IMG/VR virus record: IMGVR_UViG_3300005288_000017
Span: 1 to 52,770 of that record
Length of the DNA: 52,770 bases
Strand: one strand, 5' to 3'
Source of the DNA: a virus
Shown: piece by piece, positions 1 to 52,770 of the stretch
Numbering within the stretch: the stretch's first letter is position 1
Layout of the letters: each line of letters begins with the position of its first letter
The notes under the pieces: model-generated
Told to the model about the DNA's origin: nothing
Seen by the model: only the letters and a program-made list of their open reading frames with translations
The model's database searches: none
Made by a program: the position numbers and the translations under genes

Positions 1-1
1 A

Positions 2-106
2 TACAAACTTCTGAAAGAACGAATGAAGAGGCGTACAGGTGAACTTACCGTTGTGTCTAACAAGCTCTCTGAAGAGAGAAAACTAAATCAGGTATGGGAG
101 AATTGA
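2..106 (+). CDS. 3' end of a gene cut by the window edge
   Basis: An open frame runs from the left edge to a TGA at 104-106, giving the last 34 residues of a basic, Lys/Arg-rich C-terminus. The stop lies one base before the ATG of the next gene (108), the tight spacing seen throughout this block. Too little is visible to name a function. Confidence 0.6.
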   Translation, partial: YKLLKERMKRRTGELTVVSNKLSEERKLNQVWEN

Positions 107-107
107 G

Positions 108-317
108 ATGAAACGAACAATCATGTACCGCTACAGTTCTTGGACAGAAGGTTGTGGATGTTGCTCAAATAGTGAATCACTCTATGATGTCTATGAAGAT
201 GGTGTGTTGGTATCAGAAGCAAATTGGTGTGGGCTTGCACAGGATGAGGCAGACTTACGGGGTATTCTTAAGCATCTAGAACCTTTTGATATTGATCCTG
301 ATAGTTGGTGGTTTTGA
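108..317 (+). CDS. hypothetical protein, acidic, Cys-rich N-terminus
   Basis: 69-residue unknown protein. A Cys cluster (GCGCC, residues 16-20) sits in an otherwise acidic, aromatic-rich sequence ending DSWWF. A GGGAG ribosome site lies at 96-100 and the ATG follows the previous stop directly. Its TGA overlaps the next ATG (ATGA at 317). No family recognised. Confidence 0.75.
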   Translation: MKRTIMYRYSSWTEGCGCCSNSESLYDVYEDGVLVSEANWCGLAQDEADLRGILKHLEPFDIDPDSWWF

Positions 318-532
318 TGAAAGTATGCTGCGGTAACGGAAAGCCTTATGACACTCTAACAGACTTCGAACGTCTCGGTGGTTGCGGGAACGATCACTGT
401 GTAGGCCCAATTAGTGTAGAAGATTATGATCTACTCTTGACAGGGCTTGGAACATTCGATATAAGAGATTGCACAAGCTCAGATGAGTTGTGTAAGTTGA
501 TTAAACCAACAGGAGAGCAAGATGAAATTTAG
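317..532 (+). CDS. hypothetical protein
   Basis: 71-residue unknown protein with Cys residues near the N-terminus (MKVCCGNGKPYD). The ATG at 317 is preferred over an in-frame TTG at 305 because it overlaps the upstream stop as ATGA. Its end overlaps the next ATG at 522. No family recognised. Confidence 0.7.
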   Translation: MKVCCGNGKPYDTLTDFERLGGCGNDHCVGPISVEDYDLLLTGLGTFDIRDCTSSDELCKLIKPTGEQDEI

Positions 533-701
533 TAAAGAGGCTTGGTGGGAATATGTCAGGGGTACTGAACTGAAAGATATGGAAGATGGTGATATCCTAA
601 TTGCACTGTAACAAGCGTTCTATTCTGGATATATCTGTAAAGAGTCTGAAATTAAAATTATTGATTCTCAACTCGTTGCACTCAAGGAGATGTTTAAGTG
701 A
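522..701 (+). pseudogene. small gene interrupted by an in-frame TAA
   Basis: The ATG at 522 follows an AGGAGAG site (511-517). The frame gives 29 residues to a TAA at 609-611, then continues in the same frame for 29 protein-like codons (QAFYSGYICKESEI...) to a TGA at 699-701. That distal stop overlaps the GTG of the next gene as GTGA, the coupling used all over this block, so the whole stretch was probably one 59-codon gene. A single substitution (for example AAA or CAA to TAA) would explain it. The alternatives are a genuine 29-residue gene followed by a gap, or a base-call error. Confidence 0.55.
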
Positions 702-949
702 AGCCCCACGAGATTGACAAGATTAAAAGTTTAGATCCTACAGGCTGCAACGGCACTGTGCAAAGTGTTCTGATGAATCCTAATATCAACCAAGCACATT
801 ATGCAGAAGTGTTGTATTATTTGTTGAGTAAGGTGCTTGAAGAGAAGGGGTATCTTGAGCGTGCTAGTAATGCCATGACTAGGGTGTTGCAAGCTAATGG
901 GTTGGTGGATGAATTGAATAAATGTCTTGAATTGGAGGAGAAACTATGA
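698..949 (+). CDS. hypothetical helical protein
   Basis: 83-residue unknown protein starting at GTG 698, which overlaps the preceding TGA (GTGA), with AAGGAG at 684-689. The C-terminal half looks helical and charged (VDELNKCLELEEKL). Its stop overlaps the next ATG at 946. No family recognised. Confidence 0.72.
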   Translation: MKPHEIDKIKSLDPTGCNGTVQSVLMNPNINQAHYAEVLYYLLSKVLEEKGYLERASNAMTRVLQANGLVDELNKCLELEEKL

Positions 950-1203
950 ACTACATAGCAGAAAATGTTAAAGTATTCTTTGGAGATATTGAAGTTACAG
1001 GTTATGCACTTGCCGACCCAATCTATGCAAATCGTGAACGACTGTGGTACAAGGATATTGAAGGAAAACCTTTCACTGTACTTGCAACTTGTGAAGATTA
1101 CACTGTAGTAGAGGTTCCTTTCAATGAATTAGGTTATGAAAAGCATATTAAGCCGATGAAGCCAACTGTTAAGAGTCCATTTAAGTGTGTGGTGGAGAAA
1201 TGA
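946..1203 (+). CDS. hypothetical protein
   Basis: 85-residue unknown protein, mixed strand/helix character, with a basic tail (PMKPTVKSPFK). GGAGGAG at 934-940 precedes the ATG, and the start (946) and stop (1203) both overlap neighbours by ATGA. No family recognised. Confidence 0.75.
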   Translation: MNYIAENVKVFFGDIEVTGYALADPIYANRERLWYKDIEGKPFTVLATCEDYTVVEVPFNELGYEKHIKPMKPTVKSPFKCVVEK

Positions 1204-1403
1204 TTTCTCATCTAGACTATTTAATGAGTCTTCCACAAGTACATAGGGAAATTTATGGTTACGAAGAAGAAAACAAACCAAATGATTATTGTGTCTGGAC
1301 AGATATTGGTTATAGTAAGAGTCTAATGGCTTGGGTTGAAACTGATGAGCACTTTAGAGATAGAATTAAAGAAATAAAGCTTGACTGTAAAATAGAAACA
1401 TGA
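1200..1403 (+). CDS. hypothetical protein
   Basis: 67-residue unknown, acidic protein. The ATG at 1200 (MISHLDYLM) is chosen over an upstream in-frame TTG because it overlaps the previous TGA and follows GGTGGAG (1190-1196). About 75 bp without a clear gene follow before phoH. A mini-frame begins at the overlapping ATG 1401 but stops after 9 codons. Confidence 0.7.
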   Translation: MISHLDYLMSLPQVHREIYGYEEENKPNDYCVWTDIGYSKSLMAWVETDEHFRDRIKEIKLDCKIET

Positions 1404-1479
1404 GACATTGGTGGTGTAGGGATTTGTAGGCAGGAAAAGCGGGATAATTATTAAATAACCAGTAGAAGGAAACAAGTGC

Positions 1480-2304
1480 ATGGGAAGTCGCGAAAGGGCG
1501 TTTGTAGTACAAGTTGACGGTCAGGATATCGCCGTTCCCCGTAAACGTGTTCGTAAGGATAAGGTTGGTAAACCTGCTGTAAACCATAAGTATGATGATG
1601 AAAAAGAGTTTAATTCGTTGCACTTTAAGCCTATTGGAGAGGCACAAACGCTTGGGGCACAGTATCTGCAAGAAGGCCGTAAAATAGTTGCACTACAAGG
1701 CCCAGCCGGTGGTGGCAAGTCAATTCTAGCTGCATGGCACGCTGCAAACCTGTTGAAAGCTAAATCTATCCATAAATTGTTCTTGGTTCGACCTTATGAG
1801 TCTTGCGGGCGTACAATCGGGGCGGTTCCCGGCACGGAAGGAGAAAAACTCTCCGTTATCTTCACCAGCATCTTGGAGCATCTGACCAAGTTCCTTGGTA
1901 AAACGCAATTGTCTTACATGCTTGAGAAGAAAGTAATCGAATTCAAAAGCGTCGAATGGATGCGCGGTTATTCCTTTGAGGACGGCGTTTTTGTCTTGTG
2001 TGAAGAGGTGCAGGGATTCGATACTGACCTTATGCAAATGCTGACAACTCGTATTGGTGATGGCGCGCAACTTTGTATGACGGGTGATTGGCGTCAAAAA
2101 GACATCCGCAAGGAAACTGGGCTTAAGTACTTGAGTGAAGTTGTAGAGGCTGCAAATAACACACCACCAGAATTTCTTGATGACGAAGATATTCAGGAAA
2201 TCAAGAATAACATTGGGTTTGTGAATTTTACATTTGAGGACAGTGGTCGTCGAAGTAAGTTGACTAAAGCACTTGTGAAATTGTTTTACTACGAGAAGGG
2301 GTAG
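1480..2304 (+). CDS. phoH: PhoH-like P-loop ATPase
   Basis: 274-residue PhoH-family protein: an ATPase of the phosphate-starvation PhoH type, common in phages and linked to RNA metabolism, though its phage role is not settled. A Walker A motif GPAGGGKS lies at residues 74-81. The Walker B region reads VLCEEVQG (172-179), where PhoH usually has LDEAQN, so the Asp is Glu here. A basic N-terminal tail (RKRVRKDK, 21-28) precedes the ATPase domain. The ATG at 1480 follows AAGGAA. It is followed two bases later by a homing endonuclease gene and then a ClpP-like protease. Confidence 0.93.
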   Translation: MGSRERAFVVQVDGQDIAVPRKRVRKDKVGKPAVNHKYDDEKEFNSLHFKPIGEAQTLGAQYLQEGRKIVALQGPAGGGKSILAAWHAANLLKAKSIHKLFLVRPYESCGRTIGAVPGTEGEKLSVIFTSILEHLTKFLGKTQLSYMLEKKVIEFKSVEWMRGYSFEDGVFVLCEEVQGFDTDLMQMLTTRIGDGAQLCMTGDWRQKDIRKETGLKYLSEVVEAANNTPPEFLDDEDIQEIKNNIGFVNFTFEDSGRRSKLTKALVKLFYYEKG

Positions 2305-2306
2305 TT

Positions 2307-3125
2307 ATGGAAGTCGATTCAACAAGATGGGAGATTATAAAAGAATGGAAAGAGGGTAGACGCCACTACCTAGAAGTTAAGTGTAATATTTGTAATACAC
2401 ACTTTGATAGATCACGAAAAGAGCAAATCTTTGGAAAGGTTCTTAGGCAGTGTGAATGCGATAAAACTGTGCGTGGAAAGCCATTTGAAATAGGTGAGCG
2501 GATTGGTAAACTGATAGTTCTGGAAAGAGATAACAGTATTACGGATAATAAACATGTTTGGTGGAAGGTAAAGTGTGATTGTGGAGAAGTTAAATCCTTA
2601 CAAGGTAGTCAGTTGAGGAACGGTACAACTTCAACATGCGGATGTTTGCTTTCTGACAAACGTGGAGGTAAAAGAGAAAAGCATGGCAGGACTAAAACAA
2701 AAGAGTATAAAATTTGGACTAGTATGTGTGGTAGAGTAACAAGACCAGACGAAAGTACCCGTAAATGGTATTTTGACAAGGGTATTGGTGTTTCTTCTGA
2801 GTGGAGAGCTGGTTTTACACACTTCTATGAGGATATGGGAGACTGTCCAGAGGGGTACTCTTTAGACAGAATTGACCCATCAGGTGATTACTGTAAAGAA
2901 AACTGCCGCTGGGCTTCTCTTGAACTTCAATCTATTAACAAAGGATTGTTTTGCAATAACACAAGTGGTAAGACAGGTGTTTCCTTGAATCAACACGGAA
3001 AATATATGGCTTACATTTACAACAAGGGCGAGAGAATCCATCTAGGGAGTCATGCAACTTATGAATCAGCAGTCAAAGCACGCCTTGAAGCCGAAGAAAA
3101 ATATTGGGGAGACATTAATGAGTGA
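2307..3125 (+). CDS. free-standing homing endonuclease, HNH-like with AP2 DNA-binding domain
   Basis: 272 residues. The N-terminal half has Cys pairs (CNIC at 26-29, CDCG at 90-93, CGC at 111-113) like zinc-binding modules. Around 185-203 is the phage HNH-variant signature SLDRIDPSGDYCKENCRW. Residues 217-262 (NNTSGKTGV..., LGSHATYESAV) match the AP2/ERF DNA-binding domain common in phage homing nucleases. It has the same domain order and several identical motifs as the protein at 33624-34469, so the two are paralogous mobile genes. It sits between phoH and the ClpP-like gene without breaking either, as expected of intergenic homing insertion. Confidence 0.85.
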   Translation: MEVDSTRWEIIKEWKEGRRHYLEVKCNICNTHFDRSRKEQIFGKVLRQCECDKTVRGKPFEIGERIGKLIVLERDNSITDNKHVWWKVKCDCGEVKSLQGSQLRNGTTSTCGCLLSDKRGGKREKHGRTKTKEYKIWTSMCGRVTRPDESTRKWYFDKGIGVSSEWRAGFTHFYEDMGDCPEGYSLDRIDPSGDYCKENCRWASLELQSINKGLFCNNTSGKTGVSLNQHGKYMAYIYNKGERIHLGSHATYESAVKARLEAEEKYWGDINE

Positions 3126-3888
3126 AGATAATATCGTTCCATTCTTTCAACCAAACAAAACGTTCACAACAGAATTTCGTGGTGTTCGGTATGATTACTA
3201 CTTGACTGGTGAAATTGGCAAGGCTGAGGATTATGTAGACTTGTGTAATATTCTGCGTAGTGCATCGGCACAAGATGAGGTGGTGATAAGAATCCGGAGT
3301 GGCGGCGGGTCTGTACACACAGGCAATATGATCATCAACGCTATTAGTGAATCTGAGGCTAATGTCGTTGGGTTCATTGAAAGTGACTGTGGTAGTATGG
3401 CTACGTTCATCTTCTTGGCCTGTCATACTTGGGGCGTTTCAGACACTGCTGAGTTTTTCTGTCACACTTGTAGCTATGGTTCTTGGGGTAAGGAACATGA
3501 AAATTTTGCACAGGCTGAGTTTATTCGTAAACAAGCACACAAACAGATGCGTGCTCGATATGAAAACTTCCTCACAACTCAAGAAATCGAAATGGTCATT
3601 TCTGGGACCGACATCTATCTAGATGCTGATGAAATTATGCAGCGACTTGAAGGGTATTCGGAAGCTCGAAATAATAAGCCTTGCGACTGTGGCTCAGAAG
3701 ATTGTCCTCAAAACCAACGCCTCGCAGCTCTCCAAGAGGAAGAAGACTTCGACGACATGCCAACACTGGAAGACATGATTTCTTCCGCTGTAGCTTCCGG
3801 TATTGAGCAATATGAAAAGAAACGACTTGCCGCTGATAAAAAGGTCACGAAGGTAAAACCAGCAAAAGTAATCGAAAAATCTGAATAA
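3118..3888 (+). CDS. ClpP-like serine protease (peptidase S14)
   Basis: 256 residues from ATG 3118, which overlaps the end of the endonuclease gene. The ClpP fold signatures are present in order: SGGGSVHTG (61-69, oxyanion region), Ser93 in CGSMA (nucleophile), His116 in FFCHTC, Asp165 in GTDIYLDADE, so the triad looks complete. A Cys-rich segment (CDCGSEDC) and a charged C-terminal extension (from about 190) go beyond bacterial ClpP. Phage ClpP-like proteases often mature the prohead. Here the neighbour is phoH, not capsid genes, so that role is uncertain. The gene ends just before a strong promoter. Confidence 0.85.
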   Translation: MSEDNIVPFFQPNKTFTTEFRGVRYDYYLTGEIGKAEDYVDLCNILRSASAQDEVVIRIRSGGGSVHTGNMIINAISESEANVVGFIESDCGSMATFIFLACHTWGVSDTAEFFCHTCSYGSWGKEHENFAQAEFIRKQAHKQMRARYENFLTTQEIEMVISGTDIYLDADEIMQRLEGYSEARNNKPCDCGSEDCPQNQRLAALQEEEDFDDMPTLEDMISSAVASGIEQYEKKRLAADKKVTKVKPAKVIEKSE

Positions 3889-3893
3889 AGAGC

Positions 3894-3922
3894 TTGCATT
3901 AAATACGTGGGAGGGGTAAAAT
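3894..3922 (+). promoter_or_regulatory. sigma70-type promoter
   Basis: TTGCAT (3894-3899), a 17-bp spacer and TAAAAT (3917-3922) lie between the protease gene and the small-gene cluster starting at 3956, so they probably drive that cluster with host RNA polymerase. Confidence 0.6.
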
Positions 3923-3930
3923 TCTCCCAC
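3907..3930 (+). promoter_or_regulatory. inverted repeat overlapping the -10 region
   Basis: GTGGGAG (3907-3913) and CTCCCAC (3924-3930) are perfect arms around a 10-base centre that contains the -10 hexamer TAAAAT. With no T-tract it is not a typical terminator. It could be an operator. Confidence 0.45.
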
Positions 3931-3955
3931 AAACTTAAACCAAAGGAGAATTAAA

Positions 3956-4165
3956 ATGGGTGAATTTACAGCGTGGCTTTGTTGTATGATTTTTGTTGCA
4001 CTTGTGTCAGTTAACAATACAACATTCCGTTTCGATGCAAACGATGCAGTTAAAATGCTAAATGAAGTATGTTCCAAGAATGGCGGCATTGAATATTCCA
4101 AAGTGGACATTGACAATTGGTTGTTTACTTGTAAAGATACTGCTAAATACACTGTTAAACGTTAA
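3956..4165 (+). CDS. small secreted or membrane-anchored protein
   Basis: 69 residues. The N-terminus (residues 5-18, AWLCCMIFVALVSV) is hydrophobic, a signal peptide or membrane anchor. The remainder contains two Cys residues (39 and 59) that could form a disulfide outside the cytoplasm. AAAGGAG precedes the ATG. It is the first gene after the promoter at 3894. Function unknown. Confidence 0.72.
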   Translation: MGEFTAWLCCMIFVALVSVNNTTFRFDANDAVKMLNEVCSKNGGIEYSKVDIDNWLFTCKDTAKYTVKR

Positions 4166-4176
4166 GGAGAAATTGT

Positions 4177-4272
4177 ATGATCAGCGCACAAGAAATAGAA
4201 GAACTTATCGCAGAACAACAAGCTGACCTTGCTGCACAGGAACTGCTAGAGAATTCTGAGGAAGAAGAATGA
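4177..4272 (+). CDS. very small acidic protein
   Basis: 31 residues, almost entirely Glu, Gln, Ala and Leu (QEIEELIAEQQADL), so probably one amphipathic helix. AAGGAG lies at 4164-4169 and the TGA overlaps the next ATG (4269). Accepted for its ribosome site and coupling. Function unknown. Confidence 0.6.
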   Translation: MISAQEIEELIAEQQADLAAQELLENSEEEE

Positions 4273-4391
4273 ACATCTTTGATAAATTATACGAAGTTCC
4301 AGATGAAGATGGACACCTAGAGCCAGTGTTTGATATTGATCCGTATATTTATTTAGAACTAGATCTACATTATGCCCAAGGAGAGATGTAA
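4269..4391 (+). CDS. very small acidic protein
   Basis: 40-residue acidic unknown protein (MNIFDKLYEVPDEDG). The start overlaps the previous stop (ATGA) and the TAA shares its last base with the next ATG (TAATG at 4391). No family recognised. Confidence 0.6.
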   Translation: MNIFDKLYEVPDEDGHLEPVFDIDPYIYLELDLHYAQGEM

Positions 4392-4540
4392 TGGATTTTG
4401 ATGAATTTATTAGTTACCTGAAACAAAGCCTACCAGATAATGTTGACTGGTATGTAGACCAGAGCAGGTTCAAAGGTAATGATCTTGTAGGGGCAACCAT
4501 TAAGTTTAATTTTCCTGTACAACAGGACGAGGAAGAATAA
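4391..4540 (+). CDS. small hypothetical protein
   Basis: 49-residue acidic unknown protein (MDFDEFISYLKQSL). AGGAGAG (4379-4385) precedes the ATG and the start is coupled to the upstream stop. No family recognised. Confidence 0.6.
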   Translation: MDFDEFISYLKQSLPDNVDWYVDQSRFKGNDLVGATIKFNFPVQQDEEE

Positions 4541-4541
4541 A

Positions 4542-4712
4542 ATGCCACTATACATGTTAGTTAAAGTAGACTTCGAACATCGTGAGAATATGGGATTGTT
4601 TGATACACAGGCTAAGGCGCTTGCTTTGCAGACATCACTTGAGCTAGAATTATTTGACTCAGGTAGTTTGGCTGGTATTAGTTTCTATGTAGAGGAGCAC
4701 TTTGTTAAATGA
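4542..4712 (+). CDS. small hypothetical protein
   Basis: 56-residue unknown protein (MPLYMLVKVDFEHREN). The pattern of a short strand, a loop and a helix rich in Ala/Leu (TQAKALALQ) resembles small one-strand/one-helix phage proteins. GAGGAAG lies just upstream and the stop overlaps the next ATG (4709). Confidence 0.62.
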   Translation: MPLYMLVKVDFEHRENMGLFDTQAKALALQTSLELELFDSGSLAGISFYVEEHFVK

Positions 4713-4846
4713 ATTATGAACAAGATCAGCTAGAGGGGTTGGAATCATCTTTGGAACATTGGATTCTGTCAGATGAAAAAGATATGGTAGATACTTTTGG
4801 TGAAGATCTGGTAGTGGCTGTAAAAGAGGCTTTGCACAATGAGTGA
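4709..4846 (+). CDS. small acidic protein
   Basis: 45-residue acidic unknown protein (MNYEQDQLEGLESS), predicted helical. AGAGGAG (4691-4697) precedes its ATG. The end overlaps the next gene by 8 bases. Confidence 0.58.
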   Translation: MNYEQDQLEGLESSLEHWILSDEKDMVDTFGEDLVVAVKEALHNE

Positions 4847-5063
4847 CTTCAGTAGTTGGGAAGATTTAAAAGAGTGGTTATCTGATCCTGAAGATAACTG
4901 GAATACCGTAAGTTATCATGCTTGGACTTGGGGTAATTCTTACATGTCTTGTTATGATGAAGACTGTGGTTGTTCAGATGATTTCGAGACTGTAGAAGAC
5001 GCTGTGGAAAGTATTAGGGATTATTGCGGTAACAAACTTGAGTTGGTAATTAAGAATGACTGA
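4839..5063 (+). CDS. small acidic Cys-containing protein
   Basis: 74-residue unknown protein, Trp/Asp-rich, with a CYDEDCGC cluster near residues 38-45 that could bind a metal. AAGAGG lies upstream of the ATG. It overlaps both neighbours by a few bases. No family recognised. Confidence 0.7.
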   Translation: MSDFSSWEDLKEWLSDPEDNWNTVSYHAWTWGNSYMSCYDEDCGCSDDFETVEDAVESIRDYCGNKLELVIKND

Positions 5064-5208
5064 CCACGACCGATGGCTTGACCAAGATTTAGATGATCAC
5101 TACTTAGAACTTCTTGAGTCTGGCCTTGAAATACCCTGGCCCGATGAACCAGCAATAGAACCAAATAACGATTACGATGATTATGACGGCTGGGATGACA
5201 TGCAATGA
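5056..5208 (+). CDS. small very acidic protein
   Basis: 50 residues, dominated by Asp/Glu (DYDDYDGWDDMQ at the end). The ATG at 5056 overlaps the previous gene and the TGA overlaps the next ATG at 5205. Strong negative charge is typical of DNA-mimic or inhibitor proteins, but nothing specific shows that here. Confidence 0.55.
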   Translation: MTDHDRWLDQDLDDHYLELLESGLEIPWPDEPAIEPNNDYDDYDGWDDMQ

Positions 5209-5390
5209 TGAGGGTAATTAAAATAACTCCTCACATCCCTTATTATCTAGCCGAAGGAAACGTTGTACAAAGTAAGTGGAGAGAACCTTTCGTAGACAGA
5301 GTTGGTAATAAAGCAACGCTAACGAAACTAGAAGTGCTTACGAAGAAAGGGAAGATTGTAGATTACACAATTCAAGTTCAGTGGGAGTAG
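5205..5390 (+). CDS. small basic hypothetical protein
   Basis: 61-residue, basic, strand-rich unknown protein (MMRVIKITPHIPYYL). The start overlaps the preceding TGA (ATGA). An ATG three bases later is an equally good start. No family recognised. Confidence 0.65.
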   Translation: MMRVIKITPHIPYYLAEGNVVQSKWREPFVDRVGNKATLTKLEVLTKKGKIVDYTIQVQWE

Positions 5391-5395
5391 AGATT

Positions 5396-5701
5396 ATGGC
5401 TGAGAAGAAGCAGAGAGAAATCAAAGTAAGTTATATCTCCTACGAGGAGTATACCCAGTATGACTACGTGGATGTTGCAACTTGGTTCATTGTAAATGCT
5501 CTTCAACAATATGTCTATTTTCACACGTCGGATCGTGCAGAGGCTCAGCGAGTTTGTAATGATCTATACGGAGTAGGATTTTATACAGTAAAGACCTCAA
5601 AAATTCAGAAGACTAAATCAAGTCGTGAGGATGGCGGATATTCAGCTTACGGGTCGAATAGTCGTAAAGGGTTTGCAAGTCAGTTGAAGAAAACAACATG
5701 A
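5396..5701 (+). CDS. hypothetical protein
   Basis: 101-residue unknown protein. The ATG at 5396 (MAEKKQREIKV) with GGGAG at 5383-5387 is preferred over an upstream in-frame GTG. A folded middle is followed by a Ser/Gly/Lys-rich C-terminal tail (SRKGFASQLKKT). The stop overlaps the next ATG at 5698. Confidence 0.72.
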   Translation: MAEKKQREIKVSYISYEEYTQYDYVDVATWFIVNALQQYVYFHTSDRAEAQRVCNDLYGVGFYTVKTSKIQKTKSSREDGGYSAYGSNSRKGFASQLKKTT

Positions 5702-6114
5702 AGTACGATAAACTCTACATGGACTTAGCTTTACGAGTTGCACAGGAGAGTAAATGCCCACGTAAAGCTGTAGGTTGTGTCATTGTACCAGAATCAGGAA
5801 TGTTGGCAGTTGGTTTCAATGGTCACGCATCAGGTGGTCCCAATATATGGGATTATTCAGAAGACGGAAATCCAGAAGTAGTACATGCAGAATTGAATAG
5901 TTTAGGGAAAATGCTAGAACAAGGGGTTAGTGCTAAAGGATCCACGGTCTATGTAAGCTTGAGTTGTTGCCTTGATTGTGCTAAGCTTCTTGTACGTGCC
6001 AAGGTAAGTCGAGTTGTTTATTTGGAGAGTTACAGAAAGACAGATGGGCTGGATTATTTGAGAAAATACAATATTTGTGTAGAACAATTTAAAGGAGAAC
6101 AAAATGAAAACTAA
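5698..6114 (+). CDS. deoxycytidylate (dCMP) deaminase family protein
   Basis: 138 residues, the usual size for phage dCMP deaminases, zinc enzymes that turn dCMP into dUMP for dTMP synthesis. The cytidine-deaminase signature is complete: HAE at 63-65 (His ligand and catalytic Glu) and Cys91/Cys94 in SCCLDCAK. The Pro usually found before the first Cys is Cys here. The dUMP would feed the ThyX at 44772-45431. AAGAAAAC precedes the ATG and the gene is tightly packed with neighbours. Confidence 0.85.
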   Translation: MKYDKLYMDLALRVAQESKCPRKAVGCVIVPESGMLAVGFNGHASGGPNIWDYSEDGNPEVVHAELNSLGKMLEQGVSAKGSTVYVSLSCCLDCAKLLVRAKVSRVVYLESYRKTDGLDYLRKYNICVEQFKGEQNEN

Positions 6115-6526
6115 AGTAAGTGCTTGGAAAGACGAAGACATTGTAGATACTCGCAAACTCCAAATCTTTAGCTTGTGTCAAGTAATGGCAGCTTTCCATT
6201 ATGAACTTGTAGAGTACAAAGGCCACGCTTCACGATTTGAAAGTACCCACCGCTCAAATAAAGGTCGTAATGTAATTAGCTGGTCTAAGGCCATTTCGCT
6301 CTATAACGGTGATTCTGTAAAATGTGTATTTGGTCGTCCTCCTAATCGTTTGACATTGTGGAGTTTTACCGACTACCAAGTAACACAAGCCAAGGCTGCA
6401 AGGATAGTTAAACAGCTCAAATTGCAGTTCTGTCGTCAAACCAAACAGGTGATTGTACAAGATCATCGTGTTGAATTTATTACCCCTTCGTATAAAGCTC
6501 TATTCCTCGGGAATAAGTATCTATGA
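6104..6526 (+). CDS. hypothetical protein
   Basis: 140-residue basic unknown protein. AAAGGAG precedes the ATG at 6104, which overlaps the deaminase end. Basic clusters (RSNKGRN, KQLKLQFCRQTK) could bind nucleic acid, but no known domain is recognised. The stop overlaps the next ATG at 6523. Confidence 0.72.
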   Translation: MKTKVSAWKDEDIVDTRKLQIFSLCQVMAAFHYELVEYKGHASRFESTHRSNKGRNVISWSKAISLYNGDSVKCVFGRPPNRLTLWSFTDYQVTQAKAARIVKQLKLQFCRQTKQVIVQDHRVEFITPSYKALFLGNKYL

Positions 6527-6711
6527 ACAGATCGATTATCTATGTCTGGTCATCAGGATTTTGGATATTTGGAGTAGATTATCATCACGGTACACATTCA
6601 GCTTTAGGTAAGTATCAAGAAGTTATTCTTGGCGAAGGATGGCATAGACAGGAGATTACTTTGATGGTGAATGACTTCATTGAAGAGAATCTATTGCTGT
6701 GGGAAGATTGA
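6523..6711 (+). CDS. small hypothetical protein
   Basis: 62-residue unknown protein, aromatic-rich N-terminus (YVWSSGFWIFGV) and acidic C-terminus. It is the last gene before the terminator at 6723. The start overlaps the previous TGA. Confidence 0.65.
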   Translation: MNRSIIYVWSSGFWIFGVDYHHGTHSALGKYQEVILGEGWHRQEITLMVNDFIEENLLLWED

Positions 6712-6722
6712 TAGAAATTTAT

Positions 6723-6757
6723 AAGCTCTGAGGCTCTTGTCTCGGGGCTTTTCTTTT
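6723..6757 (+). terminator. rho-independent terminator
   Basis: A 10-bp stem (6723-6732 with 6741-6750, two G-U pairs) and an 8-base loop are followed by TTTTCTTTTG. It closes the operon that ends with the gene at 6711. Confidence 0.75.
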
Positions 6758-6792
6758 GTTAAAATTATCTTATAAATTAACTAGGAGGCTAC

Positions 6793-6999
6793 ATGATCTA
6801 CATAACAGAAATGCTGCGTTGGGGTGATGATGAATCCCACCATTATATCATTGGAGCATACTCAACCAATGAAGAAGCCTCTTACGCAGGAGAATTTCGT
6901 GAAGATTTGAATAAGATCAAGCACTTAGCTTATAATTTTGACTCAGATGGTGTTATTGATGCTATACGAACTCTAGAAAACAAAATGTTTGAGGTGTAG
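6793..6999 (+). CDS. small hypothetical protein
   Basis: 68-residue acidic unknown protein (MIYITEMLRWGDDES). A strong AGGAGG site (6782-6787) precedes the ATG. It is the first gene after the terminator. An AT-rich stretch at 6757-6780 may hold a promoter, but no convincing -35/-10 pair was found. Confidence 0.7.
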   Translation: MIYITEMLRWGDDESHHYIIGAYSTNEEASYAGEFREDLNKIKHLAYNFDSDGVIDAIRTLENKMFEV

Positions 7000-7002
7000 G
7001 TA

Positions 7003-7377
7003 ATGAGTAAGAAAGGAAATCCTGATTTTAAACCAATGACAGACCAGCAAAGGGAGGAAGCACACCTAAAACGTCTAGCTGACCAAGAATATGCTGTAAA
7101 TCACCTGATAATTGAGTACAAAGATGCCGATTATTGGCGTTCATTAGCCTCAGAACAGGGGCTGAAGATGCCTAATTGGTGGATAAAGGGGGTAGAAGTT
7201 AAGTATATTCGGAGGGCTTGTAAGAAACTTGGAATTGATGTAGCTGAATATGTTGAGTCCACTGGCTTTAAAAACCTTAAAGAATTCACTGAAAACAATG
7301 AAAAATGGACAGCTTTTGCCCATGTAGGGTTGGTTTTAGAGTTTTATAAAGAGAATACAGCTCAGAAAGGTTGTTAG
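7003..7377 (+). CDS. hypothetical protein, C-terminus probably frameshifted
   Basis: 124 residues as read, with a helical, charged N-terminal half (MTDQQREEAHLKRL). The final residues (NTAQKGC) look out of register. Moving one frame near 7350-7354 (GAGAATAC) gives a protein-like continuation (YSSERLLESIESGKV, then VVFDVFSSININRAR) to a TAG at 7449-7451, just before the next ribosome site. One lost base would explain this, so the intact gene probably spans 7003-7451. Function unknown. Confidence 0.65.
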   Translation: MSKKGNPDFKPMTDQQREEAHLKRLADQEYAVNHLIIEYKDADYWRSLASEQGLKMPNWWIKGVEVKYIRRACKKLGIDVAEYVESTGFKNLKEFTENNEKWTAFAHVGLVLEFYKENTAQKGC

Positions 7378-7439
7378 AATCAATTGAAAGTGGTAAAGTT
7401 AAGGTAGTTTTTGATGTATTCAGCTCGATTAACATTAAC

Positions 7440-7458
7440 AGAGCCCGGTAGTGGCTCT
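7440..7458 (+). promoter_or_regulatory. small hairpin before a ribosome site
   Basis: AGAGCC (7440-7445) and GGCTCT (7453-7458) can pair around a 7-base loop immediately upstream of the AGGAG site for the gene at 7471. With no T-run it is not a terminator. It may influence translation or be incidental. Confidence 0.3.
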
Positions 7459-7470
7459 TAGGAGAAACAG

Positions 7471-7647
7471 ATGCTTATCCTATTGTATTTTATCGTTGTA
7501 ATTGTTGTTTCATACATCCATGCACACGGATGCTACGTCAAGGGAACTAAATATCCGTGGAAAGAGGATGCGATCCTATGCTTTCTTTGGCCCATCACAT
7601 TGCCTATAGGTATTTGGATGATTATTGCATCGGAGAGTAGACCATGA
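7471..7647 (+). CDS. small membrane protein, two transmembrane segments
   Basis: 58 residues with two hydrophobic helices (about 2-15, LILLYFIVVIVVSY, and 33-53, ending PIGIWMIIA) joined by a short Lys-containing loop. AGGAG lies at 7460-7464 and the stop overlaps the next ATG (7644). Likely in the inner membrane. Function unknown. Confidence 0.65.
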   Translation: MLILLYFIVVIVVSYIHAHGCYVKGTKYPWKEDAILCFLWPITLPIGIWMIIASESRP

Positions 7648-7787
7648 CACTAGCTGAACATGAAGATCGTCTTGTTAAAGACGAAGAATACCGTAGTAAA
7701 TGGATTGATGAAGAAGTTCGCAGTTCTTCTGAGTGGTTTGTGCAGCAACTCAGCACTAAACAGAAGGATACACAAACAGTAACTTAG
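7644..7787 (+). CDS. small charged protein
   Basis: 47-residue, highly charged, helical unknown protein (MTLAEHEDRLVKDEE). The ATG overlaps the previous TGA and GGAGAG lies just upstream. Confidence 0.6.
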   Translation: MTLAEHEDRLVKDEEYRSKWIDEEVRSSSEWFVQQLSTKQKDTQTVT

Positions 7788-7800
7788 TGTGGAGAGTGAA

Positions 7801-8199
7801 ATGACTGCGAATCGTCAGCTTGCAGAACAACGGGGTTTATCTGAACACCAAATTCAAGAGATTGATCGTCTGCACGAACATCTTGACAAAACAATGGACT
7901 ACTTTATTGAACAAGGTTGGACACAAGGACGGGAAGATGAAATTCATGATATCGAATACCTCTTGCAACAAGCTTGGGGTTTTCCTAAAGACTGTGGATA
8001 CCATCGTTATGCACACCAATATGCTTTTGTCTGCCAGTGGTATGGGCGTACATTCAAGTGTGTAGAAACTGGGAATAAGATTACACTAGGTAAAGATATT
8101 CAAGAACGTCAATACATTTCTTTTGGTAATTGTGCAATTGACTTGGGTGTGTTAAACGGTTATTCTCGTCGTATCGGAAACATGGAGGAGATTAAATGA
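7801..8199 (+). CDS. hypothetical protein
   Basis: 132 residues from ATG 7801 (MTANRQLAEQRG). GGAGAG at 7791-7796 favours this over the in-frame GTG at 7789. A helical N-terminus is followed by a segment with conserved-looking aromatic and Cys residues (FVCQWYGRTFKC). No family recognised. The stop overlaps the next ATG at 8196. Confidence 0.72.
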   Translation: MTANRQLAEQRGLSEHQIQEIDRLHEHLDKTMDYFIEQGWTQGREDEIHDIEYLLQQAWGFPKDCGYHRYAHQYAFVCQWYGRTFKCVETGNKITLGKDIQERQYISFGNCAIDLGVLNGYSRRIGNMEEIK

Positions 8200-8462
8200 T
8201 AACAGATAAACAGAGGTTCGAAGAGTTTACTAGAAATGAAAAAGAATTTGAGAGTCAAGGCTGGGTAGTACATCACATTTGTGGGTGTGGGTACGTTCCT
8301 ACGCACTCAGAGAACAGTGTGCTTATGAGGTTTGACTTTCCTTGGTGCCCTAAATGTGAAATGAGAGACTACCGAAAGAAGTATCGTCGTTGGATTTCTC
8401 AATCTATTTGGTATAAACCACAGACATGGTTTCGCGGTTACTATGAGTGGGAACAACAATGA
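8196..8462 (+). CDS. small zinc-ribbon-like protein
   Basis: 88 residues. CGCG near residues 29-32 and CPKC near 50-53 form two Cys pairs spaced like a zinc ribbon, followed by a basic, Trp-rich tail. GGAGGAG precedes the ATG and both ends overlap neighbours. Nucleic-acid binding is possible but not shown. Confidence 0.68.
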   Translation: MITDKQRFEEFTRNEKEFESQGWVVHHICGCGYVPTHSENSVLMRFDFPWCPKCEMRDYRKKYRRWISQSIWYKPQTWFRGYYEWEQQ

Positions 8463-8647
8463 CCACACAATATTCACCCGAGAAACAATTGATCAAAGAT
8501 TTCATCCGCTGGGCTAGTGATATGCATAAGTGTGCGATTGTGGCATTCCCAGATGAATTTGCTGCGAGTCAGTATGTGAATTACAAATTTGTCAATACAT
8601 GTGAATTATTGGATGAATTTATGAAGGAGAGAAGTAGTGGGATTTAA
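8459..8647 (+). CDS. small hypothetical protein
   Basis: 62-residue unknown protein (MTTQYSPEKQLIKDF). ATG 8459 is chosen because it overlaps the previous TGA. An in-frame GTG 12 bases upstream is less likely. Confidence 0.65.
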   Translation: MTTQYSPEKQLIKDFIRWASDMHKCAIVAFPDEFAASQYVNYKFVNTCELLDEFMKERSSGI

Positions 8648-8873
8648 AATAGATTTTATAGTTGAGGGTGGTGATCTTATTGATGACCATTGCAATCCCG
8701 CAATCTATACACAAGATATTAAGGTAGGTGGTAACTCATGCTCTGATACGGTGTTCCTACAACAAGACGGACAAGTAGTGGGGTTTACTACAAGACAGTT
8801 TGAAGAGTTTATTCGTGAGGTTATGAAGTCATCCTTGTTTTGTGATTTGAGGAATGAGCTGAGGGAGGAATAA
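8637..8873 (+). CDS. small hypothetical protein
   Basis: 78-residue acidic unknown protein starting at GTG 8637, with AAGGAG at 8624-8629. The first half looks strand-rich and the end is a charged helix (MKSSLFCDLRNELREE). The stop shares its last base with the next ATG. Confidence 0.66.
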   Translation: MGFKIDFIVEGGDLIDDHCNPAIYTQDIKVGGNSCSDTVFLQQDGQVVGFTTRQFEEFIREVMKSSLFCDLRNELREE

Positions 8874-9130
8874 TGAACCAAACAATTGAAGAAAGAATGC
8901 AATCCATTGAAGACCAACTCAAAGAGCTTCAGAAAGAACTGGAAGAATCTCTTGCGCGCTACAACAAAAACCAGTATCCTTTTACAAATGGTGATATTAG
9001 TAAGTTCCGTAGTGGAGCTATTGGGGATATTCCTGAGACTAAATGTCTGTGGGATAGCATTCCTATAGAAGATCGTATGAAGCCTATGGGGCTAAGTTGT
9101 CCTTGTAGGAAGTGTTCGGCTTGGTGTTGA
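8873..9130 (+). CDS. hypothetical coiled-coil protein with C-terminal Cys motif
   Basis: 85 residues. Residues 1-30 form a heptad-rich coiled coil (IEDQLKELQKELEE). The C-terminus carries CPCRKCSAWC, four Cys residues that may bind zinc. GGGAGG precedes the ATG at 8873. No family recognised. Confidence 0.7.
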   Translation: MNQTIEERMQSIEDQLKELQKELEESLARYNKNQYPFTNGDISKFRSGAIGDIPETKCLWDSIPIEDRMKPMGLSCPCRKCSAWC

Positions 9131-9142
9131 GGAGAGAAATAA

Positions 9143-9442
9143 ATGATTGTACTAAACGACTTGTGTGGTTGTGAGGATGACACTGTAATTGAAGTTGAAT
9201 ACTTGAAACAGTATCTACAAAACAGTATCTATGAAGCACTCAGTAAAACAGAACCTATTACCTATGAGCAATCAATTAAAATTATGGAGGGGCAATATAG
9301 GAAAGTTCTCATGGGTGCTTACACAAACCCTGAATATGATCCACAAGTGAAATGTACACTTGAAGAAGATGGAAAGATGAATGTAACCTTCTTGTGTCCA
9401 CAATGGATTGCTGATATGATTAATGAAGATGGACACCATTGA
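9143..9442 (+). CDS. hypothetical protein
   Basis: 99-residue acidic unknown protein. GGAGAG lies at 9130-9135. Its TGA overlaps the ATG of the lipoprotein gene (9442). Confidence 0.7.
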   Translation: MIVLNDLCGCEDDTVIEVEYLKQYLQNSIYEALSKTEPITYEQSIKIMEGQYRKVLMGAYTNPEYDPQVKCTLEEDGKMNVTFLCPQWIADMINEDGHH

Positions 9443-9621
9443 TGAAGCTGTTACTTATAGGAGTAATTTTAATTCTTACAGCATGTGACAATAAGCCTAA
9501 GACTCTTACTTGCACATCATCAACACCAAAAGGTTGGGTCACATGGGAGGAAGATGGTGGTAAAACTATTTGTTGGAAAAGTAAAGGTTTCCAATGTGCA
9601 CCTAAATGTAAGGAGAAATGA
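9442..9621 (+). CDS. small lipoprotein
   Basis: 59 residues. A short signal peptide (MKLLLIGVILILTAC) ends in a lipobox LTAC, so Cys15 should be lipidated. The mature part has four more Cys residues in two loose pairs. ATG 9442 overlaps the preceding TGA. Phage lipoproteins of this kind often act in superinfection exclusion or lysis. This one is far from the lysis genes, so its role is open. Confidence 0.75.
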   Translation: MKLLLIGVILILTACDNKPKTLTCTSSTPKGWVTWEEDGGKTICWKSKGFQCAPKCKEK

Positions 9622-9761
9622 GAATGTTAAAAGATACAGGTTTGAAAGAAGTTTTTGTTGTTTCTAATAAAGTATATATTGTCTTTCATGAACCAACAGA
9701 AGAGGTCGGGTTAACTGTGGATGACCTGCAAGAATTACTTTTGCTGTTGGTTGGAGAATAA
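9618..9761 (+). CDS. small hypothetical protein
   Basis: 47-residue unknown protein (MRMLKDTGLKEVFVV) ending in a Leu-rich helix. AAGGAG lies upstream and the ATG overlaps the lipoprotein stop. An ATG six bases later is an alternative start. Confidence 0.58.
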   Translation: MRMLKDTGLKEVFVVSNKVYIVFHEPTEEVGLTVDDLQELLLLLVGE

Positions 9762-9763
9762 AG

Positions 9764-9865
9764 ATGATTGAAGGACTAAAGCTAGCTCTAAAGCACTGCA
9801 CCAAATATGAAGACAGGATGTACTTGTCTTTCTTGATTAAAGTGTATGAGAGGAACAACAAATGA
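9764..9865 (+). CDS. very small basic protein
   Basis: 33 residues, basic and helical (MIEGLKLALKHCTKY). GGAG (9753-9756) precedes the ATG and the TGA overlaps the next ATG at 9862. Accepted on packing and ribosome site. Confidence 0.52.
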   Translation: MIEGLKLALKHCTKYEDRMYLSFLIKVYERNNK

Positions 9866-10134
9866 TTCTAGACTTGAAAGATAAAACAGAGTGTCGATTC
9901 AAAACACTTGAGGATATTCCGGGCTTTGTAAGTGTGCACGAAGAGGTTAGTGACTTCTTAACGCTCAAGCTGACTATCATCTGTGATGACCCTAAAGACT
10001 TTGCCGAATATCTGTATTATAATCTACCCTCTGGTTGTAGACTTGTTGGAAGTACAACAGTTACTATCTTGACAGATCTTGTTCAGTATGAGATTGGGGG
10101 TATTGATTATAAGTTTGATTGGGAGAAATCATGA
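9862..10134 (+). CDS. hypothetical protein, paralogue of the gene at 10390
   Basis: 90-residue unknown protein. Its C-terminal two thirds align by eye with the C-terminal part of the protein at 10390-10773: a strand followed by DPKDFAEYLYYNLP versus FKDEDIAKCLYKNSP, then RLVGSTT versus RHVGDST. A local duplication seems likely. GAGAGGAAC precedes the ATG. Confidence 0.7.
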   Translation: MILDLKDKTECRFKTLEDIPGFVSVHEEVSDFLTLKLTIICDDPKDFAEYLYYNLPSGCRLVGSTTVTILTDLVQYEIGGIDYKFDWEKS

Positions 10135-10229
10135 ACAAAACAGAACTTATAGGAGCAGCAATAGCTATAACACTTATGCCTTGTATTATTGGGGTTTGGA
10201 TGGTTTATAATTTGAGAGGTAAGAAGTGA
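10131..10229 (+). CDS. very small membrane protein
   Basis: 32 residues with one transmembrane helix (about 6-27, LIGAAIAITLMPCIIG) and a basic C-terminus (LRGKK), suggesting the C-terminus is cytoplasmic. GGGAG precedes the ATG, which overlaps the previous stop. Confidence 0.6.
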   Translation: MNKTELIGAAIAITLMPCIIGVWMVYNLRGKK

Positions 10230-10393
10230 GCTTATTTGAAGATTGGTATATTACAGTTCGATCAGGCCCAGACATCAATGTCTATGATGATTTGAAACTA
10301 GACCAAGAAGGTGAGTATTATTACCAAGAAACCTTTTGGATGCATAAAGCATTTCTTGCTGGGCAAATAGTGTGTGAAGAGAAGAAACAATGA
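10226..10393 (+). CDS. small hypothetical protein
   Basis: 55-residue unknown protein from GTG 10226, overlapping the preceding TGA (GTGA), with GAGAGGTAAGAA upstream. Tyr- and acid-rich (MSLFEDWYITVRSG). Its TGA overlaps the next ATG at 10390. Confidence 0.6.
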   Translation: MSLFEDWYITVRSGPDINVYDDLKLDQEGEYYYQETFWMHKAFLAGQIVCEEKKQ

Positions 10394-10773
10394 CAGACAC
10401 ATACGAACGTTGTTCCTGTGGCGCTAGAGATAGGGCTAAGTGTAGCAAGGAGAGTTTATCAGGTGGCGGTAAGCTGTGTGTAAAAGACTTGAAAGAGGAG
10501 AAAGTAGGTATTAAAGTTAACATGGAAGATATTGGTATTCCAAAATACGATCTATTTGGCGAGCTGTTCAAGCTAGGTGTCACACAAGTAACTGAGAAAT
10601 GGCATGACCTTCTGATTGTTGAGCTTATCCTTGAAGGAGATTTTAAAGATGAGGATATTGCTAAGTGTCTTTATAAGAATTCTCCAATGATGTATAGACA
10701 TGTGGGTGACAGCACTCAGACAGTTGAAGGTGTGAATGGCATGTTGTTTAAATATGGGTTTACGAGGGGATAG
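10390..10773 (+). CDS. hypothetical protein, Cys-containing N-terminus
   Basis: 127 residues. The N-terminus carries CSCGARDRAKC, a possible metal site. Residues from about 65 on resemble the protein at 9862-10134. The ATG is coupled to the previous stop. No family recognised. Confidence 0.7.
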   Translation: MTDTYERCSCGARDRAKCSKESLSGGGKLCVKDLKEEKVGIKVNMEDIGIPKYDLFGELFKLGVTQVTEKWHDLLIVELILEGDFKDEDIAKCLYKNSPMMYRHVGDSTQTVEGVNGMLFKYGFTRG

Positions 10774-10774
10774 T

Positions 10775-11071
10775 ATGCCAAGATTTAAAGAGTCTTACAA
10801 AGTGGTGACAGAAGAGTTTACAACAAGGGAGGCGGCCCTGAAGGTCTTTCATCTACTGGATGCACTACCTAATGTCAGTGTTCATATTGAGCAAGTCAGT
10901 ATGCCGGTGGTTAAGTGGGATTGTATCGATGATGGATATGGTGTTGTCGGCTACAGTTGGGATTGTTTTACATGTGACACTGAGCATTCTTTTGTAACAC
11001 CTTTCCTAGGGGATACATATCGTTGCAGCAAGTGTCACACGGAACATTATAGTGATTGGGAGGAAGAATGA
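10775..11071 (+). CDS. small protein with C-terminal zinc ribbon
   Basis: 98 residues from ATG 10775. Two CxxC pairs (CFTC and CSKC) about 24 residues apart near the C-terminus form a zinc-ribbon pattern. The N-terminal half looks like a strand/helix domain (REAALKVFHLLDALP). GAGGGGATAGT precedes the ATG. Nucleic-acid binding is plausible but not shown. Confidence 0.7.
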   Translation: MPRFKESYKVVTEEFTTREAALKVFHLLDALPNVSVHIEQVSMPVVKWDCIDDGYGVVGYSWDCFTCDTEHSFVTPFLGDTYRCSKCHTEHYSDWEEE

Positions 11072-11250
11072 CACCAGAACAACAAGCTCTGATTGATAAA
11101 GCCCTTAGTCGTAAAAATCTTGGTCGTGAAGAACAGCGTAGGCTTGGACTGGAGTTGAAAGATGCTCTTACGCTGAATAAATATCAGGCGAATATGATTA
11201 GGGAAATGAGGGGTGAGATTATTAAACTTAAGATTGAGAGGAAAGTATGA
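11068..11250 (+). CDS. small charged helical protein
   Basis: 60-residue basic, helical unknown protein (MTPEQQALIDKALSR). GGGAGGAAG precedes ATG 11068, which overlaps the previous TGA. The stop overlaps the next ATG. Confidence 0.66.
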   Translation: MTPEQQALIDKALSRKNLGREEQRRLGLELKDALTLNKYQANMIREMRGEIIKLKIERKV

Positions 11251-11426
11251 GTAATAAAGTTTGGTGTGTTATGACAGACGATGAAAATTATGAAACAAAG
11301 ATTTCCATGGGATGTTATATGACTGAGAAAGAGGCAATCAAGAAGGCCGAATATTACAATTATGATGAACACCCACATTTCTGGGTGGAAGAATATAAAT
11401 TTAAGGGTGAGGAATGTCAGGAATAA
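11247..11426 (+). CDS. small hypothetical protein
   Basis: 59-residue unknown protein (MSNKVWCVMTDDENY), ending acidic. The helix MTEKEAIKKAEYY resembles small strand-helix-strand phage proteins. GAGAGGAAAGT lies upstream. It overlaps the next gene by 13 bases. Confidence 0.62.
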   Translation: MSNKVWCVMTDDENYETKISMGCYMTEKEAIKKAEYYNYDEHPHFWVEEYKFKGEECQE

Positions 11427-11983
11427 AAGAGCAGGCTATTGTTTTAAGAAAGCAAGGTCTAACGTATGCACAAATATCAAGCGCCTTAAATGGCGCTGTA
11501 TCTGTTGATTGGTGTAAACGAAACCTAAAGGCTGTCGAGTACAAGAAAACAGAAGATCCAATACTTACTGAAATCATTATACTTGCACTCAGACCAGAAG
11601 GTTGCACCAACTACGAACTGACGGGGATTGTAATGAAACACAACCCTGAATTGATTGATAAGAAAGGAGCTTACATGAGTGCATATAAACGTAAGGCACG
11701 GGACAAGAATAGGAACTCATTATTTCGGCCTTCATGGATTAGTCCAACTAAAGCTTTTGAGAGTTCTCAGGCTATGTACAGTATTGCTGATTCTATCTTT
11801 GAACGTATACAAGAAGCTGTACGTGACTATGCTGATATGTTCCCAGAGGTAGTAGATAAGAAAGCAATCCTAGATGAGATAGTCAAAATATCAAATGCTC
11901 ACTTAGTTAAAGAGGGGTTGAGTACAAGGCTTTCAAGACATGAGGTGGTGGTAGAGAAGCTAATTGACAGGCACCAGACATAG
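11414..11983 (+). CDS. HTH DNA-binding protein
   Basis: 189 residues. An N-terminal helix-turn-helix (about 3-35: KEQAIVLRKQGLTYAQISSAL) resembles homeodomain-like HTHs of resolvases, transposases and small terminase subunits. A basic stretch (YKRKARDKNRN, about 92-102) and a helical C-terminal half that could mediate oligomerisation follow. It may be a regulator or a terminase small-subunit-like protein. No large terminase is in the window, so neither is confirmed. GGTGAGG precedes the ATG. Confidence 0.68.
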   Translation: MSGIKEQAIVLRKQGLTYAQISSALNGAVSVDWCKRNLKAVEYKKTEDPILTEIIILALRPEGCTNYELTGIVMKHNPELIDKKGAYMSAYKRKARDKNRNSLFRPSWISPTKAFESSQAMYSIADSIFERIQEAVRDYADMFPEVVDKKAILDEIVKISNAHLVKEGLSTRLSRHEVVVEKLIDRHQT

Positions 11984-12053
11984 GTGCACTTTCTAGTCCT
12001 ATTAACTCATTAGTGTGGTGCAGCTACTATTGCTGTGGGTGCACCTCATTTTT
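11982..12053 (+). terminator. long-stem structure with alternative pairing, possible terminator
   Basis: AGGTGCAC (11982-11989) pairs perfectly with GTGCACCT (12039-12046), followed by CATTTTTG. A second copy of GGTGCA (12017-12022) could pair with the same TGCACC, and an inner CAGC/GCTG stem sits between. The two pairings are mutually exclusive. Placement just after the HTH gene suggests a terminator or attenuator. Confidence 0.45.
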
Positions 12054-12085
12054 GATAATATTATATACGTGCGGTGGAGTGTGAA

Positions 12086-12652
12086 ATGATTCAAGAAGAA
12101 ATATTGACTGAAGTCTGGAAAGATATTGAAGGGTATTCCGGCTATCAAGTTAGTAACATGGGAAGAGTTAAGAGTCTTGTAAAGGCTTACAGACGTGAAG
12201 AGATTATTCTTAAAGGTAGTCCTAACACAACAGGTTATATTCTTGTACAGCTTTATCCTGAACCAAGACAGCGTAAGTCACTGCTTGTGCATAGGCTTGT
12301 TATGCTAACCTTTCAACCTAATCCAATGATGGATGAACTGGAGGTGAATCATAAGGATCTAGATACAACTAATAACAAGATGTCTAATCTTGAATGGGTT
12401 ACTCAAAAGGAGAACAAAGAGCACTATCAGGCAAGTGATAAGTTTAAGACTGTAATCATTAAAGTGCCCAAAGGTGAGGAACAACATCTATCAAAGCTTA
12501 CGGAGAAACAGGTGATCGAGATACGCAGACTGTATGCAGCTAACGAACACGGTACTAGGAAGAAACTAAGAGAGACTTATGGTGTAAGTGAAGGTTGTAT
12601 TCGTAACATTCTTGACGGAGTTACTTGGAAACACCTTCTTCCAGAAGTGTAA
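12086..12652 (+). CDS. homing endonuclease: NUMOD4 + HNH + C-terminal HTH
   Basis: 188 residues from ATG 12086. A NUMOD4 DNA-binding motif comes first (VWKDIEGYSGYQVSNMG, about 10-26), then an HNH core (LLVHRLVMLTF and VNHKDLDTTNNKMSNLEW). The C-terminus has an HTH-like segment (QVIEIRRLYAA, TYGVSEGCIRNIL). This is the classic layout of phage free-standing HNH homing nucleases. It lies at the end of the plus-strand block, followed by a terminator. Confidence 0.88.
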   Translation: MIQEEILTEVWKDIEGYSGYQVSNMGRVKSLVKAYRREEIILKGSPNTTGYILVQLYPEPRQRKSLLVHRLVMLTFQPNPMMDELEVNHKDLDTTNNKMSNLEWVTQKENKEHYQASDKFKTVIIKVPKGEEQHLSKLTEKQVIEIRRLYAANEHGTRKKLRETYGVSEGCIRNILDGVTWKHLLPEV

Positions 12653-12674
12653 ATTCTAAACCCCCTCTATTTTG

Positions 12675-12706
12675 GGAGTCAGCTTTCACTAGTGACTCCT
12701 TTTTCT
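12675..12706 (+). terminator. rho-independent terminator
   Basis: GGAGTCA (12675-12681) pairs with TGACTCC (12693-12699) around an 11-base loop, followed by TTTTTC. It ends the plus-strand block after the HNH gene. Confidence 0.82.
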
Positions 12707-12982
12707 GTATCTGGAAAATATGGATATGAGCGGAAAGCCTTTACCTATAAGGGTCTGACTTCTGTAAATCACTGGCGGGCTATCAGTGCTACTTAACCGG
12801 TATTTGATTTCAGCTTTTGACTGGCTCTCACTTATAGAAATATCCTATCATTATCTCTTATTCAATAGACCTAACCTATACTCTATTGATCGTCTTACCT
12901 TAATAGACACAATCAACTAATAGCAAGCTCTGTGCCAAGTCACTGATCGATAGCTATAAACAATACTGAGGCGTGTCATAAC

Positions 12983-13020
12983 GTAACATTTCGCATAATG
13001 TAGCAAATGTTAAATGTTAC
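12983..13020. repeat. inverted repeat with nested copies
   Basis: GTAACATTT (12983-12991) and AAATGTTAC (13012-13020) are perfect arms. A further AAATGTT at 13005-13011 gives two direct copies facing one inverted copy. Such AT-rich clusters occur at origins and operators. Confidence 0.5.
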
Positions 13021-13060
13021 CGAATAGACTCATCCTATCATGTTATCACTGAGCTACCAC

Positions 13061-13102
13061 ACATGTAGCTACTCTGTCAAGAACCTCTACTGGCCTACAT
13101 GT
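13061..13102. repeat. inverted repeat
   Basis: ACATGTAG (13061-13068) and CTACATGT (13095-13102) are perfect 8-bp arms, 26 bases apart, inside the gene-free region. Confidence 0.4.
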
Positions 13103-13182
13103 ATAGGGCCATATAGTGTAGTTGGAGTGGCTTGTCAAGGGTTTATTGGTGGATAAGTAGTGTAAAAGTGAAGACAGAATGT

Positions 13183-13200
13183 CGTAACGATATCGTTACG
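13183..13200. promoter_or_regulatory. 18-bp perfect palindrome
   Basis: CGTAACGATATCGTTACG at 13183-13200 is its own reverse complement over all 18 bases, with no spacer. This is typical of a binding site for a dimeric protein. No gene starts next to it. Confidence 0.55.
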
Positions 13201-13317
13201 GTGTGGGAAGTGGGCGACAAGAAGGCTTGTGCTTAGCCATCAGAGATGTCTTCGCATATTGATAGTGGTCACTAGAACGCAATGAACACATTTTGAGAGT
13301 ACATGTGTACACTAGAA

Positions 13318-13346
13318 TTGATAAGGCTTAGAGGATAATTTATAGT
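13318..13346 (+). promoter_or_regulatory. sigma70-type promoter facing a hairpin
   Basis: TTGATA (13318-13323), 17-bp spacer, TATAGT (13341-13346). It points rightward into the 3' end of the minus block, where the only structure is the hairpin at 13399-13417. It might make a short RNA of about 65 nt or antisense RNA against the last minus gene. Confidence 0.45.
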
Positions 13347-13398
13347 ATCAACGAAAGAGATACAGGAGTGTTGTTATATTAATCTTGTTAATAGACTA

Positions 13399-13417
13399 AG
13401 CCCTCCAAAGGAGGGCT
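13399..13417. terminator. hairpin at the end of the minus-strand block
   Basis: AGCCCTCC (13399-13406), loop AAA, GGAGGGCT (13410-13417): a perfect 8-bp GC-rich stem 25 bases beyond the stop of the last minus gene. The T-tract is weak on both strands (TTAGTCTATT on the minus transcript), so termination efficiency is uncertain. Confidence 0.55.
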
Positions 13418-13442
13418 ATAAGAAAGCCTGCTAATGTCTTTC

Positions 13443-13673
13443 TTAGTACATGCTGTGCTTTTTCATGAAAGAGGTGATTTCTTCAGCTTCTTCAGTAGCT
13501 AAGAACCACTTGGCAGCATCGAACGAGCAAGAGAAGTTTTCTACACGTTCACGACCTACATAACCAATCCAGTTACCGTGGATGTTAGATTTGAGGGATT
13601 TGAAACCAACTACATCAACCATGTTGCCTTTGTAGTCTTCTACTTGGATGGTCACTTTGGAGGAGGATTTCAT
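13443..13673 (-). CDS. hypothetical protein
   Basis: 76-residue basic unknown protein (MKSSSKVTIQVEDYK). AGAGATTAATCAAA precedes the ATG. It is the last gene of the minus block and has its own upstream promoter (13709-13736). Confidence 0.72.
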   Translation of the reverse strand: MKSSSKVTIQVEDYKGNMVDVVGFKSLKSNIHGNWIGYVGRERVENFSCSFDAAKWFLATEEAEEITSFMKKHSMY

Positions 13674-13708
13674 TTTGATTAATCTCTGTGGTTGGCTTCA
13701 GTAGGTAT

Positions 13709-13736
13709 AGAATACCACAAAAGAGACCTGAGTAAA
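13709..13736 (-). promoter_or_regulatory. sigma70-type promoter
   Basis: On the minus strand TTTACT (13736-13731), 16-bp spacer, TATTCT (13714-13709), 36 bp before the ATG at 13673. The 290-bp gap from here to 13966 shows no other gene. Confidence 0.45.
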
Positions 13737-13966
13737 CAACTATTTGAAGTTATTTTACATATTGATATCTATAAAGCCTAAGCTAGTAATAGCTTTTATT
13801 AAATGCCATACAAAGGTCTATAAGCCCCTGTAGGGAGTGGTTAGTTATAGTCTTGATGTTGGTATGTCTTTCTTTCTAAAACAGCGTACCAAAAAGTGTG
13901 CCAGAATTAAGGTATTAAGTTGATTATTTAATGACTATTTCTTATGCTTTAGTCACAGTATCAGAG

Positions 13967-14128
13967 TTACAACTTCTCAAACCTAACAGCCGTATACTCC
14001 AAATAGTCATCTGTCATACATAGGAATGACTTGTACATAGAGGCACGGAATGAATAGTCCCACAAGATTAGCTGTATGCCATTGATTGATTTGATGAATG
14101 GAGTGATTACGTGGTTGGTGGTGGACAT
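13967..14128 (-). CDS. small hypothetical protein
   Basis: 53-residue unknown protein from ATG 14128 (MSTTNHVITPFIKS), with AAGGAG seven bases upstream, so the longer in-frame reading is rejected. Aromatic-rich centre. No family recognised. Confidence 0.66.
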   Translation of the reverse strand: MSTTNHVITPFIKSINGIQLILWDYSFRASMYKSFLCMTDDYLEYTAVRFEKL

Positions 14129-14138
14129 TTGAATCTCC

Positions 14139-14327
14139 TTATTCAGCAATGTAGCAATCGGACTCTTCGTAGCCTTTGGCACTCATATACTTACGTTCAA
14201 GCTTAGCACATTGCTCGAAGGCTTCACTCTCTTCCTGTTGTGTGCTAACAGTCCAAGATGCTGGTTCGTAAGCATCACATTGGCTAGGAGAGGTGCAGAG
14301 TAAGGTGTAAAGAATGATTGTGTACAT
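14139..14327 (-). CDS. small secreted Cys-containing protein
   Basis: 62 residues from ATG 14327 (MYTIILYTLLCTSPS), with AGGAAAC upstream. A short hydrophobic N-terminus looks like a signal peptide. The mature part has Cys residues at 17, 39 and 58 of the precursor. Periplasmic location is inferred. Confidence 0.62.
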   Translation of the reverse strand: MYTIILYTLLCTSPSQCDAYEPASWTVSTQQEESEAFEQCAKLERKYMSAKGYEESDCYIAE

Positions 14328-14374
14328 GATGGTGTTTCCTGTGTTTGTCTTGATGTACGGATTATAAAACCTAA

Positions 14375-14602
14375 TCAACTACCTGTAAAGCTTTTCTTTG
14401 CTTCTTTTAAGCTGTTAAATGTGCCTGTATTCTCTCCTTTATCTCTAGCCTGCCCATCTGCATAGGTAGAGAAGTAAACCTCTTTCTTACCACATAATGT
14501 CCACCACTTAGCTATTATCCAGCCACGTTCTGAGTGTGTCCATGCATACAGGTTTGTCTTAGTCCAGCCTGCATTATTAGCAGTCACGACGGTGGCAACC
14601 AA
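14375..14602 (-). CDS. hypothetical protein, start uncertain
   Basis: About 70-75 residues. The frame opens at TTG 14602 or GTG 14587, and translation is likely coupled to the upstream gene, which overlaps it. Trp-rich middle (WTHSERGWIIAKWWT) and basic C-terminus. No family recognised. Confidence 0.55.
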   Translation of the reverse strand: MVATVVTANNAGWTKTNLYAWTHSERGWIIAKWWTLCGKKEVYFSTYADGQARDKGENTGTFNSLKEAKKSFTGS

Positions 14603-14768
14603 GTTTCAACAGTTGGCTAATAATCTCGTCTTCTGCATCCATCAATTCACAGATAAGCGCATCAGAGCATTCTAGCTTTTCAGCTTCACGAGTGTTGCCT
14701 CGTGCCTCGGCAAGCTTGTGTTGAAGGGAGAGGATGTTGGAGTCATTAGTGAATTTGTTCATGATCAT
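14577..14768 (-). CDS. small acidic helical protein
   Basis: 63-residue unknown protein (MIMNKFTNDSNILSL), mostly helical with a Glu-rich middle. Its first in-frame ATG is 14768, another follows at 14762. It is the first gene after the promoter at 14828-14855. Confidence 0.65.
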   Translation of the reverse strand: MIMNKFTNDSNILSLQHKLAEARGNTREAEKLECSDALICELMDAEDEIISQLLKLGCHRRDC

Positions 14769-14827
14769 CTACCTTGCCTGGTTTGAGAGAAGCTATGTCA
14801 GAATGACAACCTCTCTTCTTGTGTTCT

Positions 14828-14855
14828 ATTGTACAGCTTCTGGTGTGGTGTGCAA
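14828..14855 (-). promoter_or_regulatory. sigma70-type promoter
   Basis: Minus strand TTGCAC (14855-14850), 16-bp spacer, TACAAT (14833-14828), upstream of the gene at 14768 and downstream of the terminator at 14891-14916. Confidence 0.6.
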
Positions 14856-14890
14856 GGGTTTCTTTCATAAAGTTTAATTTATTTTTTAAA

Positions 14891-14916
14891 CAAAAGAAAG
14901 CCCCATAATTGGGGCT
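14891..14916 (-). terminator. rho-independent terminator
   Basis: On the minus strand AGCCCC, loop AATTAT, GGGGCT, then TTCTTTTG, ten bases after the stop of the gene at 14926-15204. Confidence 0.8.
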
Positions 14917-14925
14917 GTCCGCTAG

Positions 14926-15204
14926 TTAACCTTTAGAAACTTCTTCGTGAAACCTCTCAGGTACTTTTGCAACCTCAACACCATAAGCATCTTCAAAGTG
15001 ACTTGGAAGCTCTCCATCTTCAAGATAAGCCCAAGACCTACCGTGATCATCATCTCGCACTAAGACGATACGAGATGTCATACCCTCTTCACAAGGGATT
15101 TCATTAATAGCTTTAGCTTTAGCAAAGCTGTCTGTATGGTTGTGATTCTGGATGTCCTCATGCTCATCCACTTCCTCTACATCCCACTCGTAGTATACAG
15201 TCAT
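14926..15204 (-). CDS. acidic hypothetical protein
   Basis: 92-residue, strongly acidic unknown protein (MTVYYEWDVEEVDEH). GCGGAG precedes the ATG. It stands alone between its own promoter (15252-15279) and terminator (14891-14916), so it is a single-gene unit. Confidence 0.75.
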   Translation of the reverse strand: MTVYYEWDVEEVDEHEDIQNHNHTDSFAKAKAINEIPCEEGMTSRIVLVRDDDHGRSWAYLEDGELPSHFEDAYGVEVAKVPERFHEEVSKG

Positions 15205-15251
15205 TTTGTGTTGCTCCGCTTAGGAGAGGTCTTTCTCTCCTTTCTGACTTG

Positions 15252-15279
15252 AGTATAGCAGCTTGATAGGCTAGGTCAA
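15252..15279 (-). promoter_or_regulatory. strong sigma70-type promoter
   Basis: Minus strand TTGACC (15279-15274), 16-bp spacer, TATACT (15257-15252), about 45 bp before the ATG at 15204. Confidence 0.7.
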
Positions 15280-15314
15280 CAAGTATTTTCAACATTATTC
15301 ATTGAAAGATTCTA

Positions 15315-15596
15315 TCAGTCACCCATAAATCCATAGGAAATTGTAACATCTTCAGGCTTGTATTTAGCCATTACATCATATTCACTCAAACTCCCTTCCA
15401 CCAAGTCATAAGCCTGCACTTTCGTATTAAACACATATAGCTTACCCTTCTTCCTGTCGTATTTGTATAGAAGAGTGGTGTCAGATGCTGGATAGCTGTC
15501 TGATTTTAGCCATACAGTGTTGTCTTCGATGTATGTGCAAATGAGGCGTAGAGAATTAAGTGTGTAGACAGCATCTGTTTTGAATTGGATAGTCAT
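15315..15596 (-). CDS. hypothetical protein
   Basis: 93-residue unknown protein from ATG 15596 (MTIQFKTDAVYTLNS), with AAGGAAC upstream. Strand-rich and Tyr/Lys-rich. The first residues (MTIQ) match the start of the upstream neighbour at 15778. Confidence 0.68.
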   Translation of the reverse strand: MTIQFKTDAVYTLNSLRLICTYIEDNTVWLKSDSYPASDTTLLYKYDRKKGKLYVFNTKVQAYDLVEGSLSEYDVMAKYKPEDVTISYGFMGD

Positions 15597-15598
15597 TA

Positions 15599-15778
15599 TT
15601 AGTTCCTTTTGGTACACTCAAAAGTCTGAGTTAAATAACTCTCAATAGCCTCCTTAAGACAACCTTTCAAGTTATTAAACAATGGAGCATCTACTTGCTG
15701 ATACTCTTGGATCTTGTCTAGAAGCTTCCATGCTGCTTCATTCAATGCATCTGAGCCCATATCAATTTGAATAGTCAT
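15599..15778 (-). CDS. small hypothetical protein
   Basis: 59-residue helical unknown protein (MTIQIDMGSDALNEA). AGGACTTC lies upstream and the ATG overlaps the preceding stop. Its TAA is two bases before the next ATG (15596). Confidence 0.65.
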   Translation of the reverse strand: MTIQIDMGSDALNEAAWKLLDKIQEYQQVDAPLFNNLKGCLKEAIESYLTQTFECTKRN

Positions 15779-15981
15779 TTAAAGAAGTCCTCCAATAACT
15801 CTGATTGCTTCTTGTTGATTGTGTCTATGATGCCAGTCTTGAAGCTTTCAGATAGAATCTCATTCTTGATAAGAGAATCAACGAGAAACTCAATAGCACC
15901 GACTGCAATCTCCCAACTATCCTCATCTAGATTAGCGTTGTAAATGAGTAGATCATTAGCAACTTGTTCTGTCTTATCCAT
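15775..15981 (-). CDS. acidic helical hypothetical protein
   Basis: 68-residue acidic, helical unknown protein from ATG 15981 (MDKTEQVANDLLIYN), with GGAGGGA upstream. The stop overlaps the next ATG. No family recognised. Confidence 0.68.
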   Translation of the reverse strand: MDKTEQVANDLLIYNANLDEDSWEIAVGAIEFLVDSLIKNEILSESFKTGIIDTINKKQSELLEDFFK

Positions 15982-16169
15982 CACTCTTCCCTCCAATTCC
16001 GCTTACTCTCCCTAATCCCTTTCCAACCTCGCTTAACACAGCTATGTTTATTGTGTCGTTCGCTGTGTTCGTATGGAGATGTGTCTAGACTGTGTTTGCT
16101 GGGACGTTTACGTTCGTATTTTTGGAATGTACTGCTATCTGCGATAGCCTTTGTTGTGTAGGTGTTCAT
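15981..16169 (-). CDS. small basic protein
   Basis: 62-residue, strongly basic unknown protein (KYERKRPSKHS). CAGGAC precedes the ATG. Its TGA shares a base with the next ATG (TGATG). The composition would suit nucleic-acid binding or an unstructured peptide. Coding status rests on packing. Confidence 0.55.
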   Translation of the reverse strand: MNTYTTKAIADSSTFQKYERKRPSKHSLDTSPYEHSERHNKHSCVKRGWKGIRESKRNWREE

Positions 16170-16354
16170 TTGGTTTGTCCTGACAAAATTGAGAGGTCTG
16201 CTACTGAAAGCTTCTTATAAGTTTCTGAATCAACGCTTACCAACACACCCGTTATTTGTGTCTTTTCAGAAACTTTAACACTCAGTTTACACATGAAAGC
16301 AATAATTTCATAGCCGTTGTCATTGCATATTTTAATAGCTTCTTGTCTATTCAT
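16166..16354 (-). CDS. small hypothetical protein
   Basis: 62-residue unknown protein (MNRQEAIKICNDNGY), alternating helix and strand. AAGGAGAAGGAA precedes the ATG. The stop overlaps the next ATG. Confidence 0.68.
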   Translation of the reverse strand: MNRQEAIKICNDNGYEIIAFMCKLSVKVSEKTQITGVLVSVDSETYKKLSVADLSILSGQTK

Positions 16355-16364
16355 TTCCTTCTCC

Positions 16365-16520
16365 TTAGCTCAATGTATTGGCACTGTGTGCCTGTACAGC
16401 ATTAACAATTACGTTCCAAAGCCCAAGCTCTTTAAAAACCTTGAAAGATGTGTGACCTTGTGCTGCTAAGTCTTCTACTGTGATCATAGCAGCAGTTAGG
16501 GTGATGTGTTTTGTGTTCAT
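16365..16520 (-). CDS. small hypothetical protein
   Basis: 51-residue unknown protein (MNTKHITLTAAMITV), with AGGAAAAACAAC before the ATG. The stop falls inside the ribosome site of the next gene (TAAGGAG), a common close spacing here. Confidence 0.6.
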   Translation of the reverse strand: MNTKHITLTAAMITVEDLAAQGHTSFKVFKELGLWNVIVNAVQAHSANTLS

Positions 16521-16535
16521 TGTTGTTTTTCCTGA

Positions 16536-16790
16536 TTAATTAATTAAAGGACACTTGTCACAGTATCCACCTAAACCACATTGACCACCATCACATCTAG
16601 CTTTGTTTGAGTCAATACCATTATCAGTCAACCATTGTCTACCTGTACCTTTAGGAATGTAGGTAGTGAACCAGCAATCATCGGAAACTTCAGGAAAGTG
16701 GGGTGTAAAAGTTGGTATGGTGAAGTGTATTTGATCCATACCAACCTGTTGCGTGTCCACTATGTACTGGAACTCTATTTCGACTTTCAT
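16536..16790 (-). CDS. hypothetical protein with Cys-rich tail
   Basis: 84 residues from ATG 16790, which overlaps the preceding TGA. The C-terminus (CDGGQCGLGGYCDKCP) has four closely spaced Cys residues that could bind zinc or an iron-sulfur cluster. The N-terminal part is strand-rich. No family recognised. Confidence 0.68.
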   Translation of the reverse strand: MKVEIEFQYIVDTQQVGMDQIHFTIPTFTPHFPEVSDDCWFTTYIPKGTGRQWLTDNGIDSNKARCDGGQCGLGGYCDKCPLIN

Positions 16791-16984
16791 AACCCAATCC
16801 ATTCAGCAGCTTCAGTTTTAGACTTGAACAACAAGGCCACTGGACGGCCATCCATGAACACTTGCATGTCACCATCAAGACGGGACTTCTGAACCTTATA
16901 ACCGAGTTGTTCAAAAGAGTCTACGGTCAGTGCATCTTTAGACCAAGATTTCTTGTTCATGCAAACTGCGTAGTATTTAGTCAT
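16787..16984 (-). CDS. small hypothetical protein
   Basis: 65-residue basic unknown protein (MTKYYAVCMNKKSWS), with AAGGCGG upstream. Strand-helix pattern ending KTEAAEWIGL. The start lies just beyond the preceding stop. Confidence 0.68.
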   Translation of the reverse strand: MTKYYAVCMNKKSWSKDALTVDSFEQLGYKVQKSRLDGDMQVFMDGRPVALLFKSKTEAAEWIGL

Positions 16985-16985
16985 T

Positions 16986-17609
16986 TCACACCGCCTTCAA
17001 TTCATTCCAGTAGGATTTTGCTTTCTGTGACCATCTTACTGCTGTCTTCAGAACTGTGCAAGCTATTTTTAAAGGTTTTCGAAAAGAATTATTCGAAGAC
17101 AATTCATCGATAAATTCCACACCGCAATCAACGTATCTCTCTGAAGCATATCCGTCATTAGGCTGAGAGCTAAAGCCGCTGGATGGGGTATATTCCAGGC
17201 TATCTTCGTCTGTTTCTTCTGCTTTCTGAACAGGAGCGATGGCCTTCTTCAGCAACTCTTCAGCTCTGTGAAGCTTACGAAAGGCTACTGAGCGAAGTAG
17301 AGTATATTCTTCAGCACTAAACTCACCAGCTTTGAAGGCTGATTCTAGTTCGATTGCTTCTGATCGGAGTTTGTCAACACGAGCGGACTGTGGGAGAATT
17401 CTACTTCTTAGAGGAACACTTGAAGGTTTCCTTCCTCGTCTTGCCTCAATTGCTTCATCTGAAAATGCGCGGACATTGGGACGACCATTAATGTAGGTAG
17501 GTACAACCTCAACAGATCTGTCCCCACGATATTGTCCATTACCGCCGCTCCACTCACCATGATCTGAGCAGCTGTCCACAAAACTTGGTTGTATGTACAT
17601 GCGAGTCAT
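16986..17609 (-). CDS. hypothetical protein
   Basis: 207 residues from ATG 17609 (MTRMYIQPSFVDSC), with AGGAGC upstream. A longer in-frame reading is rejected because the promoter at 17650-17678 lies within it. A basic patch (EARRGRKPSS, about 58-67) is followed by a charged helix and a low-complexity acidic stretch. No domain recognised. The second largest protein of the minus block after the GIY-YIG-like one. Confidence 0.72.
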   Translation of the reverse strand: MTRMYIQPSFVDSCSDHGEWSGGNGQYRGDRSVEVVPTYINGRPNVRAFSDEAIEARRGRKPSSVPLRSRILPQSARVDKLRSEAIELESAFKAGEFSAEEYTLLRSVAFRKLHRAEELLKKAIAPVQKAEETDEDSLEYTPSSGFSSQPNDGYASERYVDCGVEFIDELSSNNSFRKPLKIACTVLKTAVRWSQKAKSYWNELKAV

Positions 17610-17649
17610 GATAAAAGCTCCTAACCTAAAACACCTTTCGATGTAGAAG

Positions 17650-17678
17650 ATTATGGAGCTTTGGTTTGAATCTGTCAA
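17650..17678 (-). promoter_or_regulatory. sigma70-type promoter
   Basis: Minus strand TTGACA (17678-17673), 17-bp spacer, CATAAT (17655-17650), 40 bp before the ATG at 17609. A consensus -35. Confidence 0.65.
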
Positions 17679-17686
17679 GAATTATT

Positions 17687-18106
17687 TCAACGATATTTAT
17701 AAGCTTCATTCAGATGCTCTTTCAGCCTTTCAACCTCAGATTCTAAGCTCTTGATCACATTATTCTCAATGTCACCTTTACAAACGTCATAGATGTTCCT
17801 ACACATCTGACCATACTGACTCAGATGAATATAGCTGTGCATTCCGTAACCATCACTGACCTTGAGATAAGGCTTGAGGCTGTCCGTAGAAATGTCCTCA
17901 AACTTACCAGCTAGAAGGTTCTCAATAGAGTGCTGTACACGATTAGAGATATTAAACTCAGTGTCGCTTGCAATGTGTGGTAGGACATCGCTGTACAGAT
18001 CACCTAGCACCTCATTACCAATCTCTGCAATCTTCTTACGAAACTCTGCGAGCTTATCGCTCAACTTAGTCTCAATGTATTCATAACGTTCTTGTTCGAT
18101 GTTCAT
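17687..18106 (-). CDS. hypothetical helical protein
   Basis: 139-residue unknown protein, helical N-terminus (MNIEQERYEYIETKL) and a coiled-coil-like C-terminus (LESEVERLKEHLNEA). GGAGGGT precedes the ATG, which follows the upstream TAA directly. Confidence 0.7.
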   Translation of the reverse strand: MNIEQERYEYIETKLSDKLAEFRKKIAEIGNEVLGDLYSDVLPHIASDTEFNISNRVQHSIENLLAGKFEDISTDSLKPYLKVSDGYGMHSYIHLSQYGQMCRNIYDVCKGDIENNVIKSLESEVERLKEHLNEAYKYR

Positions 18107-18280
18107 TTATTTACCCTCCATCTTAGGTCCACAAATAATACTCGCAGGCTTAACACCTGAATTCTTAATAGTTAGCTCCACACTCTCATAGCAAAGCTCT
18201 TTGGTTGGATAGTCAACCTGAATGATTCTATCACACAGCCCCCACGTCAAGGTGGTGCATACAACCATTGTCCAGATCAT
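18107..18280 (-). CDS. small possibly secreted protein
   Basis: 57-residue unknown protein (MIWTMVVCTTLTWGL) with a hydrophobic start and Cys residues at 8, 16, 30 and 50. A weak signal peptide is possible. Translation is coupled to the upstream gene, and its TAA abuts the next ATG. Confidence 0.58.
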   Translation of the reverse strand: MIWTMVVCTTLTWGLCDRIIQVDYPTKELCYESVELTIKNSGVKPASIICGPKMEGK

Positions 18281-18474
18281 TTATCGTTCCATCCTTTCCA
18301 TTGATTAATACGAGCAAGCTCCTCAAGTGCAGCAGTCTGACGTTCTTGAAGCTTCCTATCACGTTTCTTCTGCCCACTTCCAACACAGAGTGCGCAGATG
18401 ATCCAGATTGGTAGCCAGATAAACCCAGTCAAGAGGGTTAAGATGAAGTGTACGAAATGGGCCACGCCGCTCAT
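18277..18474 (-). CDS. small membrane protein, superinfection-immunity-like
   Basis: 65 residues. A long hydrophobic stretch (about 5-32, with LTGFIWLPIWIICALC) is followed by a basic cytoplasmic helix (KKRDRKLQERQ). The LTG-x-x-WLPxWII pattern resembles small membrane proteins of the Imm/superinfection-immunity type, which block DNA entry of related phages. The match is by eye only. The position in the presumed early block fits such a role. Confidence 0.6.
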   Translation of the reverse strand: MSGVAHFVHFILTLLTGFIWLPIWIICALCVGSGQKKRDRKLQERQTAALEELARINQWKGWNDK

Positions 18475-18698
18475 GAGATATCCTCCTGCCGCTTCTTAGC
18501 GATAAAGTAGGCATCTTTGTACTGAAGCCCGTTAACTGCAATAATGACACCATGCACAGTTTCAGCAACAATATTCTCTGCATCCTTTAGCTCAGCCATA
18601 CCAGCCATCACCTCCTCATAACTACCTGTGTCACTCTGAGACTTTAACTCAAAAGTTGCATCACCTACAACCAGAAAGATTTGATATTCATTCTTCAT
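18471..18698 (-). CDS. hypothetical protein
   Basis: 75-residue acidic unknown protein (MKNEYQIFLVVGDAT), strand then helix. AGGAGTAAATAAA precedes the ATG and the stop overlaps the next ATG (18474). Confidence 0.7.
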   Translation of the reverse strand: MKNEYQIFLVVGDATFELKSQSDTGSYEEVMAGMAELKDAENIVAETVHGVIIAVNGLQYKDAYFIAKKRQEDIS

Positions 18699-18699
18699 T

Positions 18700-18894
18700 T
18701 TATTTACTCCTCAGTTTTAGTGACTCAATCAACTTCCTAGCCTTAATAACATCCTCATCCGTCTCCATATTCACATAAGTGACCAAGGGAAACAAGCTAA
18801 TGATGCGCTCAAGGGATGTTGTTTACTACGTAAACCGTACAAGACGTTTTGTAGATGTCTTTGTTGTGCGGTATTCCTGCCGGACGGTGGTCAT
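18700..18894 (-). pseudogene. disrupted small gene
   Basis: ATG 18894 with a strong AAAGGAAC site starts a 22-codon frame (MTTVRQEYRTTKTSTKRL...) ending in TAG TAA (18828-18823). The same frame then stays open and protein-like for 40 codons (SLERIISLFPLVTYVNME...) to the TAA at 18700, right at the ribosome site of the next gene. A short stretch between them reads sensibly (YVVNNI) one frame off, so an indel pair or two nonsense changes probably broke one gene of about 62 codons. Confidence 0.5.
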
Positions 18895-18926
18895 TGTTCC
18901 AGTTCCTTTACAAAGTAATTAGTCCA

Positions 18927-19085
18927 CTAACTAGGACCATAGGTCAAGAAGTAATGAAAGCCGAATTCAGTAGTCTTTGAGATGGTCCCATCAGCATTCA
19001 TTTTGAAGTCATACTCTTCACCAGCTTTGAATGCTACACGACCATCGCTGTTCATAACTACATCACGTACACATTTAAGCTTCAC
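18927..19085 (-). CDS. small hypothetical protein
   Basis: 52-residue unknown protein from GTG 19085 (MKLKCVRDVVMNSDG), overlapping the preceding TGA (GTGA), with GGGAG upstream. Strand-rich. Confidence 0.62.
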   Translation of the reverse strand: MKLKCVRDVVMNSDGRVAFKAGEEYDFKMNADGTISKTTEFGFHYFLTYGPS

Positions 19086-19180
19086 GATACAATCTCCCAA
19101 ATTTTAATAGCTCCGTGGATCAGGGTAGCCCATAAGATAAGGCTAACCCCTGTCCAGATTAGTAAAGGTTTGATGTGCAT
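19082..19180 (-). CDS. very small membrane protein
   Basis: 32 residues from ATG 19180 (MHIKPLLIWTGVSLI) with a single transmembrane helix. The stop overlaps the GTG of the next gene. Accepted on hydrophobic pattern and packing. Confidence 0.58.
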   Translation of the reverse strand: MHIKPLLIWTGVSLILWATLIHGAIKIWEIVS

Positions 19181-19181
19181 A

Positions 19182-19349
19182 TTACACAGCCTTGGAGTAG
19201 ATGAAGCGAACCACGTAGCGGACAGCCCCATACTGCAAGTCCTTCTTGTTAGCATAGGCACGAGCCACTGAGCCTTTACCTTCACCGTAGGACTTGACAA
19301 CAGCTTTGGTCTGGTTGTCGATTACGTCGTAGCCGATTACTGTGTTCAT
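19182..19349 (-). CDS. small basic protein
   Basis: 55 residues from ATG 19349 (MNTVIGYDVIDNQTK), with AAGGAATC upstream. Longer in-frame starts are excluded by the promoter at 19386-19414. Basic, strand/helix/strand pattern. Confidence 0.68.
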   Translation of the reverse strand: MNTVIGYDVIDNQTKAVVKSYGEGKGSVARAYANKKDLQYGAVRYVVRFIYSKAV

Positions 19350-19385
19350 GGTCTTGATTCCTTGTGTTTCGTTGTCTGTGATGTA

Positions 19386-19414
19386 ACTATAATGCCTTCT
19401 GAACAGGCCGTCAA
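19386..19414 (-). promoter_or_regulatory. strong sigma70-type promoter
   Basis: Minus strand TTGACG (19414-19409), 17-bp spacer, TATAGT (19391-19386), placed right after the stop of the gene at 19418 and before the ATG at 19349. Confidence 0.7.
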
Positions 19415-19417
19415 CCA

Positions 19418-19585
19418 CTATTTACAAAATCTTTTAACCTTTTGCACCAATAGGTCATAGCGCTTTGCTACAGCTAAAGCCTCAGTGTAGTTTGCATGAT
19501 CACATTTATTCAGGAACTCATGAGCCTTGATGATCCAGTCTTGCTTTTCTTTCTCGTAGTGAGTCAAGCGTTCTTGGTTGGTCAT
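19418..19585 (-). CDS. small helical basic protein
   Basis: 55-residue unknown protein (MTNQERLTHYEKEKQ), helical, with a basic end (VKRFCK). GGGGCACC is a weak ribosome site. It is read from the composite promoter at 19621-19649 and ends four bases before the next -35, making a single-gene unit. Confidence 0.62.
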   Translation of the reverse strand: MTNQERLTHYEKEKQDWIIKAHEFLNKCDHANYTEALAVAKRYDLLVQKVKRFCK

Positions 19586-19620
19586 GGCTTGGTGCCCCTG
19601 TGTTCGTCTCTGATGTCTTT

Positions 19621-19649
19621 ATTCTAGACAAGAAAAAGCCCTGCGTCAA
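19621..19649 (-). promoter_or_regulatory. promoter whose -35 is a terminator loop
   Basis: Minus strand TTGACG (19649-19644), 17-bp spacer, TAGAAT (19626-19621). The -35 hexamer is exactly the loop of the terminator hairpin 19637-19656 and the T-tract lies in the spacer. The same layout occurs at 26242-26276. Confidence 0.72.
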
Positions 19650-19656
19650 CAGGGCT
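19631..19656 (-). terminator. terminator fused to a promoter
   Basis: Minus strand AGCCCTG, six-base loop TTGACG, CAGGGCT, then TTTTCTT. It lies 17 bases after the stop of the gene at 19674. Confidence 0.78.
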
Positions 19657-19673
19657 GAGGTAAATCTTTTAAT

Positions 19674-19916
19674 CTATTTCTCCAACTCTTTCAGTTTAGC
19701 TTTCAATTCTCTATTCTCTTCATCAAGCATCTCACAGATTTCTGCGTACAGGTCACGATCTTCTGTCACTTCAGCTAGCCGTACCTCTAAAGAATCATTC
19801 CATTTTACTAAGGCTGTAGCTGTGTAGTTCTCATCAAGGCTGACCCACTCAGGCAAGTCTTTCATGAACAACTCTCTGCCATCTCTAGAAATCAGGAAGC
19901 CAATGACCTTATTCAT
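19674..19916 (-). CDS. hypothetical protein with C-terminal coiled coil
   Basis: 80-residue acidic unknown protein (MNKVIGFLISRDGRE). Residues 45-80 are heptad-rich (MLDEENRELKAKLKE). AGGAGT precedes the ATG. It is followed by the composite terminator/promoter. Confidence 0.72.
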   Translation of the reverse strand: MNKVIGFLISRDGRELFMKDLPEWVSLDENYTATALVKWNDSLEVRLAEVTEDRDLYAEICEMLDEENRELKAKLKELEK

Positions 19917-19917
19917 G

Positions 19918-20118
19918 TTAGTTACTCCTAGCGATAGAGCGAAATGCTTCGGCTAAGGTTACCTTGACTCGAACTTTACCGTCAAGCCTAGTAATCCGAT
20001 ACCCCTCGGAACATTTCACTATAATTCCGATGAAGTTGTTACTAGCATCGAAAACACGCCGAGTGTTATTACCTGCCACTGGCGAGAAGTGCCCCTTTAC
20101 TGCTGCTGACTGTGCCAT
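19918..20118 (-). CDS. small basic protein
   Basis: 66 residues from ATG 20118 (MAQSAAVKGHFSPVA), with AAGGTG upstream. Strand-rich and basic (RITRLDGKVRVKV). No family recognised. Confidence 0.68.
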   Translation of the reverse strand: MAQSAAVKGHFSPVAGNNTRRVFDASNNFIGIIVKCSEGYRITRLDGKVRVKVTLAEAFRSIARSN

Positions 20119-20209
20119 GATATTCACCTTCTAAGGTTAGGTTTTAAGATGCACCTTGCGGCTAAGTCTTTACCTCCCTTGGTACATCAAATCTCCTTGC
20201 TTGATTAGA

Positions 20210-20238
20210 AGGATAGCGAATGTCTTACAAGCTGTCAA
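20210..20238 (-). promoter_or_regulatory. strong sigma70-type promoter
   Basis: Minus strand TTGACA (20238-20233), 17-bp spacer, TATCCT (20215-20210). The roughly 85-bp leader to the ATG at 20118 contains only a 5-codon frame (ATG 20189) after AAGGAG, possibly a leader peptide. Confidence 0.65.
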
Positions 20239-20257
20239 CCGATTGTGTCAAAATAAT

Positions 20258-20524
20258 TCAAAGTATTTCAAGAGCCTGACCTTCAGCGTAGATAAGCCCT
20301 TCTGCGCAAAGGAATTCTTCGATTTTAGCGAGCTGCTGATAGTACTCAAGCTCACCACCTGTAAGCTCAGGATCATCGGAATCTCGCCACAACCATGACT
20401 GAAAGTGGTAAATCAGAGTTGTTACAGACAGGTTCAACAGATTACGACAATCTACCAAAGCTTGATTGTACACATTAGGATTGTGCAGCGATTCCAAAGC
20501 ATTCATAATTTCTTGGTTGTTCAT
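20258..20524 (-). CDS. hypothetical protein
   Basis: 88 residues from ATG 20524 (MNNQEIMNALESLHN), with TAGGAGC upstream. A longer in-frame reading is rejected because the promoter at 20579-20606 lies within it. Mostly helical, acidic. No family recognised. Confidence 0.7.
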   Translation of the reverse strand: MNNQEIMNALESLHNPNVYNQALVDCRNLLNLSVTTLIYHFQSWLWRDSDDPELTGGELEYYQQLAKIEEFLCAEGLIYAEGQALEIL

Positions 20525-20578
20525 TTTAATGCTCCTACGTTGGTTTTGTGTTTCAACCTTGTACCAGTTGATAAGCTG

Positions 20579-20606
20579 ATGATACAACCTTTGGATCCGA
20601 TAGCAA
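20579..20606 (-). promoter_or_regulatory. sigma70-type promoter
   Basis: Minus strand TTGCTA (20606-20601), 16-bp spacer, TATCAT (20584-20579), between genes at 20643 and 20524. Confidence 0.5.
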
Positions 20607-20642
20607 GAGGTGTTTCACGAAATTATCACATTTATTTTCAGC

Positions 20643-20822
20643 CTACTCCCTAATACTTTCTACGTCTGATCTGTGTAAAAATCTACAGTTTCCATCATCT
20701 TCCACGACTTTCAGGGTAAGGTTGACATTACCCGACCAAACCTCTTCCACCTCGAAGATTTCCCCAATCCTATCTGAGTACCAATAGCTCTGACGCTGCG
20801 CACTGACTACATTAAATCTCAT
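20643..20822 (-). CDS. small hypothetical protein
   Basis: 59-residue unknown protein (MRFNVVSAQRQSYWY), mostly strand (VNLTLKVVEDDG). The ATG follows the upstream TGA by one base, so coupling is likely. Confidence 0.62.
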   Translation of the reverse strand: MRFNVVSAQRQSYWYSDRIGEIFEVEEVWSGNVNLTLKVVEDDGNCRFLHRSDVESIRE

Positions 20823-20823
20823 T

Positions 20824-21009
20824 TCAACCCCCTACTTTAAAATGCTTGACAATTTCTAAAGCTTGGTGTTCCGAAAACCCTTGTCCTTTCAAATCATTGA
20901 AGTAGGACCAGTTAATCTGAGCTTGAATAGCCATAAACTCAAGGAATTGCTTCAGCTGGGTAGTGGTCATCAAGGGTTTGTCTGTGTTTCCGATGTCAAC
21001 TACTTTCAT
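20824..21009 (-). CDS. small hypothetical protein
   Basis: 61-residue unknown protein (MKVVDIGNTDKPLMT), helical C-terminus. AAAGGAG precedes the ATG. Confidence 0.66.
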   Translation of the reverse strand: MKVVDIGNTDKPLMTTTQLKQFLEFMAIQAQINWSYFNDLKGQGFSEHQALEIVKHFKVGG

Positions 21010-21021
21010 CTCTCTTCTCCT

Positions 21022-21300
21022 TTAAAACATCCCAGTGATTTTGTGCCACTGTTCTTCTACGAATGCAACACCTTCTTGGTACTGCTTATCTTCTTCAGAA
21101 AGCTTATCAGTGCCTAGCTGTTCATTACTCCAATTAAACACCAATACATTCAGCGCTGCTTCTCCTAGACTGCAAGCGTATAGACCATCACTGATAGCCT
21201 CTCTAAAGTCAGGACTGAACGCTACGTCATTCAAAATACTTTGTAGTTGTCCTTCTAGTATTTCCAGAGGTTTTATTGTCTCATAAAGATGTTGTGTCAT
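21022..21300 (-). CDS. hypothetical protein
   Basis: 92-residue acidic, helical unknown protein (MTQHLYETIKPLEIL). AAGGATAATACAA precedes the ATG. It overlaps the upstream membrane-protein gene by 20 bases. Confidence 0.7.
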   Translation of the reverse strand: MTQHLYETIKPLEILEGQLQSILNDVAFSPDFREAISDGLYACSLGEAALNVLVFNWSNEQLGTDKLSEEDKQYQEGVAFVEEQWHKITGMF

Positions 21301-21487
21301 TTGTATTATCCTTAGTAAGTACGTTCTGACTGGTATTGAGGAGCAAGTATCCGCTAATGATTGTGATTGTCAATGTCTGGAATGCCTCAACTGGCAAGTG
21401 CCCAAACCAAAGTGAGATGAACAATAACATTTGAATAACACAGGTCAAGATAAATTTACGGGACAGGAATTTATCAGTCATCTCCAT
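21281..21487 (-). CDS. small membrane protein, holin-like
   Basis: 66-68 residues (ATG 21487 or 21481). After a short N-terminus with LSRKF come two hydrophobic segments (about 13-30 and 36-52, with TLTITIISGYLLLN) and a polar tail. The R-K-F start and the two-helix plan resemble phage holins. The gene lies 29 kb from the lysis cassette, which has its own holin at 50252-50479, so it may instead act on the membrane early in infection. Confidence 0.62.
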   Translation of the reverse strand: MEMTDKFLSRKFILTCVIQMLLFISLWFGHLPVEAFQTLTITIISGYLLLNTSQNVLTKDNTNDTTSL

Positions 21488-21656
21488 CTACCTCTAATGC
21501 GTAACCTTTATCTTTAAAGTACTGGGCAACTGCCTGAATAACTTGATGAATCTCGTAGTCCTCCATTGCATCTTTAAGTGGGTTACCGATTTCAATGTAG
21601 TTATCAGCCACCAGCACTGCGTTAATCAATCCCATGTGCAGATTAAGCTCAACCAT
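21474..21656 (-). CDS. small acidic protein
   Basis: 60-residue acidic unknown protein from ATG 21656 (MVELNLHMGLINAVL), with GAGGAG upstream and the start overlapping the preceding stop. Ends VDGDD. Confidence 0.66.
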   Translation of the reverse strand: MVELNLHMGLINAVLVADNYIEIGNPLKDAMEDYEIHQVIQAVAQYFKDKGYALEVDGDD

Positions 21657-21823
21657 CACACAATCTCCTCATCACTCCAAGTCACAACCACTTTAAAAGT
21701 GCCTTTACGGAAACCATATTCGTCGTACGGAATTCCCAGATTTTCGTCAAAGACGGCATCGTCAATATCTTCACTCGCAGATATCAAACTTTCATCACTA
21801 TATGTCTGCTCAAAGATTTTCAT
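21656..21823 (-). CDS. small acidic protein
   Basis: 55-residue, strongly acidic unknown protein (MKIFEQTYSDESLIS). The start overlaps the preceding TGA region. No family recognised. Confidence 0.62.
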   Translation of the reverse strand: MKIFEQTYSDESLISASEDIDDAVFDENLGIPYDEYGFRKGTFKVVVTWSDEEIV

Positions 21824-22002
21824 TCTTGTCCGTCCTCATAATAAAACTTCACTTTAAGTTTCTTATCCAGATCATGAAACTCTTCCCAAGCCGAATCTTT
21901 GTACTTATCATACCAGAAATTGGACACGTAGTCTTGTAGAGCTTCACCGAACTCATCGAAAGCTTCTTCATACCAATCCACTAACAGTTCACGATTGCTC
22001 AT
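21820..22002 (-). CDS. small acidic protein
   Basis: 60 residues from ATG 22002 (MSNRELLVDWYEEAF), with GGAGGAA upstream. Aromatic and acidic, helical. The stop overlaps the next ATG. Confidence 0.68.
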   Translation of the reverse strand: MSNRELLVDWYEEAFDEFGEALQDYVSNFWYDKYKDSAWEEFHDLDKKLKVKFYYEDGQE

Positions 22003-22003
22003 C

Positions 22004-22231
22004 TCAATATTCCTCCACATTAATAAACCTATAGGCTTCTGCCATGAATTCATCATTCGACAGTAAGTCTTTAACAAACTTAGCACAAGCTTTATCGTAG
22101 CTAAATCGCGCCTGTTTCAAATCCTCCCGATTCAGGATGTATTCAAGGCTATTATCTAGCGCTGATTTCGACTTTGCATAGGCACTTTCGCAGACCTCTA
22201 GCCGTTCTAGCAACTCAGACAAGTGCTTCAT
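22004..22231 (-). CDS. small helical protein
   Basis: 75-residue, all-helical charged unknown protein (MKHLSELLERLEVCE). GGGGGG is upstream and the start overlaps the preceding stop. The TAA-to-ATG gap to the next gene is one base. Confidence 0.68.
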   Translation of the reverse strand: MKHLSELLERLEVCESAYAKSKSALDNSLEYILNREDLKQARFSYDKACAKFVKDLLSNDEFMAEAYRFINVEEY

Positions 22232-22419
22232 AGGGTCCCCCCTAGTTTATCCTCTAACTGGTCAATTTTATCCAATAAAGCGTGGATAAGTTTATCACCA
22301 ACTAAGCTATCTGTTTTGGCTGTCCAAGGTTCTCCCTGACGATATGCCCACAGAATGTATGTCTCAGGACAACGTTCAAGACGATACTTACCGTCTGCAA
22401 CTTCATAAACCTTTTTCAT
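22228..22419 (-). CDS. small hypothetical protein
   Basis: 63-residue unknown protein (MKKVYEVADGKYRLE), strand then helix. GGGAG lies upstream and the start overlaps the previous stop. Confidence 0.68.
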   Translation of the reverse strand: MKKVYEVADGKYRLERCPETYILWAYRQGEPWTAKTDSLVGDKLIHALLDKIDQLEDKLGGTL

Positions 22420-22565
22420 TTACTCATCTCCCAACGCTCTAAATGAATCCTATCACTAATGCAGACATGGAATTTATCACAAGCTTTACCTGCACCATCT
22501 CGCCTGTCGTCTGCTTGAATGTGACCTTTGAAATTATTGTTGATATAAACTGCGTAAGTAATCAT
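22416..22565 (-). CDS. small hypothetical protein
   Basis: 49-residue basic unknown protein (MITYAVYINNNFKGH). Both ends overlap neighbours by ATGA, and the upstream gene ends in a GAGAAGAA ribosome-site-like stretch. Confidence 0.6.
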   Translation of the reverse strand: MITYAVYINNNFKGHIQADDRRDGAGKACDKFHVCISDRIHLERWEMSK

Positions 22566-22786
22566 TTCTTCTCATCCTTTGCGATGGCTAAATCAATCAA
22601 CCGAACAAGCTCTGTGCTCGCAGTTTCTACCTCCGCCTGCGCATCAAACACTTGAAGCCACTCATCGGACAAGTCTTCGAATCGAACACCACTGTGAATG
22701 ATGAATTGAGTCCAGCGGTTTGCATTCTGTACGATTTGATCAGTGACTTTCTTAGATACAACAGCAGTTTTCTTTGCAGTAGCCAT
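22562..22786 (-). CDS. hypothetical protein
   Basis: 74 residues from ATG 22786 (MATAKKTAVVSKKVT), with AAGGGGAAG upstream. A Lys-rich N-terminus is followed by an acidic helical body. No family recognised. Confidence 0.7.
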   Translation of the reverse strand: MATAKKTAVVSKKVTDQIVQNANRWTQFIIHSGVRFEDLSDEWLQVFDAQAEVETASTELVRLIDLAIAKDEKK

Positions 22787-22797
22787 TACTCTTCCCC

Positions 22798-23181
22798 TTA
22801 CCAATCAATATCAATTGTGTATGTACCAGCTTCAATCAGCTCCATTCGGTACAGACTGTTTGCAACCATTTGAACATCTGGATAGAAGTTACGGCCCCAG
22901 AACAAATCAAGGAAACGTTTATCTTCTTGATCACCATTCCACTCTTTCGGGTCACGTTCAAGCCACGCTTTAAAGCTTACACCCATTTCCTCGCCATTGA
23001 TTACTTCGGGGACAGAGTCGTTTTCGTAATCATCCGCATCATTAGGAATTGTAAGCTTAACACGTTGACGGTCTTTACAACCATCTTGTTGTTGGAAGCT
23101 GTAGGGACGACCATAAGTGGTTTCTACCAAATTATCCCAATCACCTACGTCAATGACTTGTTCTGTTCTTGCAATCTTCAT
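22798..23181 (-). CDS. hypothetical acidic protein
   Basis: 127-residue acidic unknown protein (MKIARTEQVIDVGDW). AGGAGAATGTT precedes the ATG. First gene after the promoter at 23235-23263. No domain recognised. Confidence 0.74.
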   Translation of the reverse strand: MKIARTEQVIDVGDWDNLVETTYGRPYSFQQQDGCKDRQRVKLTIPNDADDYENDSVPEVINGEEMGVSFKAWLERDPKEWNGDQEDKRFLDLFWGRNFYPDVQMVANSLYRMELIEAGTYTIDIDW

Positions 23182-23234
23182 AACATTCTCCTAAATAATT
23201 TGTTTTACACACATCTGTTCTGTGCATGGCTGTA

Positions 23235-23263
23235 AGATTAGCTGATTAGATTGGATGCGTCAA
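23235..23263 (-). promoter_or_regulatory. sigma70-type promoter overlapping a stop codon
   Basis: Minus strand TTGACG (23263-23258), 17-bp spacer, TAATCT (23240-23235). The TGA inside the -35 is the stop codon of the upstream gene (23260). Confidence 0.58.
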
Positions 23264-23460
23264 GGGTTTATCACTGCAACCCTGCGAAATTCTCTCCGAA
23301 AAATGATTGCGTTAGGCTCCACTTTCATCCACGCAAAGCAAGGTGTAATCTTGAACACTTTTCCTGTGTACAAATAAGAACCGTTATCAGCACCAAAGAC
23401 TACGTTATCACCTTCCCTGATTTGTGTGTTGTTTACGTCTAGTGGTAAAGTGGGTAACAT
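23260..23460 (-). CDS. small hypothetical protein
   Basis: 66-residue basic, strand-rich unknown protein (MLPTLPLDVNNTQIR). The pattern (REGDNVVF... GKVFKI... AWMKVEPN) looks like a small SH3-like barrel. CAGGGAGAA precedes the ATG. Confidence 0.66.
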   Translation of the reverse strand: MLPTLPLDVNNTQIREGDNVVFGADNGSYLYTGKVFKITPCFAWMKVEPNAIIFRREFRRVAVINP

Positions 23461-23550
23461 CTAATTTCTCCCTGTGCGTTTATCATTGCTTGAGAACATG
23501 ATAAACAAAATCATTGTCGGATATAGTAGAAAGCAGAACAATAGAAACAT
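23461..23550 (-). CDS. very small membrane protein
   Basis: 29 residues (MFLLFCFLLYPTMIL) with one transmembrane helix and a polar C-terminus (SSNDKRTGRN). GGAGAG precedes the ATG. The start follows the previous TAA by one base. Confidence 0.55.
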   Translation of the reverse strand: MFLLFCFLLYPTMILFIMFSSNDKRTGRN

Positions 23551-23551
23551 C

Positions 23552-23716
23552 TTATTTCTCTCCATTATCAATAAAGAAACGACATTTGCTAGTATCAGGA
23601 ACGCTTACTATCTGCACAAGCCAAGGTTGATACTTAGCGAGTGGTGGTACAGTGAATCGTAAGCAGCTATCACGTTTTAGGCAGTCTGTGCCGACACATT
23701 TACTGTACACGCTCAC
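23552..23716 (-). CDS. small Cys-rich protein
   Basis: 54 residues from GTG 23716, overlapping the preceding TGA, after GGAGGAAGA. Cys residues at 7, 12, 18 and 45 (KCVGTDC, DSCLR, KCRFF) follow a four-Cys layout seen in small phage proteins, probably binding zinc. Function unknown. Confidence 0.62.
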   Translation of the reverse strand: MSVYSKCVGTDCLKRDSCLRFTVPPLAKYQPWLVQIVSVPDTSKCRFFIDNGEK

Positions 23717-23895
23717 TCTTCCTCCCATTGCCTATCTTCATAATCGCTAAATTCACACAACAGATTCCAGTAAGCATCAAAGCTTACATATTGTCCAAAC
23801 TCTGTTGTAATTTTCTGTACAGATGCTTGACCAAAGTCGTGGTATTCTACTTTGAAGTCGTAACGCCTTGGATTCATGTGTTCATTGCTGCTCAT
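23713..23895 (-). CDS. small acidic protein
   Basis: 60-residue unknown protein (MSSNEHMNPRRYDFK), acidic C-terminus. The start overlaps the preceding stop (ATGA). Confidence 0.65.
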   Translation of the reverse strand: MSSNEHMNPRRYDFKVEYHDFGQASVQKITTEFGQYVSFDAYWNLLCEFSDYEDRQWEEE

Positions 23896-24107
23896 TTCAG
23901 TTCCTCAATTACAAAATCATTCTGGCTATCAAACAGTCCTTTACCATCAGCGAAATAATCTCGATATGTTGTGTGCATGTGTAATGCGAAAGCATTCTTA
24001 GCAGCACCAACCGTAGCCCAACCACACTTTGACCCAAATTTGATAAGCTTGCCTGTAGAAACTTGTCGAATCACATAAACAGATGTTACTTCAAATGCAC
24101 GACTCAT
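23892..24107 (-). CDS. hypothetical protein
   Basis: 71 residues from ATG 24107 (MSRAFEVTSVYVIRQ), overlapping the preceding TGA, with GAGGTG upstream. Alternating strand/helix pattern. No family recognised. Confidence 0.68.
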   Translation of the reverse strand: MSRAFEVTSVYVIRQVSTGKLIKFGSKCGWATVGAAKNAFALHMHTTYRDYFADGKGLFDSQNDFVIEELK

Positions 24108-24298
24108 TTCCACACCTCACAAAATTCAACTTCATCAACCCAATACTCAATATCGGAGATCTTATAATTCGCTTGCAGATATTCACGTGCTTGATTAGCT
24201 GTGTCCATTGTAGAATAGATACCAAGATTACTTCGTGCATAGCGTGTCCCTGTCCACTCATCACAGACAATTATGAATAAGCTCTTTGGAGCTTCCAT
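24104..24298 (-). CDS. small hypothetical protein
   Basis: 64-residue unknown protein (MEAPKSLFIIVCDEW). Its plan (a strand, then MDTANQAREYLQAN helix, then strand) is like the preceding small proteins, suggesting a shared small fold. AAGGAG precedes the ATG. Confidence 0.68.
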   Translation of the reverse strand: MEAPKSLFIIVCDEWTGTRYARSNLGIYSTMDTANQAREYLQANYKISDIEYWVDEVEFCEVWK

Positions 24299-24309
24299 CT
24301 GATTTCTCC

Positions 24310-24471
24310 TTAGTAAAAACTATCACGATAGCTATCAACTTCCTGCTGCACATATTCTTGATATTCAGCATCAAGATCACGCATTTGCTGATAATATTCT
24401 TTGTCAGAAATCAAACCGTCAGTGTGATCCTGTTGGATTTGTTCTGATGCTTTATCATGCCAATTACTCAT
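24310..24471 (-). CDS. small helical protein
   Basis: 53-residue, Gln/Glu/Asp-rich helical unknown protein (MSNWHDKASEQIQQD). The start overlaps the preceding TGA and the stop precedes the next ribosome site (TAAGGAG). Confidence 0.6.
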   Translation of the reverse strand: MSNWHDKASEQIQQDHTDGLISDKEYYQQMRDLDAEYQEYVQQEVDSYRDSFY

Positions 24472-24977
24472 TCTATACCCTCCAATTCATCCATCTTATC
24501 ATTCATCTTATCATTCAACGACAGCAACCGACTCTCAATATACTCTTTCTGAGCCAACAAGTCATTATATTCTTTCACATATTTCTTCAACACTGCCATC
24601 TTACTAACACTACTCCCTTTAGGCTTAGCCCACTTCTTTGTGCACTGATACCCTACAAACACAACACCTTCATAATCATCTTTAGCGTACTCATGCACAA
24701 ATTCATAATCATTCAGGTTGCAGATGAATTCTAGGTCAAACCTTTCAACATCAATATATTTAGAATACTCACGAGCCAAACCTTCGTGTGTGAAGATGTT
24801 TGTATCTTCTTTGCCATCTTTGAAAGGCCAATAGTTGTATGTGTCAATTAGAACTATGTCGCCATGATTGTCTGTGCGAGCTATGCATGTTCTGTCTCTG
24901 CACCAGTATGGATCGTGTGCAGGAATGAGGCTAGGTTTCCAACTGTAGTGGAAATAATCACCATCTTTAATCGTCAT
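24468..24977 (-). CDS. hypothetical protein with C-terminal coiled coil
   Basis: 169 residues from ATG 24977 (MTIKDGDYFHYSWKP), overlapping the preceding TGA. An acidic aromatic-rich domain (1-125) is followed by a Lys-rich linker and a coiled coil (about 135-169, with repeated NDKM). No family recognised. Confidence 0.72.
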   Translation of the reverse strand: MTIKDGDYFHYSWKPSLIPAHDPYWCRDRTCIARTDNHGDIVLIDTYNYWPFKDGKEDTNIFTHEGLAREYSKYIDVERFDLEFICNLNDYEFVHEYAKDDYEGVVFVGYQCTKKWAKPKGSSVSKMAVLKKYVKEYNDLLAQKEYIESRLLSLNDKMNDKMDELEGIE

Positions 24978-25123
24978 TGTGTAACTCCCCAACACCGAAT
25001 GTTATAGAATGCATAAGAATCTTCATTCATTTCTTTAGCAATCTCTGCTAACTCTTTTGTCTTAAACACACCAATGACCACTGTGTCATGTGCATCTATA
25101 CCTGTCAGAATCCAAACGTTCAT
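24974..25123 (-). CDS. small hypothetical protein
   Basis: 49-residue unknown protein (MNVWILTGIDAHDTV), strand then helix (KTKELAEIAKEM). GGGAGTAGAG precedes the ATG and both ends overlap neighbours. Confidence 0.6.
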   Translation of the reverse strand: MNVWILTGIDAHDTVVIGVFKTKELAEIAKEMNEDSYAFYNIRCWGVTQ

Positions 25124-25287
25124 CTCTCTACTCCCACAATCTTAAAGTCAATATTATCAGCCATAGCCTTAAACCTGTCAAGCACCGACATAAATTGATA
25201 ACCTCCAGTTTTACTCCACACAAGGACAATAGCATTTCCTAGATGTTTGCGGAGTGTGTAGGGTTCGAAGTTTTCAATTGAGTACAT
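25120..25287 (-). CDS. small basic protein, start uncertain
   Basis: 55 residues from ATG 25287 (MYSIENFEPYTLRKH), one base after the previous stop. An in-frame ATG at 25314 would add nine residues and overlap the upstream gene. Basic C-terminus. No family recognised. Confidence 0.58.
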   Translation of the reverse strand: MYSIENFEPYTLRKHLGNAIVLVWSKTGGYQFMSVLDRFKAMADNIDFKIVGVER

Positions 25288-25288
25288 A

Positions 25289-25699
25289 TCAATCACACCA
25301 TCCCGGTTGTTCATGTTTCTTACGAGCTTCTGGAATACAATCTGCACAAGCTCTGCCTGCAAAACTGTAACGATATGTCTTGTCTGCTTCTTTCTTGCAC
25401 ACACCGCAAGTAGTCTCAGCCTTCAAGAATGTTTCAGGATTGTAAACTGTTGGCAGCTCAATACACAATCCATCTGGTGCCCAAGCATGTAGACTAACTT
25501 CGTATTTCCACTTACCGACATCTTTACGCGTGATTGCGGATATTACAAAACCGTCTCGTGTCAGGCGGCAAGCTCGCATAGCTGGTTCACTTGGATAAGT
25601 CTGTGATAGTTCCCAGCCATCAGCTCCAGCAGCTTGGATGAAAGCATTAGCTGCTTCAAAGTATTTTACATCATTTGTGTGGCCGAATTGATTGATCAT
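25289..25699 (-). CDS. hypothetical protein with C-terminal zinc ribbon
   Basis: 136 residues (MINQFGHTNDVKYFE), AAAGGAG before the ATG. The body (1-92) is a mixed domain. The C-terminus has CGVC (98-101) and CADC (117-120), two CxxC pairs that should bind zinc. Function unknown. Confidence 0.72.
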   Translation of the reverse strand: MINQFGHTNDVKYFEAANAFIQAAGADGWELSQTYPSEPAMRACRLTRDGFVISAITRKDVGKWKYEVSLHAWAPDGLCIELPTVYNPETFLKAETTCGVCKKEADKTYRYSFAGRACADCIPEARKKHEQPGWCD

Positions 25700-26013
25700 T
25701 TTGTTTCTCCTTTAGCCCATTCGATAGCTGCCACCAGCACATCACCATGGCATGACTTCGGAGCATAATAGCAAGCCAATCGCTTACCGTCAAGCTCAAG
25801 AAGCATTTCTTTGGTAATCACGCCCTTGCGAATCTGATTCCATAGATATTGTTTGTAACGTTCTATAGACTCTTCTCGTGTAGCAACTTGCATTTCTGCT
25901 TTGGTTGGTGTGCTTAAGCTAGTGTAGGGGTTTCCCCATTTTGAGCCTCTACCGATATAGACAATATCAGCATCGGACATACTTACTTTGTATTTGTTGA
26001 CTACTGTTGTCAT
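25696..26013 (-). CDS. DUF4326 protein
   Basis: 105 residues matching DUF4326 by its hallmarks: VYIGRGSKWGNPY (18-30), a middle helical segment with RYKQYLW, and GKRLACYYAP then CHGDVL near 76-92. Proteins with this domain are frequent in phages, but their activity is not established. Start and stop overlap neighbours. Confidence 0.85.
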   Translation of the reverse strand: MTTVVNKYKVSMSDADIVYIGRGSKWGNPYTSLSTPTKAEMQVATREESIERYKQYLWNQIRKGVITKEMLLELDGKRLACYYAPKSCHGDVLVAAIEWAKGETK

Positions 26014-26207
26014 TCTACCAACTCCACTTCATCCCTATGAAAAGGCCACTGAGCTGTATCATCTGGATCAGCCCCATCAAACCTGACTTCTTGGATATAA
26101 ATTCCATATGGACGATCATCAACATAACTGATTGTATATTCTGAGCCTACTTCGAACATTATGTAGGGGCTAGAGATGATGCGTACTTTGTTGCCTGTAA
26201 TGTACAT
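26010..26207 (-). CDS. small hypothetical protein
   Basis: 65 residues from ATG 26207 (MYITGNKVRIISSPY), with TAGGAG upstream. A longer in-frame start is excluded by the promoter at 26242. Strand-rich, acidic end. Confidence 0.7.
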   Translation of the reverse strand: MYITGNKVRIISSPYIMFEVGSEYTISYVDDRPYGIYIQEVRFDGADPDDTAQWPFHRDEVELVE

Positions 26208-26241
26208 GGTGTTTCTCCTATCAATTGGTTTGTGTGAACGA

Positions 26242-26270
26242 ATTTTAGACAAAAGAAAAGGGCCTGTCAA
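26242..26270 (-). promoter_or_regulatory. promoter whose -35 is a terminator loop
   Basis: Minus strand TTGACA (26270-26265), 17-bp spacer, TAAAAT (26247-26242): close to consensus. The -35 is exactly the loop of the hairpin 26259-26276, and it also contains the TGA stop of the nuclease gene (26267). Second example of the layout at 19621-19656. Confidence 0.75.
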
Positions 26271-26276
26271 GGCCCT
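26252..26276 (-). terminator. terminator fused to a promoter
   Basis: Minus strand AGGGCC, loop TTGACA, GGCCCT, then TTTCTTTT. The stem begins inside the 3' end of the nuclease gene. Confidence 0.75.
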
Positions 26277-27241
26277 GTGTGGATATTTCTTTCTGTAAGG
26301 GAATCAAGCAGTTGCACAATACCACCAAAATCTGATAGCGAAGCTGTCTCTGTGTAGCCGTCCGGCATTTCCTCTTTAGGTATTACACCACAAGAGAATG
26401 TATCTTTTACAGTCTGCTCAGCCTTACGACAATCAAAGGTTGTATTGAATTCCCATACTGCGTAGTTTTCAAGCCTAAGTTTGTTCTTTTTATTCAACCC
26501 TTTGAATCTTACACTCCAATTATTTGCAATGCCAAACTTAACACCAACAGGTGTATCCTCAGAGTAGAGGATATGTAGGTAAACTTGCTTTTGTCTGAAG
26601 GTGTTACACTCACAACCTCTATAACCTTGAATCAAATTCTTGTAGTTTGATGTGTAAGTGATAGCACACTCTGGACACTGTACATCCCAATACTCTCTGT
26701 GTCCGTTCTTTGCTTTCTTATCTGATCTAGTAAAGATTGTGTCTTCTGCAAAACCTTTAAAACTTTTAATTGCTTCGTCATCAGGTTTTCTTGTTTTATG
26801 CACCATCTTTTGTGAGTGACATTCGGAACACAGTATGTCATATCGTCTAGAATCGTTTATACAGCTACCGTCCCAAGTTATGTTGTGAGTCGTGCAGTGC
26901 ATTTTAGTTCTAGTTTGTGAACCTATATAATCAGAAGACCAACCTAAGAACTCACAATTAAATAAAGAAGCTCTTCGATTCAATAGGATTTTATATTGCC
27001 ATTCCTCCCACTGGGGAGCTACAGAACAGCCGCAAGGTCTTACTTTATCTCTTAGTGTTTTCGTGCCTACATCAAATAATCCCAGTTTAAATAGTTCTGG
27101 ATCTTGTTTGCATACTTCACACTCTACTACCAGTCTAAGCTTATTATTTTCATTCCTGTAAGAGCCAATGATGTTGTAGTAATCAGATTTATATTTATCT
27201 ACATCTGTATTTAGATCTTTAGTACTTTCGTATATCTTCAT
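26267..27241 (-). CDS. GIY-YIG-like nuclease with zinc-finger repeats, probable homing endonuclease
   Basis: 324 residues. Cys modules occur at CEVC (41-44) with CGC (70-72), at CSEC (138-141), and at CPEC (189-192) with CEC (210-212). They resemble the Cys modules of the two AP2-type homing nucleases here. The C-terminal domain (about 219-285) looks GIY-YIG-like: VYLHILY at 220-226, KFGIANN at 235-241, Arg245, Glu275 in RKAEQTV. The mobile-type gene is flanked by a 490-bp gene-free stretch upstream. The nuclease assignment is by motif only. Confidence 0.68.
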   Translation of the reverse strand: MKIYESTKDLNTDVDKYKSDYYNIIGSYRNENNKLRLVVECEVCKQDPELFKLGLFDVGTKTLRDKVRPCGCSVAPQWEEWQYKILLNRRASLFNCEFLGWSSDYIGSQTRTKMHCTTHNITWDGSCINDSRRYDILCSECHSQKMVHKTRKPDDEAIKSFKGFAEDTIFTRSDKKAKNGHREYWDVQCPECAITYTSNYKNLIQGYRGCECNTFRQKQVYLHILYSEDTPVGVKFGIANNWSVRFKGLNKKNKLRLENYAVWEFNTTFDCRKAEQTVKDTFSCGVIPKEEMPDGYTETASLSDFGGIVQLLDSLTERNIHTGP

Positions 27242-27733
27242 TCTATCTCTTTCTTATCTATTATATTAATATCTTATATACCTATTCTGTTAGATTAGAG
27301 TTTAGGAAAGATAGATTAATCCCAAGAAATGCCATACAGAAGTATCCTCCTGCCTAGACATAACTTTGATCTATCTTACCCTATAACAGCTCATTCTGTT
27401 GAGTTGTCGCTTAGGCTGACATTAGGTCAGAGCTATCAAGAATCTGATAACAAGATTGTTCATCATTCCACCCAAAGGCGTAATCGATCCGCTATAATGA
27501 ACTTCGATTCAGCTTGGCCGAGGATCTTCCCTCTTCATAACCTTTAATACAGAGCCGGTGAGTGCGCCTAAATAGGCCGTTGACATTTCTCTCTCTGTAC
27601 GATGACCTTCTAATTTGCTCTCGCTTAGAAGAAGTCCATGTGTAAATATTACGCTATTAATCTCTCAATTGCAAGCTTTCTGACATGATATGTTTTTATA
27701 GCAAACAGAGAAAGCGATAACTACAAGGAATAC
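27242..27733. other. gene-free region upstream of the GIY-YIG-like gene
   Basis: About 490 bp. A 72-codon plus-strand frame (27329-27547) exists but has no ribosome site and an unlikely composition. No tRNA fold, terminator or clear promoter was recognised. It may carry the nuclease gene's promoter or be residue of its insertion. Confidence 0.5.
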
Positions 27734-27868
27734 CTAATCACCCTCCAACACCCTCAACATCTCTTCAAGATCCTCTCTACTCAGCCACAGAGGACGTTCC
27801 TCTTGTTGGTGATAGATGATAATTGCATTACCTACCTTGTCCCAATCTGTACCGTTGTCTGTGTTCAT
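27734..27868 (-). CDS. small acidic protein
   Basis: 44-residue unknown protein (MNTDNGTDWDKVGNA), acidic helical end (REDLEEMLRVLEG). GGAAGG precedes the ATG, two bases after the EF-Ts-like gene's stop, so they are co-transcribed. Confidence 0.58.
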   Translation of the reverse strand: MNTDNGTDWDKVGNAIIIYHQQEERPLWLSREDLEEMLRVLEGD

Positions 27869-27870
27869 GT

Positions 27871-28098
27871 TCAAGCCTTCCTAACCAAATAATCCAACAA
27901 TTTATAGATATCAGTGATAGCTTCTCCCATATCCATATTTCGTGAATTCACATTGTAACGAAGATCATCAAGTCTGCCCAACATCTCGGCTTTATATTCC
28001 TCGGCATACCTCTGCTCAAGAATCTTCTTGCAAGCCATCATTCCTTCACCAGTTTCTTGCTGCAAAGCTCGTACTTCTTCAATAGTTGGGCCTTTCAT
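27871..28098 (-). CDS. EF-Ts N-terminal-domain-like protein
   Basis: 75 residues. Residues 5-27 (TIEEVRALQQETGEGMM then ACKKIL) match the N-terminal UBA-like domain of elongation factor Ts, whose signature is V-K-x-L-R-x-x-TGAGMMDCKKAL. In EF-Ts this domain contacts the G domain of EF-Tu. The core domain with the TDVGF motif that drives nucleotide exchange is absent: after residue 30 there is only a charged helical tail. It may bind host EF-Tu without acting as an exchange factor. It is the fourth gene after the strong promoter at 28658, so probably early. The ATG overlaps the preceding TGA. Confidence 0.8.
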   Translation of the reverse strand: MKGPTIEEVRALQQETGEGMMACKKILEQRYAEEYKAEMLGRLDDLRYNVNSRNMDMGEAITDIYKLLDYLVRKA

Positions 28099-28295
28099 TT
28101 CACATCTCCAATAACATCATAAGTAGTCTCTGCACCATAAGGACGAACAGTCCACTTAGCAATCAGCTTCTTCTCATACTGATATTCATGTCCGTTGTCA
28201 ACATAAATCCATTCATCATCCTCGGTGACATCAATCACAGGATCTACCCAATCTCGTGAGCCATCTTTAAGCTCTACAACGAATTCATTGTGCAT
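28095..28295 (-). CDS. small acidic protein
   Basis: 66-residue unknown protein (MHNEFVVELKDGSRD), strand-rich. The ATG overlaps the preceding TAA (TAATG) with GGGGAGGGG upstream. The stop overlaps the EF-Ts-like gene's ATG. Confidence 0.68.
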   Translation of the reverse strand: MHNEFVVELKDGSRDWVDPVIDVTEDDEWIYVDNGHEYQYEKKLIAKWTVRPYGAETTYDVIGDVK

Positions 28296-28366
28296 TAGCT
28301 CTGCCCCTCCCCAAGCTTAAGTTTCTCTCCAGAAGATGCGTCAATGATTTTAAATTTCTTTTTCAT
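28295..28366 (-). CDS. very small basic protein
   Basis: 23 residues (MKKKFKIIDASSGEK). The start overlaps the preceding TGA and the stop overlaps the next ATG. Accepted only on this tight coupling and protein-like sequence. Confidence 0.5.
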   Translation of the reverse strand: MKKKFKIIDASSGEKLKLGEGQS

Positions 28367-28629
28367 TTCTTCAAAGCCTCAAGAATCTTTTTAAATTCAT
28401 CAGAACCCAATTCCTCTACATAGCCATCTACAGCGACAACATAGTGGTTTGTAGAAGGGCAATACTGCAAGCAAGCTTCCTCAGCCCCCTCATGAGACGA
28501 AAACCCGGCAGCCTTAGCCAATGCCTGCACGTCAGCTTCCGTATTAGGGATATACTCCCAACCTTCCCATGCTGGTGTCTGGTTAGGGTAGTAGTTGTAG
28601 GTCATCACGGATTCAATTAGATTTTGCAT
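28363..28629 (-). CDS. hypothetical protein, first gene of the minus operon
   Basis: 88 residues from ATG 28629 (MQNLIESVMTYNYYP), with GAGGAG upstream. Two Cys residues (CLQYC), acidic helical C-terminus. It is the first gene after the promoter at 28658-28685, hence probably early. No family recognised. Confidence 0.7.
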   Translation of the reverse strand: MQNLIESVMTYNYYPNQTPAWEGWEYIPNTEADVQALAKAAGFSSHEGAEEACLQYCPSTNHYVVAVDGYVEELGSDEFKKILEALKK

Positions 28630-28657
28630 GGCGTTTCTCCTCAATTAATGTAGGCCA

Positions 28658-28685
28658 ATCATAACAGATCAAGGGGTGAAGTCAA
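28658..28685 (-). promoter_or_regulatory. strong sigma70-type promoter, leftward
   Basis: Minus strand TTGACT (28685-28680), 16-bp spacer, TATGAT (28663-28658). It drives the operon that includes the EF-Ts-like gene. Confidence 0.7.
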
Positions 28686-28694
28686 GAGGGGATA

Positions 28695-28708
28695 GCGAAT
28701 AAATTCGC
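28695..28708. promoter_or_regulatory. inverted repeat between divergent promoters
   Basis: GCGAAT-AA-ATTCGC (28695-28708). GAATAAATT recurs at 28714-28722. Lying between the leftward and rightward promoters, it is a candidate operator for a regulator controlling both. Confidence 0.5.
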
Positions 28709-28766
28709 ATAGATGAGGAATAAATTTACTGGGATGGAGTGTAGGAGAATTTTGTTGGGAAGGTGC

Positions 28767-28794
28767 TTGACATAGCAAATTGAACGTGTAGAAT
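28767..28794 (+). promoter_or_regulatory. strong sigma70-type promoter, rightward
   Basis: TTGACA (28767-28772), 16-bp spacer, TAGAAT (28789-28794), 37 bp before the ATG at 28832. It should drive the replication block. Confidence 0.72.
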
Positions 28795-28831
28795 GTGACG
28801 TATTGAAAGCAAACCTAATGAGGAAACGGAC

Positions 28832-29122
28832 ATGCAAAACAAATGTGTTGTAAAGGTGCAAACAGAGGCGTATAAACGTGGTGACACGTATTTCTATGGG
28901 AAATCCATACGTGTCCTTCAGAAACTTACAACGTACGATCTACTGAAGGATGAATGTGATAATATTGGAATCTGTGATGGGCTGGAAAACATTATCAATT
29001 TACAGCAAGTGGAGGATGGTAAATACTATGTTGAAGCTGTTAACATTTCCAAAGATTGTGAGACAGGTTATATTGACGACTGGGACTTTAAGTTAGTGTC
29101 ATTTGATGGGGAAGTAAAATGA
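28832..29122 (+). CDS. hypothetical protein
   Basis: 96-residue unknown protein (MQNKCVVKVQTEAYK), first gene of the rightward block. GAGGAAAC precedes the ATG and the stop overlaps the next ATG. Confidence 0.74.
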   Translation: MQNKCVVKVQTEAYKRGDTYFYGKSIRVLQKLTTYDLLKDECDNIGICDGLENIINLQQVEDGKYYVEAVNISKDCETGYIDDWDFKLVSFDGEVK

Positions 29123-29328
29123 GCACATTTGGCGACGGAACATTTAGACAAGACGTCTACGAGCAGATTCAATATTACGTAGACTCACACAGCTTGAAAC
29201 CTTCTGAAGCTATCTCAGAGCTGATGGAGATTGTGCAATGGATGCTGATTATTAGCGACATTGAAGGTGAAGCATACGAACGTGGTAAGGAAGACGCTAA
29301 AGCTGAGACTCTTGCAAAGCTTAATTAA
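29119..29328 (+). CDS. small acidic helical protein
   Basis: 69-residue unknown protein (MSTFGDGTFRQDVYE), mostly helical, ending KAETLAKLN. GGGGAAG precedes the ATG, which overlaps the previous TGA. Confidence 0.7.
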   Translation: MSTFGDGTFRQDVYEQIQYYVDSHSLKPSEAISELMEIVQWMLIISDIEGEAYERGKEDAKAETLAKLN

Positions 29329-29354
29329 GCCATCAACCAAAAGGAGTAATAGAC

Positions 29355-29795
29355 ATGCGAAACAATATGCAAACATATCAAGACATCTTCGGCACTGAAA
29401 ACTGGAATGCTCATTTCTCAGGTGGGTTTAATTCTCGTGTGTTTGGTGATACACAAAGTCAAATGTTCCAAGGTCCGTATCGGTTTGAACGGCAACAAGG
29501 TTGGCGGCTGGCAGATGAGATGATCCGCGAAGGTAGAATTTACTTTACTCATCCGTTCCCGCATGGTAATTGTAAGTCGAAAGCTTTCACGTACGGTGGT
29601 ACATGGGCTTGTAATGATTGTAACAGAGATCATCTTGACAAACCTTGGTGGAATGTTAAAGTGTTCAAGGATGGAGAGGCATTCTGTGTAATCGGACAAG
29701 GCTTTGAGAATCTGCAAGAGTCTGACAATTACGCGTTCGGGACTACTAAAGAAGAAGCTCTTGAGAATTATTATCAACTCATGAAAGATGTCTAA
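29355..29795 (+). CDS. hypothetical protein with possible zinc site
   Basis: 146-residue unknown protein (MRNNMQTYQDIFGTE). HGNC (70-73) and CNDC (86-89) could together bind a zinc ion. The C-terminus is a strand-helix unit (GTTKEEALENYYQLM). AAAGGAG lies upstream. About 85 bp without a gene follow. Confidence 0.74.
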   Translation: MRNNMQTYQDIFGTENWNAHFSGGFNSRVFGDTQSQMFQGPYRFERQQGWRLADEMIREGRIYFTHPFPHGNCKSKAFTYGGTWACNDCNRDHLDKPWWNVKVFKDGEAFCVIGQGFENLQESDNYAFGTTKEEALENYYQLMKDV

Positions 29796-29881
29796 GCTCT
29801 CAATGTCATCGACATTTCGAAGAAACAATATACGTATAGGGTGTATGCAAGATTAATTTAAATATAGGGGTGGAGAGAAAG

Positions 29882-30133
29882 ATGAACGATTGCTATAAAG
29901 AATGGTATGAAGAGGCTATCATTGCTTCGAATGAGCTAGGTTTTGCTGGTATGTCGGCAGCAGATGTAATCAAGTATCTGGCGCATGAAGTTGAGGAGCT
30001 GAAGACATCAAACAATGTAAATGCTGAGGATTGCAATGAAGCTGAACAGATTTTACGAAACATTATTAAAGAGTGGAGTTGTTCGGGCGATGTCTTTGGT
30101 GCAATTCAACAAGCAAAGGAGTTTTTGAAATGA
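29882..30133 (+). CDS. hypothetical protein
   Basis: 83 residues from ATG 29882 (MNDCYKEWYEEAIIA), with GGAGAG upstream. Acidic and helical. The stop overlaps the next ATG at 30130. Confidence 0.7.
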   Translation: MNDCYKEWYEEAIIASNELGFAGMSAADVIKYLAHEVEELKTSNNVNAEDCNEAEQILRNIIKEWSCSGDVFGAIQQAKEFLK

Positions 30134-30711
30134 CTAACAAAATCGCAGCATACAAAGACCTACTGAAAGTGGTCAAGAAGCACTCTGAAGCGTTTGACCG
30201 TGAGAATGTCACATTGTCTCCAGAGCACCTTAAATCTGTTGTGCAAGCCATGGAAGTGAGTGACCGCTTCGGCATCCCGTTGCAAGGTATTCAATCTGGC
30301 ACACACCTTCGGGTAAAAAATGTCTATGACGATTGGACAGGGATCAGCCTGTTTGGCGAGAAACATGGTCGTACAATCGGCTGTCCAGATAATGGTAAGC
30401 AGCCTAAAGATGAATGGTTGTTCAAGATTAGCTTTCCTTGTGGTGCCTACACATTTGGTGGGGATGGTTTGTGGGATAGGAGCTATCCTAAGAAAACATT
30501 TGATGCATTCTTTGAAGAATTGAAGTCATATGGTACTGCATTCTCTGATACAATGAATAATGCTTTGTACTTTCGTGAAGACAATTCTAAAGCTGTGTAT
30601 GAGGCTTTCTGGAGTTTGTTCAATAAATATAAAACAATGGTTGCTGATGAGTTGAAAGAGCAACGTAAACAAGAGTTGGTTAAAGAGCTTGAAGCATTGG
30701 AGAGTAAATAA
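30130..30711 (+). CDS. hypothetical protein
   Basis: 193 residues from ATG 30130 (MTNKIAAYKDLLKVV), with AAAGGAG upstream. A central domain with GEKHGRTIGCPDNG and FPCGAYTFGG is followed by a long charged helix (ADELKEQRKQELVKE). No family recognised. The next ATG overlaps its TAA. Confidence 0.74.
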   Translation: MTNKIAAYKDLLKVVKKHSEAFDRENVTLSPEHLKSVVQAMEVSDRFGIPLQGIQSGTHLRVKNVYDDWTGISLFGEKHGRTIGCPDNGKQPKDEWLFKISFPCGAYTFGGDGLWDRSYPKKTFDAFFEELKSYGTAFSDTMNNALYFREDNSKAVYEAFWSLFNKYKTMVADELKEQRKQELVKELEALESK

Positions 30712-31682
30712 TGAAATACGTAAAGACAGTAGACGAAGCATTCGAATTCGTAAAAGGCTTGATGACAGCTTTGGAAAAGAAAGCAGAAAGTAACATTCCT
30801 TCTGTGATGAAGCTAAATAAAATCACAATGCCTTCTGTGGCTAATACATATGCAGCGAATGCTTTCAAATACGGAAGCAGCTATTATGAGCGGGATCCTA
30901 AGACTATTGAGGAAGTTGACACTAAACTTTCCCAGCTCCTTGAGAAAGCTGAAGTAGAACGTCTTAAAGTGGTAGCTGAACACGAAGTCAACCTTCCAGC
31001 GATTGAGAACAACCAGAAGGTACGTGAAAAGATCAGTCAGATTATGAAAGACATTGGTATTCCTAATAACTATTCTACATCTGAATTCAAGACTCAACGC
31101 TCACGCACAAAGACTACGACAACTCATTCTGCTGGATACCTTGGGGACTTGCAGCGCAATGTCCCTGTGAGCGACGAAAGTGAGCGTATGTTAACGCTAA
31201 TTAAGAGTGCTGTAGACTCGTTGAAGCGTCATGCAGACACACTCAAGGGTACGATCCGCAAAGAGCTACAAGAGGCAGAAAAGACCGAGAAAGCTAAGAA
31301 AGAAATCCTTGCTAAAGCGAGATTACAGGTTAAGTATAATCTTGATGAAGACTTTGAATGGTCTGATGTGTTGGAAGTGTTGGACAAGAAAGATAAATAC
31401 TTTATGCTTGCTCGTGCCGGTGAGGAGACGCGTGGATATTGGGGCGAAGGCTTCGGTAAAGTAGAATATGCACTAGATAAATTTGAAGTGCAGACTGAAG
31501 AAGACAAAGAAATTCACGAAGAGTATGATAGTATTCTCCAAGACCATAATAACGGTGATTGTGAAGATGGTCGAATCTTTAGAGACTGTGAATATAATTA
31601 CTCATTCTTGTACGGCAAAGTAAGTGAAGAAATCATGAAAGATTATGAAACTCTCAAGGAGTATTACAATGGCGACTATTGA
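30711..31682 (+). CDS. large hypothetical protein, helical
   Basis: 323 residues (MKYVKTVDEAFEFVK). A helical N-terminal half, a low-complexity Thr/Ser/Lys stretch (SRTKTTTTHSAG, near 130), a coiled coil (about 178-205) and an acidic C-terminus. No recognisable domain. Its position just upstream of the helicase suggests a replication-associated role, inferred only. Confidence 0.75.
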   Translation: MKYVKTVDEAFEFVKGLMTALEKKAESNIPSVMKLNKITMPSVANTYAANAFKYGSSYYERDPKTIEEVDTKLSQLLEKAEVERLKVVAEHEVNLPAIENNQKVREKISQIMKDIGIPNNYSTSEFKTQRSRTKTTTTHSAGYLGDLQRNVPVSDESERMLTLIKSAVDSLKRHADTLKGTIRKELQEAEKTEKAKKEILAKARLQVKYNLDEDFEWSDVLEVLDKKDKYFMLARAGEETRGYWGEGFGKVEYALDKFEVQTEEDKEIHEEYDSILQDHNNGDCEDGRIFRDCEYNYSFLYGKVSEEIMKDYETLKEYYNGDY

Positions 31683-31944
31683 TATCAAGAAAGGCTACAG
31701 ACACATCAGTCCCGAGGAACTTCGCTCATATGCTTATAGTGGGCATCTATGTTGCGGAAGTCTGGACATCTCCGATTTTCTAGAGCACATTTTTCAAGGC
31801 ATGATCTCTCAAGATGAGCTAGACAAAGCAATTGAAGAAGCTGAAAAGAATTGCGAATGTGATTGTAATAGTGATGGAGATGGGGTATATTTAAAGGATC
31901 AGGTGAAAAGGGCTATTAAGATTCTTGAAGATGGGTTGGAATAA
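31669..31944 (+). CDS. hypothetical protein
   Basis: 91 residues from ATG 31669 (MATIDIKKGYRHISP), with AAGGAG upstream, overlapping the previous gene by 14 bases. Cys residues cluster at CC (28-29) and CECDC (61-65). Helical, acidic. Confidence 0.7.
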   Translation: MATIDIKKGYRHISPEELRSYAYSGHLCCGSLDISDFLEHIFQGMISQDELDKAIEEAEKNCECDCNSDGDGVYLKDQVKRAIKILEDGLE

Positions 31945-31964
31945 TTGGGTTGAGGGAGAATGGT

Positions 31965-33611
31965 GTGAGTTATTTCAAAAAGCTAAAGGAGCGAGAAGTG
32001 GAAGTTTTTAATAAAGAAACAGTTGATGACGTTAAGAAGTATGCGTCTGTAGATGCACCTGAGCGTGGTATTCGTAAAGCTACGCTTGAGCGGTTTGGAG
32101 TGAAGGTTGCACTGTCTGAGAAAGATGGTAAGACACCAGAAGCTTTCTACTTTCCTTCATACAACCAGAAAGGGAAAGTTGTAGGCTATACAAAACAAGA
32201 TGTAACCAAAGGCAAGGACGAGAAAGGCCATTGGACTGCAATCGGCAGTGTTTCAATTAACAACAAACTCTTTGGGCAAGATGTCGCAGAGAATATTAAT
32301 CGTAAACGAACTAACCTTATCTGTACAGAAGGCCAATGGGACCACCTGAGTGTTTATCAGTCTCTTTGTGATAATGTAAAGGGTACAAAATACGAAGGTA
32401 TCGAACCGCTTGTAGTGTCTATCCCTCTTGGTACAGCTAATGCTGTGGAGGCTTTGCTTCACAATGAGTCTTACGTTTCATCTCACGATTCTTTGACTAT
32501 TTTCTTTGATGACGATTACTGCACACCAGCAGAAACCAAGAAAGGGGTTATGAAGGGCCATGAAGCCCGTGAAGCTGTTGCTAACGCTTTTGTTGGAACT
32601 GGCTTGTCGTTGATGACAGTATCGCCAGCAGATGGCTTGAAGGATGCTTCGGATTATCTACAGGCTGGTCGTAGTGAAGAGTTGGCAAAGCTTGTTCAGT
32701 TCGGTAAACGTGCATACTCCGCTGAAAAGATTGTCAAAGCTTCTGATATCAGTATTGAAGAGTTGCTTGAACCACGGCCAGAGGGTGTGTACGTTAACGA
32801 GTTTCCTAAGCTAATGGATAAGTTGCATGGTTTTCGTATGCGAGAGCTTGTCCTATTGACAAGTCCCAGCGGCGTTGGCAAATCCACTGTGACATCCATT
32901 TTTGCTAGTTCTTTTATGGAATCTGGTGAAAAACTTGGAATGATCTATTTGGAAGAATCAAACAAAGAGACAATGCAACGTTTGATTGCAGCTAAATTGA
33001 AAGTAAGTTATCTGAAGTTTAAAGACAAACCCCTTGAATGTGCAACATTGGAACAGATTACACAAGCCCGAAATGAAATTGTAGACAACGATTTGCTTGT
33101 TATGTTGGGGCACTTTGGCAGTCTGCCAGTTAGTGAACTAATGAACAAAGTAAAACATATGCACTTGGTTGAAGGGTGTAAATACATTCTTATTGACCAC
33201 TTGAGTATGGTTGTATCTGGAAGTCATGTAACAGATGAACGAAAAGAGCTTGATATTGTAATGACAGAACTAGCGGCTTTCTGTGCTGCAAATGATGTTT
33301 GCGTTATTGCAGTGTCTCACATTAACCGAAGTGCAGCAGAGCAATTCAAAGCACCAAAAGGCAATGAAGACAAACCGTTTTGGGTTAAGGTAACAAAGGA
33401 GATGATGCGGGGTAGTGCGGCTCTGGAACAATTGAGTTTTGTTATCATTGGTTTGGAACCACAGATTATGCCAGACCGCTCACGCGGTAATGTTCGACTA
33501 ACTGTTCTGAAGAATCGACCTTGGAGTTACTTGGGAGTTGCGGATGAATTTACTATTGATGAAAACACTTGGGCAGTGCTGCTTGCTCAGGAAGTTCCAG
33601 ATGACTTTTAA
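31965..33611 (+). CDS. primase/helicase, T7 gp4-like, without zinc finger
   Basis: About 548 residues. TOPRIM signatures (Glu122 in CTEGQWD, DDD at 182-184) are followed by a RecA/DnaB-type helicase domain with Walker A SPSGVGKST (300-308) and Walker B ILIDH. T7 gp4 unwinds DNA at the fork and primes lagging-strand synthesis. Here the N-terminal Cys4 zinc domain that reads priming sites in full-length gp4 is missing, as in the shorter gp4B helicase form. GTG 31965 after GGGAG and GTG 31998 after AAGGAG are both good starts. Followed by a homing endonuclease and the DNA polymerase. Confidence 0.9.
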   Translation: MSYFKKLKEREVEVFNKETVDDVKKYASVDAPERGIRKATLERFGVKVALSEKDGKTPEAFYFPSYNQKGKVVGYTKQDVTKGKDEKGHWTAIGSVSINNKLFGQDVAENINRKRTNLICTEGQWDHLSVYQSLCDNVKGTKYEGIEPLVVSIPLGTANAVEALLHNESYVSSHDSLTIFFDDDYCTPAETKKGVMKGHEAREAVANAFVGTGLSLMTVSPADGLKDASDYLQAGRSEELAKLVQFGKRAYSAEKIVKASDISIEELLEPRPEGVYVNEFPKLMDKLHGFRMRELVLLTSPSGVGKSTVTSIFASSFMESGEKLGMIYLEESNKETMQRLIAAKLKVSYLKFKDKPLECATLEQITQARNEIVDNDLLVMLGHFGSLPVSELMNKVKHMHLVEGCKYILIDHLSMVVSGSHVTDERKELDIVMTELAAFCAANDVCVIAVSHINRSAAEQFKAPKGNEDKPFWVKVTKEMMRGSAALEQLSFVIIGLEPQIMPDRSRGNVRLTVLKNRPWSYLGVADEFTIDENTWAVLLAQEVPDDF

Positions 33612-33623
33612 AATGGAGATAAC

Positions 33624-34469
33624 ATGAGATCAAAATCAGGAGACACCCTCGGTATAAAATATAACCGATTGACTCCAATTGAAATTGCAGGCAAAAATAA
33701 ACACTCTAAAACTTTAGTAAAGTGCCTATGTGACTGTGGGCAAGAATGTATTGTTATTGAGGCTAGAGTAAGGAACGGCCTCACACAATCTTGTGGTTGT
33801 TATAAGAATGAAACGACAAGTGCAAGAACCAAAATCGATATGACAGGACAAAAACTGGGCAGATTAACCTTTATTAAAGAGGTAGCCAAGCCAGAAGCAC
33901 TGAGTATACATTGGGAATGCTTGTGCGATTGTGGTAATACTGCTATAATTAATGGCACTCTTGCTAGGGTTGGACACACAATGTCGTGTGGGTGTCTAAA
34001 ACAAGAAAGGCTTCTTGCATCAGTCACTACTCACGGTAAATCTTCTGATCCTACTTATTTCCTGTGGAACGGGATGCACCAAAGATGCTACAATACTAAA
34101 CACCACTCCTACAAGAATTACGGAGAAAGGGGTATAAAGATTTGTGACCGCTGGCACGACTTCGAAAACTTCTATGAGGATATGGGAGACAAACCAGAAG
34201 GCTTATCGATTGAGAGATTAGATGTTAACGGTGATTATTGTCCTGAAAATTGCATATGGGACAATTCCAGTAATCAGGCGTTTAATATTAGACTGAGAAC
34301 AAACAATACTTCTGGCCGAACTGGTGTTACTCTAGACGAAGGTTTGTGGTTAGCACGAATTTGGAAAAATAAAATTTGTTATACGCTAGGACGATTTGAA
34401 AAATTTGAAGAAGCAGTCGCCGCTAGAGAAAAAGCCGAATTAGAATTATACGGATTTACCAAAGACTAG
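33624..34469 (+). CDS. free-standing homing endonuclease, HNH-like with AP2 domain
   Basis: 281 residues. Two Cys-rich repeats (CLCDCG with CGC, twice, in about 35-125) come first, then the HNH-like core with LSIERLDVNGDYCPENC, and a C-terminal AP2-type DNA-binding segment (NNTSGRTGV, LGRFEKFEEAVAA). Shared blocks (FYEDMGD, ENC, NNTSG-TGV) show it is a paralogue of the gene at 2307-3125. It separates helicase and polymerase genes without disrupting them. GGAGATAAC precedes the ATG. Confidence 0.86.
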   Translation: MRSKSGDTLGIKYNRLTPIEIAGKNKHSKTLVKCLCDCGQECIVIEARVRNGLTQSCGCYKNETTSARTKIDMTGQKLGRLTFIKEVAKPEALSIHWECLCDCGNTAIINGTLARVGHTMSCGCLKQERLLASVTTHGKSSDPTYFLWNGMHQRCYNTKHHSYKNYGERGIKICDRWHDFENFYEDMGDKPEGLSIERLDVNGDYCPENCIWDNSSNQAFNIRLRTNNTSGRTGVTLDEGLWLARIWKNKICYTLGRFEKFEEAVAAREKAELELYGFTKD

Positions 34470-34478
34470 GAGAAACAA

Positions 34479-36797
34479 ATGAAACGGGTTGTACTGGATA
34501 TTGAAGCTAATGATCTTTTGCAGAATGGTTTGGACTATTCGAAACTGCCGTACCGACTGAAAGACAACTTCAATGTCTGGTGTGTCGTATGTCGGGATAT
34601 TGATACTGATGAAGTTGCTACATTTGTAGGTGAGGTTGAAATTAAGACAAAGCTTAAACCTTATCTTCAAAATGTTACCGAAGTTATCGGCCATAATATT
34701 TCAATGTACGATTTACCTGTACTGAAGCTTTGGATGGGGCTTGAGTATCATATTGGCTATGTAGGAGAAACTTCCACATTATATGGTAGCCCCGTGGTCT
34801 TTTGGGACACTCTTGTACTCAGCTATTTACTTTATAGTGATACGGTTATCGGGCACAGTTTGGCGGCTTGGGGTGATCGTTTTGGTAATCCTAAAATTGA
34901 TTTCCATGATTTCTCCAAGTACTCTGAGGAAATGCTCACGTACTGTATTCAGGATACATCGAGTAACGCCACTTTGTTTTCTAAACAAATGGAAGAATAC
35001 GAAAGCTATAATTGGAAGACGGCCTATGCCCTTGAAAATAAGCTGGCAGACATCACTTTGTCACAGGAACTTTATGGTTTTAAATTCAACAAAGAGCTTG
35101 CTGAGCAATGTGTTGCTGAGCTGACAGAGCGTATGCGAGTTATCGCAGCTAATGTTGATCCCGTATTACCTGAAAAACCTTTGAATAAGGGGGAAGTAAA
35201 ACAGTATATCCCACCTAAAATTCAATTTAAGAAGTGTGGTAATATTTCTGCTGTTATGGAAAAATGGGTTGAAAAGCACAATGGCAAACTGCTTGAAGAA
35301 CGTAAGGTTGAGTTGTATGGTAATGTTTATGATCTACCCCTGAGTGAAGAACCTATTATCTCAACAGGGAAGGCAACCGTTGATGATGGAGAGCACATTA
35401 AATGGTACTTGCTGTCTATGAAATGGAATCCAAGTCAGTACAAAGAGCGTGACTTGACAGTTGACGCGAAGAAAAAGAAGCGAACTAAAGAAGACTTCTT
35501 GAAAACAGTTGATCGCTATGTTGAACAAACACTTACAGGGCCTTTTAAAGAGTGGCGACTGAAGCTCTTGGAAGTACGTGAGACCGAACTTAAGTCTTGG
35601 CTCTTAGCTAAGGACGCAGGGAAGCCTATTCGTGTTCCAACAGCACCCACACTTACAGTTGGTGTTGAAAAAGAAATCTGCCCTAATCTTTTAGCAATGG
35701 CACATAAATTCCCATTTGCTAGAGATGTCGTGGAATACTATACTTATAAACATCGTAAGAACTCCATTGCAGGTGGCTTGGATGAAGATGGTGAACCTAC
35801 AAGCGGCTTTCTGGTGCAAATGCGGGATGATGGACGTATTCCAACACCAGCAAATACTAACGGCACTAATACCGGAAGATACACCCATCGTGGTGTTTGC
35901 AATATCGCGAGGGTAACAAGCCTGTATGGACATGAAATGCGGAGTCTTTTTGGTGTAGATCGTGCAGCAAATCAAGTTCAGATGGGCTTTGACTTCTCAA
36001 GTCTAGAGGCACTTTGTAACGCACATTTTGTACTGAAAAAGAAGCCTACAGGTGATTTGGTATATCGGCATGGAGACGAGCTTGCAAAGACTCTGGTGTC
36101 TGAAAAACCCAACGATATCCATAGTGTCAACGCAAGAAAGATGGGTATTGACCGCTCTACTGCAAAGACTCTAGGATATTCCTTGATGTATGGTGCTCAA
36201 GCTGCTAAGATTTCCAAGAGCATGAGTATTCCAATGGGACGAGCAAAGCAATTGTTCGAAGATTACTGGGCTGCTGTACCGGCTCTCAAGCAATTGAAAG
36301 ACGCTCTTCAGAAGCACTGGGAAAGTAATAATAAGAAATTTGTTCAGGGGATTGATGGGCGTAAGGTGTATACTCGTTCTGCGCATAGCTGCATTAATGC
36401 AATTTTTCAAAATTGCGGTAGCCTTGCAGCAAAATATACGTTAGTATATATCCACCAAGAACTTGAGCGCTTGGATTTGTGGGGGAATGTGTTTGATCGG
36501 GATTTGCACAACAAGCCTTCGATTCAACAGATGATTGCCTACCACGATGAGGCACAATTTAGCTTGCATAAGAGTTTGGTTTCGTTTAAAGTATTCAAAT
36601 CAGAGGATGAAGCAAAAGCTGTGGTGACAAAAGATTCAAGCACTGTTGGGCACATTGGGGAAAACTATTTTGTTGCATTTAGTCCTATGTCTCAAGTGAT
36701 TAAGGACTCAATCAGCCAGACTGAGCAGCTTCTTAAGCTCAACGTAAACCTTGGTTTTGAGTGGGCTTGTGGTTCTACTTGGTCCGAGTGCCATTGA
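34479..36797 (+). CDS. DNA polymerase, family A (T7-like)
   Basis: 772 residues, near T7 gp5 in size (704). An N-terminal 3'-5' exonuclease domain starts with DIE (Asp7, Glu9). The polymerase domain has motif A DFSSLEA (Asp505), motif B RSTAKTLGYSLMYG (Arg559, Lys563) and motif C HDE (689-691). The motif B aromatic that decides dideoxynucleotide use appears as Tyr. It would replicate the genome with the helicase and ssDNA-binding protein encoded nearby. AGGAGAAAC precedes the ATG. Confidence 0.95.
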   Translation: MKRVVLDIEANDLLQNGLDYSKLPYRLKDNFNVWCVVCRDIDTDEVATFVGEVEIKTKLKPYLQNVTEVIGHNISMYDLPVLKLWMGLEYHIGYVGETSTLYGSPVVFWDTLVLSYLLYSDTVIGHSLAAWGDRFGNPKIDFHDFSKYSEEMLTYCIQDTSSNATLFSKQMEEYESYNWKTAYALENKLADITLSQELYGFKFNKELAEQCVAELTERMRVIAANVDPVLPEKPLNKGEVKQYIPPKIQFKKCGNISAVMEKWVEKHNGKLLEERKVELYGNVYDLPLSEEPIISTGKATVDDGEHIKWYLLSMKWNPSQYKERDLTVDAKKKKRTKEDFLKTVDRYVEQTLTGPFKEWRLKLLEVRETELKSWLLAKDAGKPIRVPTAPTLTVGVEKEICPNLLAMAHKFPFARDVVEYYTYKHRKNSIAGGLDEDGEPTSGFLVQMRDDGRIPTPANTNGTNTGRYTHRGVCNIARVTSLYGHEMRSLFGVDRAANQVQMGFDFSSLEALCNAHFVLKKKPTGDLVYRHGDELAKTLVSEKPNDIHSVNARKMGIDRSTAKTLGYSLMYGAQAAKISKSMSIPMGRAKQLFEDYWAAVPALKQLKDALQKHWESNNKKFVQGIDGRKVYTRSAHSCINAIFQNCGSLAAKYTLVYIHQELERLDLWGNVFDRDLHNKPSIQQMIAYHDEAQFSLHKSLVSFKVFKSEDEAKAVVTKDSSTVGHIGENYFVAFSPMSQVIKDSISQTEQLLKLNVNLGFEWACGSTWSECH

Positions 36798-36821
36798 GAT
36801 TCACTAAACCAAAAATATCGC

Positions 36822-36850
36822 TTGTAATGTCTGAATAAACGTGTCAGAAT
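36822..36850 (+). promoter_or_regulatory. possible sigma70-type promoter
   Basis: TTGTAA (36822-36827), 17-bp spacer, CAGAAT (36845-36850), in the 83-bp gap after the polymerase gene and 30 bp before the lipoprotein ATG. Confidence 0.45.
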
Positions 36851-36880
36851 AGATGTATCAAAATAAATGAGGAGAGAAAG

Positions 36881-37129
36881 ATGAAATACGCAATGATTGG
36901 ACTGTTCGCAATCTTCTTGACAGGCTGTTCTGATCCAGATGTGGCTACAAAAGCACTGAAAGGTGCAGGATACTCGGATATCAAGATTACTGGATTTGAT
37001 ATGTGGGCTTGTGGTAAGGATGATACATATTCCACAGGATTTACAGCAAAAGGTCCAACAGGTATTGAAGTAAGCGGAGCAGTGTGTTCTGGTCTGTTGT
37101 TTAAAAATGCAACTATTCGTTCTAACTGA
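36881..37129 (+). CDS. phage lipoprotein
   Basis: 82 residues. A signal peptide with lipobox LTGC (Cys16) is followed by a small domain of a type seen in other phages (DMWACGKDD, STGFTAKGPTG, SGAVCSGLLF). The two remaining Cys residues probably form a disulfide in the periplasm. GGAGAG precedes the ATG. A role in envelope modification or superinfection exclusion is possible but not shown. Confidence 0.8.
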   Translation: MKYAMIGLFAIFLTGCSDPDVATKALKGAGYSDIKITGFDMWACGKDDTYSTGFTAKGPTGIEVSGAVCSGLLFKNATIRSN

Positions 37130-37140
37130 GGAGAAATAAA

Positions 37141-37313
37141 ATGAAAACTATCTACACCTACCTGATTGCAGATGACAGCAATGTATACGCTGAAGGCATC
37201 TACGCGAGAATCTGCACGACAGTATCTCAAGGAAGTGAAAAGCAACTGGTAATAAATCTGTGAAAATCTTTCGTGAAGAATATGTACGACTTTCGTTTAC
37301 ACAGGTGCGATAA
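37141..37313 (+). pseudogene. small gene broken by two frameshifts
   Basis: ATG 37141 (after GAGGAG) gives MKTIYTYLIADDSNV and YAEGIYAR, then drifts out of frame. Sensible sequence continues in the next frame (SARQYLKEVKSN) and again in the third (TGNKSVKIFREEYVRL, then SFTQVR) to a TAA at 37311. The joins lie at GAGAATC (about 37208) and GCAACT (about 37244). Either one extra base or two missing bases at each would restore one protein of about 58 residues. The second option equals loss of one unit from a GA and an AC dinucleotide repeat. Confidence 0.65.
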
Positions 37314-37318
37314 GAAAC

Positions 37319-37555
37319 ATGGGTAAAATTACAGTAAAAACAAAAGAAAGTGCTGGACAAGTGTGTTACGAAACTGAGACAATCTACGAAAGCTCTGAAG
37401 ATTACTTCTTTATTGAGGAAGAGAAACGATCAGCTTTGAGCAAGAATATTCAAAGTTTTGTTGGTGGAATGTACCCTGACGGGTATAATGAAGAACCAGA
37501 GCCGATGGTTGCTGATGTAGTGGTGACTAAGAAAGCTAAAGAAACAAAACACTAA
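37319..37555 (+). CDS. hypothetical protein
   Basis: 78-residue unknown protein (MGKITVKTKESAGQV), N-terminal strands and a Pro/Val/Lys-rich tail. Weak ribosome site (GATAAG). It lies directly before the ssDNA-binding protein gene. Confidence 0.68.
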   Translation: MGKITVKTKESAGQVCYETETIYESSEDYFFIEEEKRSALSKNIQSFVGGMYPDGYNEEPEPMVADVVVTKKAKETKH

Positions 37556-37584
37556 AAGAATTTGTCTTAACAGACAGATATACC

Positions 37585-37598
37585 TCACAATATTGTGA
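37585..37598. promoter_or_regulatory. 14-bp palindrome upstream of the SSB gene
   Basis: TCACAATATTGTGA is a perfect palindrome. Its right half overlaps a possible -35 (TTGTGA), so it may be an operator for a dimeric repressor. Confidence 0.5.
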
Positions 37599-37621
37599 AC
37601 AAAACTATACACAATTAAATA
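37593..37621 (+). promoter_or_regulatory. possible promoter for the SSB gene
   Basis: TTGTGA (37593-37598), 17-bp spacer, TAAATA (37616-37621), 12 bp before ATG 37633. The match is moderate and the start site would be very close to the ATG. Confidence 0.35.
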
Positions 37622-37632
37622 GAGAAAATTAA

Positions 37633-38327
37633 ATGACTACTAGCGTTTATCGTAAAGCAGTTGCCAAAATCCGGTACTCTGGAAACCTTCAACGTTTTAT
37701 GTACTGAATGCTCCTGTGTTCTATGCTGCTGTACATACCCCGAAGACCAAGTACCAATCGACTGACAAAGAGTTTAGTCTGACAGCGTTTGTGGATGAGG
37801 CAACTAAGGACAAACTGCTTGATGAAGTGATGTTGAACAAGGGTTTTGCTCTCGTAGGCAAGGACAAGACTACCAAGCCACCTCGTCGGATTAAATATCC
37901 GTTGTCTAAGGATGTTGATGAAGGTAAGACCAACTACGATGTTGTAGAAGGTATGTACGGTTTTGGTCTGGCTAAGCCTGAGTTTAGTAAGAAAGGGAAC
38001 GCTATGAGTGTCAACGTTATTGACAAAGAAGGTCAGGCGTTTACTCAGGACATTGGGAATGGTAGTGTCTGCACTCTGAAACTGTTCGGATACCGAAATC
38101 CCGAAGGTCAGCTCACTGTAACTCTGGATACTGTTCAAGTGGTTGAGCACGTTCCATATGAAAGTAAAGGTGGTGATGGTAATGTTGTGGACGATGTACT
38201 TGGTACTTATGCAGTGAAGAAAGTTGAGGCTAAAGCAGAGGAGAAGGAAGAAGCTCCAGCACCGAAGCCTAAAGCTGCTCCACAACCTGAACCAGAAGAC
38301 GAAGACCTTGAAAATCTTCCTTTCTAG
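37633..38327 (+). CDS. single-stranded DNA-binding protein, gp2.5-like, frameshifted near its start
   Basis: ATG 37633 opens MTTSVYRKAVAKIRYSGN, then the frame hits a TGA at 37705. From CCT 37686 another frame reads PSTFYVLNAPVFYAAV and on to 38327. Joined, they form one protein of about 230 residues: an OB-fold-like body, an Ala/Pro/Glu/Lys-rich linker and an acidic tail EDEDLENLPF ending in Phe, as in T7 gp2.5-type proteins that coat ssDNA and dock polymerase and helicase. One base is missing at GGAAACC (37681-37687). Internal starts such as GTG 37716 lack a ribosome site. Confidence 0.8.
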
Positions 38328-38387
38328 GATTAACTTTGAGCAAGGATGCTCATTTATTCAAGGAGAACACCGTGGGTGGTGAATATT

Positions 38388-38621
38388 ATGATTAAATATT
38401 ATGCAGACCTTACACTTGAAGAAATTCAAGCCATACAAAAGCTTCTTGGTTTCGTTTTATTTCACACAAGCCCTGAGTTGTATTCAGTATCTGGTAAGCT
38501 TGAGAGGCTGAATAATCCAGATAACGTTGACTATGACTCAGTTGTGTTTTACAAGAATGATAAAGGTGGAAGTCCAAGTAAAGAGTACCAACACAATCGC
38601 ATTTCGATTGCAATTAAATAG
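38388..38621 (+). CDS. hypothetical protein
   Basis: 77 residues from ATG 38388 (MIKYYADLTLEEIQA). GTG 38376 fits the AAGGAG site at 38360 about as well, and ATG 38346 is in frame too. Helix then strand, basic end. Unknown function. Confidence 0.62.
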   Translation: MIKYYADLTLEEIQAIQKLLGFVLFHTSPELYSVSGKLERLNNPDNVDYDSVVFYKNDKGGSPSKEYQHNRISIAIK

Positions 38622-38635
38622 TTAAGGAGAGATAT

Positions 38636-38914
38636 ATGCAACTTACAGAAACAGAATTGTTTGTTATCATGACTGAGCGGTTTTATAATTTCCAAAACTC
38701 CCGTCAGTCTGAGGACAAGAAAGCTTTTGGAGAAACCTTGAAATCTCTTGTAGAATTGTTTACTGACGGGCAATCTACAATCAAACTCAAAGAAGAACCA
38801 AAGCCTAAAACTACTGGTGAGCTTCTTTATGAACAACTTGCCAAAGCTACAACAGAAGGTAACTTGGAAGCTGTACAAGCTTACTCTCAAGCAATTCAAC
38901 GTCTGACATTTTAA
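38636..38914 (+). CDS. hypothetical helical protein
   Basis: 92-residue unknown protein (MQLTETELFVIMTER). Two helical regions are joined by a Lys/Pro-rich linker (KLKEEPKPKTTG). AAGGAG precedes the ATG. Confidence 0.72.
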   Translation: MQLTETELFVIMTERFYNFQNSRQSEDKKAFGETLKSLVELFTDGQSTIKLKEEPKPKTTGELLYEQLAKATTEGNLEAVQAYSQAIQRLTF

Positions 38915-38926
38915 GGAGATACATTT

Positions 38927-39202
38927 ATGAGCATTACCCTGTCGAAAGAATCCCTGTACGAACGTTCGAAAGCACTGTTCAATGAAATCGTAACACTGGA
39001 ACAAGACCTTGCAGCACTCGGTGAGGAGTTCACCTATCAGAAGAATGAGAATGAACTTGGCCTAGAGAAAGCAGTTGTTAAATCTACTTTGAAAGCTGCT
39101 GAAACTTATGTTCGCAACAGTATTGATAAGGAAGAAGATAAGATTGTGAAAGCTAAAGAATTTGTAGAGTTTTACAAAGAGATTAGTGGTGAGTATAACT
39201 AA
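38927..39202 (+). CDS. hypothetical helical protein
   Basis: 91-residue, all-helical charged unknown protein (MSITLSKESLYERSK). Size and helical pattern recall small phage dsDNA-binding proteins such as T4 DsbA, but this is a loose impression. AAGGAG precedes the ATG. Followed by a terminator. Confidence 0.7.
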   Translation: MSITLSKESLYERSKALFNEIVTLEQDLAALGEEFTYQKNENELGLEKAVVKSTLKAAETYVRNSIDKEEDKIVKAKEFVEFYKEISGEYN

Positions 39203-39213
39203 GGTTTGAATAT

Positions 39214-39240
39214 AAGGGAGTCGCAAGACTCCTTTCTTTT
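39214..39240 (+). terminator. rho-independent terminator with GCAA loop
   Basis: A 9-bp stem (39214-39222 with 39227-39235) capped by a GNRA-type GCAA tetraloop is followed by TTTCTTTT. It ends the transcript after the gene at 38927. Confidence 0.82.
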
Positions 39241-39257
39241 ACAAGAGGAGAGATACG

Positions 39258-39566
39258 ATGAATAATCTTTATAGTTTCTACGTTGATTGTGGTCGTATGG
39301 GTAGTCTTGATGGTTTGTTCATCGCTACACAAGATGAAGTAGATAAAGCCATTGGTAAATATATGTACTTTGGTGAAGTGCTCGGTAAACATTCTGAAGT
39401 AGAAGGTAATCTTGAAGCACACGAAATCAAACTTGTATCTGATGATCAAGAGAAAGTTGATTGGTTGCTTGACTTGCTCGGTGTAAGTGTAAGTGGTTTT
39501 AATCCTCTAGCTTATATTCAAGACTCTGATGAAGACGAAGAAGAGGAATATGAGGATGACGAGTAA
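39258..39566 (+). CDS. acidic hypothetical protein
   Basis: 102-residue unknown protein (MNNLYSFYVDCGRMG) ending in a poly-acidic tail (DEDEEEEYEDDE). GAGGAG precedes the ATG. It overlaps the exonuclease gene. Unknown function. Confidence 0.74.
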   Translation: MNNLYSFYVDCGRMGSLDGLFIATQDEVDKAIGKYMYFGEVLGKHSEVEGNLEAHEIKLVSDDQEKVDWLLDLLGVSVSGFNPLAYIQDSDEDEEEEYEDDE

Positions 39567-40626
39567 GCAATACACAGCTATCATTGATATCGACACACTC
39601 ATAATTCACGCTGCATTGGCTGGACAAGAGACAAGCGTTCTAGTTACGCACAAAGACACAAAGTGGAGTAAGACTTTCAAGAATCAAACTGAGTTCTTTG
39701 GGCATTTTAAGAAAAGAGAAGGTGGTTGGCTAGCAACTCTCAACGAATCTCGTGAAGTTAAAGTCTCCCCAGACGCATTTGAGATTACACCGATTGTAAC
39801 TAAGATTACTGATCAATACACAGAAGATGGAACTGTAATCACAGCAGAGACGGTTGTTAAAGGGCGGTTCAAGAATAAGATTGAAGCCATCACTTCACAA
39901 GATTGGTGTAAAGACTTTAAGATTTGTTTTGGTACAGGTAAGAACTTTCGTTATGATATCGCACAGACTCAACCATACAAAAATGAACGTCCTGTAAAAC
40001 CTTTGTTGTATGAAACTGTCAAAGAGTACATGCTTTGGAAATACAAAGATAAGATGTTGATTGTTGATGGCGTGGAAACAGATGAGATTGTAACTCAGGA
40101 AGTTTGGAAAGCTTGGGTTAAAGCCAAACGTAGCCATGACAAACTGGATGCTGTTGCTTGCTATATTGATAAGGACATTTCTCAGTTCCCTTGTCTTTGG
40201 TATAACTTTGATAAACCTGAGCTTGGCTTGGTGAAGATTGATGCACTTGAAGCGGTGAAGAACTTAGCTGTACAACATCTAAAAGGTGATACAATCGACT
40301 CTGTTCCCGGACTGCCAGCACTACCAGAGGATATGTATAAAGAGTATTCTCTGCGTAAAACTAAGGGTATTGGGGAGACTACAGCACAAGGCGTACTAGC
40401 ATCAGCAGAGACACCAAAGGAAGTATTTGAGCGGGTTGTGGAGGCATACAAAGGGCATTACGGAGAGGAAAAACAACCATTCACTTCATTCCGTGGTGAG
40501 GAGTCTGAAAGAAATTGGTTAGACCATTTGAATGAGCAGTTTAGACTTCTTAGGATGCGTACTGATGTGACTAAAGATGTTGGGCATGTTAGAGACTTTC
40601 TTAAAGCAATGGAGATTGAAGTATGA
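39556..40626 (+). CDS. 5'-3' exonuclease, FEN/T7 gp6-like
   Basis: 356 residues from ATG 39556 (an ATG at 39550 is possible). The FEN-family plan is visible: IIDIDTL near the start, then QPYKNERP, VETDEIV, CYIDKD, and a helix-hairpin-helix-like region KGDTIDSVPGLP...KGIGETTA. Acidic residues in these motifs bind the catalytic metals. In T7 the equivalent enzyme removes RNA primers, degrades host DNA and takes part in recombination. It fits the replication block. Confidence 0.85.
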   Translation: MTSKQYTAIIDIDTLIIHAALAGQETSVLVTHKDTKWSKTFKNQTEFFGHFKKREGGWLATLNESREVKVSPDAFEITPIVTKITDQYTEDGTVITAETVVKGRFKNKIEAITSQDWCKDFKICFGTGKNFRYDIAQTQPYKNERPVKPLLYETVKEYMLWKYKDKMLIVDGVETDEIVTQEVWKAWVKAKRSHDKLDAVACYIDKDISQFPCLWYNFDKPELGLVKIDALEAVKNLAVQHLKGDTIDSVPGLPALPEDMYKEYSLRKTKGIGETTAQGVLASAETPKEVFERVVEAYKGHYGEEKQPFTSFRGEESERNWLDHLNEQFRLLRMRTDVTKDVGHVRDFLKAMEIEV

Positions 40627-40964
40627 ATAAGATTACAGAAGATTACCTGCTGGAATATATCTCAGACGTAGGTGAGTTCGAAAAAGAGCACCGCAAATAC
40701 TCTTCTTTCTGGTGTACAGTTACACACCTAATTACTCAGGAAGATGTTGACGCACTGGCAGAAGATGATGTTGACGCAAGTGACTTCCTGAACGTCTTGG
40801 TAACACGTAACGGTATGTGGAGTGATAGTGACGGTACAGATTGGGATAGTACAACTTACGAGAAGCTGCAAGAGTATCAAGAGCTTGTTCCTGAAGTTGT
40901 GATTCCTGAGCACTATGTGACGAAGTATAAGACTTCAGCTTTTAAGCCTGTGTTCGGGGAGTAA
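40623..40964 (+). CDS. acidic hypothetical protein
   Basis: 113-residue, strongly acidic unknown protein (MNKITEDYLLEYISD; repeated VDALAEDDVDASD). The start overlaps the exonuclease stop (ATGA), so the two are co-translated. Confidence 0.72.
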   Translation: MNKITEDYLLEYISDVGEFEKEHRKYSSFWCTVTHLITQEDVDALAEDDVDASDFLNVLVTRNGMWSDSDGTDWDSTTYEKLQEYQELVPEVVIPEHYVTKYKTSAFKPVFGE

Positions 40965-40967
40965 ATT

Positions 40968-41279
40968 GTGACCGATATTTATAAGCTGTTTGAAAAAGAA
41001 ACTTGGACACCTGATGATTGCACACCATATATTTGGTACAGAGCGTGTGTTGATGAGTTGTCCTTTAACAAAGATGATGATGTCAATAATCTAATGAATG
41101 GCGATGGTCTTACTTACTCTTATAATGTAAGCAGCGAAGTCGAGCGTGATGGCTTTGTAATCTTCACCCTACAGAATGATTATGGTGGCGAATCGTTTCA
41201 AGCTATCTTTGATATTTCTAAGAAAGTTGATGAGGACAAGTACTGGGAAGAAGTTGATAGTGAAGATGAAGAAGAATGA
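40968..41279 (+). CDS. acidic hypothetical protein
   Basis: 103-residue unknown protein from GTG 40968, with GGGGAG upstream. Acidic (ends VDSEDEEE). Its TGA overlaps the HNH gene's ATG. Confidence 0.72.
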   Translation: MTDIYKLFEKETWTPDDCTPYIWYRACVDELSFNKDDDVNNLMNGDGLTYSYNVSSEVERDGFVIFTLQNDYGGESFQAIFDISKKVDEDKYWEEVDSEDEEE

Positions 41280-41806
41280 AAGAACCTTGGCTAAACTACC
41301 CTCACATCTGGCCCTCCAAGAGTTCTTTCCTTAGTTTTCTGCGTGGTGGTATCAGGCGTGCTCTGTGGAACCGTTCACCTATTAAATTGGAATTCATTAA
41401 GAAATACCGACGTAAAATTAAGAATCCAAATCCCAGAGGTAAGGTAAAAGAAGTTTGGGGTGGTACTTGCAATCTGTGCGGTGATGAATTTCCAAGCAAT
41501 CAGTTGAACGTTGACCACCGAGAAGGCCAGAATAGTCTTAGAGAGTTGTCAGACTTACAATCTTTTATGGAAAGTATTGTACTTGTTCAAGAAAGTGATC
41601 TACAATTCGTATGTCTACCGTGCCACAAGATCAAGAATTTACAGGAAAGGACAGGGGTAGATTTCGAGACTGCAAGGACAGAGAAACTTGTAATTGAAAT
41701 ATGCAAGAATAAGCAAGACAAGGCATGGCTAATCGAGAAAGGCATTACTCCACTAGGAAATGCTAAGTTGAGACGCCAACAAATCACTGAGGAGATGATG
41801 AAATGA
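41276..41806 (+). CDS. HNH endonuclease
   Basis: 176 residues. A basic N-terminus (residues 1-60) is followed by a zinc-framed HNH: CNLCG (65-69), VDHRE (79-83, catalytic His) and CLPCHKIKN (about 112-120). Compact, with no extra DNA-binding modules. Its place among replication genes and coupling to its neighbours make a recombination or DNA-repair nuclease more likely than a homing enzyme. Confidence 0.82.
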   Translation: MKEPWLNYPHIWPSKSSFLSFLRGGIRRALWNRSPIKLEFIKKYRRKIKNPNPRGKVKEVWGGTCNLCGDEFPSNQLNVDHREGQNSLRELSDLQSFMESIVLVQESDLQFVCLPCHKIKNLQERTGVDFETARTEKLVIEICKNKQDKAWLIEKGITPLGNAKLRRQQITEEMMK

Positions 41807-41994
41807 CTAACAAGAAATTGAAAGTAAACAGTGCTGCCTATACAGAACTTAGTATTCAAATTGCCGTACTTCAAGCATCTGTGGATAAACTACTCCAACT
41901 CGCTATGAAAGATAATACTTTAAATATTATTGGTGACGTAGTTATCTCAGGAACTATCCCAACAGATGAAGAATTCTTGGAGGCATACAAATGA
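41803..41994 (+). CDS. small hypothetical protein
   Basis: 63-residue unknown protein (MTNKKLKVNSAAYTE) with a helical middle (LSIQIAVLQASVDKL) that could form a coiled coil. GAGGAG precedes the ATG and both ends overlap neighbours. Confidence 0.68.
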   Translation: MTNKKLKVNSAAYTELSIQIAVLQASVDKLLQLAMKDNTLNIIGDVVISGTIPTDEEFLEAYK

Positions 41995-42083
41995 TTAAAG
42001 ATTATTGGACAGCAATCTTCTGGTGCGAGTTTGTTCAGTTTAGCGTGTTCTTCAACATCTGGACACAACAACTTGGTGTTTAG
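41991..42083 (+). CDS. very small aromatic-rich protein
   Basis: 30 residues (MIKDYWTAIFWCEFV), rich in Phe and Trp, possibly membrane-associated. TTGGAGG precedes the ATG, which overlaps the previous TGA. Confidence 0.55.
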   Translation: MIKDYWTAIFWCEFVQFSVFFNIWTQQLGV

Positions 42084-42097
42084 CTTGAGAGGTGGGT

Positions 42098-42313
42098 ATG
42101 TCAGTTATAGAGATGTTTCCGAAGAAAGAAGTTGCAGATAAATCAGTTGAGCATACTATCTCTAAGTTAGACTTCTGGATCGGGAGGAATGAGATTATAA
42201 GTAGGGACTTTGTAACTTTCAGTGTTTACCAGAAACAAGAGACGCTTGATACTGTACTCTCGATCAACAACCAATTGTATGAACTTATTTTGAAACTTAA
42301 AGGAGAGATTTAA
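42098..42313 (+). CDS. small hypothetical protein
   Basis: 71 residues from ATG 42098 (MSVIEMFPKKEVADK), with GAGAGG upstream, chosen over an in-frame GTG six bases earlier. C-terminal helix (LSINNQLYELILKLK). Unknown. Confidence 0.68.
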   Translation: MSVIEMFPKKEVADKSVEHTISKLDFWIGRNEIISRDFVTFSVYQKQETLDTVLSINNQLYELILKLKGEI

Positions 42314-43096
42314 TTGAGCAATCGCCACCTATTTATTCCAGACGTACAAGCAAAAGAAGGCGTTCCACTTCAACACCTTGAAGCTTTGGGAAATTACATC
42401 GTTAAGAAACAACCAGAAGTTATTGTAATGATTGGGGACTTCGCCGATATGCCAAGCCTAAGTTCTTATGATGTTGGTAAGAAATCTTTTGAAGGTCGCA
42501 TGTACACAAAGGATATTGAATCTGCACGTAAGGCGATGGATGTTCTTCTTGCACCACTAAAAGCTTTTAATATTCAGCAGTCACTTAACCGTAAAAAGCA
42601 ATACAAACCACGAATGGTTATGTGCTGGGGTAATCACGATCAAGGCCGTATTGAGCGGGCTATTGAGAATGATCGTAAACTTGAAGGTTTGATTTCTGTT
42701 GATGATCTTGGTTTTAAAGAAGCTGGCTGGGAGTGCCATGATTTCCTTGAAATTGTAAATATCGACGGTATCCGTTACTCACACTACTTTGTTAATCCAA
42801 ATAGCTTGCTGAAGAATTGTGTTGGTGGTAACATTGACGCGAAGCTGAAGAACTTGGGGTGGTCGTTTAGTATGGGCCATCAGCAGACTTTACAATACGG
42901 GGTCCAGTACTTGCCAGATGGTATTGCTCGCCAAGGTTTGGTTGCTGGTGCTTTCTACATGCATAACGAGAGCTACATGGGAACACAGGGTAATCTTTCT
43001 CACTGGCGTGGTGTTGTGATGAAGAATGAAGTTCAGGAAGGCAGGTACGATCCTTGCTTTATCTCTATTCCATTCTTGCTGGAGAAGTATATTTAA
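42314..43096 (+). CDS. calcineurin-like metallophosphoesterase
   Basis: 260 residues starting at TTG 42314 after AAGGAG. Metal-binding motifs occur in order: IPDVQAKEG (8-16), GDFAD (42-46), GNHDQ (106-110), then YSHYF and a late GHQQT (about 198-202). The usual late GHTH motif is changed to GHQQ. The family hydrolyses phosphomono- or diesters. Phage members include nucleotidases and DNA/RNA repair phosphatases. The substrate is not evident. Confidence 0.85.
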   Translation: MSNRHLFIPDVQAKEGVPLQHLEALGNYIVKKQPEVIVMIGDFADMPSLSSYDVGKKSFEGRMYTKDIESARKAMDVLLAPLKAFNIQQSLNRKKQYKPRMVMCWGNHDQGRIERAIENDRKLEGLISVDDLGFKEAGWECHDFLEIVNIDGIRYSHYFVNPNSLLKNCVGGNIDAKLKNLGWSFSMGHQQTLQYGVQYLPDGIARQGLVAGAFYMHNESYMGTQGNLSHWRGVVMKNEVQEGRYDPCFISIPFLLEKYI

Positions 43097-43252
43097 GTGG
43101 AAGACTACAAACTAAAGAACACTGTCAATCGCTTAGAGAATTCGGTTGACAGCTTAACTAAAGAGATCTATAATCTCAAACAGCAGCAGAAAGATATGCT
43201 GGAACAAATTAAGCGACTAAAGGAGGGGTTTAATGATGGCAGTAGCAAATGA
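43097..43252 (+). CDS. small coiled-coil protein
   Basis: 51 residues from GTG 43097, directly after the phosphoesterase stop. Almost entirely a coiled coil (LKNTVNRLENSVDSL; IYNLKQQQKDMLEQI). It overlaps the next gene by 20 bases and supplies its AAAGGAGGGG ribosome site. Confidence 0.66.
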   Translation: MEDYKLKNTVNRLENSVDSLTKEIYNLKQQQKDMLEQIKRLKEGFNDGSSK

Positions 43253-43670
43253 ACCACAGAAGTTTAAAGTAAAGAATGATGTAACTGTCTACTCACTATT
43301 ACCACCATTCATGGACACACACACTGTAGTTTGGAATGATGAGAATGGACACCACCAAGAAACAGAGTGTAGTATTGGATATGTAAAGGATCAGTTCAGG
43401 AATGATATCTGGACTTACATCATTGAGAGTCCTAAATCATCTGTAGATAAGCCACAATCAGCTCTAGACAAACAAGTCAGCGGTAATCACTATAAAGACT
43501 TTAAGATCCAACCTGCTGAATATTGCCATGCTAACAACATCCCATTCTTAGAGGGCAACGTAATAAAATACACATCTCGTCATCGGGCTAAGAACAAGAA
43601 GAAAGATCTTGAGAAAGCTATTCATTGTCTTGAGTTGCTGATTGAGTTGGAGTATGGTAATGAGGACTAA
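43233..43670 (+). CDS. DUF3310 protein
   Basis: 145 residues. The C-terminal part matches DUF3310: HYKDFKIQPAEYCHAN (about 86-101), LEGNVIKYTSRHRAKN, then KKKDLEKAIHCLELLIE. Such proteins are often labelled nucleotide kinases in T7-like phages, though the domain lacks a P-loop and its activity is unproven. The N-terminal 75 residues are unassigned. Confidence 0.82.
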   Translation: MMAVANEPQKFKVKNDVTVYSLLPPFMDTHTVVWNDENGHHQETECSIGYVKDQFRNDIWTYIIESPKSSVDKPQSALDKQVSGNHYKDFKIQPAEYCHANNIPFLEGNVIKYTSRHRAKNKKKDLEKAIHCLELLIELEYGNED

Positions 43671-44109
43671 GCGCCTATTAGGTATTGACGTTGATGGCGT
43701 CTGTGTAGACACACTAACCCTCTACAAACAAGCTTCACATCACTTGGAAGATCCTCTAGACTTCTGGCGAGATGAGAACCTTTATGATAACCTTGTTCCA
43801 ATGGATGGTGCTGTAGAGAAACTTGAGCAACTTAGTAAATACTTTGGTATAGTGTTTGTGAGTCGGTTGAAGGGAAATCATCACCGTTCAAAGGTGTATT
43901 TCTTGAAGAAGTTCTTTCCGTTTATGACTGGCTTTATTGGTACTCACGAGAAGTACCTTTTGAATGAAAGTCTTGTTGCAATGGTGGATGATTTAGAGGA
44001 TAATCTGTCCAAGTTTGAAGCTCACAAGCGAGTGTTGTTTGGACAAGGTGAATATAAAGATTGGAATAGTTTTAGTGTTAAAGATTTCTGTAAAGATTAC
44101 TTGGTTTAA
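43660..44109 (+). CDS. 5'(3')-deoxyribonucleotidase-like HAD phosphatase
   Basis: 149 residues from ATG 43660, with GGAG upstream. HAD motif I GIDVDGVCVD (7-16, nucleophile Asp and acid Asp), motif II region FVSR, and motif III/IV MVDDLEDN match the deoxyribonucleotidase (NT5C-type) branch. It would dephosphorylate deoxynucleoside monophosphates, adjusting pools next to ThyX and RNR. Confidence 0.82.
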   Translation: MRTKRLLGIDVDGVCVDTLTLYKQASHHLEDPLDFWRDENLYDNLVPMDGAVEKLEQLSKYFGIVFVSRLKGNHHRSKVYFLKKFFPFMTGFIGTHEKYLLNESLVAMVDDLEDNLSKFEAHKRVLFGQGEYKDWNSFSVKDFCKDYLV

Positions 44110-44123
44110 TTAAGGAGAAAGTT

Positions 44124-44603
44124 TTGAGTAATGCACGGGTAACACGGTTTAATGTAATTTGCGGCAACCCCGTAAACATGGGTACTGATCTAGAATATTG
44201 GCGTCAAGTGAAAGAACAGGCTGCTCGTATTCTTGAAGAAGCAATTGAGATGAATACAGCAGCACAGGAAGAGGACTATCAAGGTGTAATTGATGGTTGG
44301 GGAGATGTAAAATACACCAACGAATACATGGATGATATCCTGAAAGGTGCTGGTGTAGATACTAAGAAAGTATTTGATACGATTGCAAGTAACAATGATC
44401 AGAAGTTTACAACTAGCTACACATATGCTTGTGATAGTAAAGAAGCTTTGGAACAACTTGACGTTGATTGTTATTTGGATAGCACAACTTACGAAGGGAC
44501 GCTTTACTATGTTATTCGTCGAGTCCATGATAATAAGATTCTTAAGCTGAAGCATCATGAGTCGCCGGATTTGAGTAGCTTTATTCCAAAGGAGTTGCTA
44601 TGA
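44124..44603 (+). CDS. MazG-like nucleotide pyrophosphohydrolase
   Basis: 159 residues from TTG 44124 after AAGGAG. The helical domain has the all-alpha NTP-PPase pattern: RILEEAIEM (Glu pair, about 35-43), then GVIDGWGDVKY with Asp residues, and a helix with NEYMDDIL. Such enzymes hydrolyse NTPs or dNTPs to monophosphates. The C-terminal 60 residues are extra. It lies between the deoxyribonucleotidase and ThyX. Confidence 0.75.
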   Translation: MSNARVTRFNVICGNPVNMGTDLEYWRQVKEQAARILEEAIEMNTAAQEEDYQGVIDGWGDVKYTNEYMDDILKGAGVDTKKVFDTIASNNDQKFTTSYTYACDSKEALEQLDVDCYLDSTTYEGTLYYVIRRVHDNKILKLKHHESPDLSSFIPKELL

Positions 44604-44779
44604 TTCACGCAAGCACACAACAAGCTAGACCAAAAGCTAATTGGAAAGATTATGTCTTCAATAAAGAAGACTATAGTAAAGTAGTAAGCTCTGGCATGGC
44701 TTGGGTAGTATTTCCAGACTGGCCTACACCACAAGAGTTTAGTGAATATTTGAAGGAGAAGGGAGAGAAAGATGTTTGA
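44600..44779 (+). CDS. small hypothetical protein
   Basis: 59-residue unknown protein (MIHASTQQARPKANW). Trp/Pro-rich middle (GMAWVVFPDWPTPQE). GGAG precedes the ATG, which overlaps the previous TGA. Its end overlaps thyX. Confidence 0.62.
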   Translation: MIHASTQQARPKANWKDYVFNKEDYSKVVSSGMAWVVFPDWPTPQEFSEYLKEKGEKDV

Positions 44780-45431
44780 TTTCATTAAATGTAAAGTTAT
44801 CGGTGTAACGCAACCTGTGGTAGACTTCATCCCAGATAGTGAAGGCATCATTTCCTACGCAGCACGAGTCAGCGCACCACAGAATCAAAGTAACTTCGAC
44901 ACAGCAGCAAAGCTTCTTAAGTATTGCGTAGATCATCAACACTATTCAGTATTTGAAACTTGTAATATCACAATGGAAATTGAAGCTCCACGGGACATTG
45001 CAAGGCAGATTCTTCGTCACCGTAGTTTCAGCTTTCAAGAGTTCAGTCAAAGGTACGCAGAATCCACAGACTTCATTACTCGTGAATGTCGTTTGCAAGA
45101 CGAGAAGAATCGTCAGAATAGTATTCAAACAGATGACCTAATGCTTCAGGATTATTGGCAGATTGCACAAGAAGAAGTATTGGAGCTTGTAAAGTTTCAT
45201 TATGAAAAAGCTTTAATGCTAGGTATTGCTAAAGAAGTTTCACGTTGCCTATTGCCAGAAGGTCTTACAATGAGTAAGATGTATATGAATGGTACAGTAC
45301 GTAGTTGGTTGCATTACATTCAGCTACGCGAGGAGAACGGCACGCAGCTTGAACACACTGATGTTGCTAAGAAGGCTAAAGTAGAAGTATTGAAGTATTT
45401 TCCATTCCTTGAGAATGTATTGGAGAAATAA
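44772..45431 (+). CDS. thyX: flavin-dependent thymidylate synthase ThyX
   Basis: 219 residues, typical for ThyX, which methylates dUMP to dTMP using FAD, NADPH and methylene-tetrahydrofolate. The signature RHR-x7-S is exact: RHRSFSFQEFS at residues 82-92. Other family marks include HYSVFE (57-62) and the RSWLHYIQLR region near the C-terminus. dUMP could come from the dCMP deaminase at 5698. GGGAGAG precedes the ATG. Confidence 0.96.
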   Translation: MFDFIKCKVIGVTQPVVDFIPDSEGIISYAARVSAPQNQSNFDTAAKLLKYCVDHQHYSVFETCNITMEIEAPRDIARQILRHRSFSFQEFSQRYAESTDFITRECRLQDEKNRQNSIQTDDLMLQDYWQIAQEEVLELVKFHYEKALMLGIAKEVSRCLLPEGLTMSKMYMNGTVRSWLHYIQLREENGTQLEHTDVAKKAKVEVLKYFPFLENVLEK

Positions 45432-45432
45432 A

Positions 45433-45633
45433 ATGAGTTTTAACAATTCAGAAGAAAATCCTATCGAATTCTATCTTCTTGAAGTAGCATCATTGATTGC
45501 AGTGAGGGAAGGTAAAGAGAAACGTGTGGCGAACTTGATTATTCTTGAAACTCTTTCTGAATGGATATTCATGTATGAAAGTGGTTTGAACCCAAAAACA
45601 GCGTATGGTAAATTTCGGAGTAGTAGTGTATGA
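45433..45633 (+). CDS. small hypothetical protein
   Basis: 66 residues from ATG 45433 (MSFNNSEENPIEFYL), with GGAG upstream, one base after the thyX stop. Helical. Unknown function. The stop overlaps the next ATG. Confidence 0.68.
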   Translation: MSFNNSEENPIEFYLLEVASLIAVREGKEKRVANLIILETLSEWIFMYESGLNPKTAYGKFRSSSV

Positions 45634-45992
45634 GCGTAGGTTTTAATTTGAGTTTGTCAGACCTCCTTCTTTGTGAAGGTTTCGCTCAAGCATTTGGTGA
45701 GGATAACAAACCAGCAATTAATAAGTTTCTTTTTGATAACGGTTTAGACGTTTCGATGGGGATAGATGAAGTAGTTTGTAAGCATCGCAATCTTCGTGGG
45801 AATGTTGTAGACTGTTTGATGTATCAGGGGCATGAACGCTCTGATGAATGGTTGAAGTCTGGTGCTGCATCTTGGGATGCAATTGTTGAAGATTGTAGTT
45901 TGGATCTTCGGATTGATCTTAAGACAATGGGCAAGCAGAGTAATAATACTGGTATGATCCTTGATTCACTGGAACGCCACGCAAGTAAATAA
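45630..45992 (+). CDS. hypothetical protein
   Basis: 120-residue unknown protein (MSVGFNLSLSDLLLC), helical, acidic. Located between thyX and nrdB in the nucleotide operon, so a related role is possible but not shown. Confidence 0.7.
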   Translation: MSVGFNLSLSDLLLCEGFAQAFGEDNKPAINKFLFDNGLDVSMGIDEVVCKHRNLRGNVVDCLMYQGHERSDEWLKSGAASWDAIVEDCSLDLRIDLKTMGKQSNNTGMILDSLERHASK

Positions 45993-46001
45993 GGAGAAGT
46001 A

Positions 46002-46985
46002 ATGCTAACGCGAATTCAAACGCCTAAGACAGAGTTTACCGTTGACTATCCAGAGGCTTGTGAATTTACTAATCAACAGGCAGCTGTCTTCTGGCCTCAC
46101 TTTGAAGTAAAGGTGCATAAAGATAAACAAGATATTCTAGTAAACATGACGCCTGCTGAACGTCACGGTACGATTACAACACTTAAGTTGTTTACTAAGT
46201 ATGAACAGATTATTGGTGATGAATTCTGGCTTGGATTTGTGTACAAGAAGTTCCCCCGTCCTGCTGATATCCAACCAATGGCTGCTTTGTTTGGTGCAAT
46301 GGAGACAGCAGTTCATGGGAAGTTTTACAGTACGTTGAATGAAGAACTTGGACTAGCAACAGATGAATTCTATAATGAGTACTTGCAAGATGAAGATCTT
46401 AAAGCTCGTGTGGAATTCCTAGAAAGCAGTATTGCCGATAAAGATGATCTTCGGGCTCTCGGTTGTTTTACATTCGGAGAGGGTGCAATCCTATATTCTA
46501 GTTTTGCTTTCTTGAAGCATTTCCAGAGTCAAGGTAAAAACAAGTTGTTGAATGTGGTGAGTGGTATCAACTTCTCTGCGCGGGATGAAAATCTACACGC
46601 TGAAGCAGCGGCTTGGTTGTACCGTACACTACTAAAAGAAAAGAAAGATGCTGGGTATATCGATGCAGCTTACGAAGATGAGTTGAAGAAAGATGTCTAC
46701 CTTGCTGCTGAAACAGTAATGGAACATGAAAAATCAATTATCAAGAAGATCTTTGAGAAAGGTCGGATTGATGGTATTACAGATGTACAACTTGAGTACT
46801 TTGCACAGAGTCGGATTAACCTCTGTCTTCGCAACCTCGGTTATGAAAATCTATTTAAAATTGAGTATAATCCTGTTGCTGAATGGTTCTATAAAGGCAT
46901 TAACGGTTTCAGCTCTATCGACTTCTTCAACAGCCAAGGTAATCAATACCAGCGAGACTGGGATTCTGAAGGTTTTAAATTTTAA
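46002..46985 (+). CDS. nrdB: ribonucleotide reductase class I small subunit NrdB
   Basis: 327 residues. It houses the metal/radical centre that starts ribonucleotide reduction in NrdA. Ligand motifs: Glu101 and His105 in ETAVH, candidate radical Tyr109 four residues on, Glu160 in FGEGA, and RDENLH (Glu196, His199). The first helix has Glu-x3-His instead of the common Glu-x2-His, an unusual spacing. AAGGAG precedes the ATG. nrdA follows 10 bp later. Confidence 0.92.
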   Translation: MLTRIQTPKTEFTVDYPEACEFTNQQAAVFWPHFEVKVHKDKQDILVNMTPAERHGTITTLKLFTKYEQIIGDEFWLGFVYKKFPRPADIQPMAALFGAMETAVHGKFYSTLNEELGLATDEFYNEYLQDEDLKARVEFLESSIADKDDLRALGCFTFGEGAILYSSFAFLKHFQSQGKNKLLNVVSGINFSARDENLHAEAAAWLYRTLLKEKKDAGYIDAAYEDELKKDVYLAAETVMEHEKSIIKKIFEKGRIDGITDVQLEYFAQSRINLCLRNLGYENLFKIEYNPVAEWFYKGINGFSSIDFFNSQGNQYQRDWDSEGFKF

Positions 46986-46995
46986 GGGGAATTAA

Positions 46996-48684
46996 GTGAC
47001 AAATAGTTATCGTGTATTGAGTGAAGAACGTAAGAAGCTACAAGAAGATGGTTTGATGCCTGCCCATTGGTCTACCGGCTCTTGGCAATTATTCAAGAGT
47101 AAATACCTTTACCAAGCGTCAAACCCGAAAGAACAGTATCAGCGAATTGCAGCAACATTGGCTACACACACGCCTGATCCGTCTGAGTGGAAAGAGAAGT
47201 TCTTTGATATTATGTGGAAAGGTTGGTTGAGTCCTAGTACCCCAATCTTAGCTAATACAGGAACAAATCGTGGTTTGCCAGTAAGTTGTGCTGGTAGTTA
47301 TATTCCTGATAGTATCGATGGTATCTACAAAGCAAAACATGAAACTGCAATGCTAACTAAAATGGGTTTTGGTACGGCAGGTTATCTTGGAGATGTCCGT
47401 GCTCGTGGAGAATCGATCAGCGTAGGTGGTACTTCTACCGGGGTTATGCAGGTCATTGAGGGGTTTCAACGTGACATGGAGTACGTTGCTCAGGGTACGG
47501 CTCGACGTGGTTCTTGGGCAGGTTATTTGCCTATCGATCATGGTGATTTTGATGAAGTTTGTACTTATCTAGAGCAACACCCTGACGGTAATAATATCGG
47601 CTGGAATGTTTCTGATGATTTTATTGAGAAGTTGAAAACTGGTGATAAGGAAGCAGTACGGCGTTACGGTAAAGCTCTGAAAACTAAGATGGTGACAGGT
47701 AAGGGGTACTTCTTCTTCCCTCAAAAGACTGAACGTAAGCGTCCGCAATGGTATGTAGATCAGGGCTTGGATGTTAAGGCTCCACAGCTCTGTAATGAAG
47801 TAATGCTGCATTCAAGTAAAGATTTTACATATACATGCGTCCTTGCATCAATGAACGTAGAGCTTTTTGATGAGTGGCATGGTACAGACGCTGTAAACAC
47901 TGCAATTGTTTTCCTTGATGCCGTATGTCAAGAGTTTATTGAACGAGCTAAGAATATTCCCGGTCTTGAGAAAGCCGTAGCATTTACGAAGAACAGTCGG
48001 GCGCTTGGGCTTGGACAATGTGGTCTGGGATCTTACTTCCAAAAGAAGATGGTTCCATTTGAAAGCTTTGATGCACATATGCTGAACAACAAGATTGCAA
48101 AGTACATTCAAGATGAAGCAATTAAAGCTTCTGAATGGCTTGCAAGTGTTTGGGGCGAGCCAAAGTGGATGAAGGGTTATGGTCGTGCAAATACACACTT
48201 GATTGCAATCGCACCAACTAAGTCAACAGCACTTATAATGGGTGGTGTTAGTGAAGGCATTAGCCCCGATACTGCGATGGTTTACACACAGAAGAGTGCT
48301 GGTGGTGAAGTTGACCGAGTTAACCCTTACTTACTGAAGTTGATGAAAGAGAAGGTTGTTTTCAACAAAGCTAACGTTGAAGATGTTCGTGACAAGATGG
48401 GTAGTGTGCAGCATGTAACTTGGTTGACTGAAGATGAGAAGCTGGTGTTCCGTACAGCTTTTGAAATCAATCAACACACAATTATCCGTCTAGCTGCTGC
48501 CCGTGGTAAGTTTATGGATCAATGGCAATCGCTTAACTTGTTCTTTGCTGCTGGTGAAGATGAGAGTTACATTAACGAAGTACATAAAGAGGCTTTCTTG
48601 AACCCTGACATTCTTGGTTTGTATTACGTATACAGCATGGCTGGTGTTCAAGCAAGCAAGGATGAATGTTTGGCTTGTCAATGA
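46996..48684 (+). CDS. nrdA: ribonucleotide reductase class I large subunit NrdA
   Basis: 562 residues from GTG 46996 with AAGGGG upstream. It reduces ribonucleotides to deoxyribonucleotides. Active-site Cys98 (VSCAG), Cys266 with Glu268 (QLCNE) and Cys281 (TYTC) are present, with a Tyr pair (LGLYYVYS) and a C-terminal CLAC shuttle pair. It starts directly with the catalytic domain: the N-terminal ATP cone that gives dATP feedback is missing. The residue two before Cys266 is Gln, where E. coli NrdA has Asn437. Confidence 0.94.
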   Translation: MTNSYRVLSEERKKLQEDGLMPAHWSTGSWQLFKSKYLYQASNPKEQYQRIAATLATHTPDPSEWKEKFFDIMWKGWLSPSTPILANTGTNRGLPVSCAGSYIPDSIDGIYKAKHETAMLTKMGFGTAGYLGDVRARGESISVGGTSTGVMQVIEGFQRDMEYVAQGTARRGSWAGYLPIDHGDFDEVCTYLEQHPDGNNIGWNVSDDFIEKLKTGDKEAVRRYGKALKTKMVTGKGYFFFPQKTERKRPQWYVDQGLDVKAPQLCNEVMLHSSKDFTYTCVLASMNVELFDEWHGTDAVNTAIVFLDAVCQEFIERAKNIPGLEKAVAFTKNSRALGLGQCGLGSYFQKKMVPFESFDAHMLNNKIAKYIQDEAIKASEWLASVWGEPKWMKGYGRANTHLIAIAPTKSTALIMGGVSEGISPDTAMVYTQKSAGGEVDRVNPYLLKLMKEKVVFNKANVEDVRDKMGSVQHVTWLTEDEKLVFRTAFEINQHTIIRLAAARGKFMDQWQSLNLFFAAGEDESYINEVHKEAFLNPDILGLYYVYSMAGVQASKDECLACQ

Positions 48685-48693
48685 AGAAAACAT

Positions 48694-48721
48694 TTGACAC
48701 AGTAATCTAATCTGCTACACT
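48694..48721 (+). promoter_or_regulatory. strong sigma70-type promoter
   Basis: TTGACA (48694-48699), 16-bp spacer, TACACT (48716-48721), just after nrdA. The terminator stem begins at the next base, so the predicted start site lies within the hairpin. Confidence 0.6.
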
Positions 48722-48754
48722 GACCCTATGAGCAGAAATGCCGTAGGGTCTTTT
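48722..48754 (+). terminator. rho-independent terminator after nrdA
   Basis: GACCCTA (48722-48728) pairs with TAGGGTC (48744-48750) around 15 bases, followed by TTTTAC. It terminates the nucleotide operon. Transcripts from the promoter at 48694 would start inside it and escape. Confidence 0.68.
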
Positions 48755-48773
48755 ACTAACTGGAGGAATAGTC

Positions 48774-48962
48774 ATGAAAGGTTATGAAGATGTAGCAGCG
48801 GGACTTGTGTTGTTGGTAGTTGTGCTCATAGGTGGCTATTACTATTTACAATCTGAGGCATACCACCAGAAACAAAGCTTGCATCAACTGGATGTTAAAA
48901 CTCAGAAGAAAGTAGACTACAACTGGTCTAAGTTTGAAGTTGCTTCTAAACGAACAGATTGA
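48774..48962 (+). CDS. small membrane protein
   Basis: 62 residues with one N-terminal transmembrane helix (about 9-26, AGLVLLVVVLIGGYYY) and a basic polar C-terminus. GGAGGAATAGTC precedes the ATG. Unknown function. It may be a single-gene unit from the promoter at 48694. Confidence 0.68.
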   Translation: MKGYEDVAAGLVLLVVVLIGGYYYLQSEAYHQKQSLHQLDVKTQKKVDYNWSKFEVASKRTD

Positions 48963-48964
48963 CT

Positions 48965-49015
48965 AAATAATAGGCAAAAGAAAGCCCCTCGTCCGTTGCT
49001 GGATAGAGGGGCTTT
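48965..49015. terminator. bidirectional terminator between converging transcripts
   Basis: AAAGCCCCTC (48981-48990) pairs with GAGGGGCTTT (49006-49015) over 10 bp. On the minus strand it is followed by a good T-tract (TTTCTTTT), so it mainly ends the late lysis transcript. On the plus strand only TTT follows. Confidence 0.78.
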
Positions 49016-49068
49016 AACACATCTGAGATAAGCTGTTGGCTCAGCTTAGTGCCTAGTGGCTTCTTATT

Positions 49069-49410
49069 TTAATTATTCGTATTGTTATTTATATTCGTTT
49101 GAATCACTTTACTATTCTGCCGCTTATCAGCCTCATACCACTTGATACGTTCTTCGATAATCCTTAGTCTTGAGTCAGTACCATTCTGATATGAATCTTG
49201 TTGCTCCGCTTGCCTATTCTGACGTGTCTCTAAATACTGGACATTGTTAGACATCACTTTCATTTGTTCTTGTTTATACAAATCAAACTTAGCTAGTATG
49301 TTATCTGATTTTATTGTATTAGTGTTATTGCTCAGCAATATTGAAATAATGATGATTGCTAAAAGTAGGAATACTAAATTTACACTCCTCTCCACAACTG
49401 TCCAGAACAT
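49069..49410 (-). CDS. membrane-anchored coiled-coil protein
   Basis: 113 residues. A hydrophobic N-terminal helix (about 9-27, SVNLVFLLLAIIIISIL) is followed by a long Gln/Asn-rich helical region. The layout resembles its upstream neighbour (49424-49693). Last gene of the lysis unit, so a lysis-timing or antiholin role is conceivable but unproven. The start is weakly supported: AGGAT lies upstream. Confidence 0.68.
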   Translation of the reverse strand: MFWTVVERSVNLVFLLLAIIIISILLSNNTNTIKSDNILAKFDLYKQEQMKVMSNNVQYLETRQNRQAEQQDSYQNGTDSRLRIIEERIKWYEADKRQNSKVIQTNINNNTNN

Positions 49411-49423
49411 TTAAACATCCTTG

Positions 49424-49693
49424 TCATTTTGAAGACTTCTGAAAGTATAGGTCAAGCCGACTGAGAATGTCAGATTTCATGGCTGAGATGTTGGTGTTGA
49501 TACGGTCCTCAACTTCACGTAAATCTCCTTTATCAACCTTACTTGTCTGTAGGACAATCACTGTTGACTCAAGCTTCTCAACTTTCTTAGATTGCTCTTG
49601 GAAAGAATAGACAGTCAGTGCTAGAACAATACCTAAGAGAAAGAGAGCTGCTCGCTCCCAGTATCCTTGTGGTCTTCCTTCATTTGGTTCCAT
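49424..49693 (-). CDS. membrane-anchored coiled-coil protein in the lysis cassette
   Basis: 89 residues from ATG 49693 (MEPNEGRPQGYWERA), with AGGAGAAG upstream. One transmembrane helix (about 16-31) precedes a coiled coil (KKVEKLESTVIVLQT). It overlaps the o-spanin gene by 14 bases. It could be a second holin or antiholin component. No family assigned with confidence. Confidence 0.7.
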   Translation of the reverse strand: MEPNEGRPQGYWERAALFLLGIVLALTVYSFQEQSKKVEKLESTVIVLQTSKVDKGDLREVEDRINTNISAMKSDILSRLDLYFQKSSK

Positions 49694-49946
49694 ACAACTT
49701 CTCCTGTTCAAGCTTCCACTTACGCTGCTTTTCTAGAAGAAGTTTATAATCAAACACACAGCCTGTGTTATTCACATAGCCTTTAGCCAATGAACGTACA
49801 GTATCACCAGCTTTAATTGCACCACATGGATCTTGCATAAGATTATTTGGTAGGAACACAGGTGTCTCCTTCGTCTGGTAAACAACTCTCGGAGAGCATC
49901 CTGACAAGATCAGAAGGCAAAGCAGAGTCAATATCAATTTCTGCAT
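49680..49946 (-). CDS. o-spanin (Rz1-like outer-membrane lipoprotein)
   Basis: 88 residues. A signal peptide with lipobox LSGC (Cys17) predicts outer-membrane lipidation. The start overlaps the i-spanin gene by 104 bases in another frame, the classic Rz/Rz1 arrangement. Cys41 and Cys63 are further Cys residues. With the i-spanin it would fuse inner and outer membranes in the last lysis step. Confidence 0.82.
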   Translation of the reverse strand: MQKLILTLLCLLILSGCSPRVVYQTKETPVFLPNNLMQDPCGAIKAGDTVRSLAKGYVNNTGCVFDYKLLLEKQRKWKLEQEKLYGTK

Positions 49947-50259
49947 CTGGGGCTACCTTTGGTACATCCTGAATGGAAACTTTCTTAGGGAGGCTGTCAA
50001 TCTTAGAAATAGTGGCTTGAGCCTTATCTTGCTGAACTTGTTTCTCAGATTGATATTCAGATGTGATGGTGTCACTTATTTTACAAGACTCAACCTGCAA
50101 GTTAAGGGACTTTTGTAATGATGTATTCGCATCAATAGCTACCACTAGTGCTGATTCAGCTTCAGCCTGTGTTCCATAGAAATGATAACTTAATGCACCA
50201 AACAATCCAGATAAGGCCATAAAGAATACTAGGATGTAAGATGTAATAGAATTACTCAT
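49843..50259 (-). CDS. i-spanin (Rz-like)
   Basis: 138 residues from ATG 50259, with AGGAGC upstream. One N-terminal transmembrane helix (about 7-28, YILVFFMALSGLFGAL) and a helical, Gln/Lys/Ser-rich periplasmic domain. It overlaps the holin stop and contains the o-spanin start. Assigned from topology, overlap and position in the lysis cassette. Confidence 0.78.
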   Translation of the reverse strand: MSNSITSYILVFFMALSGLFGALSYHFYGTQAEAESALVVAIDANTSLQKSLNLQVESCKISDTITSEYQSEKQVQQDKAQATISKIDSLPKKVSIQDVPKVAPDAEIDIDSALPSDLVRMLSESCLPDEGDTCVPTK

Positions 50260-50479
50260 CTTCTGGATGCTCCTCTTCATATTGCTTGATAAACTTACCT
50301 ACAGAGCCCATCACCGCAATAGATCCCATTGCAACCACAATCCATACAGGGCTAATAGTTGCTAGTCCAATACCTAATGCAAGACTAGCACCATACGCAA
50401 TTGAGACAAGAACATTAGCAAAGAGAGAAAGGGCCGAGTAACTTTTTAGGTGTTGCTTCCAGTTATTTATTACTTTCAT
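50252..50479 (-). CDS. holin
   Basis: 75 residues. An N-terminal NWKQHLKSYS segment is followed by two transmembrane helices (about 17-38 and 42-58, separated by SPVW) and a charged C-terminus (KQYEEEHPEDE). Size, topology and position between endolysin and spanins identify it as the holin that triggers lysis. It overlaps the endolysin gene by 17 bases. Confidence 0.8.
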   Translation of the reverse strand: MKVINNWKQHLKSYSALSLFANVLVSIAYGASLALGIGLATISPVWIVVAMGSIAVMGSVGKFIKQYEEEHPEDE

Positions 50480-51017
50480 TAGCTAAGTCCTTTACTTCTT
50501 GTGGTACGTCACCTAGACACCACTTATATTCTTTAGTGGCTCTGACAACCAAACCATTCATTTTAACTTTAATACCCTCATGATTCTTACCATAAACAAA
50601 TCTAGTAAGTTGTTCACAAACTAGCTCGTGTTTTCCAGCATTGAAGTACGAAAGCATTGTACTTGATTGGAGAGTACCGATACCTTTATTGTAAGTAAAA
50701 TCAAGCATCGCTCCGTATTCCCAATCAGATTTGAATGGACCTTTTGTAACTGAACGGAGTTGTTTATCATGCTTGATCAAGTCTTTTGCAAAGATATCTA
50801 CACATTGATCATAAGTGAAAGTTTGCCCTAACTTCACTTCCGGTCCTGTATGGCCAAGACAATTTGTCGGGACTCTTCCAGTATCTAAATAAGTGTGAAG
50901 AATAGGTTGACCATTAGGAGCTTCGGAGGGCGCTGTTAAGAACGCCCCAGTCAAAGCCAAGGAGCCAGCAAGACCAACCCCAAGAAGTTTTTTATACAAA
51001 TTAGAGTTGGCTGACAT
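50463..51017 (-). CDS. endolysin, lysozyme-like (GH24) with N-terminal membrane anchor
   Basis: 184 residues. A hydrophobic, Gly/Ala-rich N-terminus (about 9-28, KKLLGVGLAGSLALTG) looks like a signal-anchor-release or signal segment, so export by the host Sec system is likely. The muramidase core has Asp45 and Thr51 (YLDTGRVPT) and GHTGP. The candidate catalytic Glu32 is 12 residues from Asp45 instead of the usual 8. GAMLDFTYNKG matches the GH24 helix region. Confidence 0.84.
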   Translation of the reverse strand: MSANSNLYKKLLGVGLAGSLALTGAFLTAPSEAPNGQPILHTYLDTGRVPTNCLGHTGPEVKLGQTFTYDQCVDIFAKDLIKHDKQLRSVTKGPFKSDWEYGAMLDFTYNKGIGTLQSSTMLSYFNAGKHELVCEQLTRFVYGKNHEGIKVKMNGLVVRATKEYKWCLGDVPQEVKDLANESNK

Positions 51018-51025
51018 CTATTAGA

Positions 51026-51595
51026 TTACCAAATAATTGCGTTAATTTGAGCTACAGTAGTAGCAGCATCTACAGCAGCTAGTTTAGAAACAAGAAGAAC
51101 TTGGTTTTCTTTGATATGTTCATTCATATCCCCCATCACACCTACTAACTCTTCTGCTGTATGGTCTTTCCAAGTGTAACGTGTGCCATCAGAAGCCCAT
51201 AGAGGCTCTGATCCCCCTGTATGATTTGCAACAGCATAGCGGATAGTGATATTGATTTGGTCAACTGTACGGCAGTCATAGTTATGAACAGTACCTAATG
51301 CAGAAGATGTAAAGGAAGTTCTTTCAATCTCATCATCACAGTTTTGTCTAAGCTCTACTATTTTACTAACAACTGCCTGAGCCAGAGTTGGTCCAGTTTG
51401 TGGAGGGGAGAAAGTAGTTCCGTCATATGTCCATCTCTGCTGTGGTTGAGGATCCAGGTCGGTGATATCCACCATCATGGCAACCATGTTGGGCGTATAT
51501 CTATCCTCGATTGGGACGTCGACGCCATCCGGATTCACATACGGCGGGATAACCTCAGAAACAGCTCCATCCTCAATTAGCGCGTAAGTTTTCAT
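51026..51595 (-). CDS. DUF4376 tail-fibre-associated protein
   Basis: 189 residues. The N-terminal part (MKTYALIEDGAVSEV) resembles the start of tail-fibre assembly/chaperone proteins. Residues about 85-185 match DUF4376 (CRTVDQINITIRYAV, then WKDHTAEEL). It is encoded directly after the tail fibre, the usual place for such accessory proteins. ATG 51595 follows the fibre stop without a gap. Confidence 0.8.
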   Translation of the reverse strand: MKTYALIEDGAVSEVIPPYVNPDGVDVPIEDRYTPNMVAMMVDITDLDPQPQQRWTYDGTTFSPPQTGPTLAQAVVSKIVELRQNCDDEIERTSFTSSALGTVHNYDCRTVDQINITIRYAVANHTGGSEPLWASDGTRYTWKDHTAEELVGVMGDMNEHIKENQVLLVSKLAAVDAATTVAQINAIIW

Positions 51596-52770
51596 TTATG
51601 CATACTCCCAAATAATTACGATACCTGGAGCGCCATTACCACCTATACGCGAGCTGCCTGCGCTTGGAATATTAGAGGTTGCTCCGCCGCCGGAACCAAA
51701 AGACGTAGAAGCTGTGCCGTTGGTTCCGGCGGCGGTATATTGAGCGCCGGGCCCGAATATCGTACCGCCCGGCAGAGCGCCAACAATAAGCCCTGCTGCC
51801 TGCGAAATCATGTTAATGCTAGCGCTTCCAACATTTGAGGTTATATTTCCGCCCGTAGGGGCTGGGCTATTTAGTGAGAACGTATCAAATTGGCCGCCTG
51901 ACGGCCCTGCGATTGGGCCGCCTCGTCCGCCAGGGCAACTGATACCAGCGCCAAACGACGACGTCCCTCCGTTACCGCCCGCCGAAGCCGTTACCCCAGC
52001 GCCACCAGCCCCGACTACAACAGTTGCACCTGAAAACCCAGAAGACAGAAGGCTCTTGGCGTATGAGCCTGCGCCACCAGGCGCACCGATTGCATTCTGC
52101 CCTGCGCCTGTTGCTACTGCACCACCGCCCGCGCCGCCTGCAGCCTGAACTTCTACGATTACTCTCGCGGTGCCTGGTGTTGGCGTATAAGTGAAGGTGC
52201 CGGGAGTACTGAAAATCTGAGGCGCACCAAGCAGCCTACCTCCAGACGTATTCACACCAGTACTAGCAATCAATACCCACGAACCCCCACCAATAGATGA
52301 GTTCCACTGAAGCCACACATCGCCATTTACAGAGATAACTCCCATTGTTAGGGCTGTATGACCAGTACCAACAATGGGGGCTGCTGTAATAACACCATTA
52401 TTTGGTGTAAAGGTAGATGCGCCGGTGTTGGCATTGAGTGCCTTAAACCTCAACACCATACCATCAACAAGTGTTTTTACTACAGGAACATAGTCAGCTT
52501 TATAGGTGTTTGCTGTGCCCGTATCCAATGCATAAATAGGGCTGCCAGACTGGTTTCTGAAGGCTTGGCGCCAGTATGAATTAGTGGTATCTGTGGTTGG
52601 GTTTTGGTTGGTGCTGCTTTGCACAGCTTCGTAAATAAGACCATCACTACCTTGTACAAACGCTTTAGGGGCAGATGCAGTGAAGTAGTAATCTTGTGTA
52701 CTAGACCAAACACTAATACCCTTTTGGAAGATATGAACAAGAGCATTATCTTGACGATTCTGTGACCAGT
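51596..52770 (-). CDS. tail fibre, C-terminal part (gene runs off the window)
   Basis: The frame stays open to the right edge, giving the last 390 residues. An in-frame GTG at 52624 is internal. The proximal part is Thr/Asn/Ser-rich fibre sequence. From about residue 210 a Gly/Ala-rich tip follows, with many G-G-x-G runs, ending GNGAPGIVIIWEYA. Such Gly-rich tips form polyglycine-helix receptor-binding domains in phage adhesins. The tip DNA (about 51620-52230) is markedly GC-richer than its surroundings, suggesting domain exchange with another phage. Confidence 0.85.
   Translation of the reverse strand, partial: WSQNRQDNALVHIFQKGISVWSSTQDYYFTASAPKAFVQGSDGLIYEAVQSSTNQNPTTDTTNSYWRQAFRNQSGSPIYALDTGTANTYKADYVPVVKTLVDGMVLRFKALNANTGASTFTPNNGVITAAPIVGTGHTALTMGVISVNGDVWLQWNSSIGGGSWVLIASTGVNTSGGRLLGAPQIFSTPGTFTYTPTPGTARVIVEVQAAGGAGGGAVATGAGQNAIGAPGGAGSYAKSLLSSGFSGATVVVGAGGAGVTASAGGNGGTSSFGAGISCPGGRGGPIAGPSGGQFDTFSLNSPAPTGGNITSNVGSASINMISQAAGLIVGALPGGTIFGPGAQYTAAGTNGTASTSFGSGGGATSNIPSAGSSRIGGNGAPGIVIIWEYA

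Follow-up and report, generated by a model that had tools for sequence, protein, structure and literature searches.

Composite elements that unite a promoter with a terminator are already known from T4-like phages as promoter-early stem-loop (PeSL) cassettes. They were reportedly described by Arbiol et al. in 2010 (doi 10.1093/gbe/evq006) for the phages RB49 and Phi1, and in 2014 Comeau et al. (doi 10.1093/gbe/evu129) are said to have presented the PeSL of KVP40 and nt-1 as 'composite conserved promoter-terminator motifs'. Papers that cite this work tie the cassettes to gene shuffling in T4-like phages (PMC4503421, PMC3950731). In the current study we analysed a stretch of viral DNA of 52,770 nucleotides (IMG/VR record IMGVR_UViG_3300005288_000017; hereafter the window), a 52.8-kb fragment of a phage genome. 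As in the RB49/Phi1 type, the window has a strong predicted sigma70-type promoter linked to a terminator stem-loop, set between small early genes at junctions where relatives differ in their genes.

The layout, however, is not that of RB49. All 12 cases found in a scan of the RB49 genome were tandem, with the centre of the terminator loop ~30 nt (29–46) upstream of the −35 hexamer, and none was superimposed; in the window the −35 lies in the loop itself, at an offset of 0 from the loop centre. PeSL also belong to T4-like phages, whereas the relatives of the window's phage, judged by DNA polymerase, are mostly phages of 85–97 kb that are not T4-like. For these two reasons we did not file the window element as a PeSL. 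Hairpin and promoter do share bases in KVP40 (AY283928), where our genome scan found five superimposed elements at 59699, 85859, 100194, 121377 and 150227 (plus strand). These have the form AAAGGGTTGAC(n4)GTCARCCCTTT followed by TATNNT, for example AAAGGGTTGAC(tacg)GTCAACCCTTTcttgTATTAT, and their T-tract falls within the spacer. With the −35 in the 5′ arm, these elements have a largely fixed stem sequence, whereas the in-loop −35 of the window leaves the stem free to vary. Acinetobacter phage B9 (L118) has superimposed elements at 67903 and 74616 (plus strand). As in the window, a T-tailed hairpin and a promoter are superimposed there, the hairpin at 67884–67913 being annotated as a terminator; the −35 is in the 3′ arm, a third placement besides the loop and the 5′ arm. 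The in-loop form may thus be regarded as a variant of a PeSL-like kind of element that probably works as PeSL do.

Shared bases at the window elements

On the minus strand, positions 26276–26242 read AGGGCC-TTGACA-GGCCCT-TTTCTTTTGTC-TAAAAT (element 1). An initial annotation had proposed this order over roughly 35 bp, and direct reading found every base in place. The 5′ arm AGGGCC (26271–26276) and the 3′ arm GGCCCT (26259–26264) enclose TTGACA (26265–26270), which had been called a perfect −35 and indeed agrees with the hexamer at 6/6 positions; its outer T and A can pair, which reduces the loop to a UGAC tetraloop. The T-tract had been equated with the promoter spacer; it lies within TTTCTTTTGTC (26248–26258), which supplies the remainder of the 17-bp spacer, and the first part of that spacer is the 3′ arm. 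All that the initial annotation had observed proved correct. The −10 hexamer TAAAAT (5/6) occupies 26242–26247.

As RNA, the first 18 bases fold into a hairpin of −11.6 kcal/mol, with the T-tract directly after it. The stem of 6–7 bp has five G-C pairs, seven of the eight bases that follow are T and the whole stands after an open reading frame, as is expected of an intrinsic terminator. Since the stem is short, termination here may be partial. As a sigma70 promoter the element agrees at 11 of 12 hexamer positions at the ideal spacing of 17 bp, its score is among the best in the 18–38-kb stretch of the window, and transcription is predicted from the position of the −10 to start at ~26235. This exact 18-mer is found nowhere else in the window. 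An Rfam search returned no match, and a tRNA search found none.

Upstream lies the gene (26267–27241, minus strand) for a 324-aa CapR-domain protein that matches the phage endonuclease family phrog_681 and has weak GIY-YIG-like matches below cut-off. The downstream gene (26010–26207, minus strand; 65 aa) starts with an ATG preceded by AGGAG, a good ribosome site, 63 nt past the first base of the −35. Nearly all elements examined have this context, with the end of an open reading frame just before or inside the element and a start codon 47–68 nt past the −35. The TGA within TTGACA (26267–26269) is, as had been claimed, the stop codon of the endonuclease gene. The same overlap recurs in KVP40 (annotated CDS KVP40.0231), where the element at 121377 has the stop TGA of a CDS inside its −35, and possibly in P-RSM4 (an unannotated open reading frame).

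During translation of the endonuclease gene, a ribosome at this stop codon could cover the hairpin. The element might on this basis be a translation-coupled switch, which would put the endonuclease and downstream genes on one transcript when the endonuclease is translated and separate them otherwise. Although the stop in the loop of element 1 and its counterpart in KVP40 would suit such a switch, the overlap is missing from the second copy in the window and from most relatives, whose stop codons sit 12–35 nt before the −35, and we consider the switch unlikely. For the same reason we do not count the overlap as part of the design; it is better regarded as an additional saving that occurs now and then than as a conserved part of the element. 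Of the three functions that the initial annotation placed on the same bases, the terminator and the promoter are therefore well supported by sequence (recurrence with different stems, arms that covary around a fixed TTGAC, a correctly spaced −10 and the order stop codon, element, ribosome site and start codon); the stop codon is literally there in this copy but is not conserved.

The initial annotation spoke of a first copy, and the second that this implied was found on the minus strand at 19656–19621, reading AGCCCTG-TTGACG-CAGGGCT-TTTTCTTGTC-TAGAAT. Its arms AGCCCTG (19650–19656) and CAGGGCT (19637–19643) form a stem unlike that of element 1, TTGACG (19644–19649) serves as loop and −35, the T-tract TTTTCTTGTC (19627–19636) completes a 17-bp spacer and TAGAAT (19621–19626) is a 5/6 match to the −10. 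The upstream gene (19674–19916, minus strand; 80 aa) ends 27 nt before the −35 with no overlap, and a gene of 55 aa follows (19418–19585, minus strand). Both copies combine a sigma70 promoter with a terminator stem-loop between genes. A third minus-strand terminator of the window, at 14899–14916, reads AGCCCC-AATTAT-GGGGCT and has a T-tract resembling that of the composite copies; its loop is without a −35, and AAAAAT stands where a −10 would be. It may be a decayed or precursor form of the composite.

In order to determine how often such composites arise by chance, we used a scanner that combines a hairpin, a TTGACA-like loop, a T-tract and a −10 in free register; patterns in which the length of the stem or T-tract was preset had given zero matches in relatives and in one viral scan, so that the free register was needed. 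The window contained two composites, compared with a mean of 0.017 per shuffle (60 dinucleotide shuffles, one composite in total, maximum one). For 20 other phage records the expected number of composites was 0.0–0.2 each. Across 21 phage records, nine T-tailed hairpins carry TTGAC in the loop, and eight of the nine are followed by TAnnnT at 16–18 bp, compared with 13% of all TTGAC sites. Because of this coupling to a correctly spaced −10, the TTGAC loops appear to be promoter parts rather than chance loops. These figures weigh on the simpler view that the hairpin is a plain terminator devoid of promoter activity, its TTGACA loop and TAAAAT being coincidental. Such terminators exist, as the same stem and T-tract occur with a GAAA loop in KpNIH2 and P1201 and the third terminator of the window has an AATTAT loop; however, the excess over chance, the −10 coupling and the presence of a ribosome site and start codon at a promoter-like distance downstream make this view quite unlikely. 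The BLAST matches to the element in KpNIH2, P1201 and V5 were rejected as plain terminators with the same T-tract and not composites. Two single scanner hits, KVP40 87649 and Felix O1 48067, were also set aside for their weak T-tracts and poor hexamers.

Recurrence and stem covariation in other phages

The initial annotation had suggested that related genomes be scanned for a hairpin with a TTGACA loop. The composite scan found the in-loop layout once each in the related phage G001 and in PAK_P3, and twice each in the relatives G002 and G006 and in the cyanophage P-RSM4, each with its own stem; the relatives G003, G004, G005 and G007 had no in-loop element. Of PeSL, several copies are expected in the variable regions of one genome; the counts here are two in the 52.8-kb fragment and two each in G002 and G006. 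In PAK_P3 the stem is 12 bp long, and the element carries the annotation 'putative terminator' (72359–72384); terminators are not mentioned in the text of the PAK_P3 RNA-seq paper. A megablast search of window positions 20000–32000 against phages gave zero matches. The DNA of the element region also had no match in G001, the nearest relative by polymerase, because the early region of G001 is different.

Eight independent stems were aligned on the −35 in one register. Paired cells made up 97.9% of the alignment, each of the six pairs was altered on both sides somewhere and TTGAC was invariant. The covariation score of the stems was 1.08, compared with 0.23 for shuffled alignments, and 0 of 500 shuffles reached 1.08. 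At the position in G006 equivalent to the second copy, the sequence is AGCCCC-TTGACC-GGGGCT; in an ungapped alignment with the second copy, anchored on the −35, both bases differ in four of the seven pairs, and pairing is kept in every one. At the level of sequence, covarying arms around a fixed TTGAC are the hallmark of a stem that pairs as RNA and a loop constrained as DNA.

This pattern bears on whether the inverted repeat is instead a protein operator, which would make the element a sigma70 promoter whose −35 lies in the binding site of a phage or host regulator, with no termination. The perfect inverted repeat found here has the −35 at its centre, which is a classic place for an operator. 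The arms, however, differ between the two copies of the window and among relatives, so that pairing is conserved and not a shared site, and the covariation around the fixed TTGAC argues against a fixed protein operator. The T-tract is moreover on one side only, and the elements come directly after stop codons. We believe that an operator is very unlikely, and that the arms are those of a terminator hairpin.

We also examined how widely the layout is spread. A degenerate-pattern scan of IMG/VR returned 46 stretches, most of which read AAGRGGGT(tgac)ACCCTCTT followed by a T-tract and TATAAT. Of 36 distinct stretches, 31 form stems that reach 6 bp or more and contain one G-U pair at most; the marine examples among them have a common sequence and are not all independent of each other. 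BLAST matches to this form came from marine cyanophages, P-SSM2, P-SSM7 and P-RSM4 among them. From bacterial and archaeal genomes 49 stretches were obtained. In a stricter scan, stems of at least 5 bp were found in 7 of 9 distinct viral stretches, some of them related, compared with 7 of 45 distinct cellular ones (Fisher p = 0.0005) and 8% at random. The in-loop layout is on this evidence mainly a phage trait, and cellular look-alikes appear to be rare. Two contigs filed as cellular, L277 (Parcubacteria) and L279 (Clostridiales Family XIII), carry near-perfect in-loop composites with 8-bp stems, a TTGACA loop and TATAAT. Two viral contigs (L230, position 32; L232, position 6001) have AGCCCC(gccacTTGAC)GGGGCT followed by TTTTCTTTTGTC and TAGTAT, with a loop of 10 nt.

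Gene content on either side of the elements

The early region of the window is collinear with that of G006 at roughly 70–93% DNA identity. The collinear part covers window positions 13400–28700 on the minus strand (L192–L196 in G006), though the DNA polymerases of the two are only 38% identical as proteins. G001 has a polymerase 92% identical to that of the window, yet a different early region. The contrast between polymerase and early region points to strong mosaicism. An HNH endonuclease gene was also observed at 33624–34469 (plus strand), flanked by the genes for primase/helicase and DNA polymerase, as is typical of homing endonucleases.

Element 1 is present in G006 as 36 bp (GGGCCTTGACAGGCCCTTTTCTTTTGTCTAAAATTC) identical to the window, and its flanks have been replaced. 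Upstream in G006 is a different CapR endonuclease, of 405 aa compared with 324 aa and with 26% amino acid identity over 197 residues. Downstream is a gene whose orthologue in the window sits ~0.9 kb further on, past three other genes. Around the second element, the window and G006 have upstream genes of similar appearance and different downstream genes. The elements are therefore placed at points of change in gene content. PeSL are taken to serve as recombination points for gene shuffling; at element 1 the shared core has different genes on both sides, and we infer that genes may have been exchanged there, in which the element itself may have had a direct role.

Proposed mechanism and implications

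We consider it highly probable, from the sequence, that the element is an intrinsic terminator and a sigma70 promoter superimposed on each other, which punctuates a minus-strand gene cluster, presumably transcribed early, and marks a module boundary. As RNA, the GC-rich stem and U-tract would halt polymerase arriving from the endonuclease gene. As DNA, the element would present the −35 in its loop and TAAAAT as the −10, separated by a 17-bp spacer that consists of the 3′ arm and T-tract, so that host sigma70 polymerase would bind the same DNA and initiate ~7 bp past the −10. The two signals can share bases because a terminator needs pairing and U's and accepts any loop, while a promoter needs its hexamers and accepts any spacer. 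The flanking genes would be insulated by the element, so that whole modules of genes could be swapped at this point.

A broader proposal, which we put forward only tentatively and think more doubtful than probable, is that the in-loop layout is a distinct, undescribed superimposed class that arose convergently in unrelated phages (90-kb myophages, Nankokuvirus and cyanomyophages). Its free stem would let copies diverge and so avoid recombination with one another while still marking module boundaries.

The arrangement suggests a simple packing rule, in which the part of each signal that tolerates any sequence houses the constrained part of the other and a terminator and a promoter fit into ~35 bp. 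Genomes are easily scanned for this rule, which tools with separate promoter and terminator calls would overlook. The element may also be of use in synthetic biology as a compact insulated promoter part. For the phages themselves, in-loop elements would mark likely module boundaries in early regions.
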